Origin: Nocardioides marmoriginsengisoli
Lineage (GTDB): Bacteria > Actinomycetota > Actinomycetes > Propionibacteriales > Nocardioidaceae
Assembly (NCBI RefSeq): GCF_003725695.1
Contig: NZ_RJSE01000007.1
Coordinates: 1,068,963-1,132,962, forward strand
DNA length: 64,000 bases
Reading direction: 5' to 3'
Position numbers and translations under genes: made by a program. The first letter of the stretch is position 1, and each line of letters starts with the position of its first letter. Shown one piece after another: positions 1-64,000 of the stretch. The notes under the pieces are model-generated. The model saw only the letters and a list, made by a program, of their open reading frames with translations. It was not told the DNA's origin and searched no databases.

Positions 1-91
1 GGGCCAGGCTCTCGAGGACGGTGAACGCTTCGGCGCTCCCGGAGGGTTCCGGGAGGATGACCGGGTCGGTGGTCGGGATCTTGATCGTCAT
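1..91 (-). CDS. 5' end of an unidentified gene (partial, runs off the window)
   Basis: An ATG at 91 on the minus strand opens 30 codons that reach the window edge; the protein begins MTIKIPTTDPVILPEPSGSA. GGAG sits 7 nt upstream of the ATG. The gene lies 44 nt downstream of the cyclase-family gene and is co-directional with it, so it is probably the next cistron of the same operon. Thirty residues show no motif I can assign. It is too short to be in a list of long reading frames, but the ribosome binding site and operon position make it credible. Confidence 0.55.
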   Translation of the reverse strand, partial: MTIKIPTTDPVILPEPSGSAEAFTVLESLA

Positions 92-135
92 GGTGGAGCT
101 CCGGTTCGGGTGGGGGTGATCGTGCTGCGGTGGCG

Positions 136-1152
136 CTACTTGATCGCGATGGGGTTGAGCGGCGATCCCACGGCTTCGGGGATGTTGAGCGGGGGCGCGA
201 CCAGGAGGAACTCGTAGGTCCCGTCCTCGGCGCAGTCGGTTGCCAGGGCGTCTAGGTTCCAGAGCTCGCCGATCGTGACGCCGAGGTCGCACAGCAGCCG
301 GCGGTGGAGGTCGAAGGGCTTCTCCGGGTCCTCAGCAGGCATCGCCTCGAAGCCGACCGTGTCGGTGGCTGCTGCTGCGACGTCGTGGTCCGCGAACCAC
401 TGGGCGCAGGCCGAACCAGGGCCGGGACAGCCGTTCATGAAGTAGGCGAGCTTCTCCTCGTCGGTGGTCAGGTCCCACCACAGCGCGAGGTACCCGGTGC
501 GGATCAGCACAATGTCACCGGGGGCGATCTCGATGCCCTGGGAGGCGCAGACGGCATCCAGGAGGTCGGGTGTGATGACGTAGCCGGGTTCCAGCGACTG
601 GACGCCCTGGTGCCGGGCCACGTCGAGCAGCACGCCGCGGCCCACGAAGCTCTCCCGCTGGTGGCCGATGTGGTCGAACGGTGCACCGTCCGAGGTGGCG
701 GTGCCGACCCAGTAGCCGTTGTAGAAGCTGTCGTCGACCGGGATGTGCGCCAAGGAGTCCCACTGCGTCGACCCCTGGAGTGCCATGTCCAAGTGGTCGT
801 CGAGGTGCACGTGGCCGGGGAAGAACTCGCTGAACTTGGATCCGGCGAGGACGTCGGAGCCGGAGACGGCGAAGTAGTGCTTCGCCGCCGGCCGTCCGGG
901 CCACCGCGGCGCCGTCGCGTCGATCGGCAGAGCCAGGGAGAAGACGGCGCCCTTGCTCACAGACCGTGCGGCTCGCAACGTCTCGGCGGGCCCGATCAGC
1001 TGGGAGGCTCCGCGCTGGTCGTCGTCACCCCAGCGTCCCCAGTTGTTGACCCCGGGCGGCATGTAGCCGTCGACGACCTTGCCGTGCTCGTCGACGGTGT
1101 ACGCCGGCGGCGCCCACTGCGGGTCGTAGAAACCGAATGAACGTCGTCCCAT
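136..1152 (-). CDS. Cyclase family protein (kynurenine-formamidase-like hydrolase)
   Basis: 338 aa, the length expected for the larger actinobacterial members of the cyclase/kynurenine formamidase-like family (PF04199). Family features are the NNWGRWG opening after about 35 residues, the HVHLDDHLDMALQGSTQWDS block and the GDIVLIRTGY block; in the family such blocks carry His/Asp metal ligands. Members are metal-dependent hydrolases acting on amides, lactones or cyclic substrates. The usual HxGTHxD motif is here a variant (QGSTQWDSLAHIP), common in this long subgroup. AGGAGGA lies 3 nt from the ATG. It follows the acyl-CoA dehydrogenase by 51 nt in a beta-oxidation-like operon. Ring or lactone opening of a pathway intermediate is inference. 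Confidence 0.8.
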   Translation of the reverse strand: MGRRSFGFYDPQWAPPAYTVDEHGKVVDGYMPPGVNNWGRWGDDDQRGASQLIGPAETLRAARSVSKGAVFSLALPIDATAPRWPGRPAAKHYFAVSGSDVLAGSKFSEFFPGHVHLDDHLDMALQGSTQWDSLAHIPVDDSFYNGYWVGTATSDGAPFDHIGHQRESFVGRGVLLDVARHQGVQSLEPGYVITPDLLDAVCASQGIEIAPGDIVLIRTGYLALWWDLTTDEEKLAYFMNGCPGPGSACAQWFADHDVAAAATDTVGFEAMPAEDPEKPFDLHRRLLCDLGVTIGELWNLDALATDCAEDGTYEFLLVAPPLNIPEAVGSPLNPIAIK

Positions 1153-1203
1153 CGTTCCTCCTAGTGTGCGGTGCGGTGCCGGACCTGCTCGCGGATCAGA
1201 GCG

Positions 1204-2343
1204 TCATAGGCCGATCGACTTGCTGATGATCGACTTCATGACCTCGCTCGTGCCGCCGTAGATCCGGCTGACCCGCGCATCGGCGTACAGGCGCGCGATC
1301 GGGTACTCGGTGATGTACCCGTAGCCGCCGAAGAGCTGGAGGCACCGGTCGATGGCGCGGTTCTGGAGCTCGGTGGAGAAAAGTTTCGCCTTGGCGGCGT
1401 CGACGGAGGTGAGTTCGCCTCTCTCATGCCGGGCGAGGGCACGGTCGACCAGCGCCTGGCCGGCCTCGATCTCGGCGGCGACCGCTGCCAGCTCGAACTT
1501 CGAGTTCTGGAAGGTCGCCAGCGGCTTGCCGAAGACCTTGCGCTCCTTGACGTAGTCGATGGTCGTCGCAAGGGCGGCCTGCGCGGCGGCGACGCTGCCC
1601 ACCGCGATCGACAGTCGTTCCTGGGCGAGGTTGCCGGTCAAGTGCTTGAACGCCTGGCCCTCCTCGCCCAGCAGGTTCGCGGCCGGAACCCGCACGTCGT
1701 TGAACGACAGCTCGCAGAGGTCCTGCAGGGGCAGACCGATCTTGGGCAGCCGGCGGCCCTTCTCGAAGCCGGGCATCCCGGCCTCCACGACCAGGAGGCT
1801 GAGTCCTTCGCGCCGGTTCTCCTCCTCGGAGGTACGGGCTACGGTGACGACCAGGTCGGCGTGGGTGCCACCGGTGATGAACGTCTTGGCGCCGTTGACG
1901 ATCCAGCTGTCGCCGTCGCGTCGCGCCGTGGTCCGGATTCCGGCGAGGTCGGACCCGGTGTCGGGCTCGGTCATCGCGATCGCGCTGAACAGCTCACCCG
2001 ACGCAAGACCCGGGAACCAGCGCTCGCGCTGTTCCTGGTTCGCAAACTTGGTGAAGTAAGGGGACACGATGTCCATGTGGCAGCGCAGCGGGCCGAGCGA
2101 GACCAGCGCGCGGGCCGCCTCCTCGACGATGATCGCGTTGTAGAGGAACCCCGGTGCGCCGCCGCCGCCGAACTCCTCCGGCATCCGTACGCCGATGATG
2201 CCTAGCTCGCCGAGGCGGTCGAAGACCTCCCGGGGCACCAGGTCGGTCCACTCCTCGGTGTGCGGGACGACCTCCTTCTCGATGAAGGTCCGCACCATCT
2301 GGCGGAAGTCGTCGTGCTCGGAGCTGAACAATTCGCGTTCCAT
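1204..2343 (-). CDS. Acyl-CoA dehydrogenase
   Basis: About 379 aa, normal length for the FAD-dependent acyl-CoA dehydrogenase family: an N-terminal helical domain (EHDDFRQMVRTFIEKEVVPH), the mid-domain signature FSAIAMTEPDTGSDLAGIRTTA that contacts flavin and substrate, and a C-terminal domain ending QLFGGYGYITEYPIARLYADARVSRIYGGTSEVMK. It should introduce a 2,3-double bond into an acyl-CoA and pass electrons to ETF. I start at the ATG (2343), where AAGGAA sits 10 nt upstream; a GTG at 2352, overlapping the ligase stop, would add three residues. Its gene directly follows the CoA ligase, as in an activation and dehydrogenation module. The true substrate is unknown. Confidence 0.9.
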   Translation of the reverse strand: MERELFSSEHDDFRQMVRTFIEKEVVPHTEEWTDLVPREVFDRLGELGIIGVRMPEEFGGGGAPGFLYNAIIVEEAARALVSLGPLRCHMDIVSPYFTKFANQEQRERWFPGLASGELFSAIAMTEPDTGSDLAGIRTTARRDGDSWIVNGAKTFITGGTHADLVVTVARTSEEENRREGLSLLVVEAGMPGFEKGRRLPKIGLPLQDLCELSFNDVRVPAANLLGEEGQAFKHLTGNLAQERLSIAVGSVAAAQAALATTIDYVKERKVFGKPLATFQNSKFELAAVAAEIEAGQALVDRALARHERGELTSVDAAKAKLFSTELQNRAIDRCLQLFGGYGYITEYPIARLYADARVSRIYGGTSEVMKSIISKSIGL

Positions 2344-2348
2344 GACGC

Positions 2349-3983
2349 TCACTTTCCTTGGGCTGTGCTGGTGGTGGCGCGTTCACGTGCCTTCCGGCCA
2401 CGGGGGCCGATGTCGACGGTGTGCTCGGTGATCCCCTCGGAGCGGAGGACGTCCTTGCGCACCTTCTCGTTGGCTGTCTTCGGCAGCGCGGTCCGAACGT
2501 CGTAGAACCGCGGTACGGCGAAGTAGGGGAGGAGCTCCTCGCAGTGGCGGGCGAGGTCGTCCACGTCGATCGTCTGGCCGTCCTCGGCGACGACCGCGAC
2601 CATGACCTCGTCCTCGGAGAGCTCGGACGGCACGGCGTACACCGCCGACTCGGCGACCTGCGGGTGCATCAGCACGACGGTCTCGACCTCGAAGCTGGAG
2701 ATGTTCTCGCCGAACCGGCGCAGAGCGTCCTTCTTACGGTCGATGAATCGGAACCATCCGTCGGAGTCCATCGCCAGCACGTCACCGGTGTGGAACCACA
2801 GGTTGCGCCAGGTCTCGACCGTCGCGGTCGGGCTGTCCCAATAGCCCACCATCATGCTGTCGGGGACGTGCGGCCTGATGACCAGCTCGCCAGGGGTGCC
2901 GGGAGCAACCTCCCCGTCGTTGTCGTCGACCACCCGGCAGTCGAAGTCCGGGTGCGCCTTGCCGCAGTAGCCGGGGCGTCCGTGCTCGTCGGGCGGTGTA
3001 CCGATCACCACGGAGGCGTCGGTGCTGCCGTACAGGGAGACGACGCGCAGGCCGAACCGTTCCTCGAAGAGGTTGTAGATGTCGGCTGTCGGGGTGGGGA
3101 CCGAGACGGCGACGCGCACCTGGTTGCGGGCGTCCTCCTCCGACGGCGGTGCGTTCCACAGGATCGGCACCATCGATCCGAGCAGGTTGATGGCGGTCGC
3201 CCCGGTCTCCCGGACGTCCTTCCAGTACGTCGCGGCCGAGAAGCGTTCGGAGATGATTACCGTGCCCCCGAGCCGGAACATCGGCAGCAGGGTGGAGGCG
3301 ATCGCGTTCGCGTGGAAGAACGGCAGGCAGGTGAACGCGACGTCGTCGCCGCGGAACTGGGCCAGCCAGGACGACTTCTCGGAGAACGCGACCAGCGAGG
3401 TGTGGCTATGGGTCACGCCCTTCGACGGACCGGTCGTGCCCGAGGTATAGAGAATCGAGGCGGTGTCCCGCTCGTCGACCGGCACCAGCGGCGCGACCGG
3501 GGCCTTCGCGAAGGCCGCTTGGTAGTCGATCGTCCCGGCAGCGCCGGGATCGTCGACCACGAGGATCCGCGCCGGGCTGCCGATGGCATCGGCGGCGGTC
3601 CTGACGACTTCGAGCATCTGCTTCTCGACGACGACGACCTGGGGGACGGTCTCCTGGAGCTGGTGCTCCAGCATGGGTCCGCGGAGGCTGATGTTCAGCG
3701 GCACCGAGATCGCGCCGATCCGGGCGATCCCGAAGAACGCGTCGATGAACTCGATCCGGTTAGTCAGCATGATCGCGACCCGGTCGCCGGCGGACGTGCC
3801 CAGGTCGGCCAGGACGGTGGCGCACCGTCCGGCCCGTTCGATGAGCTCGGTCGCGGTGTAGCCACGCTCGCCGTGCAGGTGCAGGACCTGCTTCCCGGGC
3901 GAGAGCTTCTCGGCCAGCTCAAGCGACCCGTGCACGGTCCTCAGGTCCGGCGATCGTCCCGGGGCGGGGGAGGAGGTGCTCAT
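2349..3983 (-). CDS. AMP-forming acyl-CoA ligase
   Basis: 544 aa, ANL superfamily. The P-loop-like motif SILYTSGTTGPSKGVTHSH, the later VSLYGSTDASVVIG (acyl-adenylate site), WFHTGDVLAMDSDGWFRFIDRKKD (hinge) and a C-terminal Lys in KTANEKVRKD are all present. It activates a carboxylic acid to its CoA thioester at the expense of ATP. I start at the ATG (3983) whose ATGA overlaps the stop of the upstream crotonase; GGAG lies 8 nt before it. A longer frame upstream is only read-through into the other gene. The substrate cannot be read from the sequence; the operon suggests a cyclic or branched acid. Confidence 0.9.
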   Translation of the reverse strand: MSTSSPAPGRSPDLRTVHGSLELAEKLSPGKQVLHLHGERGYTATELIERAGRCATVLADLGTSAGDRVAIMLTNRIEFIDAFFGIARIGAISVPLNISLRGPMLEHQLQETVPQVVVVEKQMLEVVRTAADAIGSPARILVVDDPGAAGTIDYQAAFAKAPVAPLVPVDERDTASILYTSGTTGPSKGVTHSHTSLVAFSEKSSWLAQFRGDDVAFTCLPFFHANAIASTLLPMFRLGGTVIISERFSAATYWKDVRETGATAINLLGSMVPILWNAPPSEEDARNQVRVAVSVPTPTADIYNLFEERFGLRVVSLYGSTDASVVIGTPPDEHGRPGYCGKAHPDFDCRVVDDNDGEVAPGTPGELVIRPHVPDSMMVGYWDSPTATVETWRNLWFHTGDVLAMDSDGWFRFIDRKKDALRRFGENISSFEVETVVLMHPQVAESAVYAVPSELSEDEVMVAVVAEDGQTIDVDDLARHCEELLPYFAVPRFYDVRTALPKTANEKVRKDVLRSEGITEHTVDIGPRGRKARERATTSTAQGK

Positions 3984-4786
3984 GAGTCGTGCTCCGGTGT
4001 CTCGGTGGCGGTGAGCCACGGTGGGGGGGTCTTGTCCACGAAGGCCCTCAGGCCTGCGTGGCCGTCGCCGTCGACGGCCGCTTCCATCAGCGGTCGCGCC
4101 GACGGGATGGTGGTACCTGCGTTGAGCATCTGCTTGTAGGCGCTCTGCGCGCGGGGAGCGGCTCGCTGCAGCTCGTCGACGATCCGGGCCGTCTCGGCCT
4201 CCAGGTCCTCGGCGACCGAGGTGACGAGCCCCCAGGCAGCGGCTGTCTCGGCATCGATCATCGCTCCGGTGAGAAGCAGGTAGCGGGCGCGGGCCTGGCC
4301 GATGATCGGCGGCAGCAGTGCCGCTGCGATCGAGTCGGCGAGTCCGACGCGTGCCTCCGGGATGGCGAAGCGGGATCCCGGCGTGGCGATCGTGATGTCG
4401 GCGCACGCCGCGAGCAGCATGCCGCCGGCGACGCAGAGTCCGTCCACGGCAGCGATCACCGGCTTGGGGCAGGTAAGGATCGCGTGGAACGGCAGCGGCT
4501 CGTCGTAGTTGGCCTCGAAGTTGCTCAGGAAGTGCTCCCGGCCGCCGTCGAGGAGGCCCAGGAAGATCGACAGGTCGCCACCGACCCCGAACGCTCCCGG
4601 AGTGCCCCGGAGCACCACCGCGCGGACGTCCTCACGCGCGCCTGCGAGGGTGACACCGCGCTTGACCGCGTCGTACACGGTCGGTGAGAACGCGTTGCGG
4701 ACGTGGGCCCTCGACACCTGGATGTCGAAGACCCCGCCCCCGACCGTCCACAGACAGTCGGGGGTGCCGGAGTCGACGCCGGTCAT
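3980..4786 (-). CDS. Enoyl-CoA hydratase/isomerase family protein (crotonase fold)
   Basis: 268 aa, standard crotonase length. The oxyanion-hole elements GTPGAFGVGGDLS and DGLCVAGGMLLAACADITIATPGSRFAIPEARVGL are clear. The first catalytic Glu position of classical hydratases is replaced around GGMLLA (no Glu), while the PEA motif keeps a possible acid residue. It may therefore be an isomerase, hydrolase or atypical hydratase rather than a plain enoyl-CoA hydratase. The start (4786) shares ATGA with the alpha/beta hydrolase stop. It is coupled to the CoA ligase downstream. Confidence 0.85.
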   Translation of the reverse strand: MTGVDSGTPDCLWTVGGGVFDIQVSRAHVRNAFSPTVYDAVKRGVTLAGAREDVRAVVLRGTPGAFGVGGDLSIFLGLLDGGREHFLSNFEANYDEPLPFHAILTCPKPVIAAVDGLCVAGGMLLAACADITIATPGSRFAIPEARVGLADSIAAALLPPIIGQARARYLLLTGAMIDAETAAAWGLVTSVAEDLEAETARIVDELQRAAPRAQSAYKQMLNAGTTIPSARPLMEAAVDGDGHAGLRAFVDKTPPPWLTATETPEHDS

Positions 4787-5694
4787 GCCGACCCTGCGGT
4801 GACCCACTCCACCACGAGGTCGTTGACAACCTCGGGCTTCTCCAGGTGCAGGAAATGTCCGACCCCGTCGATGAACTTCAACTCGCCGTGCTCGCCGAGG
4901 GCGCCGTCGGCTGCCTTCGCCAGGCGTGCCGGGAAGACGCCGTCGTCCGTGCCGTGCAGGTACCGGATCGGCACCTGGAACGGACCGTCGCCCGCGGCCT
5001 GCTCGGCTGCGTACTTCTCCAGGTGGTAATCGGCGTTCAGGCGTGCCTTGAAGATGCCCCGGGTCGCTGCCCAGAGGTTCTCGGGCTTGGCCAGCGTCTG
5101 CTGGAGGTACTCCATGTCCTCGGTCGAGTCGTAGCCCGCCGAGAAGTAGTCCCAGATCGACTTGAGCCACCCGTACGGGTCGCGCTCCAGGATCGCGTCG
5201 GCGGTGTCGGTCTGCAGCATGAAGATGTAGTAGATGCGCCGGATCATGTCGTAGTCGAGGAAGGCGTCGGCCAGGACGCCGTGCGGTGCGGCGGCCATCG
5301 TGACGGCCCGCTTCCAGCGGTCGGGCGCGAGGTCGATCGCGCCGTAGGTGGCCAGGGCGCCCATGTCGCTGCCGACGATGACGGCGTCACCGTCGCCGCC
5401 GAGCGCCTCGTGGAGCCCGATGGCGTCCGACACCATGGCGCCGACCTGGTAGCCGCCGTCGGGCGGCAGGTCTGCGTTGTAGCCGCGGAGGTACGGAGCC
5501 ACGACCCGGAAGCCGGCATCGGCCAGCCGGGGCATCAGGTGGCGCCAGGTGTGGGGCGTGTCCGGGAAGCCGTGGATGCACAGGGCCAACGGGCCGCTGC
5601 CGAGCTCGAAGTAGTCGACATCCATGTCGTTCACGCGGACGGTCTTCTGGTCGAAGTTCACTGCGGTGCCCTTTCCGTTGGTGGTGGCGGTCAC
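4783..5694 (-). CDS. Alpha/beta hydrolase of the epoxide hydrolase / haloalkane dehalogenase type
   Basis: 303 aa. The oxyanion motif HGFPDTPHTW (residue 41 on) and the nucleophile elbow G108-S-D110-M-G112 show an Asp, not a Ser, as nucleophile, which in this superfamily marks epoxide hydrolases and dehalogenases. The catalytic His is H280 in GVGHFLHLEKP, and a likely acid lies in LHGTDDGVFPA. A GTG start at 5694 overlaps the stop of the upstream gene (GTGA). Chemistry on an epoxide, halide or related electrophile inside a CoA-thioester operon is a family-based inference; plain esterase activity would need a Ser. Confidence 0.8.
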   Translation of the reverse strand: MTATTNGKGTAVNFDQKTVRVNDMDVDYFELGSGPLALCIHGFPDTPHTWRHLMPRLADAGFRVVAPYLRGYNADLPPDGGYQVGAMVSDAIGLHEALGGDGDAVIVGSDMGALATYGAIDLAPDRWKRAVTMAAAPHGVLADAFLDYDMIRRIYYIFMLQTDTADAILERDPYGWLKSIWDYFSAGYDSTEDMEYLQQTLAKPENLWAATRGIFKARLNADYHLEKYAAEQAAGDGPFQVPIRYLHGTDDGVFPARLAKAADGALGEHGELKFIDGVGHFLHLEKPEVVNDLVVEWVTAGSA

Positions 5695-6560
5695 GAGACG
5701 CGGCCGTTGAAGTCGATGTAGGTCCGGGAGCCGCCCCAGAGCTGGCCCGACGCTGCGAGCTCGTGGAGGATCGTCAGGGACTGCTGGACCAGGGGCTCGT
5801 CGGTGTGGACGAAGGCTACGTAGCCCCAGACGTCCTCGAGCGGCGTGCCCGCTGCTCCGGGAGACCGGACGATCCCGGCGAACCCGGGGAGGTGGCGCAC
5901 GAGGAGGCTGATGTCCGGGTTGGTGATCGCGTCTTCGGGCGTACCGGTCAGGTAGGCGAGGGCGAGCACGCTGCCGCAGTCGCGAGGTGCGCGCTTGACC
6001 CGACGTGCGAAAGCCTCGGGCTGGAGCAGGCTCTCCGCGAGCAGGTGCTGGTGGCTGTGGCCGTACGCGTGGAACGAGAGGTCGGCGGGAACCGGCCAGT
6101 GCGACGGGCTGTCCAGCACGCTGGTGCAGCGCAGGCCGTCAGGGTCGCCCTCGACCGTGACGTGGCCGGCGCCGGAACGGATGCCGGCCAGGTCCAAGGC
6201 CTCGCGGGCGAGCCGGGACACGGCTTCGCGCTCGGCGCTGTCCGGGACCGTGATGCGGTGCCGCAGCACGGTCGGACGGTCGGGATCGACCCGGTGGCGA
6301 TACACGGCCTGGACGACGTGGTCGCCGTCGAGGCTGACGGTGTCCACGCCGTACCGGTCCGTGCCGCTCCACGACCCACGGGCTACCGGCGTCGTGGTCG
6401 CGCCGTCGGGAACCACGGGCTCCTGGCCGTCGGTCGGGGTGACCCTGACCGCGCCGCTGTCCGGACTGGTCGACGTGGTGACATCGGCGCCGTACTCGCG
6501 GAACGCAGTGACGAAGTCACCGGGGCCGTTGGGTCCGTGCTGAAGGACGAACGTGCTCAT
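5691..6560 (-). CDS. ATP-grasp-like C-terminal half protein, probably non-catalytic (tentative)
   Basis: 289 aa. From about residue 60 the order of motifs matches the C-terminal half of stand-alone ATP-grasp ligases: GTDRYGVDTVSLDGDHVV, then LDLAGIRSGAGHVTVEGDPDGLRC, FHAYGHSHQHLLAESLLQPEAF, and a late GYVAFVHTDEPLV segment. The N-terminal half and ATP lid are missing, and the place where such enzymes show a metal-binding E-x-N/G-x-R reads TSVLDSPSHWP, so ATP-dependent ligation is unlikely. It could be a binding or scaffolding protein for the neighbouring flavoprotein. ATG 6560 overlaps the flavoprotein stop (ATGA). The family call is by eye and uncertain. Confidence 0.45.
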   Translation of the reverse strand: MSTFVLQHGPNGPGDFVTAFREYGADVTTSTSPDSGAVRVTPTDGQEPVVPDGATTTPVARGSWSGTDRYGVDTVSLDGDHVVQAVYRHRVDPDRPTVLRHRITVPDSAEREAVSRLAREALDLAGIRSGAGHVTVEGDPDGLRCTSVLDSPSHWPVPADLSFHAYGHSHQHLLAESLLQPEAFARRVKRAPRDCGSVLALAYLTGTPEDAITNPDISLLVRHLPGFAGIVRSPGAAGTPLEDVWGYVAFVHTDEPLVQQSLTILHELAASGQLWGGSRTYIDFNGRVS

Positions 6561-8086
6561 GCTCCTACCGCCATTCGGGTCTGGATTGCGCCGTAGGTCG
6601 GCGCGATCTCCTCGACGTTGCCAACCTCGCCGTCCACGAGCATCGCCGCGACGTGCGGTGCCTGCGCGGCCGCGAGCATGATCACGTGGGCGAAGGGGTA
6701 GCGCTGGCCGCAGGCCGCGCCGATCGCCCAGATCCGCTCCGCCTCGCCGTTCCCCCGGAGGTCCAGGCGCAGGTCCTTGGTCAGGCCGACGAGGGTGTCC
6801 TCGCCGATGGCGCCGTCGTGGGTGAACCGGATCGTCCGCCCGTCGTCGGTGACGAAGCGCGGGAAGTGGAATCCGCTCGTCGAGACGATGTAGTCGAAAC
6901 GTTCGACGGTCCCGTCGTTCCAGGTGACGTCGAACCCGTTGTCGGCCTCGAGCACCTTCTCGACGAACACGTCCTTGATCAGGGTGCGTCCGGCCTTGAT
7001 GTTGGCCACCAGGTTGCGGGCCGTCAGGACCGGGAGCGCGTTCACGTAGTGCGTCAGGATCGGGTACGCCAGCGGCATCAGCTTCGCGCGGGCGTCCGGA
7101 CCCCACGGGCCCACCAGGGAGTTCAGGGTGAAGAGGCCTTCGTAGGTGAGGTCGGCCCACCGGGTGTCACCGCTGACCGCCTGGGTCAGCTCGGCCTCGA
7201 GGCGCGACAGCGTGTCGGGTGCCTCGGACACGATCTGCTGGGTCAGCTCACGGCCTTCGCCGGCCGTGAGGACGTCGTCGACCAGGTACTGGGTCACCTT
7301 CGACACGATCTCCGGGTCCTCCGGGTCGAGGGCGAGCCACTTCTCGCGGTCCAGCTTGGCCTCGGCCGGCACGCTGCACCGGTCGCGGACCGCCGAGAGG
7401 CGTCCGCTCGGAGAGGTGGCGACGACCGTGTGGCCGTCGCGGCACAGCATCGCCATCGTGTCCTGGGCGCTGGATCGGACGCCGAGGACGAGCACCCGCG
7501 ACTCCGGTTCCAGCTCGCGCACCCGGGACGCCGGGTAGCTACCGCGGAGCAGGCGCTCGTTGCCCTCGTACTGCTCGACGAGCGGGGCGAGCTTCGGGGT
7601 CTTGAGGCCCACGCAGAGGACGACGTCGGTGGCGGTGAGCACGTCGCCGCTGCTCAGGGCGACCTGGTAGCCGTCCCCGGTCTGGGTGACCGACTCGGCG
7701 AGGCTCTCGACCACCCGTACGAGGGTGCCGGCACGCTCGGCCTCGTCGCGGAACTGCTGGAAGCGGTCACGGCAGTACTGCCCGAACAGGAAGCGCGGCA
7801 GGTGGTCGTCGAGGCCGACGGGCCAGCCACGGTCGACCAGGTAGTCCAGGAAGTCCGCGCGGGCCGTGTCGTCCAGGTACATGAACCCGGTGGGGGTGTT
7901 GCACAGCAGGATCGGGTCGCTGGCGAACAGGTCGCCGTACACGTTGCCGAGTCCGACGGGGATCGGGTCGACCACAGTGATCTCGGCGATCGGGCCGCGC
8001 CTGACCAGCGCGCCGAACGCCGAGACGCCGGCTGGTCCTCCGCCGACGATCACGACGCGGTTCGACTTGTCGTAGGACGGGTTCAT
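6557..8086 (-). CDS. FAD/NAD(P)-binding protein (NAD_binding_9 type flavoprotein)
   Basis: About 509 aa. An N-terminal dinucleotide fold opens VVIVGGGPAGVSAFGALVRRG and is followed by VVDPIPVGLGNVYG and the CNTPTGFMYLDD segment typical of PF13454 proteins; a second nucleotide fold follows (ESRVLVLGVRSSAQDTMAML). Such proteins are predicted flavin-dependent oxidoreductases, a few acting as hydroxylases; the substrate is unknown. I prefer the ATG at 8086, 7 nt from GAGGGA, over the ATG at 8092 that abuts the ribosome site. It is the first gene of the minus operon, behind the promoter at 8173-8200. Confidence 0.75.
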   Translation of the reverse strand: MNPSYDKSNRVVIVGGGPAGVSAFGALVRRGPIAEITVVDPIPVGLGNVYGDLFASDPILLCNTPTGFMYLDDTARADFLDYLVDRGWPVGLDDHLPRFLFGQYCRDRFQQFRDEAERAGTLVRVVESLAESVTQTGDGYQVALSSGDVLTATDVVLCVGLKTPKLAPLVEQYEGNERLLRGSYPASRVRELEPESRVLVLGVRSSAQDTMAMLCRDGHTVVATSPSGRLSAVRDRCSVPAEAKLDREKWLALDPEDPEIVSKVTQYLVDDVLTAGEGRELTQQIVSEAPDTLSRLEAELTQAVSGDTRWADLTYEGLFTLNSLVGPWGPDARAKLMPLAYPILTHYVNALPVLTARNLVANIKAGRTLIKDVFVEKVLEADNGFDVTWNDGTVERFDYIVSTSGFHFPRFVTDDGRTIRFTHDGAIGEDTLVGLTKDLRLDLRGNGEAERIWAIGAACGQRYPFAHVIMLAAAQAPHVAAMLVDGEVGNVEEIAPTYGAIQTRMAVGA

Positions 8087-8160
8087 CCGCATTCCCTCAC
8101 GGTTGCCGGGGGTGAGCCGGGGGTCGGGTCGACTGCCAAGGATGTAACGGCAGTCACATT

Positions 8161-8200
8161 AATATAGCAAACGGTATATTGGGTGGAGCTGACGTGTCAA
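8161..8200 (-). promoter_or_regulatory. Sigma-70-type promoter with palindromic operator for the 8.1-0 kb operon
   Basis: On the minus strand TTGACA (8200-8195) and TATACC (8178-8173) are 16 nt apart. The -10 lies inside an AT-rich inverted repeat (8161-8180) with arms AATATA and TATATT, unusual in this GC-rich DNA. This is the layout of a repressor site over a promoter. The leader would be about 80 nt. The binding regulator is not identifiable. Confidence 0.5.
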
Positions 8201-8214
8201 CGGCCGCGAGGTGA

Positions 8215-8679
8215 TCAGTTCTGCGGGCGGGCGTGGTACAGGTAGGCGCTGGTCATCTGCTGGACCACGTCACCGTGCTGGTTGCGGATCCGGCGGTCGA
8301 ACGTGACGACACCCTTGCCGCCCTTGCTCGCCGCCTTCACTGCCACGACCTCCTGCTCGAGGTGGATCGTGTCGCCGTTCTTGACCGACTTGAGCATCTT
8401 CCAGTCGTCGACGCCGAGTAGCGCGATGAGGGTGCCTTCGTTGAGCCCGGACGCGTAGCCGAGCCCGGCCGCGATCGCGTAGACGAGCGGGCCGTGCGCG
8501 ATGGGCTCGCCGAACGGTGACTCCTTGCAGTACTCCCAGTTCGTGTGCACCTCGTTGAAGTCACCCGACAGGCAGGAGAAATTCACGATGTCGGTCGTGG
8601 TGACGGTGCGCTTGCCGGTGGTGAAGACGTCGCCCACGGAGAAGTCGTCGAAGTGCTTGCCACGAGGTTCGTTGGTCAC
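8215..8679 (-). CDS. MaoC-like (R)-specific enoyl-CoA hydratase
   Basis: 154 aa, a single hot-dog fold domain. The catalytic hydratase-2 motif is visible as FSCLSGDFNEVHTNWEYCKESPFGEPIAHGPLVYAIAAG, with the Asp/His pair (D..N..H) expected for hydration of trans-2-enoyl-CoA. GTG 8679 overlaps the upstream stop (GTGA) and has AGGAA 5 nt upstream. It is the last gene of a three-gene operon with a DUF35 protein and a thiolase, a trio typical of actinobacterial steroid or side-chain CoA catabolism. Confidence 0.85.
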   Translation of the reverse strand: MTNEPRGKHFDDFSVGDVFTTGKRTVTTTDIVNFSCLSGDFNEVHTNWEYCKESPFGEPIAHGPLVYAIAAGLGYASGLNEGTLIALLGVDDWKMLKSVKNGDTIHLEQEVVAVKAASKGGKGVVTFDRRIRNQHGDVVQQMTSAYLYHARPQN

Positions 8680-9119
8680 GGGAGTTCCTGTTCTTCGCTG
8701 GTGGATGTGCTCGGGTCCGCGAACAGCACGAACTCGAAGAGGTAGGCGGGCTCGGCCTCGCGGAAGACGACCTCCACCCGTGCGTCTGGCACGAGCTCGT
8801 CCCAGGCGTTGCGCACCCGGCTCAGGCACCGGACGCCTTCGTCGAGGTCGACCAGGCAGAGGGTGTACGGCACCTCGTGGGCGAACATCGACGGCGCGGC
8901 GCTGACCTCGGTATAGCTGCGGAGGGTGCCTGTGCCGCGCAGGTCGATCCAGGTGACGTCGCTCGACCAGCAGCCCGGGCACAACGGCTTCGGAGGGAAC
9001 GAGATCTCCGCGCACGACGTGCACTGCGTGGTGCTCAGGCGCCCCTCGCGGAGGCCGTCCCAGAACGGGGCGGTGAACTCCGTCATCCGCGGCGGATAGG
9101 CGAGTTGCTCGGTCGGCAC
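8676..9119 (-). CDS. DUF35 / OB-fold acyl-CoA-associated zinc-ribbon protein
   Basis: About 147 aa. An N-terminal rubredoxin-like zinc ribbon has Cys33, Cys36, Cys47 and Cys50 (QCTSCAEISFPPKPLCPGC), followed by an OB fold (GTGTLRSYTEV...VPYTLCLVDLDEGVRCLSRV). DUF35 proteins partner SCP2/thiolase-like enzymes (aldolases or acyltransferases) encoded next door, as here. I choose the GTG at 9119, which has AGGAGG 7 nt upstream; the GTG at 9140 would overlap the thiolase stop but lacks a ribosome site. Confidence 0.85.
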   Translation of the reverse strand: MPTEQLAYPPRMTEFTAPFWDGLREGRLSTTQCTSCAEISFPPKPLCPGCWSSDVTWIDLRGTGTLRSYTEVSAAPSMFAHEVPYTLCLVDLDEGVRCLSRVRNAWDELVPDARVEVVFREAEPAYLFEFVLFADPSTSTSEEQELP

Positions 9120-9136
9120 GGCAGGACCTCCTGTGG

Positions 9137-10315
9137 TCACGCGCGGTTCTCGGGGCGGGAGAGGATGTGCATCAAGGTCGCGTTGTAGTCGCCGAGCTCG
9201 GCGGTCACTGCTCCGATGCCGGCGCCGACGACCTGACGGTCCCCGGCCTCGCCGCGCAGCTGCTCCACGGCTTCGTAGACGTTGTAGAGCGGTGTGACGT
9301 GCGGCGGGTGACCGCGGCTGGCGAGACCGCCGGACGGGCTCACCGGGACGCGTCCGCCGATGCTGCTCTCGCCTGCCGCTGCGGCTTCACCGCCGGTGCC
9401 GCGCGGGAACAGGCCGATCGACTCGGTGAGGATCAGCTCGACGATCGAGCACGGGGCGTAGACCTCGGCGAAGTCCAGGTCCGAGGCGGTGATGCCGGCC
9501 CCCTCGTATGCCTTGCCGGAGGCGATCCGGGCGGACTCGAACGTGGTCAGGTCGGTAGGCCGGCTCGAGACCTGGTGGATGCCCTCGTGGTAGAAACCGC
9601 GGCTAACCACGTCGACGTGGCGCCCGAGCGAGCGTGCGATGTCGGGTCGTGCAACCACGATCGCGACGGCGCCGTCCGAGCGCGGCGGCACGTCGAGGAG
9701 TCCGAGGGGTCGCACGATCTGACGCGCGTCCAGCACGTCCTGGATGCTGATCTCCTTGCGCATCTGGGCCAGCGGGTTGAGCATCGCGTGCCGGCGGTTC
9801 TTCACCGGGATCGAGGCCAGCTGCTCGCGGGTCAGTCCGTACTCGTGCATGTAGCGGGTCGCGTTCAGCGCGTACCACGCGATCGGGGTCACGCCGAACG
9901 GCACGTGGAAGTCGACGTCGCCGACCGCACGCATCGACAGGTGCATGTGCTCGCCGGTGGGAACGTGCATCTCGCGGTTGACACCCAGGGCGACGGCCAC
10001 CTTGGCCTTGCCCGATGCGACCCGGTCGACGGCGAGGTCGAACGCGAGGCCGCCGGTCATCCCGTTGCCCAGGACCTCGAGCAGGATGTCGTCGACCGGC
10101 ATGTCCAGGTACCCCGCCATGAACGTGCCGAAGTAGCGCTGCTCGCAGTAGGGCCGAGGGAGTGCGAAGACCAGGGCGTCGATGTCCTCCTTCGACAGGC
10201 CCGCATCGGTGACGGCCTGGACCAGCGCCTGGGCGAGCATCTCGTGCTCGAGGACGTCGACGTACTTGCCGACCGGGAGGGCGCCGATGCCGACGACCGA
10301 GGCCACAGGTTCCAT
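9137..10315 (-). CDS. Thiolase-like protein (SCP-x / lipid-transfer thiolase family)
   Basis: About 392 aa. It shows SCP-x-type thiolase architecture: VASVVGIGALPVGKY at the N-terminus, a central PPRSDGAVAIVVARP, AGITASDLDFAEVYAPCSIVELILTESIGL, then PSGGLASRGHPPHVTPLYNVYEAVEQLRG with the His of the GHP motif. The N-terminal nucleophile region reads EVLGNGMTGG, without the classical Cys at the usual place, which is common in DUF35-partnered members that work as aldolases or retro-aldolases. It pairs with the DUF35 and MaoC genes. Start 10315 (ATG) or 10321 (GTG); GGAG precedes both. Confidence 0.8.
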   Translation of the reverse strand: MEPVASVVGIGALPVGKYVDVLEHEMLAQALVQAVTDAGLSKEDIDALVFALPRPYCEQRYFGTFMAGYLDMPVDDILLEVLGNGMTGGLAFDLAVDRVASGKAKVAVALGVNREMHVPTGEHMHLSMRAVGDVDFHVPFGVTPIAWYALNATRYMHEYGLTREQLASIPVKNRRHAMLNPLAQMRKEISIQDVLDARQIVRPLGLLDVPPRSDGAVAIVVARPDIARSLGRHVDVVSRGFYHEGIHQVSSRPTDLTTFESARIASGKAYEGAGITASDLDFAEVYAPCSIVELILTESIGLFPRGTGGEAAAAGESSIGGRVPVSPSGGLASRGHPPHVTPLYNVYEAVEQLRGEAGDRQVVGAGIGAVTAELGDYNATLMHILSRPENRA

Positions 10316-10337
10316 GTGCACGCCACTCCATTCATAC

Positions 10338-10427
10338 GGTCAGACATTAACTAGGCTGTATAGAACTCAGATCCTTTCTAAATGTCAAGCCATTGACAGT
10401 AAGTTAAATGTCAGACATCATCCGCTC
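10338..10427. promoter_or_regulatory. Divergent promoter region with GntR/FadR-type operators
   Basis: A 6-bp-arm inverted repeat, TGTCAA (10383-10388) gcca TTGACA (10393-10398), supplies a -35 box in each direction. For the plus operon TTGACA is followed after 17 nt by CATCAT (10416-10421), which puts the transcription start at or near the ATG at 10428. GTCxGAC sites typical of FCD-type GntR regulators occur twice: a perfect palindrome ATGTCAGACAT (10408-10418), between -35 and -10, and GGTCAGACATT (10338-10348). TAAATGTCA is also repeated at 10379 and 10405. The GntR gene at 19641 ends the operon and is the likely ligand-controlled repressor. Confidence 0.6.
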
Positions 10428-11663
10428 ATGGCAGATCACGGGCATCCACCGGTCGTCGGCCCCCTCGACGGCGTCACCGTCCTCGACATGACGACCTCGT
10501 ACGCCGGCCCCACCGGCTCGATGTACCTCGCTGAGCTCGGCGCTCGGGTGATCAAGATCGAGCGGCCCGGGTCCGGGGACGACGCCCGACACTGGGGACC
10601 GCCGTTCGTCGACGGGACCTCGGCCTGGTTCGCCTCGGCGAACCGGAACAAGGAGTCGGTCGTGCTCGACGTCCGCAAGCCGGGCGGTCTGGAGGTCCTG
10701 CACCTGCTGCTCGCTGAGGCGGACGTGTTCATGGAGAACCTGAACCCGGACAAGCTCGCCGGCCTGCGGCTGGACCCCGAGACCATCCGTGCGCGGCACC
10801 CGCGGCTCATCTACTGCGCCGTGTCCGGCTTCGGGCTGGACGGTCCGGACAGCGGCCTGCCCGGCTACGACCTGGTGGCCCAGGCCCGTTCCGGGTTGAT
10901 GTCGGTCACCGGTGCGAAGGGAGGTCCGCCGCAGCGTGTCTCCACCGCTCTGTCGGACATCGTCGCCGGCATGTCGGCGGCCCTGGCGATCTGCGCGGCC
11001 GTCGTGCGACAACGCGCCCACGGGACCGGCGACCTGATCGACATCTCGCTCCTCGACGGCGACCTCGCGCTGATGGCTCCGCGCATCGCGTCGTTCCTGG
11101 CCGGTGAGCCCGAGCCGGGTCCCAGCGGCGGCACCGACTCGGTCCTGGCCGTCTACCAGACCTTCGTGACGGCTGACCGCGACATCGCGGTGGCGATCGG
11201 GAACGACCTGATGTGGCAGCGCTTCTGCGGCGTGCTGGGGCTCGCCGAGCTCGTCGCCGACGCCGCCTTGACGGACAACGCGGGACGTCGCGCCCAGCGC
11301 GGGACGATCACGGCCGTGGTCGCCGACAGGCTCCGGGAGCGCCCGGCGGCCGAGTGGCTCAAGGTGCTCGACGAGGCGGATGTCCCCGCATCTGCGGTCA
11401 AGACGCTCTCCGAGGTCGTCGACGACCCGCAGGTCAGGGCGCGGGGCAACCTGCTCCCGGTCGCGGACGCGCCGGGGCTCTTCGGTGTCCGCGCTCCGTT
11501 CCGGCTGGCCTCCGTGCCGGTGCCGCCGAACCAACCGGTCCCGGCCCTGGGCGCGCACAGCCGTGCGGTGCTGGCGTCCCTGGGCTGCACCGACGACCAG
11601 ATCAGCGAGCTCGTCGCCGCGGGAGCGGTGCACGTCCGCGACAAGGAGGTGCACGATGACTGA
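10428..11663 (+). CDS. Type III (CaiB/BaiF) CoA-transferase
   Basis: 411 aa, full length. Family marks are the N-terminal PLDGVTVLDMTTSYAGPTGSMYLAELGARVIKIERP, the CoA-binding region WFASANRNKESVVLDVRKPGG, and Asp148 in GYDLVAQARSGLMSVTG, the position of the residue that forms the aspartyl-CoA anhydride. It transfers CoA between carboxylates without ATP. The ATG has no Shine-Dalgarno sequence, and a -10 box ends 6 nt upstream, so the mRNA may be leaderless. First gene of the ten-gene plus operon. Confidence 0.9.
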   Translation: MADHGHPPVVGPLDGVTVLDMTTSYAGPTGSMYLAELGARVIKIERPGSGDDARHWGPPFVDGTSAWFASANRNKESVVLDVRKPGGLEVLHLLLAEADVFMENLNPDKLAGLRLDPETIRARHPRLIYCAVSGFGLDGPDSGLPGYDLVAQARSGLMSVTGAKGGPPQRVSTALSDIVAGMSAALAICAAVVRQRAHGTGDLIDISLLDGDLALMAPRIASFLAGEPEPGPSGGTDSVLAVYQTFVTADRDIAVAIGNDLMWQRFCGVLGLAELVADAALTDNAGRRAQRGTITAVVADRLRERPAAEWLKVLDEADVPASAVKTLSEVVDDPQVRARGNLLPVADAPGLFGVRAPFRLASVPVPPNQPVPALGAHSRAVLASLGCTDDQISELVAAGAVHVRDKEVHDD

Positions 11664-12444
11664 CGTCGTCGTGGTGGAGGAACGAAGCCGCGCGCGGATA
11701 CTCAGGATCAACCGGCCGAGCGTCTACAACGCTTTGAACGCCGAGACCCTGACCGCCCTCGGAGACGCAGTGCGCGCGGCTGTCGGCACCCCTGGGGTCC
11801 GTGCGGTCGTGATCACCGGGACGGGTGAGAAGGCGTTCAGCGCCGGCGCCGACCTCGACGAGCTCAGCGGTCTGGACGCCGAACGCGCCGGAATCGTGCT
11901 CGGGGCGGGGCAACGCATCCTCGCGGAGATCGAGCACAGTCCGGTCCCGGTCATCGCAGCGGTCAACGGGCTCGCGCTCGGTGGCGGCTTCGAGCTGGTC
12001 CTCGCCTCCACCTTCGCGGTGCTGTCGACCAACGCGTCGTTCGCGCTCCCCGAGTCCGGACTCGGCCTGATCCCGGGGTACGGCGGGACGCAGCGGCTGT
12101 CGCGGGTCGTCGGCCCGGCCGTCGCCGCGCACATGATGCTCACCGGATCACGGATGTCCGCCTCGCGTGCCTACGAGCTGGGGCTGACCCCGCTCGAGCC
12201 GGTGGAGCCAGCGGACCTGATTCAGGCCGCTCTGGACGTGGCCGACACCGTGGCGGCCCGTGGCCCGCGCGCCCATGCCGCTATCCTGCGAGCGCTCCGG
12301 GTCGGTGCGCCCAGCCCGCAGGACCTTGCTTTCGAGACCGCGCTGGCCGCCGTGGCCACCGGCAGCGCCGAGGCCCGCGAAGGCGTCGGTGCCTTCCAGG
12401 AGAAGCGCTCCGCCGAATTCCCCGACCCGACGGAAGGGTGGTGA
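11656..12444 (+). CDS. Enoyl-CoA hydratase
   Basis: 262 aa. A complete crotonase: oxyanion loop GTGEKAFSAGADLDEL, NGLALGGGFELVLAST with the first catalytic Glu, and FALPESGLGLIPGYGGTQRL with the second. That pair supports true 2-enoyl-CoA hydration. AAGGAGGT lies 5 nt before the ATG; it overlaps the CoA-transferase by 8 nt. In the cyclohexanecarboxylate scheme it would play the role of BadK (hydration of the cyclic enoyl-CoA); that assignment is inference from the gene set. Confidence 0.88.
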   Translation: MTDVVVVEERSRARILRINRPSVYNALNAETLTALGDAVRAAVGTPGVRAVVITGTGEKAFSAGADLDELSGLDAERAGIVLGAGQRILAEIEHSPVPVIAAVNGLALGGGFELVLASTFAVLSTNASFALPESGLGLIPGYGGTQRLSRVVGPAVAAHMMLTGSRMSASRAYELGLTPLEPVEPADLIQAALDVADTVAARGPRAHAAILRALRVGAPSPQDLAFETALAAVATGSAEAREGVGAFQEKRSAEFPDPTEGW

Positions 12445-13691
12445 GCGCCGTGCCGGTCGCTGAGCTCTTCGACGTCGAGCACGATCCCGACGCGTACATC
12501 GCCCTGCACGACGCCCTCGACGAGCCCGCCAGCGACCAGCTGCTCGACAAGCGGGAGCGCGAGGTTCGCGCCCGGGTGCGAGCCGTCGTCGCCCTCGAGG
12601 TGGCGCCACGAGCCGCCGACCTCGACCGCACGCACGACTTCGCGCACGACAGCTACCAGGCTCTCGCCAGCGCCGGTCTCGCCGGCCTGATCTTCCCCGA
12701 GCGGTGGGGTGGAACGGCTGACTCGAACGTCGCGTACGCCGTGGCGATGGAGGAGATCACCGCCGCCTGCCCTGCGACCAGCCTCGTCTACATGACGCAG
12801 ATGCACGCCGCTTACCCGATCTGGCGCGCGGGCAGCGAAGAGCTTGCCGACCGGCTGATCCCCGGTCTGGTCGACGGGTCGCGGTACGGCTCGCTGGGCA
12901 TCACCGAGCCCGATGCCGGGAGCGATGCTGCCGCCTTGCGGACTCGTGCGCGCCGGGTCGAGGACGGCGGTGACGTCACGGCGTACCGGATCACCGGAGG
13001 AAAGACGTTCATCACCACCGGGGACCGGTCGGACGTGATCGTGTGCTTCGCCACGGTCGACCCGGCCCAGAAGCGTCGCGGGATCACGGCCCTGGTGGTG
13101 GAGGGCAACCCCGAAGGACTGACCCGCAGCCAGCCGTTCGAGAAGATGGGCATGCACGGATCGTCGACCGCCGAGCTCTTCTTCGCCGACGTCGAGGTCC
13201 CGGTCGGGAACCGGCTCGGGGCCGAGGGTGACGGGTGGCCTGTCGTGACCGCTTCGGTGGTCAAGTCTCGGGTGAGCGCGGCTGCCCAAGGCGTCGGGAT
13301 CGCTCGGGCCGTCTACGCGCGGACCCTGACCGCCCTGCACCGGATCCACGGGCCCGCTCTGCCCGACGACCTCACCTTCTCCCTGGCGGAGCTGCGCGGA
13401 GAGATCCTCCGGGGCCGGCTCCTCCTGCTCGCCGTCGCGAGGGAGATCGACGTCGCCGAGACGCCCTCGACGGGTCGCATCGGCATCATGAAGCAGACCT
13501 GCACCGACCTCGGCTGGCACGCCGCCGTCGAGGCCGTCCGCCTGCTGGGCCCGTTCGGTGACCTTGCGGACGTCGGGGTCGAGAGGTACCTGCGCGACGC
13601 CAAGGTCACCCAGATCTACGACGGCACCAACGAGGTCCAGCGACTGCTGATCGGCCGCGACACCGCATCGAACATCAAGGATGTCCTGTGA
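12441..13691 (+). CDS. Acyl-CoA dehydrogenase
   Basis: 416 aa. ACAD signatures: EEITAACPATSLVYMTQMHAAYPI, SLGITEPDAGSDAAALRTRARR, GGKTFITTGDRSDVIVCF, and C-terminal LRDAKVTQIYDGTNEVQRLLIGRD. A classical catalytic Glu in YDGTNE is plausible. It has an N-terminal extension of about 45 residues relative to typical members. GTG 12441 overlaps the crotonase stop (GTGA); GTG at 12450 is an alternative. Predicted alpha,beta-dehydrogenation of the pathway acyl-CoA. Confidence 0.88.
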   Translation: MSAVPVAELFDVEHDPDAYIALHDALDEPASDQLLDKREREVRARVRAVVALEVAPRAADLDRTHDFAHDSYQALASAGLAGLIFPERWGGTADSNVAYAVAMEEITAACPATSLVYMTQMHAAYPIWRAGSEELADRLIPGLVDGSRYGSLGITEPDAGSDAAALRTRARRVEDGGDVTAYRITGGKTFITTGDRSDVIVCFATVDPAQKRRGITALVVEGNPEGLTRSQPFEKMGMHGSSTAELFFADVEVPVGNRLGAEGDGWPVVTASVVKSRVSAAAQGVGIARAVYARTLTALHRIHGPALPDDLTFSLAELRGEILRGRLLLLAVAREIDVAETPSTGRIGIMKQTCTDLGWHAAVEAVRLLGPFGDLADVGVERYLRDAKVTQIYDGTNEVQRLLIGRDTASNIKDVL

Positions 13692-14443
13692 GCAGGCCAC
13701 TGGATGGCAAGGTAGCCATCGTCACCGGCGCGGGCCGCGGGATCGGGCGCGGCGTCGCCGCGACCCTGGCCGAGGCCGGAGCGGCCGTCGTGGTCGCGTC
13801 GCGCACCCCTGCCCAGCTGGAGAGCTTCGTCGCCGAGGCCACCGCCGCGGGGCACCGCGCGCTCGCCGTGGCGACGGACGTGACCGACGAGCAGGCCGTC
13901 GAGGCGCTGGTCGTGCGGACGGTCGCGGAGTACGGGCGGGTCGACATCCTGGTCAACAACTCGGGCGTCCTGTCCTCGACGCCGCTGCTGGACCAGGACC
14001 CGTCCGACTGGGACCGCGTCGTCGGCACCAACCTGCGCGGCACCTACCTGATGACCCGAGCCGTCGGTCGGCACCTGGTAGCCCAGCGATCGGGCAAGGT
14101 CATCAACATCGCCTCGAACTTCGCTCTGATGGGTGTCGCCAACCACGCGGCGTACGCGGCCTCGAAGGCCGGCGTGATCGCGTTCACGTCCTGCATGGCC
14201 GTCGAGTGGGCGCGCAACGGCGTCCAGGTCAACGCGGTCGCGCCCGGCTACTTCGCGACCGAGCTGAATGCCGAGATGCGCAGCGACCCCGCCGTCACCG
14301 AGAAGGTGCTCAAGGCCATCCCGGCCCGACGCATGGGCGAGGTCGAGGAGCTGGCGCCCTGGATCCTGCTGCTGGCGGGGACCGCGTCTGACTTCATGAC
14401 CGGAGAAACGATCGTCATCGACGGCGGCCAGTCCGCACGATGA
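13688..14443 (+). CDS. SDR family oxidoreductase (FabG/BadH-like)
   Basis: 251 aa, a classical SDR: TGAGRGIGRG cofactor loop (residue 13 on), NNSG (NNAG variant), catalytic Ser in IASNFALMG, and YAASK (YxxxK), ending TGETIVIDGG. It should oxidise a 3- or 2-hydroxyacyl-CoA to the ketone with NAD(P). GTG 13688 overlaps the dehydrogenase stop (GTGA). In an alicyclic-acid pathway this is the BadH position, before ring cleavage by a BadI-like enzyme, which the operon also encodes. Confidence 0.88.
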   Translation: MSRPLDGKVAIVTGAGRGIGRGVAATLAEAGAAVVVASRTPAQLESFVAEATAAGHRALAVATDVTDEQAVEALVVRTVAEYGRVDILVNNSGVLSSTPLLDQDPSDWDRVVGTNLRGTYLMTRAVGRHLVAQRSGKVINIASNFALMGVANHAAYAASKAGVIAFTSCMAVEWARNGVQVNAVAPGYFATELNAEMRSDPAVTEKVLKAIPARRMGEVEELAPWILLLAGTASDFMTGETIVIDGGQSAR

Positions 14444-14464
14444 ACCAGGAGCACAGGAGCTGAC

Positions 14465-15340
14465 ATGACCAAGACCTCGAATGTCGCCGTCCTCGGCGCA
14501 GGGACGATGGGATCAGGTATCGCCACCGTCGCCGTCCGCGCGGGACACCGGACGATCCTCTACGACCTGACCGAGGACCGGGTCGAGCGCGGCCTGACGA
14601 CCACCCGCGACTTCCTCGCCAAGAGCGTGAAGCTCGGACGCCTGACGCCCGAGCAGGGCGAGACCGCCAACGCGAACCTGATCGGCAGCACCGAGCTGAC
14701 CGACCTCGCCGACTGCGATGTCGTGATCGAGGCGGTCTTCGAGGACCTGGAGGTGAAGAAGGACCTGTTCGGACGCCTGGACGACATCGTCGCGGAGACG
14801 ACCCTGTTCCACACCAACACGTCCACGCTGTCGGTCACGGCGATCGCGTCCGGGTCGAGGCATCCCGAACGCGTGGTGGGAACCCATTACTGCAACCCGG
14901 CCCCGCTGATGAAGCTGGTCGAGGTCGCCCTCGGGCGTCACACCGCCGACTGGGCGCACCGTGTCACGTCGGAGTTCATGGCGTCGGTCGGCAAGACGGT
15001 CGTGATCACCAAGGACATGCCGGGGTTCATCGTCAACCGCTTCCTGATCCCGTGGGAGAACGACTGCATCCGGGCCCTCGAGTCCGGTCTGGGCACCAAG
15101 GAGTCGATCGACGCGGCGGTCAAGGGCAACCTCGGCCATCCGATGGGACCGTTCCGGCTGCTCGACATCGTCGGGATGGACATCCACCAGCAGGTCGCCC
15201 TGCGCCTGTACGAGCAGCTGCGCGACCCGCGCTTCGCGCCGCCGCCGATGGTCGAACGGATGGTCTCGGCCGGTGACCTCGGGCGCAAGACCGGTCGCGG
15301 TTTCTACACCTACGACGACAACCGCCTTTTCGGCTCCTGA
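14465..15340 (+). CDS. 3-hydroxyacyl-CoA dehydrogenase
   Basis: 291 aa, length and order of 3-hydroxybutyryl-CoA dehydrogenases. NAD-binding GAGTMG is at residues 11-16; the catalytic His lies in VGTHYCNPAPLMKLVEV with the partner Glu a dozen residues on; Asn in PGFIVNRFLIP; C-terminal dimer region GHPMGPFRLLDIVGMD and the LGRKTGRGFYTYD end. CAGGAG is 5 nt upstream of the ATG. It is followed by a diverged paralogue. Confidence 0.9.
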   Translation: MTKTSNVAVLGAGTMGSGIATVAVRAGHRTILYDLTEDRVERGLTTTRDFLAKSVKLGRLTPEQGETANANLIGSTELTDLADCDVVIEAVFEDLEVKKDLFGRLDDIVAETTLFHTNTSTLSVTAIASGSRHPERVVGTHYCNPAPLMKLVEVALGRHTADWAHRVTSEFMASVGKTVVITKDMPGFIVNRFLIPWENDCIRALESGLGTKESIDAAVKGNLGHPMGPFRLLDIVGMDIHQQVALRLYEQLRDPRFAPPPMVERMVSAGDLGRKTGRGFYTYDDNRLFGS

Positions 15341-15369
15341 CGCCGGCGCGACGAGAAGAGAGAACATCG

Positions 15370-16128
15370 ATGCCATATTTCGAGAAGATCGTCGTGGTCG
15401 GGACGGACGCCCTGGCTGACGGAATCGCAGCGGCGGCCGAAGCGGCCGGCTGCTCGGTCGTGCGGGTTGCAGACGCCTCCGACCCGGGTGGCGCCGAGGA
15501 CGCGCTGCGCGCCGCCTACCTCGTCGTCGAGGCGGTCGCCGAAGACGCTACGGCCAAGCATGACGCGCTCCGGGCGATCGCGTCGCTGGCGGCGCGGACC
15601 GCGGTCATCGCCACCACGACCGCGACGTTGTCGGTCACCGAGCTCGCCACCGCTGTGCCCGGTCCCGAACGGGTGGCCGGGCTGCACTTCCTGCACCGGA
15701 CTCTCGACGGTGCTGCGGTCGAGGTCGTGCGCACCGACCTGGTGGCTCCGGGCGTGCTCGAGCGACTGTCCGCGTTCGTCGACGAGCTCGGCAAGGTGGC
15801 CGTCGAGGTCAAGGACCGGCCCGGCTTCCTGCTGAACCGGCTGCTGATGCCCTACCTGAACGACGTCGTGCAGGCCCTGGACGACGGACTGGCCAGTGCC
15901 GAGGACCTCGACGTGGCGCTACGCCTGGGCCTCGGCTACCGGCGCGGGCCGCTCGAGATGCTCGACGACATCGGCTTGGACGCACACGAACAAGCCACCG
16001 ACGCGGCGTTCGCCGCTCTGCAGGACCGCGTCTTCGCGGCCCCGCCCCTCCTCCGGACGATGGTCGCCACCGGCCGGACCGGCGGTGCGAGCGGATCAGG
16101 TTTCCACGACAGGAAGGACCACGCATGA
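15370..16128 (+). CDS. 3-hydroxyacyl-CoA dehydrogenase paralogue with a degraded NAD-binding loop
   Basis: 252 aa. The fold and order match the preceding gene (GLHFLHRTLDGAAVEV with His and Glu kept, PGFLLNRLLMPYLND with Asn kept, GYRRGPLEMLDDIGLDAHE at the C-terminus). The glycine-rich cofactor loop, GxGxxG in the family, reads VVVGTDALADG here (residues 8-18), so NAD binding is doubtful. It may be a non-catalytic partner, a lyase or an isomerase-like derivative. The stop overlaps the next start (ATGA 16125-16128), so it is still translated in step with the operon. Confidence 0.8.
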   Translation: MPYFEKIVVVGTDALADGIAAAAEAAGCSVVRVADASDPGGAEDALRAAYLVVEAVAEDATAKHDALRAIASLAARTAVIATTTATLSVTELATAVPGPERVAGLHFLHRTLDGAAVEVVRTDLVAPGVLERLSAFVDELGKVAVEVKDRPGFLLNRLLMPYLNDVVQALDDGLASAEDLDVALRLGLGYRRGPLEMLDDIGLDAHEQATDAAFAALQDRVFAAPPLLRTMVATGRTGGASGSGFHDRKDHA

Positions 16129-16904
16129 CCAGCTACGAGGACATCCTGGTGGACCGCGACGGCGCGGTGCTCACCATCGCCATCAACCGGGAGGATGCCG
16201 GCAACAAGTTCCGGCACCAGACGTGTCTCGAGCTCAGCGACGCCCTTCAGCGGTTCCGGATCGATCCGAGCCTGCGCGCTGCGGTGCTGACCGGCAGTGG
16301 TGAGAAGTTCTTCTGCATCGGGGGCGAGCACGACCCGATCACGTCCCTGGAACAGTCGCAGGTGCTCCCCATCATCGACGTCTACCAGGCGATCGACACG
16401 ATCGCGAAGCCTGTCATCGCCGCGGTCAACGGGTTCGCGGTCGGTGGCGGCAACGTCCTGGCCAACGTCTGCGACCTGACCATCGCCTCGGAGACCGCCG
16501 TGTTCCGGCAGGTGGGCCCGATGGTCGGCAGCTTCGACGCGGGCTACGGCACCTGGTACCTGGAGGACACGATCGGCCGCAAGCGAGCCAAGGAGATGTG
16601 GTACCTCAACCGCAAGTACGACGCGCACGAAGCCCTCGCGCGCGGCCTGGTCAACGAGGTCGTGCCCGCCTCCGAGCTCCTCGCGACGGCGCAGGCGGTC
16701 GCTCGGGAGATCACGACCCGCAGCCCGATGGCGATCGGAGCGCTCAAGGCAGCGTTCAGCGCGCGCCACAACGGTGTCTCCGGGCAGGCTCGGATGGCCC
16801 ACGACCAGCAGCTCACGGTCTACCTCGGCACCACCGAGGCCCACGAGCTCAGCGACGCGTTCAAGGAGCGCCGCGACCCCGACCCGGAGAGGTTCTGGCG
16901 GTGA
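16125..16904 (+). CDS. MenB/BadI-like crotonase (2-ketocyclohexanecarboxyl-CoA hydrolase or dihydroxynaphthoyl-CoA synthase group)
   Basis: 259 aa. It belongs to the MenB/BadI branch of crotonases rather than the hydratases: GGGNVLANVCDLTIASETAVFRQVGP, then GSFDAGYGTWYLEDTIGRKRAKEMWYL with the branch-specific YG-containing loop, SPMAIGALKAAFSA, and an AFKERRDPD end. MenB makes a ring by Dieckmann-type condensation; BadI hydrolytically opens a beta-keto cyclic CoA ester. No other menaquinone genes are near, and the neighbours encode dehydrogenase, hydratase, SDR and ligase, so ring opening (BadI role) is the better inference. Confidence 0.75.
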   Translation: MTSYEDILVDRDGAVLTIAINREDAGNKFRHQTCLELSDALQRFRIDPSLRAAVLTGSGEKFFCIGGEHDPITSLEQSQVLPIIDVYQAIDTIAKPVIAAVNGFAVGGGNVLANVCDLTIASETAVFRQVGPMVGSFDAGYGTWYLEDTIGRKRAKEMWYLNRKYDAHEALARGLVNEVVPASELLATAQAVAREITTRSPMAIGALKAAFSARHNGVSGQARMAHDQQLTVYLGTTEAHELSDAFKERRDPDPERFWR

Positions 16905-17949
16905 CCTGGCTCGGGGTCCCGCTCTCAGCGGACCAGTCCGACCTCGTCGGCATGCTCGACGCCCTGGCGGCCAAGCAGGACGCCGACGCTCCCGGCGACG
17001 CGTACACCCGGGTCGCCGGGATCAGGGCAGCACTCGTCGAGGCCGGTGTGTGGACCCTCGGGGTCCCCGAGGAAATCGGCGGCGGGGGAGCCCCCGCTGA
17101 CCTCCGTCAGCTGGCGCTCGCGTGCCTGGGTCGGCGGTGGGCGGGCGCGGCCTGGGGCAGTGTCCAGGCCCATGCCGCGGCCGAGGTGCTCGGTTCTGCC
17201 GGACTCCTCGACGTCGTGGCCGAGATCCACGCGGGCCATCCCGTGGTCGTCGTCGAACTGGACTCCGCGGCCGTCGAGCTCGAGGCGTCGGACGACGCCG
17301 TGCGAGGTCGACTGTGGCGCATTGATCCGGCCGGGGAGCACCCGCACGTCGTCGTGCTCGTGGATGATCGAACGGCCTGGTACGTGCGCGCCGACTCGGT
17401 GCAGCCGTTGCGCACCTTGCGGCGCACCGGCATGGCCGGCGCCCTGACCCTGTCGGCGGACGTCGACGCGCATCGGGCCGACGTGGCCGAGCTGACCGAC
17501 CTGCCCCTCGACGGCATCCGTGCCCGGCTCCACCTCGGTGCGGCCGCGGTCGCTGCGGGGCTCGCGGCCGAGGCCGCCGAACGGGCGATCGAGTACTCCC
17601 AGGCGCGCGTGCAGTTCGGCGGTCCCCTGACCCGCCTGGCCACCGTCCGGAGTGCTCTGTTCCGCCAGACCCAGCTCGCGCTGGAGTCCTTCTCCATCGC
17701 GGTGGACGGCACGACGACCGCGGTCGCAGCGGCCGCAGCGCTCGCCGGCAACTGCGAACGGGCGATCGCCGTAGGAGCAGCTGCCCTTCAGTCGCACGGC
17801 GGATACGGCTACATCGTCGAGTACGGCGTCGAGGGTCTCCTGCGCGACGCAGTCTCGTTGCGCGCCGCCACCGGAGCCCTGGCCGCGACCCAGGCCGCCG
17901 CGGCCCTGCTCGTGGGCGGCTCCGCGCAGCTCCTTGCCGAGGAGGCATC

Positions 17950-17953
<4 letters not shown>
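16901..17953 (+). CDS. Acyl-CoA dehydrogenase family protein (divergent)
   Basis: 350 aa from a GTG overlapping the crotonase stop (GTGA). ACAD-like C-terminal helices are recognisable (RAIEYSQARVQFGGPLTRLATVRSALF; AAALQSHGGYGYIVEYGVEGLLRDAVSLRAATG). The central domain lacks the usual TEPxxGSD motif and the protein is short. Divergent small ACADs of this kind form heteromers with a regular partner in steroid and bile-acid side-chain catabolism. Its partner here would be the dehydrogenase at 12441; that pairing is inference. Confidence 0.75.
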
Positions 17954-19640
<1,687 letters not shown>

Positions 19641-19644
<4 letters not shown>

Positions 19645-20405
19645 CGCCTGACGGCGAAACCGGGACCGAGGTGCCGGCACTCGTCGGTCACCGAGTCGTC
19701 CGGCCACGCCAACAGGTCGAGGACGCCCTCCGCGCCGCTGTTCTGAACGGCCGGCTCCGGACCGGTGAGCGGCTTCCAGCGGAGGCCGAGCTCGCCCGTC
19801 AGTTCAACGTGAGCCGCCCGACGGTCCGCGAGGCTCTCACCGCGCTGCAGTCGCAGGGCCTCATCAGGAAGCTCCCCGGTGCGGGTGGCGGCAGCTTCGT
19901 CCAGGCAGTGGACCACCACGCCCTGGGTGAGATCGTGCAGACCTCGGTGCACAACCTCCTGCAGCTGGGCTCCGTGAGCTTCGACGAGGTCTCGATGGTC
20001 CGTCAGCACCTCGAGGTGCCGGCAGCAGTGCTTGCCGCCGCGCGGCGTACCGACGACGACGTGGCAGAGCTCCGCCGGATCCTGAAAGAGCAGCGGATCC
20101 GGTCCGTGGACGACCCGGACGTTCCCGGTCTGGACGCCGAGTTCCACATCGCGATCGCGCAGATCTCGGGCAACCGGGTGCTGGCGGCGCTGGTGTACGC
20201 GGTCCACCGCGAGTCCGAGCCGGTCAGCTACCTGGAGCTGTCGGCCGAGGTCGGGCGCGAGACCTACCTGCAGCACGAAGCCATCGTCGACGCGATCGCC
20301 GCCGGCGACGCAGCGGCGGCTGAGGCGGCCATCACGGCGCACCTGTCGTACCTGCGCGCCCACATCAAGGCCGCGAACGTCGGCCCTGCAGCTCCGCGCG
20401 ACTGA
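19641..20405 (+). CDS. GntR/FadR-subfamily transcriptional regulator
   Basis: 254 aa. N-terminal winged helix-turn-helix (GERLPAEAELARQFNVSRPTVREALTALQSQGLIRK, residues about 43-78), wing GAGGGSFVQ, and an all-helical FCD ligand domain with LDAEFHIAIAQISGNRVL and a late YLQHEAIVDAI motif, whose His/Asp set normally binds a metal and a carboxylate. GTG 19641 overlaps the ligase stop. It probably senses an acid or CoA ester of the pathway and binds the GTCxGAC sites between 10338 and 10418, autoregulating the operon. Confidence 0.88.
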
Positions 20406-20425
20406 CCGACCCCGCGATCGACGCA

Positions 20426-20450
20426 CGGCACGGGCCCCAGGCCCGCGCCG
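20426..20450 (+). terminator. Hairpin terminator candidate after the GntR gene
   Basis: A GC stem of CGGC-a-CGGGCC pairs with GGCCCG-c-GCCG around a 3-nt loop (cca), 21 nt after the GntR stop. There is no T-tract, which is common in high-GC actinobacteria. It would separate the ten-gene operon from the oxidoreductase at 20488. Confidence 0.5.
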
Positions 20451-20487
20451 TCGGAACGCGATCCCCACCACCCACAGAGGAGTATCC

Positions 20488-21330
20488 GTGCGCGCTGCGC
20501 TCGTCAAGGAATTCGGCCCCCCGTCCAGCCTCGTCGTCGAACGGGTCGCCGACCTGACCCCGGGTCCGGGCGAGGTCGCTATCGAGGTGGCCGCCGTCAG
20601 CGTCAACTTCCCCGACGTCCTCGTGGTGGAGGGGACGTACCAGAACCTGCCACCACTCCCTTTCAGCCCGGGGAAGGAAGCCGCCGGACGAGGCACCGCT
20701 GTCGGAGCCGGCGTCGAGCGGGTCTGGGTCGGGGACAGTGTCCTGGCGATCATCGAGCACGGCGGCTACGCCGAGCAGGTGGTCGCACCCGAGGGCTGGG
20801 TGGTGCACCTTCCGGACTCCGTCTCTTACACCGACGCTGCCGGAGCGGGGCTGGTCTACTGCACGGCTCACCTCGGCCTGTTCCGACGGGGGCGGCTCCA
20901 GGTAGGGGAGACCGCCTTGATCAAGGGAGCTGGCGGCGGCGTCGGTACGGCGGGCGTCCAGCTCGCGAAGGCGGTCGGGACCAGGGTCATCGCCGTGGCC
21001 AAGGACGAAGCCCGAGCAGCGGTGGCACGTTCCTTCGGCGCCGAGGTGGTCCTCACCTCCAAGCCGGAGTCGCTGCGCGCGGACGTGCTCAGCGCCAACG
21101 ACGGGCAGGGGGTCGACGTCTGCCTCGAGTCGTTGGGCGGTGACTACCGGGACCGCCTGCCTGAGGTGATGCGGTCCGCGACGGACGGCGTTCTCGATCT
21201 CATGGCCGACTGCAGCCTGGACGCAGCGGTCAGCCACGTACTGCCACTGAACCGGGCCGGCGAGGCCTTGCAGAAGGTCAGTGACGGAGGCGTCTGCGGA
21301 AAGGTCGTCCTGACTACCGGACTCGGCTGA
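20488..21330 (+). CDS. NADPH:quinone-oxidoreductase-like MDR protein with an internal deletion
   Basis: 280 aa from a GTG with AGAGGAG 7 nt upstream. Zinc-less medium-chain reductase: N-terminal catalytic domain (PGPGEVAIEVAAVSVNFPDVLVVEGTYQ, PFSPGKEAAG) and Rossmann domain (LIKGAGGGVGTAGVQLAKAVG). Between CLESLGGD and RDRLPEVMRS about 40-45 residues usual for the family (late Rossmann strands) are missing in frame. The protein is therefore shorter than the normal 320 or so and may bind cofactor poorly. Read as enoyl reductase or quinone reductase; activity is doubtful. Confidence 0.75.
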   Translation: MRAALVKEFGPPSSLVVERVADLTPGPGEVAIEVAAVSVNFPDVLVVEGTYQNLPPLPFSPGKEAAGRGTAVGAGVERVWVGDSVLAIIEHGGYAEQVVAPEGWVVHLPDSVSYTDAAGAGLVYCTAHLGLFRRGRLQVGETALIKGAGGGVGTAGVQLAKAVGTRVIAVAKDEARAAVARSFGAEVVLTSKPESLRADVLSANDGQGVDVCLESLGGDYRDRLPEVMRSATDGVLDLMADCSLDAAVSHVLPLNRAGEALQKVSDGGVCGKVVLTTGLG

Positions 21331-21376
21331 GGGCTCCCGTGCCGTTGTCGATCACATCCATCGAGAGGAAGTACTC

Positions 21377-22219
21377 ATGAAGTTGCCACAGCACGTCGGG
21401 GTCTACGGGGGCGGGCGCATGGGAGCGGGGATCGCTCACGCGTTCCTCGTCGGCGGTGCCGCCGTCACCGTTGTCGAGGTTACCCGGAACGCAGCCGACC
21501 GGGCTCATCAGGCGATCGTCGCCAGCCTGGAGAAGGCGGCACAACGGGGGTCGATCGAGCTGCCGCCGGCCGAGGTCGCCGAGCGGCTCCAGGTCGTGAC
21601 CGATGCCACGAGCCTCGGATCGTGCGAGCTCGTGGTCGAAGCGGTCCCCGAGTCGGTCGACATGAAGGTCTCGGTCCTGGCGGAGGTCGAGGTGATCGCT
21701 CCCGGGGCGGTGCTGGCCACCAACACGAGCTCGCTGTCGATCGACCAGATCGCCGACCGGCTCGCGCGCCCGGAACGCTTCCTCGGTCTGCACTTCTTCA
21801 ACCCCGTGCCTGCCAGCGACCTCGTCGAGATCGTCGTGGGGAGCCGTACGGACCCGGCGCTGGTCGCCGAGGCGCAGGAGTGGGTGCACGGATTGGGCAA
21901 GACCCCGATCACGGTCGGTGACGCCCCCGGGTTCGCCTCCTCGAGGCTCGGGGTTGCCATCGCCCTCGAGGCCATGCGGATGCTGGAGGAGGGGGTGGCG
22001 TCGGCCGAGGACATCGACCTCGCGATGACGTTGGGTTACAAGCACCCGACGGGTCCGTTGCGGACCACCGACGTGGTGGGGCTAGACGTCCGGCTCGCCA
22101 TTGCCGAACACCTCGCTCGCGAGATCGGGCCGAGATTCGCCCCGCCGAAGATCCTGGTGGAGAAGGTTGCGGCCGGGGAGCTGGGCCGGAAGACCGGGCG
22201 CGGCTTCTACGACTGGTAG
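21377..22219 (+). CDS. 3-hydroxyacyl-CoA dehydrogenase (3-hydroxybutyryl-CoA dehydrogenase type)
   Basis: 280 aa. NAD loop GGGRMG at residues 11-16; GLHFFNPVPASDLVEIV holds the catalytic His and Glu; the usual Asn of PGFxxNR is Ser here (PGFASSRLG), a known variant in this subgroup; C-terminal YKHPTGPLRTTDVVGLD and LGRKTGRGFYDW. GAGAGGAAG precedes the ATG. This is the third member of the family in the window and lies beyond the hairpin, so it probably belongs to a short unit with the MDR gene. Confidence 0.88.
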   Translation: MKLPQHVGVYGGGRMGAGIAHAFLVGGAAVTVVEVTRNAADRAHQAIVASLEKAAQRGSIELPPAEVAERLQVVTDATSLGSCELVVEAVPESVDMKVSVLAEVEVIAPGAVLATNTSSLSIDQIADRLARPERFLGLHFFNPVPASDLVEIVVGSRTDPALVAEAQEWVHGLGKTPITVGDAPGFASSRLGVAIALEAMRMLEEGVASAEDIDLAMTLGYKHPTGPLRTTDVVGLDVRLAIAEHLAREIGPRFAPPKILVEKVAAGELGRKTGRGFYDW

Positions 22220-22282
22220 CCTCTCGCCTTTTTGCCTAATCACCATTAACATCGAGCTGAGAACTCTTTGGCCAGAAGAGAA

Positions 22283-23737
22283 ATGAGCGGAGTCATGAGC
22301 ATCGATCGCCTCGTTGTAGTCGGGGGTTCCCTGGCCGGGCTGCGGGCAGTGGAAGCGGCCCGGAAAGCTGGCTTCTCCGGATCTGTCACGCTGATCGGCG
22401 CCGAGGAGCACCTGCCCTACGACCGGCCGCCTTTGTCCAAGGCGTACCTCGAGGTGCTCGAGGGCGGAGCCGAACCGGAGAAGCCGTACTTCCGCTCAGA
22501 CGACGTCTACTCCGAGGAACTCGACGTCGAGCTCATGCTTGGGCGGCCGGCGACCGGACTGGACACCGTGCGCCGGGTTGTGACCGTCGGTGGTGAATTC
22601 GAGGTCGGGTACGACGCGTTGGTGATCGCCACGGGTGCAGCCGTCCGGCACATCCCCGGTACTCAGCACCTGGAGGGTGTCTTCGGGCTCCGCACGTTGG
22701 ACGACTCGATCGGTGTGCGCGCGGCACTCGACGCGGGCGCACGCACGGTTGTGATCGGCGCCGGATTTATCGGCTCCGAGGTGGCGTCCGGTGCGAACAA
22801 GCGCGGGGTCGAGGTGACCATCGTCGAGGCGCTCCCGACTCCGCTGGTGCGCGCCACCGGCAAGCAGATGGGCGCCGCGATCGCCGCTCTCCACGAGCGG
22901 AACGGGACCACGTTGCGCTGCGGGACCGGCGTGGCGGCCATCGAGGGCGACGGCCGGGTCGAGAGGGTGGTCCTGGACGACGGCACGGTGATCCCGGCCG
23001 ATCTCGTGGTCGTGGGCATCGGCGTGGCGCCCTGCGTGGAGTGGCTCGAAGGCTCTGGCCTCACGGTCGACAACGGCATCGTCTGCGACGCCAACCTGTG
23101 GACCGGAGCGCCGGGCGTATACGCCGCGGGCGACGTGGCGAACTGGGTGAACCCGGTCTTCGGCATCCGGCAGCGCATGGAGAACTGGACCGCTGCCGCC
23201 GAGCAGGGCGCGGCCGCAGCACGCAACGCCCTGGATCCGGAGAACGCGAAGCCCTACGGAACGGTGCCCTACTTCTGGTCCGACTGGTACGACGTCCGGA
23301 TCCAGTTCGTCGGCCTGCCGGACGCCGACGAGGTCGTCCTCGTCGACGGTGACACGGACCAGGATGGTCGCTGGGTGGCGCTCTACCGCCAGGGTGACCG
23401 CCTGATCGGCGCACTCACGGTCAACGGACAGACGGAGATCATGAAGTACCGGGTGCTGATCAGCAAGGGAGCCACCTGGCAGGAGGGCCTGGACCACGCT
23501 GCGAAGCGCCACGCCCTTGCCGCCGAGAAGGCCGCAGCGGCCGCTCAGGCGCAATGCCCTCCGAATCGAGGTTCACGTCAGGAGAGCTTTCTCGAGGTCG
23601 GCGACAGCGTTCTCGAGGTGGACCAGCATGCGCTGGAGGTGGGGGAGTCGCCGCCTGTCGCCGACGACGCCGATGTTCATGCTGTCGTCGTAGCGGGTCA
23701 CTGTGATGTTGGCGGCCTGGCCTTCGGTGATGAGTGA
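22283..23737 (+). CDS. FAD-dependent NAD(P)H:ferredoxin reductase (rubredoxin/ferredoxin reductase type) with a read-through tail
   Basis: Single-component or electron-transfer reductase of the BphA4/rhodocoxin-reductase type: VVVGGSLAGLRAVEAARKAGF, LPYDRPPLSKAYL, second fold VVIGAGFIGSEVAS, FAD site GVYAAGDVANW, then the reductase C-terminal domain (YFWSDWYDVRIQFVG). Family similarity ends near residue 423 (23553). The final 60 or so residues (from CPPNRGS) are the antisense of the WS/DGAT fragment behind it, so the natural stop was lost at a DNA junction. It would pass electrons to a ferredoxin for a P450 or oxygenase not found here. ATG 22295 is an alternative start. Confidence 0.82.
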   Translation: MSGVMSIDRLVVVGGSLAGLRAVEAARKAGFSGSVTLIGAEEHLPYDRPPLSKAYLEVLEGGAEPEKPYFRSDDVYSEELDVELMLGRPATGLDTVRRVVTVGGEFEVGYDALVIATGAAVRHIPGTQHLEGVFGLRTLDDSIGVRAALDAGARTVVIGAGFIGSEVASGANKRGVEVTIVEALPTPLVRATGKQMGAAIAALHERNGTTLRCGTGVAAIEGDGRVERVVLDDGTVIPADLVVVGIGVAPCVEWLEGSGLTVDNGIVCDANLWTGAPGVYAAGDVANWVNPVFGIRQRMENWTAAAEQGAAAARNALDPENAKPYGTVPYFWSDWYDVRIQFVGLPDADEVVLVDGDTDQDGRWVALYRQGDRLIGALTVNGQTEIMKYRVLISKGATWQEGLDHAAKRHALAAEKAAAAAQAQCPPNRGSRQESFLEVGDSVLEVDQHALEVGESPPVADDADVHAVVVAGHCDVGGLAFGDE

Positions 23738-24211
23738 GATCGGGTACAGGTCGGTCATCTTCGCGCTACCCATGAAGAGCGGCCTGTTCGACGCTGGCGC
23801 GTTCGAGATGATCAGGTTGAACGGCTGGCGGGGGATCGAGGTAACGCCCGAGATGGCTCCCACCGCCACGCCGGCCATCAGGAGCTTGCTGACTGCGAGC
23901 GCTTCAGCGGGGGACAGACCACGCATCCGCTCCTTCGCCACGTTCATGCCGCTGGAGATCGAGGACAGGCGCTCGACGGCGTCGGCGGTGTCGGTACGCA
24001 GGTCGCAGAGGATGGAACCGAAGAGGTTCCCGCCGTTCGAGGTGTCGCCGTCGGGCTTGCGCAGGGAGACGGGGACCATGGCGATCAACGAGCGGTCGGG
24101 CAGGGCGTCGAGCTCGGTCAAGTACTCCTTGAGAGCAGAACCGCACATGGCCAGGACCACGTCGTTCACACTCCCGCCGACAGCGTTGGCGATCGACAAT
24201 GCCGAGGACAT
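23573..24211 (-). pseudogene. WS/DGAT acyltransferase, C-terminal fragment
   Basis: About 212 codons match the C-terminal half of actinobacterial wax ester synthase/diacylglycerol acyltransferases: GGSVNDVVLAMCGSALKEYL, LIAMVPVSLRKPDGD, NLFGSILCDLRTD, FNLIISNAPASNRPLFMGSAKM and RYDDSMNIGVVGDRR. The N-terminal half with the catalytic HHxxxDG motif is absent. Homology stops near 24205, exactly where relaxase sequence begins on the other strand. A stable truncated protein is possible but catalysis is not. Confidence 0.8.
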
Positions 24212-24779
24212 CGGAGCCGTGTTGATCAGTCGGCTTCAGCACGAGTCCACGCAACCTGGGCGCGGCAAGAGACGGACCGAGGCCAAACTGATCGGCGGCC
24301 TCATCCCCGGCGCCGTCGGCCCGATGAGCGAGGACATGGCCGCGGCCCTCGCGCAGCGTCAGTCCCTGATCGAATCGCGTGCGCACGCCCTGGCCGAGAC
24401 AGCCGTCGAACACAATAAGCCGTGGGTAAAGAGGCTCGGCGAACCGCCCACCCGCCACCAGCTACGCGGTCGCTGGTTCCACGAGGTAAGAACGGTCGCC
24501 GCCTATCGCGATCGCTACCGCATCGACTCCCGTAGCGCGCTTGGCGACGAGCCACGCACCGACGCGCAGGCTCGACGCCGCCCGCGCCAAGCAAGCGATG
24601 AGGCGTGCTCGCGCGTTAGCTGGAGAGGCGGCGTCGCTTCCAGCCAGTCGCACTCGAGCCGTGACGGCGGACGGACCGACGATGCGGTAGTCCCACAGGG
24701 TGAGTTCGCCCCGACTTATCCACAAGCGCCAGCGGTGGCAGAGTCGATGTGTCGCTGGCTGGGCGTATTAGTCGAGTGA
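24206..24779 (+). pseudogene. MobF-type conjugative relaxase, C-terminal fragment
   Basis: The plus-strand frame reads DIGAVLISRLQHESTQPG, LIGGLIPGAVGPMSEDMAAAL, ESRAHALAETAVEHNKPWVKRLG and TVAAYRDRYRIDSRSALGDE. This is the order seen at the C-terminal end of TraA/TrwC-like (MobF) relaxases of actinobacterial plasmids. The nuclease and helicase domains are missing, and no start codon of its own is evident. It marks an old plasmid or conjugative-element junction next to the WS/DGAT fragment. Confidence 0.65.
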
Positions 24780-24800
24780 GCCCAACCGAAGGAGAAGATC

Positions 24801-25100
24801 ATGCTCACTCTGATGTGGAACGTGAGCGCTGCCATCCGCGGCTACACGCGCTTCTACATGCCCACCAACATCGCGATCGACCTGCTCCGCACTCGGCGGG
24901 GTCTCAAGTGGGCTGTTCCAGTCGCGGTCGTGGCGGTGCCTGTCTATCTGTTCGTCATGAGTCTCTGCGACACACTCGTGAATGAGGGGGGACCCGGCTG
25001 GCTCAACGTCCTGGTAATCCTTTTCTTCTGGAACGCGATCAAGTTCGGTTGGATGGCGGTACTCAGTCCGTGCATGCTAGTGCGCGCCGCCTGTCGCTGA
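24801..25100 (+). CDS. Small two-helix membrane protein (mobile-element associated)
   Basis: 99 aa with AAGGAG 6 nt before the ATG. Two hydrophobic segments (KWAVPVAVVAVPVYLFVMSL and LNVLVILFFWNAIKFGWMAVL) are preceded by a basic stretch (RTRRGLK). Proteins of this type follow relaxase genes on actinobacterial plasmids and integrative elements and are sometimes mislabelled sulfate permease. I know no function. Its position 21 nt after the relaxase fragment supports common origin. Confidence 0.6.
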   Translation: MLTLMWNVSAAIRGYTRFYMPTNIAIDLLRTRRGLKWAVPVAVVAVPVYLFVMSLCDTLVNEGGPGWLNVLVILFFWNAIKFGWMAVLSPCMLVRAACR

Positions 25101-25365
25101 TTGCAAAGTCTGCACGTCGAGGAAGGCATCGCGAGGAACAGCAACAGCCCTGGCACTTTGTGAGGGACGCGAGGGCTCGAGTCCAACGCATCGCTTGTGA
25201 GCGAGGGAGTGGCCGCCGAAGGCGCGCCGTACGGTGGTTTCGATCTCCACGTGGGTCGGGTTGCTGAGCAAGGAGGTGAAGGCGTTGCCGGCGATGACGC
25301 CGACGGTGGGCTTCGTGGTTGGCATGTTGGGAGATTAGAGGGCCTGGTGCTCCTAGAGTTAGGGT
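25101..25365. other. Intergenic stretch before the TetR gene; one doubtful minus-strand frame
   Basis: The only frame of note is on the minus strand (25325 to 25077, 82 codons, beginning MPTTKPTVGVIAGNAFTSLL). Its first 40 residues look protein-like, but there is no ribosome site, no recognisable family, and it runs into the 3' end of the small membrane protein gene. It may be the start of another truncated gene. TetR control elements should also lie here; I see no clear operator. Confidence 0.3.
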
Positions 25366-25968
25366 ATGAACCTCGGCGCTGACTGGCGAGAGTACGACGT
25401 GGCTCCGTTGCCACGAGTGCTGGACGCTGCGCTGGGAGTTTTTGCGGAGAAGGGCTTCCACGGCACGAGCATCCGTGACATCGCCGGTCGTGCAGGCCTG
25501 TCGGTTCCAGGGTTGTATCACCACTACAGGTCGAAGCAGGACATCCTCATGGACCTCGTGCTCACCGTGATGGGCGAGCTTCTCAGCCGGTCGCGGGCCG
25601 CCGTCGAGTCGGGTGCCGATGACCCGGTAGCGCGGCTCGATGCACTGGTCGAGTCGCTGCTGCGGTTCCACATGTTCCGTCGTGACCAGGCCTTCGTGGC
25701 GTCCAGTGAGATCCGAAGCCTGCTGCCGGAGAATCGGGCTGCGTATGTCGCCCTCCGCGATGAACAGCAGCAAATGCTGGAGGACCTCATCACAGCAGGG
25801 GAGGTCCACGGTGCATTTGCGACGCCCTCGCCGAAAGAGGCCGCTCGCGCCGTGTCAACGCTGTGCGTCGGTGTCGCCTCGTGGTTCCGCGAGGATGGGC
25901 CGCAGACGCCCGACGAGGTCGTCGCCCGCTACCTCGTGATGGTCCACGGCCTGCTCGGGAATCGCTGA
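25366..25968 (+). CDS. TetR family regulator (KstR2-like)
   Basis: 200 aa. Typical N-terminal HTH: VLDAALGVFAEKGFHGTSIRDIAGRAGLSVPGLYHHYRSKQDIL (residues about 18-61). The C-terminal domain (FHMFRRDQAFVASSEIRSLLPENRAAYVALRDEQQ) resembles regulators of acyl-CoA catabolism such as KstR2. It precedes the acyl-CoA dehydrogenase/phosphotransferase pair by 76 nt with an ACCGA/TCGGT palindrome between, so local control of that pair through an acyl-CoA ligand is likely. Confidence 0.88.
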   Translation: MNLGADWREYDVAPLPRVLDAALGVFAEKGFHGTSIRDIAGRAGLSVPGLYHHYRSKQDILMDLVLTVMGELLSRSRAAVESGADDPVARLDALVESLLRFHMFRRDQAFVASSEIRSLLPENRAAYVALRDEQQQMLEDLITAGEVHGAFATPSPKEAARAVSTLCVGVASWFREDGPQTPDEVVARYLVMVHGLLGNR

Positions 25969-26010
25969 CGTCACCCTGCCTTGACCACGGCGGGTTCGCA
26001 TGTGACGCTT

Positions 26011-26028
26011 ACCGAGCGAGTGATCGGT
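26011..26028. promoter_or_regulatory. TetR-type operator candidate
   Basis: Inverted repeat ACCGA (26011-26015) and TCGGT (26024-26028) with an 8-nt centre, lying just before the ribosome site GGAGGT of the next gene. ACCGnnCGGT-like palindromes are frequent TetR sites in actinobacteria. Its place between the TetR gene and the dehydrogenase gene fits. Confidence 0.45.
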
Positions 26029-26044
26029 CGGTGCGGAGGTAAGC

Positions 26045-27223
26045 GTGGTAGATGTGGAGAAGCTCGTCCAGAGGACGACTGAGTTCGTGCGCACGGAGGT
26101 GCTGCCCGTCGATGACGAGTTCGACGGGGACATCGAGGCGGCGGGAGGTGACGACCTGCGGTTGCGGCTCCAAGGACTGGCGCGCGAACGCGGCCTGCTG
26201 TCACCGCACGGCCCCCTGGACTGCGGGGGACTCGGGCTGTCGATGACCGAGCGCGCCGGGGTCTTCGAGGCCGCGGGGTACTCCCTGTTCGGCCCAATGG
26301 CCCTCAACGTCAACGCGCCGGATGAGGGCAATGTCCACCTGCTCGACCACGTCGCCACTGTCGAGCAGCGCTCGCGCTTCCTGGCGCCCCTGGTGAGTGG
26401 AAGATGCCGCTCTGCGTTTGCGATGACGGAGCCTTCGCCGGGTGCGGGGTCGGACCCGTCGTTGCTCATGACGCGCGCCTCGAAAGTCAGCGATGGCTGG
26501 CTGCTCAACGGCCGCAAGTCGTTCATCACCGGCGCAGACGGCGCCGGCTTCTTCATCATCATGGCTCGGACCGCCGGTGAGCCGGGTGACCTGGGCGGCG
26601 CCACGATGTTCCTGGCGCCCGGTGACACCCCCGGCATCAACGTCGTCCGGCACATCGGAACCATGGACCGATCTATGATCGGCGGGCACTGCGAGCTGCA
26701 GTTCACCGACGTACTCGTCCCCGACGAGTTCGTCCTCGGCGGCGTCGACGAGGGCTTCCGCTACGCCCAGGTCAGGCTCGGCCCGGCACGGATGACCCAT
26801 GTCATGCGATGGACCGGAGCGGCTGCTCGGGCGCAGGAGACCGCCATCCGGTACGTCGCCGAACGGCGGGCCTTCGGGTCACGCCTCGCGGACCAGGGCA
26901 TGGTCCAGCAGATGATTGCCGACAACGAGATCGACCTGGCGGCCACCCGCGCGCTTCTAATGAAGGCTTGTGCGGAGCTGGACGCCGGCGAGCGGGCGTC
27001 GGTGTCAACGTCGATCGCCAAGACGTACGCAGCCGAAGCCTTGGACCGTGTGGTCGACAGAGCTGGGCAGATGTGCGGTGGGCTGGGGGTCTCCCGAGAC
27101 CTTCCGGTCGCCAAGATCGCACGGGAACTCCGGCCCTTCCGGATCTACGACGGCCCCTCCGAGGTGCATCGCTGGTCGATCGCCAAGCGTGCCGTGAGGA
27201 ACGTGACCGAGGTCGCTCGATGA
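26045..27223 (+). CDS. Acyl-CoA dehydrogenase, ACAD10/11-like
   Basis: 392 aa from a GTG with GGAGGT 4 nt upstream. Signatures: SAFAMTEPSPGAGSDPSLLMTRA, GRKSFITGADGAGFFIIMA, ERRAFGSRLADQGMVQQMIADN, and GGLGVSRDLPVAKIARELRPFRIYDGPSEVHRWSIAKR. Its stop overlaps the start of a phosphotransferase gene (ATGA). Fused forms of this pair (ACAD10/ACAD11) and the levulinate enzymes LvaA/LvaC convert 4-hydroxyacyl-CoAs through a phosphorylated intermediate; the same chemistry is a reasonable inference here. Confidence 0.88.
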   Translation: MVDVEKLVQRTTEFVRTEVLPVDDEFDGDIEAAGGDDLRLRLQGLARERGLLSPHGPLDCGGLGLSMTERAGVFEAAGYSLFGPMALNVNAPDEGNVHLLDHVATVEQRSRFLAPLVSGRCRSAFAMTEPSPGAGSDPSLLMTRASKVSDGWLLNGRKSFITGADGAGFFIIMARTAGEPGDLGGATMFLAPGDTPGINVVRHIGTMDRSMIGGHCELQFTDVLVPDEFVLGGVDEGFRYAQVRLGPARMTHVMRWTGAAARAQETAIRYVAERRAFGSRLADQGMVQQMIADNEIDLAATRALLMKACAELDAGERASVSTSIAKTYAAEALDRVVDRAGQMCGGLGVSRDLPVAKIARELRPFRIYDGPSEVHRWSIAKRAVRNVTEVAR

Positions 27224-28251
27224 GTGGCTTGTCGCGCGACGACCTCGATGCCGTAGCCACGTTTCTGCGAGGCCAGGGCGTCGACGTTGCGGGTCCCTTG
27301 GAAGGGTCGCAGATCGCGGGTGGGCGATCCAACCTGACCTTTCGGCTGGACGATGGCACCTCGCGTTGGGTTCTGCGCATGCCCCCGCGGGCAGGCCGTA
27401 CACCGTCAGCTCATGACGTGGGACGCGAGTTCCGGGTGACCCGCGCCCTGAGCAGGGCCGGTGTACCCGTCGCCCCGGCGGTCGCCCTATGCCAGGACGA
27501 GTCTTTGCTGGGTGGTCCCTTTGCAGTCAGTGGATTCGTTGAGGGCAGGACTGTGCAGTCGCGCACCGACCTGGACGAACTCGACGACGAGACGGCGACG
27601 GTGGTCATCTCTCGGCTGCTCCAGGCGCTGGCCGCGCTGCACCGTGTGGACCATGTCGCCCACGGTTTGGAAGGGTTCGGTCGACCGGATGCGTACGCCG
27701 AGCGACAGCTCAGACGATGGTCGGGGCAGTGGGAGCTCGTCGGACAATACGACGCGAACATCTCCGCCGCCGCGAAGAACTTGGTTGCTGGCCTTGCCGT
27801 GTCCATCCCGGAACAGCGTTCCGCCGGCATCGTCCACGGCGACTATCGCATCGACAACACCCTGCTGCGCTTCGATGGCTCGCCGTCTGTTGCGGCGATT
27901 GTCGACTGGGAGCTGTCTACGATCGGGGACCCGGTGGCCGACGTTGCAATGATGTGCGCGTACCGCCTCCCTGCTTTCGACCTCATCGTTGGATCGCCAA
28001 GTGCCTGGACGAGCAGCCGCCTTCCCAGCCTCGAGAGTCTGGCGAGCGACTACGAAGCCGCGGGAGGAGTCGAGCTGTCGAACTGGGAGTTCCACCTCGC
28101 GCTGGCCTACTACAAGATCGCGGTCATCGCTGCAGGGATCGATCACCGCTTCCGAGCCGGTGCGGTAGGTGGTCGCGGCTTCGCCGAGGCCGGCCAAGCA
28201 GTTCCGGAGTTTCTCGCTGCAGGACTCAAGACGATGGAGGTACGACGATGA
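27220..28251 (+). CDS. APH-fold phosphotransferase (hydroxyacyl-CoA kinase candidate)
   Basis: 343 aa, start fixed by the ATGA overlap with the dehydrogenase. Kinase-like motifs: N-terminal SNLTFRLDDGTSRWVLRMPP (nucleotide lobe), catalytic loop VHGDYRIDNTLL (HGDxxxxN), and metal motif AAIVDWELSTIGDPVADVAMM. It belongs to the aminoglycoside-phosphotransferase-like branch found next to or fused with ACAD10/11. Translational coupling to an acyl-CoA dehydrogenase argues for phosphorylation of a hydroxyacyl-CoA rather than antibiotic resistance. Confidence 0.85.
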   Translation: MSGLSRDDLDAVATFLRGQGVDVAGPLEGSQIAGGRSNLTFRLDDGTSRWVLRMPPRAGRTPSAHDVGREFRVTRALSRAGVPVAPAVALCQDESLLGGPFAVSGFVEGRTVQSRTDLDELDDETATVVISRLLQALAALHRVDHVAHGLEGFGRPDAYAERQLRRWSGQWELVGQYDANISAAAKNLVAGLAVSIPEQRSAGIVHGDYRIDNTLLRFDGSPSVAAIVDWELSTIGDPVADVAMMCAYRLPAFDLIVGSPSAWTSSRLPSLESLASDYEAAGGVELSNWEFHLALAYYKIAVIAAGIDHRFRAGAVGGRGFAEAGQAVPEFLAAGLKTMEVRR

Positions 28252-28406
28252 AGTCGGCGATGGTGACCGGAGCATCCCGGGGGATCGGACGAGGAATCGC
28301 GACCAGCCTGGCCAGCTAGGGCTATGGCGTTACTATCACGTCGCGCGCCGAGGGCGACCTCGTGGCGGTGGCCGAGGAACTCCGCGAGCTCGGAGCGCCC
28401 ACGTCG
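28248..28406 (+). pseudogene. SDR gene remnant with an in-frame amber codon
   Basis: From the ATG coupled to the phosphotransferase stop (ATGA) the frame reads MKSAMVTGASRGIGRGIATS, then TAG at 28317-28319, then continues in the same frame as GYGVTITSRAEGDLVAVAEELRELGAP. This is the first beta-alpha-beta unit of an SDR, with TAG probably replacing a CAG glutamine codon. Similarity ends at about 28406, where unrelated DNA begins. The original third gene of the TetR-controlled operon has thus been lost by nonsense mutation and truncation. Confidence 0.75.
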
Positions 28407-28484
28407 AAGATGTCGGGCGCGACGCTCATGCAGAGTGCATTGTCCGCGTTTTATCCGCGCTCTTGGCTCCGAGGAACTCCGAGA

Positions 28485-28640
28485 CCGAGGACACTCGTCA
28501 TCGAGGTGTCTGGTAGTCAGAAGAGCCCAGGTCCGACCAAGGCGAAGGCTGAGACCGCTCGCCACTCGTGGTGTGCGTCGGTCAACAACCATGGCGGCTT
28601 CGGACGTTGGGGCTACATCGAAATGACCGACCCGCTTGAG
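28485..28640 (+). pseudogene. Type III restriction enzyme (Res subunit), C-terminal fragment
   Basis: In the frame open since 28320 the segment TLVIEVSGSQKS, then TARHSWCASVNNHGGFGRWGYIEMTDP, matches the nuclease-domain end of type III Res-like helicase/endonucleases, in which a VEVKG-type strand is followed by W.PAVNNHG.FGRW. Helicase and Mod subunit are missing. It is a foreign splinter fused to the SDR remnant and suggests loss of a former defence locus. Confidence 0.55.
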
Positions 28641-28960
28641 TTCAAACCCGCCTCCGCGATCCACGTCTTGCTGGTGCCAGGTGGTCCCGCCAGCACGACC
28701 TGGGGTCGTCGCTGCAGGGTCGCCACGAGCTCATCCAGCCACTCGCGCTCGCACAGCGTTAGCTCAACGAGCCAATCGACAATTCAGGCGGGCGGCGCGG
28801 CTGGAGGTCTAGCCGCCCATGGCCCGGTTGGCGCTGGGGCCGCTGCGGCTGGGCGAGCGGCCAGACCCGCCCTGACTAGATGTCGGGCTGGTCTTCGCGG
28901 CGGTTCTCCTCGTCGCGGGGAAGCGACCCAGGAGACGCCGTGGGCGGCCCAATTGGACCG
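28641..28960. other. No gene visible
   Basis: About 320 bases between the restriction-enzyme splinter and the operator at 28961. Frames here are low-complexity Ala/Gly/Arg stretches typical of non-coding GC-rich DNA. I see no family match and no strong hairpin. Confidence 0.5.
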
Positions 28961-28999
28961 TGTTTGAAACAATGTTCCAAACACTATTGCAAATATGGT
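28961..28999 (+). promoter_or_regulatory. Palindromic operator and promoter region of the Liv transporter operon
   Basis: A 23-bp near-perfect palindrome (28961-28983) has arms TGTTTG-a-AACA and TGTT-c-CAAACA around one central base. AT-rich promoter-like DNA (TATTGC, then TATGGT at 28994) follows. A 13-bp core TGTTTGAAACAAT is repeated exactly at 39085-39097 in front of the divergently placed SDR gene, so one regulator probably controls both ends of this block. The form suits a TetR-type repressor. Confidence 0.6.
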
Positions 29000-29075
29000 C
29001 CTGGTTACCCCATCATTGGTGAGCGCAGTCACATTCGGGGCGATGGTCGTCTCGTCCGATGAAGGAGCGAGTCTC

Positions 29076-29888
29076 ATGTCGATCGGGATGCCCTCAGCGA
29101 GCCCCGGCCAGGGCGATTCCGTGTGGCACACGCTTCTCGAACTGGACTGCGTCACAGTCCGATTCGGTGGGATCACCGCGGTCAACAAGCTTTCCCTATC
29201 GATCGCCGCAGGCGAGATCGTTGGGCTCCTAGGGCCAAACGGGGCTGGAAAGACGACCGCACTCGACACGATCTCAGGTCTCCGAACACCGACGGCGGGG
29301 CGAATCTCGTATGCCGGCGAGGACATCACCAAGCGGTCGGCGCACCGAAATGCACGCAACGGAGTGCGGCGCACCTTTCAGCGGCACCAGGCCTTCGGGT
29401 GGCTTTCTGTCGAGGAGAACGTGCTCGTGCCGCTCGAGTGGTCGACCCGGGGAAGAGGCTTCTTTGGTGACCTTCTGAGGTTGCCCCATCGCCAGCGCCA
29501 AACTCGCGAACTGCTCCAGAATGCAGCAGCTGTCATCGACGAGTGCGGACTGGCTGACGTCGCTACAGCGCCGGCGAGTTCTTTGCCAATCGGTCAGCTT
29601 CGTCTGTTGGAGTTTGCTCGCGCAGTCGTTGACGCCCCTCGCCTTCTACTGCTCGATGAACCTACCTCCGGACTGGGAACCCGCGAGACTGAGCAGCTCG
29701 GCGAACTCGTGCGGAAGCTCGCAGCCGATTTTGGCACCGCGGTCGTACTCGTCGAGCACGACGTTGACTTCGTCATGTCGCTTTGCACCCGCGTGGTCTG
29801 CATGGTTCAAGGCGCAGTCATCGCAGACGGCACTCCCGCCGAAGTTCAGTCCAACCCAGAGGTCATCGCCTCCTACCTCGGTTCCTGA
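29076..29888 (+). CDS. Branched-chain-type ABC transporter ATPase (LivG family)
   Basis: 270 aa; ATG 29076 has AAGGAG 8 nt upstream. Walker A GPNGAGKTT, the LivG-type signature LPIGQLRLLEFARA, Walker B LLLLDEPTSGL and H-loop VVLVEHDVDFVM are complete. It energises uptake with the permease/ATPase fusion that follows 27 nt downstream. The cargo of Liv systems ranges from branched amino acids to aromatic and aliphatic acids; an acyl-CoA synthetase downstream suggests an organic acid here. Confidence 0.9.
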   Translation: MSIGMPSASPGQGDSVWHTLLELDCVTVRFGGITAVNKLSLSIAAGEIVGLLGPNGAGKTTALDTISGLRTPTAGRISYAGEDITKRSAHRNARNGVRRTFQRHQAFGWLSVEENVLVPLEWSTRGRGFFGDLLRLPHRQRQTRELLQNAAAVIDECGLADVATAPASSLPIGQLRLLEFARAVVDAPRLLLLDEPTSGLGTRETEQLGELVRKLAADFGTAVVLVEHDVDFVMSLCTRVVCMVQGAVIADGTPAEVQSNPEVIASYLGS

Positions 29889-29915
29889 CCGGGACGCCAG
29901 AAACAAGGAAGAGTC

Positions 29916-32711
29916 ATGGAATTCTCCACCATCGTTATCAGCGGTGCGGTTTCGGGAGCGCTCTATGCTCTCCTAGCCGTCGGACTGGTCCTGACGTACA
30001 ACACGTCGCGCATCTTCAACTTCGGACACGCTGCTACAGCGTTCGCCTCTGCGTACCTCTTTTATCAACTCAACGGTGCGTTGGGCTGGAACGGCTGGCT
30101 CGCAGCCGGCTTTATCGCGTTGGTTTTCGCTCCCCTCATGGGATACACGTGGAACCGACTCGTTTTTTCGCGTCTGACCGAGGCCGAGGAATCGACGAAG
30201 ATTGTGGCATCGGTCGGTGTGCTGATCGCCGTGCCGGCGATGACTGTCCTGATCTGTGACCTGATCGAAAGTGTCTTCCACCCTGGATTCCAAGACATTG
30301 CCGAAGTCTTCCTCGCTGCCGGCTTGCTGCCCACTGGCTCGCACACCATCGCCGAGGGGCTGGTGCTCACCAACGATCAACTCTTCGCCCTGGGCGCCAG
30401 CATCGTCCTCTTCGTCGCGCTATGGGCCATGCTGCGGTACACCCGCATCGGCCTGCAGATGCGGGTTACTGTCGACAGCCCTTCCCTAGCCAGCCTTCGC
30501 GGCATCCGCCCTCGGCGCGTCTCAGACCTGTCCTGGGTGATCAGCTTCGTCCTCGCCGCCATCGCGGGCATCCTCGCGGTCCCGTTCCCTGGACCCTTCG
30601 GCCTGAGCAACGACAACTACACGACCGCCCTGTTCGTCGCCATCACCGCTGCCGTCATTGCACGCCTGACCTCCATTCCAGTCGCATTCGCAGCAGGTCT
30701 CGCGATCGGCGCGGCGCGGAACCTTGTAGTCGCTTATGTCAATGGGGAATATCTCGGCCGCGTTGGGGAGTGGGCAGCCAGCGTGTACGGCCTCACCAGT
30801 TCGCTTCCGTTCCTCATCCTTTTCATCGCCCTGATCGTCATGGGACAAGAGAAGAACCGCCGCAAGGCAGGAATGACGGCGACCGCGGCTGCCCCCCTCC
30901 CTGACTATCGAGACGACCTGTCACCCCTAAGGAAAGCCCTTCCATGGGTGATCAAACTCGCCGTCGTCTTGGTCCCTGGCTTGTTCTTCGCCAACGAACT
31001 TTGGCGCGAACTCATCGCCTATGGCTTCGCCCTCGGACTGATATTCCTGTCGTTCACGGTCCTGACGGGCCTCGGTGGGATGGTTAGCCTTGCCCAGGGT
31101 GCCTTCGTGACCGCGTCGGCGTTGATGACGGGCATGCTCTACCACCACGGCGTGCCGATGGTGTTCGCATTCCTTGTCGGCGTCGCGTTCTCCTGCGTGC
31201 TCGGAGTTCTCACTGCCCTGCCAGCGCTCAGGCTCAGCGGCTTGGGCATTGCGTTCGCAACGCTTGCTCTGGCACTTCTCGCCGGAAACATCCTGTTCAA
31301 GATCGACTTCTTGAGCAACGGAACCACCGGGTGGCAGATTCCCCGGCCAGCGTTGGGGCCACTGAGTTTTGAGAACGATCGCGTCTTTTTGGTCGCGGTA
31401 GTCCTCCTCGCCGTCGGGTTGGCCAAGGTGGTCGACAACCTGTTGCGTTCGGCGACCGGCCGCGCCATGATCGCCGCTCGTACCGCTGAGCCGGCGGCTG
31501 CGGCATCAGGTGTTTCGCCTGCCTCGGTCAAGCTGACGCTGTTCGCAGTGTCCTCCGGTATTGCCGGCCTGGGCGGAATCATCGCGGCCAGCGTGTACGG
31601 CAGCATCAACGGTGGACTGTTCCCGCCGCAGCTCAGCTTCACATGGCTGGCCATCATCGTCGTGGTTGGTCTGCGCAGCCCGGCGGCAGCGATCGAGGCT
31701 GGCATGGTGGCTGCGGTCGCGCCGCGCGTTATTTCCGATGGGTTTAACTTCGGGTTTGTTTCGTGGGGCGGGACAAGCAATGACCTGATCGCGCAAGCAA
31801 TGTTTGGGCTCGGTGCTATCCAAATGGCGTCGCAGCCTGACGGTTACCTAGCCGATGTCTCCCGTCGTGCGCGAACTCGCCGGGATGCGCGCCGCCTTCG
31901 GGTGGCGCAACCGGCGGACCGTGTCAACGCCGAACATCCAGTAGCAGTGAGCTCGACGGAGATGGAGACAAAGCAGGTGTCCTCGCGAGTCGATGACTCC
32001 GGCAACATCGGTCGCGCTCTTCTTGAGCTTCAGGACGTGCGCTCCGGCTATGGCGGACTCGAAGTGCTTCACGGCGTTTCGCTCGCCGTCGAAGCCGGGT
32101 CTGTCCTCGGCCTCTTAGGCGCCAACGGCTCCGGCAAGTCAACGCTCTGTTCCACGATCGCCGGACTTGTCCCGACGACAGGAGGCCGGATCCTCTTCGA
32201 CGGCGAAGACATCACGACCCTCACCACGGCCGAGCGGGTGGCCCGCGGCGTCGTTCTGGTGCCTGAATCGCGCGGCGTGTTCCCTTCGATCTCAGTGGAG
32301 GAAAACCTCAAGGTCTGGCTTCGAGACAGCCGAGAACGTGCCGAGGCCTACGAGCTCTTCCCGTCCCTTGCTCAACGACGCCAGCAACCAGCCGGCAACC
32401 TCTCGGGCGGCGAGCAGCAGATGCTGAGCCTGGCGCCATTCCTCGTTCGGCGGCACCGTCTCCTCATCAGCGACGAGCCCTCGCTCGGTCTTGCCCAGCT
32501 GGTCACCCGAGACATTATGGCCGCCTTCGACACCCTGCGACGCAACGGGACCACCGTGATCCTCGTTGAGGAGAAGGCCCGCGACGTACTTGATACCGCC
32601 GACCTTGTCGGCGCCCTGAAGCGCGGCGAACTCGCGTGGCTCAAAGCGAGCGTCGATGTCGACGCCGACCAGATCACAAGCGCTTATCTCGGAACTGCGC
32701 AGGTCGTTTGA
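29916..32711 (+). CDS. LivH-LivM-LivF triple fusion (two permeases plus ATPase)
   Basis: 931 aa. Residues about 1-300 are a LivH permease (MEFSTIVISGAVSGALYALLAVGLVLTY..., eight or so hydrophobic helices, INFGHA-like motif NFGHAATAF). Residues about 345-640 are a LivM permease (LTGLGGMVSLAQGAFV, GLGIAFATLALALLAGN). After a charged linker, residues about 690-931 are a LivF ATPase with Walker A GANGSGKST, signature NLSGGEQQM and ISDEPSLGL. There is no internal start with a ribosome site at the joints. LivHM fusions are known; joining LivF as well is unusual. With LivG and LivK it makes a complete importer. Confidence 0.9.
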   Translation: MEFSTIVISGAVSGALYALLAVGLVLTYNTSRIFNFGHAATAFASAYLFYQLNGALGWNGWLAAGFIALVFAPLMGYTWNRLVFSRLTEAEESTKIVASVGVLIAVPAMTVLICDLIESVFHPGFQDIAEVFLAAGLLPTGSHTIAEGLVLTNDQLFALGASIVLFVALWAMLRYTRIGLQMRVTVDSPSLASLRGIRPRRVSDLSWVISFVLAAIAGILAVPFPGPFGLSNDNYTTALFVAITAAVIARLTSIPVAFAAGLAIGAARNLVVAYVNGEYLGRVGEWAASVYGLTSSLPFLILFIALIVMGQEKNRRKAGMTATAAAPLPDYRDDLSPLRKALPWVIKLAVVLVPGLFFANELWRELIAYGFALGLIFLSFTVLTGLGGMVSLAQGAFVTASALMTGMLYHHGVPMVFAFLVGVAFSCVLGVLTALPALRLSGLGIAFATLALALLAGNILFKIDFLSNGTTGWQIPRPALGPLSFENDRVFLVAVVLLAVGLAKVVDNLLRSATGRAMIAARTAEPAAAASGVSPASVKLTLFAVSSGIAGLGGIIAASVYGSINGGLFPPQLSFTWLAIIVVVGLRSPAAAIEAGMVAAVAPRVISDGFNFGFVSWGGTSNDLIAQAMFGLGAIQMASQPDGYLADVSRRARTRRDARRLRVAQPADRVNAEHPVAVSSTEMETKQVSSRVDDSGNIGRALLELQDVRSGYGGLEVLHGVSLAVEAGSVLGLLGANGSGKSTLCSTIAGLVPTTGGRILFDGEDITTLTTAERVARGVVLVPESRGVFPSISVEENLKVWLRDSRERAEAYELFPSLAQRRQQPAGNLSGGEQQMLSLAPFLVRRHRLLISDEPSLGLAQLVTRDIMAAFDTLRRNGTTVILVEEKARDVLDTADLVGALKRGELAWLKASVDVDADQITSAYLGTAQVV

Positions 32712-32756
32712 CCCCTGCGTGCCTGCACCACCCAACACCCAAAGGAAGAAGAAATC

Positions 32757-34145
32757 ATGAACCACCGACTTCTCCGATCACGAGCACTGATGGCGACCAT
32801 GTTCGTCGCCATACTCGCGGTCTCCGCCTGCGGCAGCTCGGATAGTGGCGACTCCTCCCGCTCGCCGAAGCAGTCCACCATTCTGGACGCCGATCAGGCC
32901 AAGGCCGAGGTAAACGAGGTGCTCGGCGCGATTCCAGCAGTGAGCGGTGAGACCACGCGTGGCATCGAGGGCAGGGTCATCACCATCGGCGGGACCGGCA
33001 GCGCCACCCGCGGGGGACAGGACACGCTCCCAGGCCTCGACGTGGGGGCTAAGGCTCGCATCGAGCGCGCGAACCGTGAAGGTGGCGTGAACGGCTACAC
33101 CTTCAATTACGTCGGATTCGAGGACGACCACGCAACGCCGAACGAATCACTGCAGGCGGTCCAGAGTCTCGTCAAGTCCGACAAGGTCTTTGCGCTGGTG
33201 CCCTACGCCGCCCTGGCGGGTTCAAGTTCGGACTACCTTCTCAAGGAGAAGGTCCCCTCCTTCGGTTGGCTCACCCAAGATTTCTGCACCTGGGATAAGA
33301 ACCCCTACATGTTCAGCACGACTGGCCAGACCAACTGCGCCAACCCGCTTCCCGGGAAGGCCGTGGGTGTAACCGGTCCACTCCAGTCCTACATCGATGA
33401 GACCGGCAAGAAGCCGGCGGACGTGAAGCTCGCGGTTTACGGTGCCAACGACCCGTCGTCTAAGGCTGGCCTAAACGGCTTGGCTGCAGCTGGCGAGGCA
33501 CTCGGAATGGATGTGGTCTACGCGCAGACCGACCTGCCCTCGGCGGTCGAACCTCAACTGTCGGATTACACACCCATCGCACAGAAGCTCGTCTCGTCCG
33601 GCGCGAACCTGATCGTTGGCACCACGGTCGTCCCCACCACCCTGGCCGTCCTTGGCGCTCTGAAGGGCCTCGGATACCAGGGCGACTCGTTCGCAGGGAT
33701 CCCGATCGAAGCCCTTCTGCAGAGCCCACAGACTGCCGCGATCGTCGATGGGGTCTACGCCGGGGTTGGTGCAACCGGAGGCATCCCCCTCCTGGCTCCG
33801 GAGGAGTTCAATCAGGTCCAGGATGACCTTGACGCTATCGGGTCAGACGCGCCAGCCGAGGGCATCGGTACGGTGACCGGATACTGGGCCGCTGATCTGT
33901 TCCTCCAGGCGCTGGCCGCCGTTGATGGTCCCGTCACTGCCGAGAAGGTTACGAACGTCCTGAACGATGGATCGTTCCAGTACACGGGGATCGAGGGTGT
34001 CACCTGCTCGAACACGTACCCCGTCGGGCGCGTGCTGCCCTCCCTGTGTGCCGGGTTGCTCAAGTACGACGCCGCTGGCAAGACGTTGGATGCGCTTACC
34101 GAATACAAGGCACTCGGCGGCTACGCCATCGTCGACGCAAAGTAG
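32757..34145 (+). CDS. Periplasmic-type substrate-binding lipoprotein (LivK family)
   Basis: 462 aa. Lipoprotein signal: basic MNHRLLRSR, hydrophobic helix and lipobox V-S-A-C25, followed by a Ser/Asp-rich tether. The mature part is a type I binding fold (GRVITIGGTGSATRGGQ, QSLVKSDKVFALVPYAALAG, GTVTGYWAADLFLQALAAVDG). It is longer than classical LivK (about 370), like the actinobacterial ABC substrate-binding proteins for acids and aromatics. AAGGAAG lies upstream. It should deliver the ligand to the LivG/LivHMF complex at the membrane face. Confidence 0.9.
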   Translation: MNHRLLRSRALMATMFVAILAVSACGSSDSGDSSRSPKQSTILDADQAKAEVNEVLGAIPAVSGETTRGIEGRVITIGGTGSATRGGQDTLPGLDVGAKARIERANREGGVNGYTFNYVGFEDDHATPNESLQAVQSLVKSDKVFALVPYAALAGSSSDYLLKEKVPSFGWLTQDFCTWDKNPYMFSTTGQTNCANPLPGKAVGVTGPLQSYIDETGKKPADVKLAVYGANDPSSKAGLNGLAAAGEALGMDVVYAQTDLPSAVEPQLSDYTPIAQKLVSSGANLIVGTTVVPTTLAVLGALKGLGYQGDSFAGIPIEALLQSPQTAAIVDGVYAGVGATGGIPLLAPEEFNQVQDDLDAIGSDAPAEGIGTVTGYWAADLFLQALAAVDGPVTAEKVTNVLNDGSFQYTGIEGVTCSNTYPVGRVLPSLCAGLLKYDAAGKTLDALTEYKALGGYAIVDAK

Positions 34146-34171
34146 TCCTCGGAAAACACGACTAGACGAAA

Positions 34172-34217
34172 CCTCTGTCCTGGCATGCAGTTGTCAGTCC
34201 GTCGGCCAGGACGGAGG
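34172..34217 (+). terminator. Long-stem hairpin after the transporter operon
   Basis: CCTCTGTCCTGG (34172-34183) pairs with CCAGGACGGAGG (34206-34217) with one G-T mismatch and a 22-nt loop, 26 nt after the LivK stop. There is no T-tract. It may end or attenuate transcription before the acyl-CoA synthetase gene. The rest of the gap to 34470 shows no gene. Confidence 0.5.
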
Positions 34218-34470
34218 TCTCCAGTTTGGAGTCATGTGCTCGTGATCGGTTTCGACGAACGAATACGGGGGCGCGTTGGACCTAGGGCCATGTGGGTGTC
34301 TGTGCCCGCACTCGCGCCGAGTTCGCTGTCAACGGAAACGAGCTGTTCCTTGAACCTCGCGAGGTTCGGAGGGACGCAGACGGCGGCTCGTCGTGAAGCC
34401 CGTACACCCATTCGAACTACACGAAGATTCGTCGCCGCTCGTCACAGTGTCGACGTGAAGGACGGACCCA

Positions 34471-36156
34471 ATGAGCGCTTTTGACAACTGCCCAGACCCA
34501 CGAGAGGGCGCAGGTGAGACACCGTCTATGGTGATGCCAGGCTTGATGATGGAGGTCCCTCTCACCGTCTCCATGCTCTGGGAACGGATGCACACGGTGA
34601 ACGGGGCTAGCCGGGTCGTCACGCTTCGTGACCCTGAGTCCGGGGGAACATCGGACGTGAGCTTCCGCGACGTCGCGGCTCGCTCGTCCCAACTCGCCCA
34701 TGCCCTCGGGAGACTTGGCATTGTTCCTGGCGACCGCGTTGCGAGCTTGGCGTGGAACAACCAGCAGCACTTCGAGACTTATCTCGGTGTGATGGGGATG
34801 GGTGCTGTTCTCCACACAATGAACCTGCGTCTTCATCCCGACCAACTCGCGTGGACGGTCAATCATGCCGAGGACCGCATCATCATCGTCGATGCCTCGC
34901 TCGTCGACCTGATCTCGGCTGCCCTTCCCAGACTTCCCACAGTTGAGCACGTCATCGTGGTCACCGGCCCTGGGGAGGAGCGGTCCACGCTGGCGGGCAC
35001 TCTCGACTACGAAGAGCTGCTCGCGGCTGAGTCGATGAACTTCCCCTGGCCAAGCATCGATGAGCGCTCAGCCGCCTCGCTTTGCTATACCAGCGGGACC
35101 ACTGGCGACCCCAAGGGAGTCTTGTACTCCCACCGTTCGATCGTCCTTCACGCGTTGGCGATGACAGGCGTCGACCAGTACGCACTTAGTCGCCACGACC
35201 GGGCGCTTGCCCTTGTCCCCTTGTTCCATGCGATGGCATGGGGGATGCCATTCATCAGCGCGGTGATCGGCAACGACCTCATCCTTCCGGGCCCACATCT
35301 GAAGGCCGAGCACGTCGCCAGGTTCATCGACCGCGAACGAGTCACATGGTCTAGTGGAGTTCCAACTCTGTGGACGGACGTATTGCATTTCGTCACGTCC
35401 CTTGAGCGTGGGTCGGACAACGTGGAACTCTCAACCCTACGCATGATCCTTTGCGGTGGCACGACAGTTCCCGAGCACCTGATGCGCGAGTTTGATGCCC
35501 GTTTCGGGGTCAGCATGATCCAAGGATGGGGGATGACCGAAATATTCCCGGGCGCAACCGTCGGAGCAGACGAGCCTGGCCCTTCGGAGGATGAACGTTG
35601 GAGCCGGCGTCGCGCGGCTGGCCGAATCTCGCCGCTCTACCAACTTCGTGTAGTCGACTCCGGCGGCAAGATTCAACCCCACGACGGAGTGTCTGTCGGA
35701 GAGATCCAGGCCCGCGGGCCGGTGGTGACCGGCGCCTACTTCCGGGCACCGCGCGGTACAGAGGACAAGTTTGACGCGGGGTGGCTGCGCACCGGTGATA
35801 TCGGCACGGTCGACTCCGGCGGTTGGGTTCGCATCACCGACCGGGCGAAAGACGCCATCAAGTCCGGCGGCGAGTGGATCTCTTCTCAGGATCTCGAAAA
35901 CGCGATTATGGCGCACCCAGCAGTTCGAGAAGCGTCAGTCGTCGGGATTCCAGATGAGCGATGGGGAGAACGGCCGCTGGCGTATGTCGTAGCCGGGGCC
36001 CCTGTCAGCGACAAGGAGATTCAGGCGTTCCTGGGGACGCGGGTGGCCAAATGGTGGATCCCCGACCTCTACGAATTCATCGACGCCATCCCGCGTACCA
36101 GCACCGGTAAGTTCGACAAGAAGGTGCTTCGCGCAATGACCGGACGCCACAGTTGA
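34471..36156 (+). CDS. Acyl-CoA synthetase (medium/long-chain fatty acid type)
   Basis: 561 aa. Adenylation motifs: LCYTSGTTGDPKGVLYSHRS, GWGMTEIFPGATV, GWLRTGDIGTVDSGGWVRITDRAKDAIKSGGEWISSQDLE and TSTGKFDKKVLR. The IKSGGEW form of the hinge is typical of fatty-acyl-CoA synthases of the FadD3/DitJ-like group. A weak ribosome site (AAGGACG) precedes the ATG. It likely activates the acid imported by the neighbouring Liv system. Confidence 0.9.
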   Translation: MSAFDNCPDPREGAGETPSMVMPGLMMEVPLTVSMLWERMHTVNGASRVVTLRDPESGGTSDVSFRDVAARSSQLAHALGRLGIVPGDRVASLAWNNQQHFETYLGVMGMGAVLHTMNLRLHPDQLAWTVNHAEDRIIIVDASLVDLISAALPRLPTVEHVIVVTGPGEERSTLAGTLDYEELLAAESMNFPWPSIDERSAASLCYTSGTTGDPKGVLYSHRSIVLHALAMTGVDQYALSRHDRALALVPLFHAMAWGMPFISAVIGNDLILPGPHLKAEHVARFIDRERVTWSSGVPTLWTDVLHFVTSLERGSDNVELSTLRMILCGGTTVPEHLMREFDARFGVSMIQGWGMTEIFPGATVGADEPGPSEDERWSRRRAAGRISPLYQLRVVDSGGKIQPHDGVSVGEIQARGPVVTGAYFRAPRGTEDKFDAGWLRTGDIGTVDSGGWVRITDRAKDAIKSGGEWISSQDLENAIMAHPAVREASVVGIPDERWGERPLAYVVAGAPVSDKEIQAFLGTRVAKWWIPDLYEFIDAIPRTSTGKFDKKVLRAMTGRHS

Positions 36157-36347
36157 GTTTGCCGAAGCGAACAGCGCGGCCCTTGAACATTTCCCGCACA
36201 ACGTCGTGTGATTCCCAAGATCGGCCGCACGCTTCGCACTCGCAGATGCCGCCGCTGCCATGCATCGCGCGGCGGATCACACCCAGTTCGGGTCGACCGT
36301 GCTGAACCTTGAACGCGCAGCACCCAGCCCGAATGAAAGGAAACGCC

Positions 36348-37379
36348 ATGCCAATCGCCTTTGTCATCACCGGCGCAAACGAACTCACCGCGGTAGAGGC
36401 AAATAGCCCAGAGGTGCCTGTGTCAGGACACGCGAGGGTGGAGATCACGTTTGCCGGGATCTGCTCCTCCGACATCGACGCGTACCGCAAGGGCTACCCC
36501 TATGCGCCGACCCTCTCGGGACACGAATGGACCGGAGCCGTCGTTGCCATTGGCGACAATGTCAAGGACCTCGCCGTCGGAGACCGCGTCGCGCGTACCT
36601 GCCAACCGGCGTGCGGAGACTGCCGCATGTGTCATGCCGGGCACCAAGGACTTTGTGACTTCTTCTCGTTAGGTACGCTGCCCACGGCACCGAACCACGG
36701 TGCCTACGCCACGCACATCCAGGTCCCCGCCGGCAGTCTCATCAAGCTGCCCGACAACGTGACGGACCAGCAGGGAGCGATGGTCGAGCCAGCTGCCGTC
36801 GCGTTCCATGCAGTCAGGCGAAGCAGGGTGCGGGCAGGGGACACGGTACTTCTGATCGGAGCCGGAATCATCGGACTGTTTGCTATGCAGCTCGCCCGGC
36901 AGTCGGGCGCAGTGAACGTCATCGTGATCGAACCGGACGAGCGCCGGCGTGGAGTGGCGCTGGCTCTTGGAGCGACAGCAGCTTTCGCGCCGGAGGACGA
37001 AGAACTGCTTCCAACGTTGCTCGGATTGTCTGGGGGACGTGGCGCAGATATCGCTTACGAGTGCGCCGGTCTTGGGTCGAGCCTTATGACAGTGGTCAAG
37101 TTCCTGCGTCCAGGAGGGCGACTGGTGATGATCAGCGCACCGACGGCACCTGTGGAGGTGATCCCGGCCATGTGGACGAGCAAGGAACTTGACATCCAGA
37201 CATCACGAGCCCACGCCCGAGATGAATTCGACGTTGTCGTTGACCTGTTCGCGAAGGGAGTCCTTCGGACGACCGGGGTTATCACTGAGATCGTGGCGCT
37301 CAGCCAGCTTCCCCAGGTTTTCGAGGACATCGCGGCGTTCGCCAACGCCCACCGTGTCCTGGTGGACCCGAGGAAGTAA
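36348..37379 (+). CDS. Zinc-dependent medium-chain dehydrogenase
   Basis: 343 aa. MDR with catalytic zinc ligands in GICSSDIDAY and GHEWTG, structural zinc lobe CQPACGDCRMCHAGHQGLC (four Cys), NAD-binding GAGIIGLFAMQLA and an acidic residue after the second strand (VIEPDE) that suggests NAD preference. AAAGGA is 6 nt before the ATG at 36348. Polyol/threonine-dehydrogenase-like enzymes look the same; the substrate is open, but an alcohol of the transported compound is plausible. Confidence 0.88.
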   Translation: MPIAFVITGANELTAVEANSPEVPVSGHARVEITFAGICSSDIDAYRKGYPYAPTLSGHEWTGAVVAIGDNVKDLAVGDRVARTCQPACGDCRMCHAGHQGLCDFFSLGTLPTAPNHGAYATHIQVPAGSLIKLPDNVTDQQGAMVEPAAVAFHAVRRSRVRAGDTVLLIGAGIIGLFAMQLARQSGAVNVIVIEPDERRRGVALALGATAAFAPEDEELLPTLLGLSGGRGADIAYECAGLGSSLMTVVKFLRPGGRLVMISAPTAPVEVIPAMWTSKELDIQTSRAHARDEFDVVVDLFAKGVLRTTGVITEIVALSQLPQVFEDIAAFANAHRVLVDPRK

Positions 37380-37439
37380 TCGGAATCGCGGCCGCTAGAG
37401 GTTGGAGCGGGCTAACTTGCGCGTTTCGCTCCAGCACGG

Positions 37440-37660
37440 TGGCCAGACTCTCTTGGCCGAACGCCACCGCACCAGCCCTGCGTGCTGGAGGTCGTTGCCG
37501 AGGTAGCGGGGCCCTCGGCCCTTTCGTCGCGCTGCTCGGCGAGCTCCGCGCCGACGACCTGGATTATCGAGTCGCGGTCGGAAAAGTCCCTCACGACGTC
37601 AGCCCTGCGGCGGATCTCGCGGTTGAGGCACTCGTTGGGGTAGTTGGACCAAAGGAATTC
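37440..37660 (-). mobile_element. IS256-family transposase relic
   Basis: On the minus strand LWSNYPNECLNREIRRRADV, then VRDFSDRDSIIQVVGAELAEQRDE, is the conserved C-terminal end of IS256/MULE transposases (WSTNPLERLNKEIKRR...). After AEG the match continues in another frame (RYLGNDLQHAGL), showing a frameshift. The catalytic core and terminal repeats are gone. Confidence 0.7.
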
Positions 37661-37998
37661 ACTTCGCGCATCTGGGCGGAGTCGTACCCACCGCTCCCGA
37701 GTGTTTCGAATCGCCACCGGCACGGTCGACCCGTACTGGGTGCGATTCGCCGAAGCGGCAGGCAAAGATGACGCTGCCCGGCTCGAGCAAAGGTCACCCC
37801 TGGGCGCCCGTGTGGTCGTTGTGGGTGGAGGGTGTCATGGCGGAGATTGCCGTCCTCGGCAGGTCCCTCGGCGCTGACAGAACGATCGTCGAGGCAGGGA
37901 ACGTTCCCCTTGAAGTGAAGAAGGTTCCGCAGACCGGTGTCCTTTGGTGCGCGGATGCGGTCTTCGGCGCGGGCGCGCTGTCGGTGCCGGACCTTCGT
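37661..37998. other. No gene visible between IS256 relic and SDR gene
   Basis: About 340 bases. Long frames here are antisense to the relic or to the SDR 3' end. No motif, hairpin or ribosome site stands out. Confidence 0.45.
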
Positions 37999-38898
37999 TC
38001 AGACAAGCAGTTCAGCGGGAACCGCGGCGTCCAGCTCCTCAAGAGTCCAGAGGGCGTGCGGATCGCCATTCTTCAGGATCGACGGACCGTCGACGACGTG
38101 CGTCCAACGCGTGACGTTCGAGCCGCCGACCGCGAAGACTTCGCCTGTCACGTCCTTGGCAGCGTCCGTACACAACCAAGTCAGCATGGGAGCGATGAGG
38201 TTTGCCGGCGGCAGATAGAAGCTCCCGAAGTCGTCTTCTGCGACCCCCTGAGCACGCAGCGCCTCGTCCATCTCGACCTTGTAGAGATCGAAGGTGCGGG
38301 TGCCCGCACTGGGCGCGTAGGAGTTGAAGGTGAGGCCACTACCGCGGTACTGATTGGCCAGATCGTGCGAAATGCCGATGCTGCCATTCATGACGGCAGC
38401 GGCGACGGCGCTCGCCTGCGTGCCACGGGCGATTTCAGAGGTAGCGAACAGCATCCGTCCCCAGCCCCGCTCGACCATTAGCGGCACGGCGGCTCGGGCG
38501 AGCCAGAACTTTTGGCCCAGGTACAGGTTGAGCATTTTGTTCCATGCCGCGTCGTCAGCCTGGATCCCGGCGAGGGCGCCCTGCACGACCGCTCCCGCGT
38601 TGGCGACGACGATGTCACATGCACCGAACGCATCGACCGCGGTCTGGACCGCATTGACGCATCCAGCCGGCTCGGCAATCGAGTCGTAGCTGGCGACTGC
38701 TGTGCCGCCGGCTTCCCTGATCTCGGCGACGGTTCTGTCAGCTGCCTCCGAACTAGCGCCCTCACCAAGAACGCTGGTGCCTAGGTCGTTAACGACCACG
38801 TTCGCGCCTTCGGAAGCTAACCGGAGTGCAAGGTCCCTGCCGATCCCGTTTCCACTACCCGTCACGAGGGCCGTGCGGCCCGTCAAGCGATCACTCAT
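37999..38898 (-). CDS. SDR-fold protein lacking the catalytic Tyr-x-x-x-Lys
   Basis: 299 aa; ATG 38898 follows GAGGAAG by 5 nt. The cofactor loop VTGSGNGIGRD and NAG motif (VANAGAVVQG) are intact. Where SDRs carry YxxxK the sequence reads TSEIARGTQASAVAAAVMNG, with no Tyr or Lys in register. Reductase chemistry of the normal kind is therefore unlikely; a lyase, isomerase or binding role is possible. A C-terminal extension of about 40 residues follows the usual end (TGEVFAVGGSN). Its promoter carries the same operator as the Liv operon at 28961. Confidence 0.8.
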   Translation of the reverse strand: MSDRLTGRTALVTGSGNGIGRDLALRLASEGANVVVNDLGTSVLGEGASSEAADRTVAEIREAGGTAVASYDSIAEPAGCVNAVQTAVDAFGACDIVVANAGAVVQGALAGIQADDAAWNKMLNLYLGQKFWLARAAVPLMVERGWGRMLFATSEIARGTQASAVAAAVMNGSIGISHDLANQYRGSGLTFNSYAPSAGTRTFDLYKVEMDEALRAQGVAEDDFGSFYLPPANLIAPMLTWLCTDAAKDVTGEVFAVGGSNVTRWTHVVDGPSILKNGDPHALWTLEELDAAVPAELLV

Positions 38899-39082
38899 TG
38901 CAACTTCCTCACACACTCGTGGGCCCGGCCGGTGTCGAGCTCGTCAGCGCCAGGTCCAAGTCCTCCGCATACAGCGAGGCTGGCAACCCGGCACGTTCGA
39001 GACTGGACCATGACGAGACAAGATGTCTCCTTTGCTGTGACAACCTGCGACTGTGAACTCGGGCTTCGGCTTGAACCAGAAC

Positions 39083-39120
39083 ATTGTTTGAAACAATAGT
39101 CTAATAGAGGTGTGAACCAA
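39083..39120 (-). promoter_or_regulatory. Promoter and operator of the 37999 SDR gene
   Basis: On the minus strand TTGGTT (39120-39115) and TATTGT (39098-39093) are 16 nt apart. The -10 is covered by a palindrome ATTGTTTGAAACAAT (39083-39097), whose 13-bp core is identical to the operator at 28961-28973. A repressor bound here would block the promoter. Confidence 0.6.
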
Positions 39121-39189
39121 TTCGCAAGCGTTTGAAGCGCGTGTCCGCCGAATGACGTCGGTGTATCGATCCGCCGCGATTGGGTCGAG

Positions 39190-39990
39190 GTGGCGTCGCG
39201 TCGAAATCAGTCGGGCAGCGGAGCTTCGGCGGGAGCACGCTTGACTGCTTCAACACCCTCCTCGCGCCCGCCGCGGTCGGGTACGAGTCCCCCGTCGCCA
39301 CGGTTTCGCCGGTGCCTGCCTTGAGTTGCCAGCTCTGGTGCGGCGTCGCGCAGATAGGGCAGTCGCATCCGCTTGAGGACCGCGAGGAGTTCCTCGGGCA
39401 GCCCGGGTGCGGTCGTGGTGGTGGCCGGCTTGGGAGGACGCGCGGTCGCTGTGGTCGTCACGGTCATCAGTACTCCTGCCTGGTCTCGAGGTCGACGTCG
39501 ACGTGGGTGTCGAGGTCGGGGCGGGTGCCGAAGCTGGCCCAGGAGCTGGTGCCGGGTTGCACGGAGTGGTCCTCGTCGGCGACCACCAGGGACGCGACCG
39601 AGGCACCGCCCGCGCGGTGGTGCACGAAGCGAACAGGTCACCTTCGGCGAACCGCCCCGCCGCCGCGACACCCAGTGCGGCGTCGACCGGTTCGGTCCCG
39701 ACCAGGGCGGCCAGCTCGAGCGCGGGCATCTTCGACCGGACTCGGGCCGCGCCGACGGCGGCGGCCTCGACCAGCCAGGAGTGCGCACCGGGCCCAAGCG
39801 CGAGGAACGCCTTCTCCTCACGGTTGCGGCCCTTGGGCTGCGGCGGCTTCGGTGACCCGTCGGGCTGCTGCGGGTGATCGGGCTAATGGGACAGGTCGAT
39901 CCTGGGGCTCCCCGGAGTCGACAACCGGTGACGCGCGACCTCGGTCAACCCAGCCTCCAGGTTGGCGGTGATGACGAGCTCGCTCGACGA
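39190..39990 (-). mobile_element. IS21-family relic (istA 3' part and istB 5' part)
   Basis: Reading down the minus strand, istA C-terminal sequence is seen: EVARHRLSTPGSPRIDLSH, a TAG where Tyr is expected, PDHPQQPDG, then AFLALGPGAHSWLVEAA, SKMPALELAALVGTEPVD and GRFAEGDLFAS, after which the frame shifts. At 39471 an ATG overlapping the istA stop opens istB: PGLPEELLAVLKRMRLPYLRDAAPEL, then collapses in frameshifts. Both genes are dead. Confidence 0.7.
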
Positions 39991-39999
39991 AGGAGGAGC

Positions 40000-40291
40000 C
40001 CAACTCTGTCCCTGCGGCATCGCCACGGCTACCCCGTAGCACTTCACCGTGGCCTCCGGTTAACATCCACATGCCCACCTCGGAGTTCCCCGCCGAACCT
40101 CCGACGGGTACGCACCGCACCCGGCCCACATCCACCAGATTGGAGCCGGTAAGCCCTTAAGGGACGTACCTACGCTGGTTCCTCGCGTACTCCTCTTCAT
40201 CACGCTCGCCGAGCCCACACCATCTGGCAGTACTGGCGCGTCCCGGCTTTGTCAGGGCTGCTCCCACCCGCTCCGACATCTCCCGGCGCAC
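40000..40291 (-). other. Possible truncated group II intron 5' RNA region
   Basis: No protein is readable. On the minus strand the stretch starts GTGCG (40291-40287), the 5' consensus of group II introns, and contains several compact self-complementary blocks. It breaks into IS21 sequence at about 40000. No intron-encoded reverse transcriptase follows. The identification is by general appearance only. Confidence 0.25.
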
Positions 40292-40362
40292 GGCTGTCCT
40301 CAGCTTCACCGCCCTGCTACGACAGGGACAGCGGCGAAGGTCTCTCACCTCCACTCAAATCG

Positions 40363-41913
40363 TCAGCGCCTCACGGCGTGAGTGGATCCGGGCTTAGCTG
40401 CCGGTGCCCGCGCAGCAACCGCCCGGGCCGCCGCCACCAGGGCGGACTCCGCCTCTCGATGGGCCATCCGGCGCGCGTTTAGCCATTCTTTGTGCAGTTG
40501 CAACTCTGGGCGCAGCGTTCCGATCTCCTGCCGGACGTGCGCCGGACCGCAGCCGCCCGGCTCCCGGCGGGTAAGAACCACTTGGAGGGGGTCCAGGACG
40601 GCCGCAACGTCGACAGCCCCGTCACGCAGCAGGTTGTCTCGGCCGGTGACAACCGCGGCGGCCTCGTCGACCGACTCAGTAGACAGCCCACGCCCGGTCG
40701 CGAGGCTGGTCGCCACGGCGCGGCCGACGATCCGGTAGCTCGTCCGGTAATCCACCCCGGTGCAGCGAGTAATCTCGTCAGCCAGGTCGGTAGCGGCGGT
40801 CTGCTCGTCACGAGCACCGCGCGCCAGGGCCTCATCGTCCAACTCCAGTCGCTCCACCACCGCTCGGGCCAGCGCCAATAGCCGGGTGGCGAGCGCCAGC
40901 GAGGAGGTCACCTCGCCGTAGGTGTGAAGCCAGTTATCGGTCTGGCCGGACGGCGTGCGGCACGTTGTTAGCAAGCCGGTCAACCGACCGACCAGCGTGC
41001 TCGCCCCGGCCCTGATCACGGCCAGCGCATAGGGGTTGCGTTTCTGCGGCATCAGCACCGAGGCCCGGCAGTGTGAGGCGTGGATCCGCACCAACCCGAA
41101 GCCTGGGCTTGCGAAGATCTGCAGGTCCTCGGCTAGGCGGGAAGCGGTCAGGGTGGCCTGGACGGCCACTGTCAGCGCATCCACGAGCCCGTCGAGGTTC
41201 CACATTGTGTCCCTGGTGTTGCGGCCCACAGCTGAGAATCCGAGGAGGTCGGCCAGGCCGGTGCGGTCAAGGCCCATGCGGGTCCCGCCCACTCCGCCCG
41301 AGCCTGCGGGCGAGACATCGGCCCAAGCGTATGCTGCCCTCAGGCGCGGCAGGTGTCGCACGGCCTCCTCGGCGAAGCTGGCCAGGTAGTGGCCGAAGGT
41401 CGAGGGCTGCGCCGGCTGCAGGTAGGTGAGGTCGGACCAAACGACCTCGGCGGCTGACTCCGCCCGATCCGCCACCGCGTCCGCGAACGCCGCCACGGCG
41501 TCGCCGAGGTCGAGGAGCTGGTCGCGCAGGGACAGTCGGAAGGCGATCCGACCAGCCTCGCGGCGGGTGCGGCCGAGGTGGACCCAGCCGGCGAGGTCGC
41601 CGGCGCGCCTGACTAGCTCCTGCTCCCGGCTGTTGTAGGCGTCGCCTAGCCGGACGTCGAACGGGAAGTCCGCCACGCTCACTTCACCGAGGTCGAGCAG
41701 TTGGGTGAGCAGGGCGGGCGCCGCTGCATCGGGCAGTAATCGCTGTCGGTCCAGGGAGATCACGTGTGCCAGGTCGGCGAGGTGAAGGCCGTGGTGCAGC
41801 ATGTCGGCGTCGCCATGCTCAAGCCGGTATCCGGCTTCGACCAGTTCCGGTGCCGGCCCTTCGGAAATGCGTCCCGAGGTGCCGAGATAGCCCTCGGGGA
41901 TCGCGGGGGTCAC
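40363..41913 (-). CDS. Aspartase/fumarase-superfamily enzyme, argininosuccinate-lyase-like (CoM biosynthesis, Xcb-type)
   Basis: 516 aa from a GTG overlapping the PLP-enzyme stop (GTGA). The superfamily signature loop is SVLMPQKRNP (Met288 on); upstream are WVHLGRTRREAGRIAFRLSLRDQ and SGGVGGTRMGLDRTGLADLLG. An ArgH-like fold is clear, but no arginine genes are near. In bacterial CoM synthesis two such enzymes work after ComA: one eliminates phosphate from phosphosulfolactate, the other handles the sulfoacrylate-derived intermediate. Which of the two this is cannot be told from sequence. It is the last gene of the five-gene operon. Confidence 0.8.
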   Translation of the reverse strand: MTPAIPEGYLGTSGRISEGPAPELVEAGYRLEHGDADMLHHGLHLADLAHVISLDRQRLLPDAAAPALLTQLLDLGEVSVADFPFDVRLGDAYNSREQELVRRAGDLAGWVHLGRTRREAGRIAFRLSLRDQLLDLGDAVAAFADAVADRAESAAEVVWSDLTYLQPAQPSTFGHYLASFAEEAVRHLPRLRAAYAWADVSPAGSGGVGGTRMGLDRTGLADLLGFSAVGRNTRDTMWNLDGLVDALTVAVQATLTASRLAEDLQIFASPGFGLVRIHASHCRASVLMPQKRNPYALAVIRAGASTLVGRLTGLLTTCRTPSGQTDNWLHTYGEVTSSLALATRLLALARAVVERLELDDEALARGARDEQTAATDLADEITRCTGVDYRTSYRIVGRAVATSLATGRGLSTESVDEAAAVVTGRDNLLRDGAVDVAAVLDPLQVVLTRREPGGCGPAHVRQEIGTLRPELQLHKEWLNARRMAHREAESALVAAARAVAARAPAAKPGSTHAVRR

Positions 41914-42902
41914 AGTGCAATGTCCTTCGCGAACAGAGTCGGGGCACCTCCGGAGACAAGGAACACCACCGGCCCCTTCTCCTGGCCGGTCCTCACACTC
42001 TCGACGAGCGCAGCCATGGCTTTGGCGCCGAAGCACGGATCGAGAAGTACCCCTTCCGTCCTGGCCACGAGGGCCGCCGCGGCCTGCCCCTCATCCGAGG
42101 AGATGCCGTATCCCGGACCGATCCAGCCGTCGCGTACGTCGACCGAACCAAGGTCTGGCGCGGGCAATTGGAGCAGCCCCGAGGCAGCGGTGGCGAGGTC
42201 ATGCACCCGCTTGGCGCACTCGGCCACGGGCCGACTGACACTCACGCCTACCACCCGGTCCAGCTCACCGGTCGCGGTCGCCAGGACGACCCCCGCCTGA
42301 GTGCCACACGAACCGGTCGCCAGCCAGACGCCGGGAGCCTGCAACCCGACGCGATCCGCCTGCTCGCGGATCTCGCGGGCACCGAGGTAGAAGCCCACGC
42401 TCCCGAGCGCCACGGCACCGCCGCGGGGAAGGACAAGCGGCCGGTGAGACCGTCCCTCCAGCTCGGCGGCGACCTCCTCGATGAGGGCATCCACCGACGT
42501 CCGCGCGAGGTCGCCAGAGAACCTCACTGTGGCGCCGGTGAAACCTTGAACCAGGCGCAGGTTCCCCGTCTCGTCCGACGGACGATTGCCGTAGAAGCAC
42601 AGAACCGACGCCATCTCGCAGCGCCGCGCGCTGAGCGCCGCCAGCATCGACCAGTTGGAGTGCGGCCCGGACCCCGTCACGAGGACGTCGCACCCACGGG
42701 CGAGGCCGTCGCCCAGGATCAGCTCGAGCGCACGCACCTTTGTGCCGCCCAGGCCGATCCCAGTGAGATCGTCGCGTTTGAGCCAGATCGGGACACCCAA
42801 CTCCTCCGACAGCCGGGGGGCATCGCACAGCGGAGTTGGCAGGCACGCGAGCCGCACCCGCGCCAGCCGCTCCAGCCGCTCCTCAAGGGTGTCCGCACCC
42901 AT
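41910..42902 (-). CDS. PLP-dependent enzyme of the D-cysteine desulfhydrase / ACC deaminase family (CoM biosynthesis)
   Basis: 330 aa; GGGAGG lies 8 nt before the ATG at 42902. Fold-type II PLP enzyme: WLKRDDLTGIGLGGTKVRALE with Lys55 as Schiff-base residue, GSGPHSNWSMLAALSA, and GSCGTQAGVVLATATG for phosphate binding. Relatives cleave or form C-S bonds of cysteine-like substrates. In the bacterial CoM route a PLP enzyme supplies the thiol sulfur (thiolation step). It overlaps the upstream lyase gene by 20 nt and the downstream one by 4. Confidence 0.82.
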   Translation of the reverse strand: MGADTLEERLERLARVRLACLPTPLCDAPRLSEELGVPIWLKRDDLTGIGLGGTKVRALELILGDGLARGCDVLVTGSGPHSNWSMLAALSARRCEMASVLCFYGNRPSDETGNLRLVQGFTGATVRFSGDLARTSVDALIEEVAAELEGRSHRPLVLPRGGAVALGSVGFYLGAREIREQADRVGLQAPGVWLATGSCGTQAGVVLATATGELDRVVGVSVSRPVAECAKRVHDLATAASGLLQLPAPDLGSVDVRDGWIGPGYGISSDEGQAAAALVARTEGVLLDPCFGAKAMAALVESVRTGQEKGPVVFLVSGGAPTLFAKDIAL

Positions 42903-44313
42903 CGGCCCCGCCTCCCGTTACTCCACCGACGCTGAGCCGGCCCGTTCGCGCCAGCACGGCGTCGATGAAGCGGGGAATTGAGCCCAAGGCCCGGTCCGGG
43001 TCCAACAGCCGGTCAAACTGGGCCGCGTCCAGCGCCAGTCCCGGTGCGGAGGCCACCGCGGACTCCAAAGCCGTCCGGAGGTCGACGCCGCGCTCGCGAC
43101 CCTCGAGCGCCGCCCGGTGCACGAGCATCTGGGCCGTGTGCTTACCGATGTGGTCCGACAGGGCCCGCATCACCGGCCCGGACATCGGGTAGCCGCCTAG
43201 CCGGTCGAGGTTCGCGCGCATCCTTTCGGCGTCCACCTCGAGCCCTTCCAGCAGCCGGACCGCCGCAGCGACGCTCGCAGCTGCGTACATGCAGGCCTCG
43301 GGGAGTATCAGCCACTCGGTTTTCCACGCCCGGCCGTCCCGTTCGTGCCCGTGGACCAGTCCCTCCAGTGCCAATGACGCATCAGCACGCACCAGCCGCG
43401 CCAGCGTGTTGACAAGCTCGGAGAGCTCGGGGTTGCGTTTGTGCGGCATCGTGATGCTGCCCACGGTGCCCTCTGCGAGGGGCTCGCGCAGCTCACCGAT
43501 CTCCTCACGCTGGAGTTCGTACACCTCGTCGCCGATCTTTGCGACGGTCCCGGTCACCAGCGCTAGCAAGGACACGAACTCGGCTACGCCGTCGCGCGCG
43601 GTCAGCCACGGAAGGGCCGGTACGGCGAGCCCCAGCCGGTCGGCGAAGGCGACGGACATCGACTCGGCCTCCGCACCCCAAAACTCCATGGTGCCCAGAC
43701 CGCCGCCGATCTGCACCAACTCGCGCCGGGACCTGCCTTCCTCGAGCCGGTCGAGGTGCCGGTCGAGCTCCGCCGCCCACACGGCCGCCTTGAAACCGAA
43801 CGTGATTGGAAGCCCCGGCTGTCCGTGGCTGCGGCCACACATGACCGTGTTGCGATAGCGGCTGGCCAGCGCAGCAGCTGCTCCGCGGGCACGATCGAGA
43901 TCGCGCCGAAGCACCGTCGTCATGGTCCGCATCACCAGGGCGAACCACGTGTCGGTCAGGTCCTGAACCGTTGCGCCGTAGTACACCCACCCGCCAGCCT
44001 CCTTGGGGAGCACCTGCTGGAGCATCTGGATAAGTCCCATGGTGGAGTGACCGGTTTCCCGCGTTCGAACGCCGAGCTCGGCCATGTCGGGACGCCATGT
44101 GGTCACCGTGCGACGGATCGCCTCCGCCGCGGCCTGCGGAACCATGCCGACATCCGCCTGCGCCTCGGCGAGAGTTGCCAGAATGTCCAGCCAGGCGGAT
44201 GTCCGGCCACCGTCGGTGAACAGCGCGCGCACCTCGGGCGAGGCCCACAGGTGGCCGTACACCTCGGAGTCAGTCAGGTGCGCACTCACGGGACCTCGAT
44301 TCTCCCGACTCAC
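42883..44313 (-). CDS. Aspartase/fumarase-superfamily enzyme, adenylosuccinate-lyase/carboxymuconate-cycloisomerase-like (CoM biosynthesis)
   Basis: 476 aa. Superfamily marks: ETGHSTMGLIQMLQQVLP, CGRSHGQPGLPITFGFK (catalytic His region) and the mobile loop GTVGSITMPHKRNPELSE (Met289 on). Closest in style to PurB and 3-carboxymuconate cycloisomerase, but without purine or protocatechuate genes around. Beside comA it fits the phosphate-eliminating or adduct-forming lyase of bacterial CoM synthesis. The GTG at 44313 overlaps the previous stop (GTGA); a GTG at 44289 would shorten it by eight residues. Confidence 0.8.
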   Translation of the reverse strand: MSRENRGPVSAHLTDSEVYGHLWASPEVRALFTDGGRTSAWLDILATLAEAQADVGMVPQAAAEAIRRTVTTWRPDMAELGVRTRETGHSTMGLIQMLQQVLPKEAGGWVYYGATVQDLTDTWFALVMRTMTTVLRRDLDRARGAAAALASRYRNTVMCGRSHGQPGLPITFGFKAAVWAAELDRHLDRLEEGRSRRELVQIGGGLGTMEFWGAEAESMSVAFADRLGLAVPALPWLTARDGVAEFVSLLALVTGTVAKIGDEVYELQREEIGELREPLAEGTVGSITMPHKRNPELSELVNTLARLVRADASLALEGLVHGHERDGRAWKTEWLILPEACMYAAASVAAAVRLLEGLEVDAERMRANLDRLGGYPMSGPVMRALSDHIGKHTAQMLVHRAALEGRERGVDLRTALESAVASAPGLALDAAQFDRLLDPDRALGSIPRFIDAVLARTGRLSVGGVTGGGADGCGHP

Positions 44314-45245
44314 ACGGTCCGGGCCGCGCCGAGGTGGCCGTCTTCGGCGACGGGGCCAAGGTCATTGAGCAGACGCAGGGCGAGGCGCACCTCGTCGAGG
44401 GTCGAGCCCCAAGGAACGACCACCACATCCTTGTGACGTTCGACGCCGCGCTCCAGCATGCAGCACTTGGTGAGGACGCGACCGATCAGGTGGTCCGTGG
44501 CCCGGAGGCTCGGGCAGAAGTCCACCTGCTGTGCCTCGCTGCCGTAGAAATGGCGGTGGAACTGCTGCGAGCGAGCGCAGCCCACCAACAGCCAGTCCTG
44601 TCGTGCGGGGGGGTGGGTGTCGAGAAAGGCGACGTCACCGGGCAAGTCGACACCGGAGCCCCGGCACGGGAGCAGGTAGGCCGGGGCACGATGCTCACGA
44701 GCGAGCTCACGGAGGTCGACGGCGTCGAGCACGAGATCTATGGGCGGGAGATCTTCGTCGAAGTCGATAGCTGCGCGGGCCATCTCGTACAACTTCGCCG
44801 GCTCGGGTGGGATGACCTCCGTGACGGTGACCCGCACCGGCTCGGGACGCCATATGACGTTGACGTGCTCATAGCGACCCTGCACGGCGTAGGCGTCAAC
44901 ATTCGGGCTCAGCACTCGGTCGACTGCGTTGGCGAGGGCAGTCGCGTTACCGACGTCGATCGTCGCGTCCTCGAGCCAGGTAGTGCGGCCAGGGCCGGCG
45001 AGGACCCGCAGTTCCACCACCGGCGCGAACAAGGGCAGGGTGTCTGCGGTTCGCACCTCGACCAGGGCCAGCCGTGCGTCGTTGCGCAAGAGCAGCCACC
45101 GGGTGCGCCGGTACACCTCGCGGCCCATCAGATAGGTAGTCACCGCGTCGGTGTCGTCTAGGTCCACTGCGACGTCTTGCAGGGACAGCCCGCGGTATGG
45201 ACGCGAGATCGTGTTCGGGTCAGGCAGCGCTATCACTGGGGTCAT
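44310..45245 (-). CDS. Unknown Cys-rich protein of the CoM operon
   Basis: 311 aa, family not recognised. It sits between comA and the first lyase with a 1-nt overlap (TGATG) on one side and GTGA on the other, so it is translated as part of the CoM operon. Two halves are visible: residues 1-150 rich in beta-type segments (RLALVEVRTADTLPLFAPVVELRVLAGPG) and 160-290 holding Cys194, Cys223, Cys244, Cys261-Cys262 and His230/His232 (QQFHRHFYG). The clustered Cys/His residues suggest a metal or Fe-S site or redox thiols. A role in the decarboxylation or reduction step of CoM synthesis is possible but unproven. Confidence 0.75.
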   Translation of the reverse strand: MTPVIALPDPNTISRPYRGLSLQDVAVDLDDTDAVTTYLMGREVYRRTRWLLLRNDARLALVEVRTADTLPLFAPVVELRVLAGPGRTTWLEDATIDVGNATALANAVDRVLSPNVDAYAVQGRYEHVNVIWRPEPVRVTVTEVIPPEPAKLYEMARAAIDFDEDLPPIDLVLDAVDLRELAREHRAPAYLLPCRGSGVDLPGDVAFLDTHPPARQDWLLVGCARSQQFHRHFYGSEAQQVDFCPSLRATDHLIGRVLTKCCMLERGVERHKDVVVVPWGSTLDEVRLALRLLNDLGPVAEDGHLGAARTV

Positions 45246-46018
45246 CAGCGCGCAGCGATTGGCGACCCGACGAGCGCCGTGTCGGCGCGTAGACCCAGCC
45301 GGAGTGTCTCCAGGGCGACGAGGTCGTCGGGGGCGATGTTGCCGAGATTGACCGAAGGTCCCAGCGACCGGATGAACCAGGTCTGCTGTGTCTTCCGGGG
45401 AGCCTCGAAGATCATGCGGTCGACGGGTACTCGCGAGGTCAGTTTGGCGATCAGGTCTTCGCGCACGTGGCCGTCGGCACCGTAGAGACCCACCGTTCCG
45501 CTCTCGCGCCCCTCCGCGATCACCCAGGCTGCGCCCGACTCAAGGTCGCGCTCCATCTCTGCCGCCCAGGCGGTGGCAAGTACTGGGGGGCGATCGTCCT
45601 TACATCCGACCTCGGCGAGAACCGTGAAGTCGGCGCTAAGGGTGCGGATCAGCTGGCTCTTTCGGTCCGCGTCCAGGGCACACAGGCCGTTGGAAACCTC
45701 AATCATGGAGACGCCGATTTCGAGGGCCCAGGCGCGCAGCTCATCGACCCGGTTTTGGACAGCCGCGATCTCCAGGAGAGTGCCGCCCAAACAGACTGGG
45801 ACGCCCGCGCGTGCGTAAGCTTGCACGCGGCGAGGTGCCGAGGAGTCGATGTAGGCGATCCCCCAGCCGATCTTGGCGATGTCGACAAGGTCCGCGTGAC
45901 TTTCGAGCAGGTCGCGAGTGAACGCAGCACTAAGCCCTGTGTCAAGCATGTGCGTTAGTCCCGCGTCACGAGGCTTCGCTGAGCGACCGGGAACTGCCAG
46001 GAACGAGGGTGGATGCAT
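45245..46018 (-). CDS. comA: Phosphosulfolactate synthase
   Basis: 257 aa; ATG 46018 has AGGAGG 7 nt upstream. It aligns along its length with ComA/XcbB: KPRDAGLTHMLDTGLS, VDIAKIGWGIAYID, VPVCLGGTLLEIAAVQ, IEVSNGLCALDADRK, TVLAEVGCKDD, DLESGAAWVIAEGRESG, IFEAPRKTQQTWFI and GPSVNLGNIAPDDLVALETLRLGLRADT. The enzyme adds sulfite to phosphoenolpyruvate to give (R)-2-phospho-3-sulfolactate, the first step of coenzyme M synthesis. It heads a five-gene operon whose other members match the aspartase/fumarase and PLP enzymes of the bacterial route. Divergent to the reductase gene at 46189. Confidence 0.92.
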   Translation of the reverse strand: MHPPSFLAVPGRSAKPRDAGLTHMLDTGLSAAFTRDLLESHADLVDIAKIGWGIAYIDSSAPRRVQAYARAGVPVCLGGTLLEIAAVQNRVDELRAWALEIGVSMIEVSNGLCALDADRKSQLIRTLSADFTVLAEVGCKDDRPPVLATAWAAEMERDLESGAAWVIAEGRESGTVGLYGADGHVREDLIAKLTSRVPVDRMIFEAPRKTQQTWFIRSLGPSVNLGNIAPDDLVALETLRLGLRADTALVGSPIAAR

Positions 46019-46046
46019 CCCATCGCCTCCTCTGTATCTCGACTTG

Positions 46047-46056
46047 TCACGCGTGA
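46047..46056. promoter_or_regulatory. Palindrome in the comA/reductase divergent region
   Basis: TCACGCGTGA is a perfect 10-bp palindrome 29 nt upstream of the comA start and midway to the divergent reductase gene. The 170-bp gap must hold both promoters. TAGGTT (46177-46182) ends 6 nt before the GTG at 46189, which would make the reductase mRNA leaderless. Operator function is a guess. Confidence 0.35.
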
Positions 46057-46188
46057 TTGACGCTGACTCAACTGGAACGGTAGGCCCGGTCGCCCCTGTC
46101 CGACCCCGGCACGCGAGGGCGAAGAATCTCCAGTTCTTCGTCTTCGTGGGATATGGGTCGATCAGTGCCACCTTTCTAGGTTGGCCGC

Positions 46189-47571
46189 GTGTCCAACCAA
46201 CTTCGGCGCAACCTGACGGAGCGTCTCCTCGTGATCGGCGGAGGTGCGGCCGGGATGTCGGCCGCCTCGGCAGCACGCAGGACCGACCCGGACCTTCCGA
46301 TAACCGTCCTCGAGTCAGGTCCCTACTCCTCCTATGGTGTCTGCGGCATTCCCTACTATCTGGCCGGCGTGGTCGCGAACGCCGCCTCCTTGATTGCGCA
46401 TCCGCCGAGCGAGTTCATTGAACGCCGCCGCATCGACCTGCGCCATGGAGTCGAGGCCGTGGCGCTCGACCTCGACCAGCGCACCCTGCAAACATCGGAC
46501 GGCGAGACACTGGACTTCTCGACGCTGGTCTACGCCGCAGGCGCTGAACCGATCGTGCCGCCGACCGCCCGGACGCGAGACCCGAGAGTCGTGACGGTCC
46601 GCAGCCTCGCTGACGCGATGGTGCTGCGCGCCCGGCTCCCCGAGGTGGCCCGAGCCGTGGTCGTCGGCGCGGGCTACGTCGGGCTCGAGGTCGCGGACAG
46701 TTTGGCCCAGCGGGGCGTGAGTACGACTGTCGTGGACCGGCTGCCGCGCGTGATGCCGACCCTCGACGAGGTCATTGCGGAGCGCGTCGAGGCCGAGGTG
46801 CGCAAGCACGTCGAGCTAGACCTCGGTTCCGGCCTCCGAGCGCTCCAGCTGCGCACCGACGCGGTGGTCGTCGAGCTCGACGACCACGAGTTGGCTGCAG
46901 ACCTTGTCGTGCTCGCGCTCGGCGTGCGACCCCGTACCGGCCTGCTCGCCGACGCCGGCCTGGCAACAACGCAGGAGGGTGCGTTGCTGGTCAACGCACG
47001 AATGCAGACCTCGCACGCCGGTGTCCTCGCCGCCGGCGACAGCGTCGCGCACCACCACCGGGTCCTGGACGCCCCGGCATATGTGCCGCTCGGACCTGCC
47101 GCGAACAAGACCGGCCGGGTCGCCGGAACCGTAGCAGCCGGCGGGGACGCTACCTTCGCCGGTGTGGTGGGGACGGCCGTCGTTAAGGTCTTCGACCTCG
47201 AAGTCGCACACACCGGGCTGTCGCTCGAGCAGGCCATGGCCGCAGGCCTAGACGCCGTAGCGACCGATGTGACCGCTATGTCGCGCGCAAAGTACTACCC
47301 GGACTCGGCAGCGCTGCATGTGCGGCTCGTCCACGAGCGCAGTAGACGTGTACTCGGGGCCCAGATCGTCGGAACCGACGGCGCGGCCAAGCGGATCGAT
47401 GTCGTCGCAGCGGCCTTGCACTTCGGCTCGTTCATCGATGACCTGGCCGGCTTCGATCTTGCCTATGCGCCGCCCTTCTCCCCCGTCTACGACCCGATCA
47501 CCCAGGTAGCTCAGGCTGCCCAGCGCGAGGCGAACCGCCCGTCAGCAGTCCTCGGGCGCGTCGGACGATGA
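46189..47571 (+). CDS. CoA-disulfide-reductase-like flavoprotein (candidate CoM-disulfide/thiol reductase)
   Basis: 460 aa. Pyridine nucleotide-disulfide reductase of the single-Cys CoADR/NADH-oxidase branch: VIGGGAAGMSAASAARR, then YSSYGVCGIPYYLAG with Cys52 as the redox Cys, second fold VVVGAGYVGLEVADSLAQRG, FAD motif GVLAAGDSVAHHH, and dimerisation domain KVFDLEVAHTGLSLEQA. The CxxxxC pair of 2-ketopropyl-CoM carboxylase is absent, so that function is unlikely. Transcribed away from comA, it is a good candidate for reducing a CoM mixed disulfide or for the reductive last step of synthesis. GTG start; no ribosome site. Confidence 0.82.
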   Translation: MSNQLRRNLTERLLVIGGGAAGMSAASAARRTDPDLPITVLESGPYSSYGVCGIPYYLAGVVANAASLIAHPPSEFIERRRIDLRHGVEAVALDLDQRTLQTSDGETLDFSTLVYAAGAEPIVPPTARTRDPRVVTVRSLADAMVLRARLPEVARAVVVGAGYVGLEVADSLAQRGVSTTVVDRLPRVMPTLDEVIAERVEAEVRKHVELDLGSGLRALQLRTDAVVVELDDHELAADLVVLALGVRPRTGLLADAGLATTQEGALLVNARMQTSHAGVLAAGDSVAHHHRVLDAPAYVPLGPAANKTGRVAGTVAAGGDATFAGVVGTAVVKVFDLEVAHTGLSLEQAMAAGLDAVATDVTAMSRAKYYPDSAALHVRLVHERSRRVLGAQIVGTDGAAKRIDVVAAALHFGSFIDDLAGFDLAYAPPFSPVYDPITQVAQAAQREANRPSAVLGRVGR

Positions 47572-47693
47572 GCAGAGTGGCCGCCGTCACCGGTGCCGGC
47601 AACAGCATCGGACCCGCAGCGCTCCAGTCCCTGGAGGAGGAGCACCTCCAGGTCGGGGCACTCGACTTGGACTGCGGGGCCATTGCGTGGTGA
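47568..47693 (+). CDS. 41-residue SDR-like mini-ORF coupled on both sides
   Basis: ATG 47568 overlaps the reductase stop (ATGA), and the TGA at 47691-47693 overlaps the GTG of the next gene (GTGA). The 41 codons encode MSRVAAVTGAGNSIGPAALQ and on to GALDLDCGAIAW: the first beta-alpha-beta of an SDR including TGAGxxIG, then a stop. It could be a remnant of a second SDR gene, kept because it relays ribosomes to the complete SDR downstream, or a small binding peptide. Too short for usual gene finders. Confidence 0.5.
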   Translation: MSRVAAVTGAGNSIGPAALQSLEEEHLQVGALDLDCGAIAW

Positions 47694-48463
47694 CCGGCAG
47701 GCTGAGCGGAAAAGTGGCCCTGATCACAGGTGGTGGGGCAGGGATCGGCCGCGCCACAGCCCGCCTCTTTGCGGCCGAGGGAGCGGCGGTCGGTGTTCTC
47801 GACGTCGACCGAGTTGCTGCGGCCCAGGTCGCGGACGAGTTGGCGGCGACGGGGGGGCGGGCCATCGCTGTTGCGGCGAACGTCTCGGTCGATGCTGAGG
47901 TCCGCGAAGCCGTTCGAGCGCTTGTGGAGTCGCTGGGTCCGGTGAACGTGCTCTACAACAACGCGGGCGTCGCCAGTACCGGCGCAGTGGATGTCGCCGA
48001 CGAGGACGACTGGGACCGCTGTATGGCGATCAACGCCAAGGGAACCTTCCTGACTTCCCGCGCCGTGTTGCCGAGCATGCTGGCGGCCGGAGGTGGCTCG
48101 ATCATCAACCAGGCCTCGGTGGCTGCGATCGTGGGTGTTGCCGACTTCGCGGCGTACTGCGCAGCGAAAGGCGCGGTACTGGCCTTGACCAGGTCCATGT
48201 CGGTGGACCTGGCGCCACGGGGCATCCGCGTCAATGTCATCGCGCCGGGCACCATCTACACCCCGATGATGGAGCCGCTGCTGAAGGCGCGCGGAGGCGG
48301 AGACGTGGAGCGCGGGCTTGCGACAACACTGGAGAAGTACCCGATCGGCAGGCTCGCCCAGCCCTACGACATCGCGGCCGCCGCCTTGTACCTCGCAGGC
48401 AGCGAGTCGGCCTTCGTCACCGGCTCGGTCCTGACCGTCGACGGCGGAATGACCAGCCAATGA
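47690..48463 (+). CDS. SDR family oxidoreductase (hydroxyalkyl-CoM dehydrogenase candidate)
   Basis: 257 aa from a GTG (GTGA overlap). Complete SDR: TGGGAGIGRA, acidic VLDVDR after strand 2 (NAD preference), NNAGVAS, Ser in INQASVAAIVG, YCAAKG, and end TGSVLTVDGG. The 2-hydroxypropyl-CoM dehydrogenases of alkene degraders are SDRs of this size; they recognise the CoM sulfonate by basic residues near the C-terminus, and this protein has Arg/Lys in LLKARGGGDVERG. Being between CoM synthesis and CoA-transferase genes supports oxidation of a CoM adduct; this is inference. Confidence 0.85.
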   Translation: MTGRLSGKVALITGGGAGIGRATARLFAAEGAAVGVLDVDRVAAAQVADELAATGGRAIAVAANVSVDAEVREAVRALVESLGPVNVLYNNAGVASTGAVDVADEDDWDRCMAINAKGTFLTSRAVLPSMLAAGGGSIINQASVAAIVGVADFAAYCAAKGAVLALTRSMSVDLAPRGIRVNVIAPGTIYTPMMEPLLKARGGGDVERGLATTLEKYPIGRLAQPYDIAAAALYLAGSESAFVTGSVLTVDGGMTSQ

Positions 48464-48479
48464 AGGAAGAAGGAGCACG

Positions 48480-49391
48480 ATGTTCGTCGATCACGACAAA
48501 GTAGGCGATCTACCGTCGGCCGCTGCCCGGGTGTCCGACGGGGACATGGTGGCGCTGGGCGGCGGCCTGTCGGCTCGGCTGCCGATGGCCCTCGTCCGCG
48601 AGCTGGTTCGGCTCGGCCGGCAGGACCTGCACCTCGTGGGCTCAGCCCACGGCATGGACGTGGACCTTCTCGTCGCCGCCGGGGCGGTCGCGGTCTGCGA
48701 GGAGAGCTACGTGGGCTTCGAGCAGGATCTTGGGCTCGCCCCTTCCTACCGGCGCGCAGCGGAGGCAGGCCAGCTGGAGATCCGCGAGACCTGCTGTGTA
48801 ACGATCCTGACCCAACTGCGCGCCGCGCAGATGGGTCTCCCTTTTCTCCCAGTTCGCGGAGTGAAGGGGACCGACATCCGTCGAATGCACCCGGACTACG
48901 CCGAGATAGTCTGCCCCTTCACCGGCGAGACTCTCGTGGCCGTGCCGCCGCTTGAGCCAGACGTTGCCCTGATCCACGCCCCGATGGGCGACAGGGTTGG
49001 GAACCTGCACCTGGAGCAGCCCTACGTGCTCGACGAACACTTCGCCCGTGCCGCTCGACAGGTCGTGGCCACCGTCGACCGGTTGGCCACGACCGAGGAG
49101 GTCGTCGCGACCGGCGTCACCATCCCAGGACACCGCGTGTCAGTTGTCGTCGAGGTTCCGTTCGGGGCTCACCCGACCTCCTGCTACCCCGGGTACGCCT
49201 ACGACCGGCAACACCTGGCGGCATACGTCGCGGCGGCAGGCCAGGCCCAGACGGCCCAGGATTACCTGGCGGAGTGGGTAACGCGACCCGGCGGCGAAGA
49301 TGCCTACCGTGCGGCGCTGGACCAGGACCGACTGGACCGGCTGATGTCTTGGTCGGACACAATCGAGGAGTGGAAGGAGCTGTTCGTATGA
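48480..49391 (+). CDS. CoA-transferase subunit A (glutaconate/3-oxoacid type)
   Basis: 303 aa; GAAGGAG precedes the ATG. Family I CoA-transferase alpha chain: VSDGDMVALGGGLSARLPMALVRELVR, LHLVGSAHGMDVDLLVAAGAV, YVGFEQDLGLAPSYRRAAEAG and PLEPDVALIHAPMGDRVGNLHLEQPYVLDEHFARAA. It forms the active enzyme with the next gene (ATGA overlap), moving CoA between carboxylates such as an acyl-CoA product and an acid of the CoM pathway. Confidence 0.88.
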   Translation: MFVDHDKVGDLPSAAARVSDGDMVALGGGLSARLPMALVRELVRLGRQDLHLVGSAHGMDVDLLVAAGAVAVCEESYVGFEQDLGLAPSYRRAAEAGQLEIRETCCVTILTQLRAAQMGLPFLPVRGVKGTDIRRMHPDYAEIVCPFTGETLVAVPPLEPDVALIHAPMGDRVGNLHLEQPYVLDEHFARAARQVVATVDRLATTEEVVATGVTIPGHRVSVVVEVPFGAHPTSCYPGYAYDRQHLAAYVAAAGQAQTAQDYLAEWVTRPGGEDAYRAALDQDRLDRLMSWSDTIEEWKELFV

Positions 49392-50209
49392 ACTGGAACC
49401 TGCCTGAGTGGTTCGTGGTCACGTTGGCCCGGACGATCTCCGACCGCGAGGTCGTGTTCCACGGCTTCGGGAGCCCTTGCGCGCAGGTGGCCATGCACGT
49501 TGCACGCCGAACGCACGCGCCGAACATGCTGCTTATCGAAGGGGCCATGTACGCCGTCAACCCGGCCCCACCCTTCGTGCCGCCGACCAGTAACGACCAG
49601 GCTCTCAAGTATGGGGCGGCCTACAGCATGCGCTTCGAAGAGTTCTTCGACGCCGCTTGCCGGGGCGAGGTCGACCGAATGTTTCTTTCCGGCGGCCAGA
49701 TCGACCCCTATGGCAACACCAACGTGACCGCTATCGGGCCGATGAACAGGCCGAAGGTGAAGTTGGGCGGAGGCGGAGGCGGCTGCAACATCTCGGCAAC
49801 CATCCGGCACCTCACGCTCTGGACGACCCGGCACCGCTCTGGCCGGACGCTGGTGCAAGAGTGCGACTTCATCACCGACGTCGGCCATCGCACGCCAGCT
49901 GGCAGCAGGGTCGACCTTGGCTACACAGGCGGGGGACCGGCGCATCTGGTCACCGAACTGGGGGTGTTCGACTACGGCGACGTTGGACGCGCCCGCCTGG
50001 TTCAGATCTTCCCGGACGTGACCCTCGATGAAGTGGAGCGCTCGACCGGTTTCGAGCTCCAGGTTTCCCCGGACCTGGGCACGGTGCCTGAGCCGACCGA
50101 GGAGGAGCTTGAAATCGTGCGCGCCGTTGACCCGCTCGCCGTACATGCCAGTGAGTTCGACCCTTCCGAGCTCGACCGCACCTTCACGTCCGAGCCTGCG
50201 ATTGCCTGA
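49388..50209 (+). CDS. CoA-transferase subunit B
   Basis: 273 aa. Beta chain features: LARTISDREVVFHGFGSPCAQVAMHVARRTHAPNM, then FLSGGQIDPYGNTNVTAIG and a Gly-rich GGGGGGCNISATI loop. These match glutaconate-CoA-transferase-like beta subunits. The canonical catalytic Glu region (IEG before AMYAVNP) is plausible. Start fixed by ATGA overlap with subunit A. The substrate is not evident. Confidence 0.87.
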   Translation: MNWNLPEWFVVTLARTISDREVVFHGFGSPCAQVAMHVARRTHAPNMLLIEGAMYAVNPAPPFVPPTSNDQALKYGAAYSMRFEEFFDAACRGEVDRMFLSGGQIDPYGNTNVTAIGPMNRPKVKLGGGGGGCNISATIRHLTLWTTRHRSGRTLVQECDFITDVGHRTPAGSRVDLGYTGGGPAHLVTELGVFDYGDVGRARLVQIFPDVTLDEVERSTGFELQVSPDLGTVPEPTEEELEIVRAVDPLAVHASEFDPSELDRTFTSEPAIA

Positions 50210-50216
50210 GAATGAG

Positions 50217-52373
50217 ATGACACCTAGTAGTGACCAGCAGGTGTCTGAGCCAAGATCCCTGCGGGCGCTCTTCGAGCCCCGTCGCGTGGCCGTGGTCGGC
50301 GCTTCCGCACGCGAGGGGAGCGTCGGCAACTTGGTATGGAGGAACCTCTCGTCATTCGAGGGCGACGTGGTGCCGGTCAACATCCGCGGCGGTGAGCTCG
50401 AGGGGCACCACGTTCACCGTTCACTACGTGAGGTGACGGGGCCGCTCGACCTGGCAGTGGTGACCGTTCCCGCAGAAGCCACTCCAGGTGTCATTGCCGA
50501 CGCCGCGGCAGCCGGAGTCGGTGCCTGCATCGTGCTAAGTGGCGGCTTCGCCGAAGCGGGTGAGCACGGACGCGTCCTGCAGGAGCAGCTGGTCACGCTC
50601 GCCCGCGGGGCCGGAATGCTGCTGCTCGGACCCAACAGTCTGGGATTGCAGGTGGTTGGTACCTCCCTGAACGCGTCATTGACCCGCGAATCGATCGCCG
50701 TCGCAGGGGGTGTCAGCTTGGTCACTCAGTCGGGCTCGTACGCAATGTCCCTGCCCGTGCTGTCCGCGGACGATGGGTTCGGATTCGCCATCGGGTGTTC
50801 GATCGGCAACAGGTCCGACATCGACGAGGCTGAGGTACTGGGTCACCTGGCAGCACGATCCGACACACGGGTGGTGTGCCTTCTGCTTGAGTCAGTAGGC
50901 GCCGGGGAGGCGCTCCTGGAGCAGGTTCGGGCGCTTGTGCCTGACAAGCCGGTGGTGGTGACGCTTCTGGGCCAATCCCCCTCCGGGGCCCGGGCAGCCG
51001 CCTCACACTCCGCGGCGCTCGCCACCAGCAGGCGGGTTTGGGAAGACGTGCTCGTCTCGGCCGGAGCCATCGTGACCCGAACCGGACTGGAGATGCTCGA
51101 CGTCGCGGCGTTGCTTGATGCAGGACCCGTCCCAGGCGGCAACCGCGTGGCCGTCGTGACCAACTCTGGTGGCATCGGCACGGAGCTGACGGACCTACTC
51201 CAGGCTGAGGGACTGGAGGTGCCCGAACTCTCGGACACACTGCAGCAGCGGCTGGCCCGGGATCTCCCTTCATATGCAAGTCCCCGCAATCCCGTGGACA
51301 TCACACCGGTCTGGTCACGCTTCGCCGACCTCTACCCGTCGCTTGTCGAGGACCTAGCCCGGTCCGGCGAGGTAGATGTAGTGGTGGCCGTCTTGTTACA
51401 GCGCGCGGCCGACCATGCGGTCGCAGAGCGGCTCGTCGATACTGTTCAAACGCTGCGCCGTGACGGTGTTCCGGTCACCGTGTGTGTGTGCTGGGTCGCC
51501 GCGCAGTCGCAGCGGCCAGTTGCGGCCATGCTTCGACGCGCCGACGTGCCAGTCCTCGAGTGGCCAGAGCGAACCGCCCGGGCTATCGGACATGCGGTCC
51601 GCTTTGGTCGGCTCCGGTCCGCGCCAGCTGTCCTGCACCCCACCTCCGCCGAGTCCGGTGCGGACACGCCTCCGGGATTGGGATCCGACCCTGCTGTCGA
51701 CCTGGCGTTCGCCGCCGATCAGGGGATCCCCCTTGTGCCGGGCACCCTGTGCCGCGACGAGAAGGCGGCGGTCGAGGCCGCAGCGGATCTCGGCTACCCC
51801 GTTGTGGTCAAGTTGCAGCATCATTCGATCACACACAAGAGCGATGTCGGCGGTGTGGTCCCCGGTCTGCGTGACGCGAACGAGGTGCGGGCCGCGGCCC
51901 GGCGACTTCTCGGGTCCTACCAGGACGCGCAGGTACTGATCCAACCAATGGTCGCCGGAGTCGAGCTTTTGGTTGGCGGGTTGCGAGACCCGACCTTCGG
52001 TCCGGTTGTCGTCGTCGGCCTGGGTGGCGTGTTGGTGGAGATCCTCGATGACGTACGTTTCGCAGCCGCGCCATTGTCGGAGCCGGAGGCCCGCGCCCTG
52101 CTACGAAGCTTGGATGGCGCCGCAATCCTCGATGGGGTGCGCGGCTCGCCCGGCGTCGACGTCGCTGCCGTCGCCCAGCTCGTGTGCCGCATGGGTGACT
52201 TGATGGTTCGGCATCGTGATCTGGACGCCTTGGAGCTGAACCCGGTGCTGGCCACCCCGGCAGGCTGTGTGTGCGTCGACGTCCGCGTGTCCACAGCCAC
52301 TCCCGAGCGGCCCAACAACCGTCGACCATTTAGTCCTCCGAGGACGGAGCCGGGGAAGGTTCGGTGCCCCTAA
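50217..52373 (+). CDS. NDP-forming acyl-CoA synthetase (acetate-CoA ligase, fused alpha-beta)
   Basis: 718 aa. N-terminal CoA-binding and ligase domains (FEPRRVAVVGASAREGSVGNLVWRNL, LLGPNSLGLQVVGTSLNAS, VTQSGSYAM) with the phospho-His region ARAAASHSAALATSRRVWEDV; C-terminal ATP-grasp domain (GYPVVVKLQHHSITHKSDVGGVVPGL, GPVVVVGLGGVLVEILDDVRFAAAPLSEPEA). It interconverts acyl-CoA + NDP + Pi with acid + CoA + NTP, so it could either activate acetate or similar acids or harvest energy from an acyl-CoA. Seven nt separate it from the transferase. Confidence 0.88.
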   Translation: MTPSSDQQVSEPRSLRALFEPRRVAVVGASAREGSVGNLVWRNLSSFEGDVVPVNIRGGELEGHHVHRSLREVTGPLDLAVVTVPAEATPGVIADAAAAGVGACIVLSGGFAEAGEHGRVLQEQLVTLARGAGMLLLGPNSLGLQVVGTSLNASLTRESIAVAGGVSLVTQSGSYAMSLPVLSADDGFGFAIGCSIGNRSDIDEAEVLGHLAARSDTRVVCLLLESVGAGEALLEQVRALVPDKPVVVTLLGQSPSGARAAASHSAALATSRRVWEDVLVSAGAIVTRTGLEMLDVAALLDAGPVPGGNRVAVVTNSGGIGTELTDLLQAEGLEVPELSDTLQQRLARDLPSYASPRNPVDITPVWSRFADLYPSLVEDLARSGEVDVVVAVLLQRAADHAVAERLVDTVQTLRRDGVPVTVCVCWVAAQSQRPVAAMLRRADVPVLEWPERTARAIGHAVRFGRLRSAPAVLHPTSAESGADTPPGLGSDPAVDLAFAADQGIPLVPGTLCRDEKAAVEAAADLGYPVVVKLQHHSITHKSDVGGVVPGLRDANEVRAAARRLLGSYQDAQVLIQPMVAGVELLVGGLRDPTFGPVVVVGLGGVLVEILDDVRFAAAPLSEPEARALLRSLDGAAILDGVRGSPGVDVAAVAQLVCRMGDLMVRHRDLDALELNPVLATPAGCVCVDVRVSTATPERPNNRRPFSPPRTEPGKVRCP

Positions 52374-52440
52374 GTTCGCAGCGCGTCGAGACTCCGACGC
52401 CACGGCCGATACCGGCCGTGCCCCGAGGAAGAGGTGCTGC

Positions 52441-53070
52441 ATGACCACGTCCGAACTGGATCTCAACCACCCATTAGCCGTCGAACCCGCACCGGTCTGG
52501 GCCGGGGACCCCTCAGTCCTGGGACTGCCTTCCTTCATCGTCGGTTCCACCGCACTTGGGCTGGTGCTGGTCGGGTACGTCCCCCCAGCAGCCGCCGGCG
52601 CCTCGTTGGCGATCTTGATCGCCGCTACCGGGCTCGGGCTGACCATCGCGGCCATCTGGGCGGCCGCAATCGGCCAGAGCGTTGTCGGTGCCGTATTCGG
52701 AATCTTCGCCGGCTTCTGGCTCAGCTACTCAATGCTCGTCCTAGGCCTCACCCACAACTGGTTCGGCATCGCGGCCGAGGATGCAGTCAGGACCCAGGAA
52801 CTGTTCCTCATCAGCTGGCTGGCGATGATCATCATGGTGACCCTCGTGACCTTCCGGCTCCCCCTGGCTTTCACCCTGCTCTTCGTACTCGTGGACCTCG
52901 CGCTCCTGCTCGTCCTGCTCGCCACCGCACAGGGATCCATCGGGCTACAGAAGACCGCCGGCTACGTGGTGTTCGCGTTTGTCCTCGTCGGCTTCTACCT
53001 CTTCTTGAGTGCCTCCTCGGCCGCCACCGGCGGCAAGCCGCTGGCGCTGGGGCGACCGGTGCTCCGCTGA
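52441..53070 (+). CDS. Acetate/succinate-type transporter (GPR1/FUN34/SatP-like)
   Basis: 209 aa with six hydrophobic segments spaced as in the AceTr family; GDPSVLGLPSF near the N-terminus corresponds to the family motif NPxPLGL in altered form. GGAAGAGG precedes the ATG. Last gene of the plus-strand unit starting at 46189. Import or release of acetate or a similar short acid fits with the NDP-forming synthetase before it. Confidence 0.75.
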   Translation: MTTSELDLNHPLAVEPAPVWAGDPSVLGLPSFIVGSTALGLVLVGYVPPAAAGASLAILIAATGLGLTIAAIWAAAIGQSVVGAVFGIFAGFWLSYSMLVLGLTHNWFGIAAEDAVRTQELFLISWLAMIIMVTLVTFRLPLAFTLLFVLVDLALLLVLLATAQGSIGLQKTAGYVVFAFVLVGFYLFLSASSAATGGKPLALGRPVLR

Positions 53071-53794
53071 GCTTCGCCGCCCTGCTCGGTCGGGCCGGTC
53101 ATCGTTACTGCACACGCGCCACTCCGCGTGTGCGGCAACACCGTCTCGCGGCATGTCGTTTTCACGCCGAAGCCCAGCCCCTCAGGCTGTCCAGCGGTTC
53201 GCAAGTCCTGCTCGACGTCGTGGTGGTGAGTTCCCGGGCAGCCCGAGTCCCCAGCGTCGAGCGTCCGCGGTGGAAGGCTGAGCGATGGCTGTCGATACCG
53301 GGCGCCCGGTCACGGCGTCTGGTGACGAGCCGCCGGCGGCACCTTTCCGCGCAGTAGACCCTCGCGTACCGCAGCATTCCTCAGTATGAGTACCGCAGCG
53401 AACGCAAAGACGACCTCAGCCCCGAACGCCGCCACCATCAAGATGTGGGGCCGACCATCAAAGACCATGCTCACAGGGCGACCCGCTGCGAGGCCGCCCA
53501 TCAAAGGGAGACAAGCTGACCGGACAGGAACGCCTGCAGGTCCTCGACGGAGAACTGACGGTGCTGCGCACCGATGCCCGCGCACCGGCCGACCGCGACA
53601 AGTACCCCGACGACCCCCGCAACTGGATGGGCTTCAACGTCGAGCACAGCGACGAGGAGCTCGAGGCGGCCAGCCTGCGCTGGTGGCGCTCGGACCCCCG
53701 CCGGGTGGTCGACAACGAGCTCTTCGCAGTGACCGTGGCCACCTTCCCCGTCGCGGTCTACCGGATCCTCGGTACCGCCGGGAGCATCGCCTCG
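53071..53794. other. Debris zone: membrane-protein splinter and an unidentified fragment
   Basis: On the minus strand 53490-53340 reads GGLAAGRPVSMVFDGRPHIL and MVAAFGAEVVFAFAAVLILR, resembling the last helix pair of DUF4345-type membrane proteins. On the plus strand 53519-53772 reads LTGQERLQVLDGELTVLRTD, DPRNWMGFNVEHSDEELEAA and DNELFAVTVATFPVAVYRI, protein-like but with no start codon and no family I know. The first 240 bases show nothing. All look like truncated pieces. Confidence 0.4.
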
Positions 53795-54474
53795 GAGAGC
53801 CGAACGTCGTTGGAGCCTTCAATTTCCTGGGCCAGCGCAGCAGGTTCACGCCCAAGCGCGATGTCCAGCGCTACTTCCTCGACTCGAACCGCGCGGTGTA
53901 TCGAGACGGCGCAGCTGACCTTGCCTGCGAACTCGAACCTCGAAGTGGCACGGTCACGGCACGTCTGGGGGCCATGTTCCAAGACGTCTTCAAGACGAGC
54001 TACAGGACCTGAATGGCTACGACTTGGAGTTGCTTGAGCTGCTGTTCAGGTCCGATGTCCGTGTGACGGCCGTGGGCGACCCCCGCCAGCAGACGTTCTC
54101 AACCAACCAGAGCATCAAGAACAAGGCCTTGAAGGGCGAGGGACTCGTGGGGTGGATCAAGGACAAGGGCGATGTTTGCGAACTGCCGATCCAGAATCAT
54201 TGCCACCGCAGCAATCAAACGATCTGCGACTTCGCGGACGCCCTGTTCGCCCACATGCCGGCGACCGTCTCGATGAACGACAGCGTCACTGGGCATGATG
54301 GATTCTTCTCTCTGGCGCGAGCCCAAGTGCCCGACTACTACGAGGCCCCACCATCCCGTCGTGCTCCGCTACGACCGTAACACCGACACTCTCGGTCTTC
54401 CTGCCAAGAAATTCGGCCTGTCTAAGGGAAGCACCCACGACAGAGTTCTCAACTTCCCTAGGAGTGGTCACTGA
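53795..54474 (+). pseudogene. UvrD-like helicase remnant (GajB/Gabija-like)
   Basis: Three frames must be joined: (1) NVVGAFNFLGQRSRFTPKRD to AMFQDVF, (2) from about 53990 DELQDLNGYDLELLELLFRS, VTAVGDPRQQTFSTN, NHCHRSNQTICDFADALF, (3) from about 54340 HHPVVLRYDRNTDTLGLPAK and NFGLSKGSTHDRVLNFP. DE-QDL is motif II, GDPRQ motif III, and SKGxTxDRV a late SF1 motif. The order and the FNFLG..RSRFTP start resemble GajB of the Gabija phage-defence system. The ATP-binding N-terminus and GajA are absent, with at least two frameshifts. Confidence 0.6.
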
Positions 54475-54634
54475 TTGGACACTGGTCGAGTCTCATCGGG
54501 AACCAGAGGCCCTCCATCTCTCGGCGTACTGCACCCAAGGGATGATCCGTTGAGACGACGTGACCGTACGCGTGTGTATCGGGCGACGGAGTCGCAGCAT
54601 CCTGCGTGGCCCGCTCGACCTCTTGGAATGCTCG

Positions 54635-54950
54635 TCAGACCGGGCGAAGTCGAACCAGGTCCGGCGTCAGCTCCTTCACGGACCTGACACCGAGGAGGCG
54701 CAGGGTCCGTGCCATCTCTTCAGCGAGGGAGGTCGTTGACTCGCCGGACGCCGGTCTCACCTGCGGCCATGAGGCCGTAGAGGTAAGCCCTCCCGATGAG
54801 AACCGCATCGGCGCCAAGCGCGAGCGCGGCAACGACGTCCGCACCGGACATGATGCCGCCGTCCACGAACACTTGGGCTCGATCCCCTACCTCACTGCGC
54901 ACCTCTGGAAGAATCTCGAGCGGAACCGGAGAGCGGTCCAGGCGATCCCG
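54635..54950 (-). pseudogene. FMN-dependent 2-hydroxyacid oxidase, C-terminal fragment
   Basis: Minus strand: [40 protein letters not shown] and [20 protein letters not shown] match the FMN-phosphate loop and following helix of lactate monooxygenase/glycolate-oxidase-type enzymes. After RRVNDLP the match needs a frameshift to continue as [31 protein letters not shown] and a stop. The N-terminal three quarters are missing. Confidence 0.7.
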
Positions 54951-55014
54951 CTCAACACAAGGCGAAGCTCGACGCATCGGCAGGGTCCGCAACATAACCA
55001 GCGACTGGACATAG

Positions 55015-55046
55015 AACCGGTTATGTGGACATCCACATAACCGGTT
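55015..55046. repeat. Perfect 14-bp-arm inverted repeat at the debris/operon border
   Basis: AACCGGTTATGTGG (55015-55028), loop acat, CCACATAACCGGTT (55033-55046), no mismatch. A third copy of the inner motif, CATAACC, lies at 54993-54999. The outer six bases of each arm (AACCGG/CCGGTT) are themselves part of AACCGGTT palindromes. It may be a tyrosine-recombinase crossover site, a transposon end or a bidirectional terminator. It separates truncated genes on its left from an intact operon on its right. Confidence 0.7.
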
Positions 55047-55453
55047 GGGCGAGCGGCCTGGGGAAACGGACCGGGAGTAATCCCGACACCGCGCCCCAGG
55101 CCGACTCAACCGATCGCTCGGGTTCACGCGGGGTGAAGCCGGGAGGTTGATCGTCCGTGTCGGCGGAGTCTGAACGATCGCCGGACAAGGCTGTCCGGGT
55201 GGGCAGGGCGGGTCACCGGCCGCGTCGTCGTCAGCTGTGTGAACCTCGAGCTCTCGTCGAAGATCCGCCGCCGGCGCGCAGCCTGGACCGTCCAGTCGAA
55301 GGGGTCCTGTCCCCTCGCTTCCCCGGAGATCTCCACTTCTGTATCGCGCTGACAAGCGGGCCGTGCGACATGTCCTCCGGGGTGCGTGCGCTGATGATGC
55401 TTCGTCCCAACGGGCCGGTTCGGTGTGTGCGCCCGGGAGTGCACGATGGCGCC
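55047..55453. other. Leader region of the aldehyde dehydrogenase gene, no gene visible
   Basis: About 400 bases. A frame open upstream of the dehydrogenase start lacks protein-like composition. No clear -35/-10 pair; the promoter must be here or within the hairpin border. The PucR-type regulator encoded downstream is the likely activator. Confidence 0.45.
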
Positions 55454-56881
55454 ATGACCACCACCATCGCCACTAGGCCATCCGTACAGGACGACGCGGA
55501 CGAGGTCGAGCGCGTCGTTACCGCCGCTCGTGCCGCCGCCGAGCTGATCGCGGGCTGGGACCAGGATCGGGTTGACGGCCTCGTGACGGCGGTTGCCTGG
55601 GCCGTCGTGCGCCCGGACCACGCGCAGGCGCTGGCCCGCCTGGCTGTGGACGAGGGCGGCTTCGGAACGTATGAGGACAAACTGATGAAGATCCAGCGGC
55701 GCGTCACCGGGCTGCTGGCCGACATGCGCGACACGCGGACCGTCGGCGTGGTCGAGGAGCTCCCGGAACGGGGCTTGGTCAAGATTGCAAAACCCGTAGG
55801 TGTGGTGGCGGCGCTGATTCCCACCACAGGTCCGGATGCGACGCCCCCGATGAAGGCGATGATGGCACTGAAGGGCCGCAACGCGATCGTCGTGGCTCCA
55901 CATCCCCGGACCCGCAAGACCAGCGAGTTAGCTGTCGAGCTAATGCGGGCCGCCTGCGCCCAGGTTGGCGCACCCGAGGATCTGGTGCAGAGCTTGCCCG
56001 CTCCCTCGATGGGCAAGACGACTGCTCTCATGCAGCAGGCCGACCTCATCGTCGCCACGGGCGGTGCAGGCATGGTCAAGGCTGCCTACAGCTCCGGCAC
56101 CCCGGCGTACGGGGTCGGCGTCGGAAACTCGGTACACGTCGTCGACCAAACCGCAGATCTCGACGATGCCGCGGAGATGATTGTGACCGCGAAGACCTTC
56201 GACCTGGCGACAAGTTGCTTGGCCGACAACTCGCTCGTGATTGAGAGCACGGTGTACCACGCACTCATCGACCGCCTCCAGGCTCGACACGGCCACGTCT
56301 GCAGCCCTGACGAGAAAGCTGCTCTGCAGCATGTGATGTGGCCTGACGGGGGAGAGATCCCCGCACTCGAGGTGATCGCCAAGCCGGCGGCGACGATCGC
56401 TGCGCTCGCCGGCTTCGAGGTGCCTCCGGAGACTGCGTTTCTAGTGGTCGAGGAGGACGGCACGGGCCCGGAGCACCCGTTCTCCGGGGAGAAACTCTCC
56501 GTCGTCCTCGCGGCGTACAGCTACACCGGCGGCATCGATCAGGCGGTCGCGCTGGTCAACGCGATCACGACCTACCAGGGCCTTGGACACACCTGCGGCA
56601 TCCACACGTCCCGCGACGAGCACGTCGAGGCGCTCGCAGTAGGCACCCAAACGGCGCGCGTGATGGTGAACCAGAGCCTCAACGAAGGCGCGGGCAGTCC
56701 GCGCAACGGGCTGCCGTTCACGCTGAGCCTGAGCTGTGGAACCTGGGGCGGGAACGTTACCACCGAAAACGTGAATGCGCGTCACTTCGTCAACCTGACC
56801 TGGGTCTCCCGCCCAATTCCGCCTCGCGTGATCGACGAACAGGACCTGTTTGCAGCTCACTGGGAGCGGAACGGACAATAA
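55454..56881 (+). CDS. CoA-acylating aldehyde dehydrogenase (sulfoacetaldehyde/propionaldehyde dehydrogenase type)
   Basis: 475 aa from the ATG at 55454 (a GTG at 55439 is an alternative). ALDH superfamily, acylating branch: [64 protein letters not shown], and Cys255 in [15 protein letters not shown], without the general-base Glu of hydrolytic ALDHs. It oxidises an aldehyde to the acyl-CoA with NAD(P). Relatives act on acetaldehyde, propionaldehyde and sulfoacetaldehyde. Beside a CoM transferase it could oxidise a 2-oxoethyl-CoM-like aldehyde to a CoA ester; inference. Confidence 0.83.
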
Positions 56882-56972
56882 TCCTGTTCGTCCATGGAGG
56901 ACATAGAACAACCCTTCTTTAGTCCTGCCATGACTGGTTTGCGCACCGCAGGATCGCTAGCCTAAGTCTGCA

Positions 56973-58706
56973 ATGGACCGAACAGACGCGATCGGTAAGA
57001 CGGGTCAAGAAGCCGACAGTGGCGGCAGCGTAGCTAACCCGTCTCCAGTCGCGATGCGCGAGCAGCTGACGAACATGCGTGGGCTGCTGGTGTTGTCCAT
57101 CCTGATGACGGAGAGCCCCGACGAGGACCAGATCCTCAACCTGGCGGCGTCGTCCGCCGCGTCGTTGGGATCGTGGCGGGTGCAGGCGTTCGCCTTCGTC
57201 GAGGAGGGCACGCTCTGGACTGCCGCCCGCGGGGCTGTGCATCGGCAACGGATCCCCGACGACCTCGCGGTGGCCCTCTCCCGGCTTGGAGAAACCGGGG
57301 GTCGACTGTCGTGGCCTGTGGCTCCTTGGACATACGCCTCTCCCATGCGGACCCCGGGCGGGATGTTCGGGCACCTCATTGCCTCCGCTGACCACCCGCC
57401 GAGTCAGGAGGATGGGTTCCTGATCAAGGTGGTCGCCCAACAGACCGCCGTGGCCGTGTCGAACGCCCGGCTTCGGGCGCTCGAACGCCGGCAGACCGTC
57501 GAGCTCGAGTCCGCCAACGCGGCTTTGGAGCGGACCGTGGCGGATTTGCGGCGCGGCGCCGAGATTCACGGCCGGATGACGGCAGCTGTCGCGTCGGGCG
57601 AGGGGTCGAGCGGCATCGCCCAGATCCTGCACGAATTGTCCGGGCGACCCGTCGTGATCGAGGACCGCTATGGAAACCTGCGCGCCTGGGCCGGGCCGGA
57701 GGAACCTACGCCGTACCCGAAGTTGCCAGCGCGAGAGCAGGAGGCTTTGGTGCGCAAGTTGGGGTCCCAGCCGAGATCTCTCCGTCACGGAGGACGAGCC
57801 GTTGCGTTGGCCTCTCCGCGACCAGGCGTCGTCGGACTGGTTGCAATCGTCGACCCAGACGACTCATGTGACGCGGCGGACATCATGGCGCTCGAGCTCA
57901 GCGCCACGGCGCTCGCCGTTGAGCTCGCGCGGGTGCGAGGCCTTGCGGACGCCGAGATCCGGCTGCGTCGCGATCTGCTGCACGATCTGCTTGCGGGGAT
58001 CGATGACGAGAGCGCCTATGCCCGCGCAGACGCGCTCGGCTACGACCTTGGGACCGCGCACCGTGTGCTGCTGGTTGACTGTCCCGGCTCGGCGGGGAGC
58101 GAAGACGACGTACTGCACGCCGTGCGTCGGGCGATGCGCGAGCTCGGGATCACCGGCTTGCTCGGCACTTTGACCGGTTCGGTTGTGATCGTCACCAGCG
58201 CTTCGGGCGGCTGGGAGCCGCTGCGCGAGGTCATCGTCCGAGAGCGAGGCGCTGGCCAATGCAACCTGAGCTCCGGCAGTGCCCGCAGGCGCCCTTCCGA
58301 GATGCCAGAGTCCTTGCGCGAGGCGCAACTGGCCCTGCGCCTGCATCAGGTCTCGGGAGGTGCGCCGCGCGCTACCGAGTACGACGACCTCGGGGTCTTC
58401 CGCATGTTCGCCGCACTTCCCGAATTGGGGCACGTGGACGCCTTCGTCCGCACTTGGCTCGGGGCGCTGATCGACTATGACGCGGGCAAGGACGCCGATC
58501 TGCTGCACACGCTCACCGTCTATCTTGCCGAAGGCGGCCACTACACCGAGACGGCGGCGGCGCTGACAGTGCATCGCAGCACCCTCAAGTACAGGTTGCA
58601 GCGGATTCGGGAACTGACCGGGCTCGACCTGAACGACCCCGAAACCAACTTCAACCTACAACTCGCAACGCGCGCTTCGCTGGTCCTGCAGGCTGTTCAC
58701 CACTGA
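56973..58706 (+). CDS. PucR/CdaR-type transcriptional activator with GAF domain
   Basis: 577 aa. N-terminal GAF-like sensor (about residues 30-165), a short coiled coil (ALERRQTVELESANAALERTVADLRR), a second sensory and CdaR GGDEF-like region, and the C-terminal helix-turn-helix ALTVHRSTLKYRLQRIRELTGLDLNDPETNFNLQLATRASL (about residues 530-570, HTH_30). Such activators sense small organics and turn on adjacent catabolic operons. It stands between the aldehyde dehydrogenase and the E1/CoM-transferase genes on the same strand and probably controls both. Confidence 0.87.
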   Translation: MDRTDAIGKTGQEADSGGSVANPSPVAMREQLTNMRGLLVLSILMTESPDEDQILNLAASSAASLGSWRVQAFAFVEEGTLWTAARGAVHRQRIPDDLAVALSRLGETGGRLSWPVAPWTYASPMRTPGGMFGHLIASADHPPSQEDGFLIKVVAQQTAVAVSNARLRALERRQTVELESANAALERTVADLRRGAEIHGRMTAAVASGEGSSGIAQILHELSGRPVVIEDRYGNLRAWAGPEEPTPYPKLPAREQEALVRKLGSQPRSLRHGGRAVALASPRPGVVGLVAIVDPDDSCDAADIMALELSATALAVELARVRGLADAEIRLRRDLLHDLLAGIDDESAYARADALGYDLGTAHRVLLVDCPGSAGSEDDVLHAVRRAMRELGITGLLGTLTGSVVIVTSASGGWEPLREVIVRERGAGQCNLSSGSARRRPSEMPESLREAQLALRLHQVSGGAPRATEYDDLGVFRMFAALPELGHVDAFVRTWLGALIDYDAGKDADLLHTLTVYLAEGGHYTETAAALTVHRSTLKYRLQRIRELTGLDLNDPETNFNLQLATRASLVLQAVHH

Positions 58707-58830
58707 CTTGGCCTGCGCCCAGCAGGGCGGACGTGCCACTGACTTTCGCCCCCGCAGGACGGTGCGACTCGGCTCCGAGCGTTACTACGTTCACGCAGGC
58801 AGGACAAACGCCGAGACTAGGACGGGCCGA

Positions 58831-59847
58831 GTGACTCAGGAAACCGTGGCAACGAGAAGGTTCGTGGAGGGGGAGGGCCTCAACGTCGAACTCTTCCAGA
58901 GGCTGGTGTTCACCCGCCGGTTCCTGGAGAAGGTCGACACCCTGTACCGCCAGGGACGGGTGCGTGGTCCGGCACACCTGGGCTTGGGCCAGGAGGCGAT
59001 CGCCGTCGGCGTTGGGTCTCTTCTGCGACCCGGTGACCGTTCGATCGGGACCTACCGGGGTCATGCCCACGCCCTCGCCCGGGGTGCCTCGCCAGAGTCG
59101 ATGCTGCGCGAACTGCTCGGCCGTGAGGGCGGCATCTGCGCCGGCAAGGGAGGCTCGATGCATATCACTAGCGTCGAGCATGGCTACTACGGCTCTTACG
59201 CCATCGTCGGTGCTCACCTGACTATCGCTAACGGATTGGCCTGGGCGGACCAGATCCAGAGGAACGATGCGGTTACCGTCTGCTTTTTCGGCGACGGGAC
59301 GGTCAACATCGGGGCCTTCCACGAGGCTGTGACCTTGGCAGCTGTGTGGAAGCTCCCTGTCGTATTCGTCTGCGAGAACAACCAGTACATGGAGTACACC
59401 CCGATCTCGGCGATGATCCCAACCGCACGCCCCGCGGCGGACAAGGCAGCCGCATACGGGATGACCTCGATCGTGGTCGACGGGAACGACCTTACCGAGG
59501 TGCGTCGCGTCATCGGGGCAGCGATCGAGGATGCGCGTTGTGGCCGGGGGCCTGCCCTCGTAGAGGCCGACACCTACCGCCTGAAGGGACATTCTGCGGC
59601 CGACGCCGGGAAGTACCGCCCCGCCGAAGAGGTCGAGCGGTGGCGCGCCCGCGACCCGCTCCTGGTCTACCGGGAGCAACTGATCGCGGCGGAACTCCTC
59701 GACGACTCAGCCGCGGACCAGATGTGGACCGATGCGCGGGACGAGTTGAACGCGCTGACCGAGGTTGTACTCAAGGCCCCGCCTCCGGACGCGTCGGGAG
59801 CCTGGACGGACCTATGGAGCGACGGGAGTTCATCGTGGCGCAACTGA
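58831..59847 (+). CDS. TPP-dependent dehydrogenase E1 alpha subunit (acetoin/pyruvate dehydrogenase family)
   Basis: 338 aa from a GTG; GTG 58846 is possible too. Features: GPAHLGLGQEAIAVGVG, the KGGSMHI motif, EHGYYGSYAIVGAHLTIANGLAWA, and the TPP/Mg motif GDGTVNIGAFHEAVTLAAVWKLPVVFVCENN. Subunit pair with the next gene (13-nt overlap). E1 components decarboxylate 2-oxoacids or cleave acetoin-like ketols; no E2 or E3 gene is in the window. Next to a CoM transferase a C-C cleavage of an oxidised CoM adduct or its product is conceivable. Confidence 0.87.
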   Translation: MTQETVATRRFVEGEGLNVELFQRLVFTRRFLEKVDTLYRQGRVRGPAHLGLGQEAIAVGVGSLLRPGDRSIGTYRGHAHALARGASPESMLRELLGREGGICAGKGGSMHITSVEHGYYGSYAIVGAHLTIANGLAWADQIQRNDAVTVCFFGDGTVNIGAFHEAVTLAAVWKLPVVFVCENNQYMEYTPISAMIPTARPAADKAAAYGMTSIVVDGNDLTEVRRVIGAAIEDARCGRGPALVEADTYRLKGHSAADAGKYRPAEEVERWRARDPLLVYREQLIAAELLDDSAADQMWTDARDELNALTEVVLKAPPPDASGAWTDLWSDGSSSWRN

Positions 59848-60857
59848 GTTTTCGCAACGCCGTGCGCGACGCGTTGGCGCAGGAGATGCGGCGAGACGAG
59901 CGCGTCATCGTGCTGGGCGAGGACGTTGCTATCGGCGGTGTCTTCAAGACAACGGCCGGGTTGCTTGACGAGTTCGGCTCGCGGCGAGTTTGGGACACGC
60001 CGATCTGCGAGCAGGCCATCGCCGGGGCGGCTATGGGTGCCGCCATCGCCGGGCTGCGACCCATTGCAGAGATCATGTTCTCCGACTTCTACGCCACCTG
60101 CTGGGATCAGGTGGTCAACGAGATCGCCAAGACCCGATACATGACGGGGGGGCAGGTCACCATTCCCCTCGTGCTGCGCGGAGCGAACGGTTTCGGCAGC
60201 CTGGGATTCGGGAGCCAGCACGGCCAAGCCTGCGAGAACTGGGTGATGACGGTGCCTGGTCTCAAGATAGTTTCGCCCGCCACGCCGGCAGAAATGAAGG
60301 GCCTCTTGGCGGCCGCGATCCAGGACCCAGACCCGGTGCTGGTCTTCGAGCACAAGGCGCTCTACGGGGCTGTCGAGGAGGTGCCCGACGGTGATCTGGT
60401 CATCCCGTTGGGCCGCGCGCGGACCGTGCGCCCCGGGCGGGACGTGACGCTGGTCGGTCTCTCGATCACGGTGCGGACGTGTGAGGAGGCCGCTGAGCGG
60501 CTTGACGCCCAAGGCATCTCAGCCGAGGTGATCGACCTCCGGACCCTTGTCCCGTTGGATGCACAGGCCGTCCTGGAGTCGGTCGCCCGCACTCACCGTC
60601 TCGTGATCGCGGAGGAAAACCCCGGCCAGCTGGGCTGGGGTGCCTCCTTGAGCTCGATCGTCGTCGAGGAAGCCTTCGGCGAGCTCGCCGGACCACCGGT
60701 CCGAGTCTCCGGCGGAAACATTCCGTATCCGGTGGCCAGCGTGCTCGAGGCGGAGGTCGCGGTAACCCCAGATCGGGTCGTCCGAGCTGTCCAGCAGGTA
60801 CTGGGTATCTCGGCACCCACCGCGACTGCGGTCCCGCAGCCCGCAGCAATCAACTAG
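59835..60857 (+). CDS. TPP-dependent dehydrogenase E1 beta subunit
   Basis: 340 aa; GTG 59835 has GGGAG 7 nt upstream. Beta-chain motifs: VIVLGEDVAIGGVFKTTAGL, WDTPICEQAIAGAAMGAAIAGLRPIAEIMFSDF, RGANGFGSLGFGSQHGQACENWVMTVPGLKIVSPATPAE, and a C-terminal transketolase-like domain (VIDLRTLVPLDAQAVLESVARTHRLVIAEE). AcoB/PdhB-like. Together with the alpha chain it makes an alpha2-beta2 E1; the electron or acyl acceptor must come from elsewhere. Confidence 0.88.
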   Translation: MAQLSFRNAVRDALAQEMRRDERVIVLGEDVAIGGVFKTTAGLLDEFGSRRVWDTPICEQAIAGAAMGAAIAGLRPIAEIMFSDFYATCWDQVVNEIAKTRYMTGGQVTIPLVLRGANGFGSLGFGSQHGQACENWVMTVPGLKIVSPATPAEMKGLLAAAIQDPDPVLVFEHKALYGAVEEVPDGDLVIPLGRARTVRPGRDVTLVGLSITVRTCEEAAERLDAQGISAEVIDLRTLVPLDAQAVLESVARTHRLVIAEENPGQLGWGASLSSIVVEEAFGELAGPPVRVSGGNIPYPVASVLEAEVAVTPDRVVRAVQQVLGISAPTATAVPQPAAIN

Positions 60858-60869
60858 GGAGGATCGAGT

Positions 60870-61910
60870 ATGAAGATCAGAGACAAGGAAGTCTTGTTGC
60901 CGACTTCGGCGGTCTCGGGGTTTCCGCGGCCGCACTGGCTGCAGGGCCGAGTGCTGGGTTCGCTGAATGAGCCCGTTTACCGGAGCCTCAACGCGCGAGT
61001 TACGTACGAGGACGCGACGAAGATCTGCGCCCATGAGCAGGAACAAGCAGGACTTGACATCCTGTGCGATGGCGCGCAGTACTACGAGTGGGAGGCTCCG
61101 GGCTTCCAGTTGGAGCCGATCTTCCATTTCGTCCCCGAGAACCTCGGGGGGTTCCGGCCCTACGGTCCTCCCGGTGACGGGGCGAAGTACGCGCCCTTCT
61201 ACAAGGCGGTGGTCGCGGAGAAGATCGAGTGGAAGCGCCCCATCTTTGAGCCGGTAGTCAACGCTATGCAACTTGCGACCGACAGGCCGTTCAAGGTCGC
61301 ATTCCTCGGTCCCGCGCAACAGAGCATCATCGTGGACAACCAGTTCTACTCCGATCCGGTTGATGTCGCGCGCGACCTCGCGATTGCGATGAACCACGAG
61401 TTGAAGTACTTGAAGGGTATGGGTTTGGAGGCGGTGCAACTGATCGACGTACTCGCGCCGTACACGCAGGAATCGTGGCAGATCGAGGTGCAAGAGTTGA
61501 TGTTCGACGGCGTGGACGTCATGAAGTTCTGGCACGTCTGCTATGGGAGCGTGGACGGTCAGCGGGACGTCTTCGAGGCGAAGACCCGCGACATGATGCC
61601 GCTGTTCAAGGCTTCCCCAGTGGACGTGATCCACCTCGAGAGCTGCAGCGCCGAGTTTGGCGAGCTGGAGGCTTACCGTGACTTCCCAACCGACAAGGTG
61701 CTGGGTCTGGGGGTCGTCAGCGCCAAGAACACTATCGTCGAGACACCTGAGACCATCGCAGAGCGGATCCGGAAGCGGCTTGAATATGTGCCGGCCGACA
61801 GGCTCCTGGTGTCCCCCGACTGTGGGCTCGGCTACTTCTCGCGCACCACGGCCTATGCGAAGCTACGCAATATGGCAGCGGCGGTCGAGATGGTCCGGAG
61901 CGAGCTCTAA
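60870..61910 (+). CDS. MetE-like zinc alkyltransferase, epoxyalkane:coenzyme M transferase candidate
   Basis: 346 aa; GGAGG lies 7 nt before the ATG. Methionine-synthase-like beta barrel: LPTSAVSGFPRPHWLQG at the N-terminus, DILCDGAQYYEWEA, VAFLGPAQQSIIVDN, and zinc ligands His222-x-Cys224 (FWHVCYG) and Cys318 (SPDCGLGYFS). EaCoMT (XecA/EtnE) is a member of this family and uses the zinc to activate the CoM thiol for attack on an epoxide. The folate/homocysteine N-domain of MetE is missing, and a CoM-synthesis operon lies 15 kb away, which favours CoM over homocysteine as thiol. Epoxide versus another electrophile is not decided. Confidence 0.78.
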   Translation: MKIRDKEVLLPTSAVSGFPRPHWLQGRVLGSLNEPVYRSLNARVTYEDATKICAHEQEQAGLDILCDGAQYYEWEAPGFQLEPIFHFVPENLGGFRPYGPPGDGAKYAPFYKAVVAEKIEWKRPIFEPVVNAMQLATDRPFKVAFLGPAQQSIIVDNQFYSDPVDVARDLAIAMNHELKYLKGMGLEAVQLIDVLAPYTQESWQIEVQELMFDGVDVMKFWHVCYGSVDGQRDVFEAKTRDMMPLFKASPVDVIHLESCSAEFGELEAYRDFPTDKVLGLGVVSAKNTIVETPETIAERIRKRLEYVPADRLLVSPDCGLGYFSRTTAYAKLRNMAAAVEMVRSEL

Positions 61911-61998
61911 AGTGATGCCGTAGTCGCACGCAGAACAATGGGCACGTACAGCGGAAATCAGGTGCCCCCGCCGCGGCCCGGCTCAGAATGGAGATGGG

Positions 61999-62667
61999 AT
62001 GACCAACACCGACGACTTCCTTCCTGCCGGGTCGGGCCTGGCGGCGGGGGACCATCTATGCGGCTTCTACCGCAATGACCACGAACGCGACGCGATTGTG
62101 ATCCCCTTCATAGAGGAGGGTCTGGCGGACGGTGCCTCGTGCACGTGTGTAGTAGACAGCTGTACCCCGACACAGGTCCTTGACCGGCTGGCCCAGGATA
62201 TTGACCTCGCCCCGCATCTTGACGCACACCGATTGGAGGTGCTCACGGCCGAGGATACGTACCTACGTCGCGGGACGTTCTTGGCCGAGGAGATGCTGCA
62301 GTTCTGGGAGTCTAAGGGCCGTGCTTTGTGGGGCGATGTCGTCCCGGAAACTCCAGTTCGCAACCTGGGCGACATGAGCTGGGCGCACCGTGAGTCGGTC
62401 CGTTTCGAGTCGCTGATCAGCTACGAGGCCGAAATTAATCGGATCATGCGCGACTTCCCGCAGGTCAATCTGTGCCTTTACGACCTCAACCGATGCTCGG
62501 GGGAGGTGGTGCTAGATGTGTTGAAGACACACCCGAAGGTGCTGCTCGGGGGGATGGTGATCGATAACCCTTACTACATCGACGCCGACGAGCGCATTGG
62601 CAGCCGGCCAAGCCAAACGGCGGCAGCCCCCGAAATGGCCGATGCTAAGGCCACCGCAGGTGCGTAG
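61999..62667 (+). CDS. Stand-alone MEDS (DcmR-type) sensory-domain protein
   Basis: 222 aa; GGAG 5 nt before the ATG. MEDS domain features (PF14417, methanogen/methylotroph DcmR sensory domain): GDHLCGFYRNDHERDAIVIPFIEEGL, ADGASCTCVVDS, then MSWAHRESVRFESLISYEAEINRI and VNLCLYDLNRCSGEVVLDVLKTHPKVLLGGM, a degenerate RecA-like fold. There is no HTH or kinase part. DcmR controls dichloromethane dehalogenase in methylotrophs. Beside a CoM transferase it may sense a small alkyl or thiol compound and signal by protein contact, perhaps to the PucR-type regulator. Confidence 0.82.
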   Translation: MTNTDDFLPAGSGLAAGDHLCGFYRNDHERDAIVIPFIEEGLADGASCTCVVDSCTPTQVLDRLAQDIDLAPHLDAHRLEVLTAEDTYLRRGTFLAEEMLQFWESKGRALWGDVVPETPVRNLGDMSWAHRESVRFESLISYEAEINRIMRDFPQVNLCLYDLNRCSGEVVLDVLKTHPKVLLGGMVIDNPYYIDADERIGSRPSQTAAAPEMADAKATAGA

Positions 62668-63598
62668 CCTCGCCAACCGCGTACCTAGCCGTCCGACACC
62701 CGGCTCACCATGGCAACATCAGCAGCGCTCGATCCTCGTAAGCTCGGCACCGAGAGCGTGGGCTCGACCGCTGTCAATCCAGAATTTCAGCGGCGACCAG
62801 TCCTTCCAGTCCTTCCAGATCCTGAAAGCGTGATGGAGCGTTGAGCATTCGGGGAGTTCAGCGGCGGAAGGGGTGCGGGAGACCCGATTGCCCGACTGTG
62901 ATCGCCCTTGAAAAACGCGTGGTGGTCGTTCTCCTGCGGCGATCGTGGCGACCCGCGACGTTCCGGGCAGCAGTGCGCCGCACCGCGTGGCTGAGCACGC
63001 CGACCGGAGAGAGCAGCTGTCCAGGAGCGCCCGGCTTGGAGCCGCGACGCCCGCGCGGCAGGGCAAGCCGCGGGTCGGGGCGGTGGTCCCTCGCGTCGAA
63101 GCGATCGTGAGCCGTCACGGCACGTGAAGCCCGCACTCGGTCTTCGAGAGTCCTGGCCACCGCCCTGACCGCGGATCCGCGCCGGTGGGCGACGACGTGC
63201 ACGGCTTGCACCCCGTCCCGCGCGTATCGCGCCAATAAGGAGCGGAGCCGGCTGATCTCCTGGGCTGACTTCACCCGGCCGCCCTCCTTATGGTCCTGAG
63301 TCCGCTGGGCTCTGGGCTCCAGCGTCGGACCGGGAGCCGGGTGTCGATGACGTCCTCGGTGATCGAAGTTCGGGCCCGGGTTCGTCCTACCGAGCCGATC
63401 TCCAGCGTGGGTCGGACCCGCACAGTTGCCCTTCGAAGGATGGGCACCGGCCCACGTCGAGGAGTGAACATGCGCGACAGCGTCCGGCGTGCTCAGCGTG
63501 CGAGGCAACCGAACGGGCAGGCCTCGGTGGCAGGGCCCACGTTCCCGCCTCTAGACATGTTCTTGAATTTGATCGTGCGGTTAGGCATGCTCCGCAAT
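62668..63598. other. Gene-free stretch, probably decayed DNA
   Basis: About 930 bases. Near 62795-62825 a 9-bp unit (CCAGTCCTT) is repeated two to three times. On the minus strand from about 63275 a GTG opens VKSAQEI, like the start of IS21 istA genes, but the following 70 residues match nothing. Other frames are Arg/Ala-rich. I see no intact gene or RNA. Confidence 0.45.
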
Positions 63599-64000
63599 TC
63601 AGCTCTCCATGAGGAGCTCGTCAAAGGCCGCCTGGACACAGTCAACGAACAGCGCGGTATCGGTCACGGCAGCAGGGTCGAGGGTGAGACCGATCGTGCA
63701 CACACCGTCGTATGAGACAAGGACTGCCATCGCTGGGACGCCCGGTAGCGGTCCGAAGGCATACATTCGCTCGACCTTCTGGCCGGCCAAGTAGAGCGGG
63801 CAAGGCGGACCAACCAAGTTGCTGGCTTGAAGATCCACGCGGCGCGCATGCGCGCCCATGGCCGCGATGGCGACGCGGGCTGGCACTTGACGAAGTGTCG
63901 GAGCGAGGTGATCCAAGGCGCTCAGGCCGGGTTCGGCTCGCCGCGACGCAACCAACTCGTGGACTGAGCGCAGTCGCTCGAACGGGTCTTCGATCGAAGC
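63599..64000 (-). CDS. WS/DGAT acyltransferase, C-terminal part (partial, 5' end beyond the window)
   Basis: The frame is open from the window edge (ASIEDPFERLRSVHE...) to a TGA at 63599, 133 residues. Conserved WS/DGAT C-terminal motifs are present: QASNLVGPPCPLYLAGQKVE, RMYAFGPLPGVPAMAVLVSY, then a DGVCTIGLTLDPAAV segment. These enzymes make wax esters or triacylglycerol from acyl-CoA. It is not the missing part of the fragment at 23573, which already has its own C-terminus. Confidence 0.82.
   Translation of the reverse strand, partial: ASIEDPFERLRSVHELVASRRAEPGLSALDHLAPTLRQVPARVAIAAMGAHARRVDLQASNLVGPPCPLYLAGQKVERMYAFGPLPGVPAMAVLVSYDGVCTIGLTLDPAAVTDTALFVDCVQAAFDELLMES

Follow-up and report, generated by a model that had tools for sequence, protein, structure and literature searches.

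No organic cofactor is smaller than coenzyme M (CoM), and its uses in bacteria are few. In the actinobacterium Nocardioides marmoriginsengisoli, five tightly coupled genes resemble a complete pathway for its synthesis, which raises the question whether the operon indeed supplies CoM and which process would consume it. The window, i.e. the whole stretch of DNA that was analysed, comprises 64,000 nucleotides; its relevant features are listed in Table 1.

Table 1. Features of the CoM operon and the adjoining catabolic genes (positions refer to the window; percentages are amino acid identities)
Feature	Position	Strand	Assignment	Family match or identity
xcbC	40363..41913	-	aspartase/fumarase-superfamily enzyme, putative phosphate-eliminating	NF052535
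xcbE	41910..42902	-	PLP enzyme, D-cysteine desulfhydrase / ACC deaminase fold	NF052537
xcbD	42883..44313	-	aspartase/fumarase-superfamily enzyme	NF052536
xcbA (DUF7714; 'xcbF1' in PMC8727900)	44310..45245	-	CoM-pathway protein	NF052538
comA / xcbB	45245..46018	-	phosphosulfolactate synthase (sulfite + PEP)	PF02679, TIGR03849
comA / CoADR intergenic region	46019..46188		170 bp, presumed shared control region	
CoADR	46189..47571	+	CoA-disulfide-reductase-like flavoprotein	TIGR03385 367 bits; one active-site Cys (YGVCGIPYY)
SDR	47687..48463	+	likely hydroxyalkyl-CoM dehydrogenase	62% to JS614 etn-cluster SDR
CtfA	48480..49391	+	CoA transferase subunit A	PF01144; 69% to JS614
CtfB	49388..50209	+	CoA transferase subunit B	PF01144; 69% to JS614
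Ligase	50217..52373	+	acyl-CoA ligase (ADP-forming type)	PF13607, PF13549; 48% to JS614 acetate--CoA ligase family protein
Transporter	52267..53070	+	GPR1/FUN34/YaaH (acetate/succinate) transporter	PF01184 66.7 bits
ALDH	55157..56881	+	acylating aldehyde dehydrogenase (SauS-like)	NF047625 528 bits, cut-off 600
PucR	56973..58706	+	PucR/CdaR-type regulator	PF13556; 45% to JS614 cluster regulator
PdhA	58708..59847	+	TPP-dependent E1 alpha (PDH/acetoin-dehydrogenase type)	TIGR03182 320 bits, cut-off 394
PdhB	59814..60857	+	TPP-dependent E1 beta	NF006667 341 bits, above cut-off 321
CoMT2	60870..61910	+	divergent epoxyalkane:CoM transferase relative	PF01717
MEDS	61999..62667	+	MEDS-domain sensor (small-hydrocarbon-type regulator)	PF14417 E=2.7e-39; 43% to JS614 MEDS protein

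Gene content of the predicted CoM operon

The operon consists of five ORFs on the minus strand (40363-46018) in the order ComA/XcbB, XcbA, XcbD, XcbE and XcbC. As initially annotated, all five are present and tightly coupled, with junctions that touch or overlap: base 45245 is common to the ComA stop and the XcbA ATG, the GTG at 44313 (XcbD) directly adjoins the XcbA stop at 44310-44312, and the overlap is 20 bases between XcbD and XcbE and, given an XcbC start at GTG 41913, 4 bases between XcbE and XcbC. A start of XcbC at 42036 would result in an over-long protein. The ATG at 46018, the ComA start of the initial annotation, is the one that matches homologues, although the ORF can be extended to 46276. 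A search of the intergenic region upstream of comA for sigma-70 consensus and terminator-like sites found none. A predicted tRNA-Cys (41383-41473) overlaps xcbC in antisense orientation and was judged a false positive. Outside the operon, an IstB-like appearance of the protein encoded at 39207-39821 was not confirmed.

The prediction that these genes encode the bacterial CoM biosynthesis route of Xanthobacter autotrophicus Py2 is well supported at the sequence level. As reference we used Py2 and Nocardioides JS614, an assimilator of ethene and vinyl chloride that carries its etn/CoM cluster on plasmid pNOCA01 (PMC8727900); proteins of both strains served as controls in the same NCBIfam family scan. 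The Py2 enzyme set claimed by the initial annotation is recovered in full, with identities of 34-45%, and specific CoM families are the top NCBIfam matches for XcbA, XcbC, XcbD and XcbE. ComA matches PF02679 across the whole domain (E=6.6e-77) and scores 224.5 bits against TIGR03849 (cut-off 280; JS614 ComA 204.9, also below); its identity is 55% to JS614 ComA and 34% to Py2 XcbB1. XcbA belongs to the DUF7714/XcbA family (E=1.1e-110; NF052538 369.5 bits, cut-off 150) with 58% identity to JS614 and 41% to Py2 Xaut_5051 (XcbA1), and XcbD likewise exceeds its cut-off (E=7.9e-196; NF052536 651 bits, cut-off 600) with 55.7% identity to JS614 and 44.5% to Py2 XcbD1. For XcbE (E=3.9e-86; 52% to JS614, 43% to Py2 XcbE1) the best family is NF052537 with 289 bits (cut-off 450; JS614 XcbE 313, also below), and for XcbC (E=1.4e-120; 55% to JS614, 38% to Py2 XcbC1) it is NF052535 with 403 bits (cut-off 575; JS614 XcbC 332, also below).

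The second protein of the operon had been described as Cys-rich and of unknown function. It is a member of the XcbA family, with C194, C244 and C261 invariant in a 27-row alignment together with K260, H127 and H230. Its structure model has a pLDDT of 91.5, and a fold search for solved relatives gave none that is convincing (TM of about 0.2 at best with Foldseek; highest VIA Z 6.5, over 105 residues).

Catabolic neighbourhood and known systems

The strongest context evidence for a role in CoM synthesis comes from the genes at 46189-62667, which the initial annotation had left out. The CoADR, SDR, CoA transferase, ligase, ALDH and MEDS/PucR genes of the etn pathway are all present, with 43-75% identity to JS614 genes. 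The CoADR-like flavoprotein has 51% identity to the JS614 enzyme in the same position, the aldehyde dehydrogenase 75% to the JS614 ALDH adjoining xcbC, and the SDR 37-45% to SDRs from the epoxide carboxylase cluster of Py2. The CoM reading of the operon is supported by this neighbourhood, whose genes are those of a pathway that uses CoM.

The same CoM operon is already known from publication in JS614 and in mycolicibacteria (PMC8727900). Of 395 genomes sampled from the same class, 15 contain the XcbA family; both findings temper the initial statement that CoM is rare in bacteria. JS614 and Mycolicibacterium JS60, NBB4 and L1 (PMC8727900) harbor the same five CoM genes in identical order, and the divergent CoADR-SDR-CoA-transferase-ligase genes, the ALDH type, PucR and MEDS are all alike in their etn clusters. 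The divergent arrangement of the ComA operon and CoADR-SDR-CtfAB-ligase is also found in JS614, M. rhodesiae JS60, NBB4, a genome of the same genus and freshwater actinobacteria, and in a tree of XcbD the window sequence falls within the etn-block clade. In contrast to the JS614 and Mycolicibacterium clusters, etnABCD and a canonical etnE are missing and CoMT2 is found with PdhA-PdhB instead; the genes are located on a contig of 1.68 Mb that is probably chromosomal, whereas the JS614-type cluster resides on a catabolic plasmid. In Py2, where CoM serves epoxide opening, all five CoM genes are shared but the gene order differs, and the window contains no orthologue of XecC (2-ketopropyl-CoM carboxylase). 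Methanotrophs such as Methylohalobius crimeensis (PMC11507031) also combine CoM and epoxide genes with a MEDS regulator and lack a dedicated alkene monooxygenase. Co-oxidation by particulate methane monooxygenase is considered to supply the epoxide there (PMC11507031); for this enzyme family no match was obtained here (search without positive control).

In the pathway we propose, with intermediates named after NCBIfam names, PMC8727900, PMC11507031 and general biochemical background, ComA/XcbB would add sulfite to phosphoenolpyruvate and XcbC would eliminate phosphate to yield sulfoacrylate, while XcbD, the PLP enzyme XcbE (with cysteine as putative sulfur donor) and XcbA may carry out the remaining steps to CoM, presumably in this order. 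The CoM thiol would then open an epoxide or similar electrophile by means of the Zn-dependent CoMT2, the SDR may oxidise the hydroxyalkyl-CoM, and the acylating aldehyde dehydrogenase, CoA transferase and acyl-CoA ligase would lead to a CoA ester. The CoADR-like flavoprotein might cleave the thioether and return CoM, with PucR and MEDS proteins as presumed substrate sensors. Judged from sequence, the locus probably serves to synthesise CoM and to use it in breaking down an epoxide or a similar electrophile (roughly 0.85). Counted against it are the scores of ComA, XcbC and XcbE below the NCBIfam cut-offs (as for JS614), an identity of only about 29% between CoMT2 and assayed transferases, the lack of an etnABCD-type monooxygenase and a canonical etnE, an XcbA fold without a match among solved structures, and CoMT2-type genes in two other genomes in which XcbA was searched and not found (G479, only 84% complete, and G026).

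CoMT2 and the source of the electrophile

A genome-wide search for the di-iron alkene monooxygenase EtnABCD (PF02332) gave no match, whereas the same search matched 19 of 32 genomes or records, including the JS614 plasmid. A canonical etnE is likewise missing genome-wide, with CoMT2 (29% to EtnE) as the only relative. The etn pathway as in ethene oxidisers is therefore incomplete, and a plain ethene-oxidiser reading is rejected. For copper membrane monooxygenase (PF02461) no match was obtained, nor for styrene monooxygenase (PF17885), in searches where no control matched either. P450 genes are numerous (26 matched stretches in the genome), and two lie some 14 and 18 kb past that of CoMT2; no tie of the P450s, as an epoxide source, to the CoM cluster was seen.

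CoMT2 has 29-30% identity to JS614 EtnE and Py2 XecA and retains the Zn ligands H222, C224 (HVC at 222-224) and C318 as in the methionine-synthase fold. In the tree it is placed outside the clade of assayed EaCoMTs (support 100/99), as a deep-branching sister clade (about 100/97-98). The PDB relatives of PdhA are 2-oxoacid dehydrogenase E1 alpha chains. The PdhA-PdhB-CoMT2 unit recurs in a second genus (G479) next to a canonical etnE, with 66-79% identity, PdhB having 68% to its positional counterpart there. Tentatively, the unit might constitute an undescribed CoM-dependent catabolic module, in which a second class of CoM transferase acts on another electrophile, that is, not a small epoxide from a di-iron monooxygenase, and a dedicated TPP E1 splits the adduct or a derived ketone; such a cleavage would take the place of the CoADR or 2-KPCC steps already known, or come in addition to them.

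The missing genes would also be explained if the cluster descended from an ethene/vinyl-chloride (etn) island, had lost etnABCD and etnE and were now in decay, with CoM perhaps still made but no full pathway left. The transporter gene and a gene-poor stretch occupy the position of etnE in JS614 (gene-order comparison), and an IS1380 transposase remnant (37921-37995) together with a G+C content below that of the window's left part suggest a mobile origin. All listed cluster genes, however, are intact with their codon bias kept, no remnants of etnA-E were found within the window, and the conservation of PdhA-PdhB-CoMT2 across genera argues for selection. We consider decay unlikely.

Alternative operon products and implications

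A product other than CoM, namely a sulfonate akin to it (such as a different sulfoacrylate-cysteine adduct, or a sulfoacetaldehyde product), is conceivable insofar as the XcbE family, whose cut-off is not reached, takes in cysteate sulfo-lyase and D-cysteine desulfhydrase, and the putative XcbA step leaves room for it. We regard it as very improbable, as the five genes are the same as in Py2, their divergent linkage to CoM-using genes is identical to that in known ethene oxidisers, and XcbD and XcbA exceed CoM-specific cut-offs.

The initial annotation had itself named true ArgH/PurB lyases as the case that would overturn its reading, and neither cut-offs nor active-site loops bear it out. Both lyase loops (MPHKRNP, MPQKRNP) are present as described, as is the PLP lysine (K55 within GGTK of XcbE); the GSSxMPxKxNP loop with the catalytic Ser of true argininosuccinate/adenylosuccinate lyases is absent from XcbC and XcbD. 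XcbD has GSITMPHKRNP with Ile287, and XcbC has ASVLMPQKRNP with Val286, where the Ser is expected. GSITMPHK is common to Py2, JS614 and all related XcbD, homologues of XcbC have Val, Ile or Lys, and other lyases of this genome retain GSSIMP. A chance linkage of housekeeping ArgH and PurB/PcaB with a D-cysteine desulfhydrase, as the generic names of automatic annotation and the 252 bits of XcbC to argH might suggest, is rejected with near certainty, given scores below the argH/purB cut-offs (279.5 for argH), the non-Ser residues here and across all relatives, the presence on another contig of a further lyase whose ArgH-type loop is intact (GSSIMPQKKNP), and strict conservation of the operon in about 30 genomes.

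Returning to CoM synthesis and use, the operon itself is not new in kind; new is its setting. As the transferase is unusual and no alkene monooxygenase can be recognised, the natural substrate is either not the textbook one or still hidden. An organism that would make CoM and has epoxide-processing enzymes, without the usual monooxygenase and transferase, points to an undescribed CoM substrate. The operon widens the sequence diversity available for the unsolved step of XcbA, with 27 homologues and their invariant Cys, His and Lys residues, and CoMT2 and its three-gene unit are defined targets for testing.

The CoM operon and its lyases

Five consecutive minus-strand genes with touching or overlapping ends (ORF list) encode ComA, DUF7714/XcbA, XcbD, XcbE and XcbC, as named by Pfam and NCBIfam with E-values from 1e-66 to 1e-196. 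These E-values and the ORF layout show that the five-gene operon of the initial annotation is real and not a chance observation. A gene described there as coding for an unknown Cys-rich protein is indeed present, its product being XcbA (gene xcbF1 in PMC8727900). Each gene has one counterpart among the CoM enzymes of Xanthobacter autotrophicus Py2, with identities along the gene length of 41% (XcbA1), 34% (XcbB1), 38% (XcbC1), 44.5% (XcbD1) and 43% (XcbE1). XcbA and XcbD score above the NCBIfam cut-offs, and ComA, XcbC and XcbE below. As a control, proteins of Py2 and of Nocardioides sp. JS614, an ethene/vinyl-chloride assimilator (PMC8727900), were scanned with the same library: Py2 exceeds every cut-off, and JS614 falls short for ComA, XcbC and XcbE by a similar margin. 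Since JS614 misses the same three cut-offs, the low scores most likely reflect actinobacterial divergence and give no sign of another function.

In the aspartase/fumarase superfamily the catalytic serine sits in the loop GSSxMPxKxNP. The loops of XcbC (ASVLMPQKRNP) and XcbD (GSITMPHKRNP) carry Val286 and Ile287, respectively, at this position, which speaks against true ArgH and PurB enzymes. The XcbD loop is common to all related operons and Py2 XcbD1; in XcbC homologues the position is Val, Ile or Lys. Two further lyases of the host genome, on other contigs, retain GSSIMP, one being ArgH-like (GSSIMPQKKNP). The outcome that would have spoken against the initial reading, lyases of true ArgH/PurB type, was sought and did not turn up. 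The reading as a CoM operon is supported at the level of sequence.

XcbA has invariant residues C194, C244, C261, K260, H127, H230 and D209 (alignment of 27 homologues), the Cys positions being conserved also in Py2 and Methylocystis. Its AlphaFold2 model is confident (pLDDT 91.5, pTM 0.87), with no convincing match among the solved structures compared; the protein may bind a metal or a cluster.

Features in the window and host flanking sequence (L007, L008)
Feature	Position	Strand	Remarks
Catabolic-looking block	28995-38916		separate from CoM operon
IS1380-family transposase fragment	37921-37995	-	76% over 25 aa; downstream of CoM operon
CoM operon	40363-46018	-	five genes
tRNA-Cys (ARAGORN)	41383-41473	+	91 nt; likely false positive, antisense inside xcbC
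CoMT2	60870-61910		346 aa; 29-30% identity to EtnE/XecA
Cytochrome P450 gene	L007:15864-17084		~14-18 kb beyond CoMT2 gene
Cytochrome P450 gene	L008:105-1232		~14-18 kb beyond CoMT2 gene

The IS1380-family fragment and the G+C content, which is ~0.70 in the window's left third and then drops to 0.62-0.69, suggest an acquired region. The catabolic-looking block comprises a branched-chain-type ABC transporter, a substrate-binding protein, an AMP-binding acyl-CoA synthetase, a Zn-alcohol dehydrogenase and an SDR.

Putative genes for CoM use

A CoADR-like flavoprotein, an SDR, the two subunits of a CoA transferase and an acyl-CoA ligase of the ADP-forming type are encoded divergently from comA, 170 bp away. 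Farther on, genes for an acylating aldehyde dehydrogenase and a PucR regulator are followed by those for the E1 alpha and beta subunits (PdhA, PdhB), the Meth_synt_2 protein CoMT2 and a MEDS sensor. The JS614 plasmid has the same divergent block with the ALDH, PucR and MEDS genes (43-75% identical) but, unlike the window, additionally harbors etnE and etnABCD. The block also occurs in M. rhodesiae JS60, M. chubuense NBB4, a genome of the same genus (G008) and freshwater actinobacterial MAGs, and in the XcbD tree the window falls inside the etn-block clade. According to published work, the block turns hydroxyethyl-CoM into acetyl-CoA and sets CoM free (PMC8727900, PMC11507031, PMC6440738).

The host genome (rated 100% complete) gave no hit to PF02332, the di-iron oxygenase family to which EtnA and EtnC belong; the same search is positive in 19 of 32 genomes or records, including the JS614 plasmid. 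Canonical EtnE is likewise not found in the host genome, where a search with CoMT2, a query that does pick up canonical EtnE in other genomes, returns only itself. No remnants of etnA-E were found within the window. M. crimeensis sets an earlier example, carrying CoM and epoxide genes in the absence of an alkene monooxygenase, with its epoxide attributed to methane monooxygenase (PMC11507031); here, in contrast, that family gave no match in a search without positive control. The two P450 genes, accompanied by a ferredoxin-reductase-like and an alcohol-dehydrogenase-like gene, are a possible oxygenase unlinked to the cluster.

CoMT2 retains the Zn ligands H222, C224 and C318. In the maximum-likelihood tree it falls in a clade of its own, named CoMT2 here (100/98), which is sister to tested EaCoMTs and separated from methionine-synthase-like proteins (100/97). 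Most other members come from genomes also carrying the CoM operon. In G373 and G141, CoMT2 adjoins 2-KPCC-like flavoproteins and an acyl-CoA-synthetase-type protein, as does an interrupted copy in G026. CoMT2-type transferases were observed at loci L123-L126 and L164-L166, those at L124, L125 and L166 beside 2-KPCC-like flavoproteins and acyl-CoA synthetases. Most tellingly, the G479 MAG (locus L164), which belongs to the same family but a different genus, keeps the order PdhA-PdhB-CoMT2 (66%, 68% and 79% identity) abutting canonical etnE, which itself follows an acyl-CoA ligase gene. This conserved order beside etnE marks PdhA-PdhB-CoMT2 as a genuine unit connected with the etn pathway. The window's copy stands alone and lacks an etnE neighbour. 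Neither the G479 MAG (84% complete) nor G026 yielded a match to XcbA.

Proposed pathway and other CoM operons

In the established bacterial route, ComA/XcbB adds sulfite to PEP and XcbC eliminates phosphate. The order and substrates of the XcbD, XcbE and XcbA steps are less certain; the NCBIfam name of the XcbD family is '3-sulfopropionylcysteine synthase', and a 2022 PNAS pathway paper reportedly gives decarboxylation, thiolation and reduction. Gene set, altered active sites, synteny and transferase clade are established from sequence. Downstream, CoMT2 would use CoM; the E1 pair would act on the adduct or a ketone derived from it; and SDR, ALDH, CoA transferase, ligase and CoADR would turn the adduct into an acyl-CoA, freeing CoM.

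A second clade of ComA-XcbA-XcbD-XcbE-XcbC operons (L034-L056) occurs in Pseudonocardia, Asanoa, Nonomuraea, Actinophytocola, Leekyejoonella, Nanopelagicales and other actinobacterial MAGs. The flanking sequence retrieved for these operons contains no EaCoMT, 2-KPCC or CoA-transferase block. Of the 19 loci that extend far enough downstream, 17 have AllG (PF06545) after XcbC, usually with AllH (PF11392) as well, and most have a conserved flavin oxidoreductase and regulator. On the Methylocystis iwaonis plasmid pSS37A-Re-1 (L137) the neighbours of the CoM operon are a Nit1 (MSMEG_0565-0572 / Sll0783) cluster, OsmC and a DUF1116 gene, not etnE.

The same operon has already been published for close relatives, and its arrangement is known; what is unusual is the CoM-using side. 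The points worth pursuing are the unexplained substrate and the PdhA-PdhB-CoMT2 unit, and the role of CoM or a related sulfonate in the second clade may be the more novel lead.
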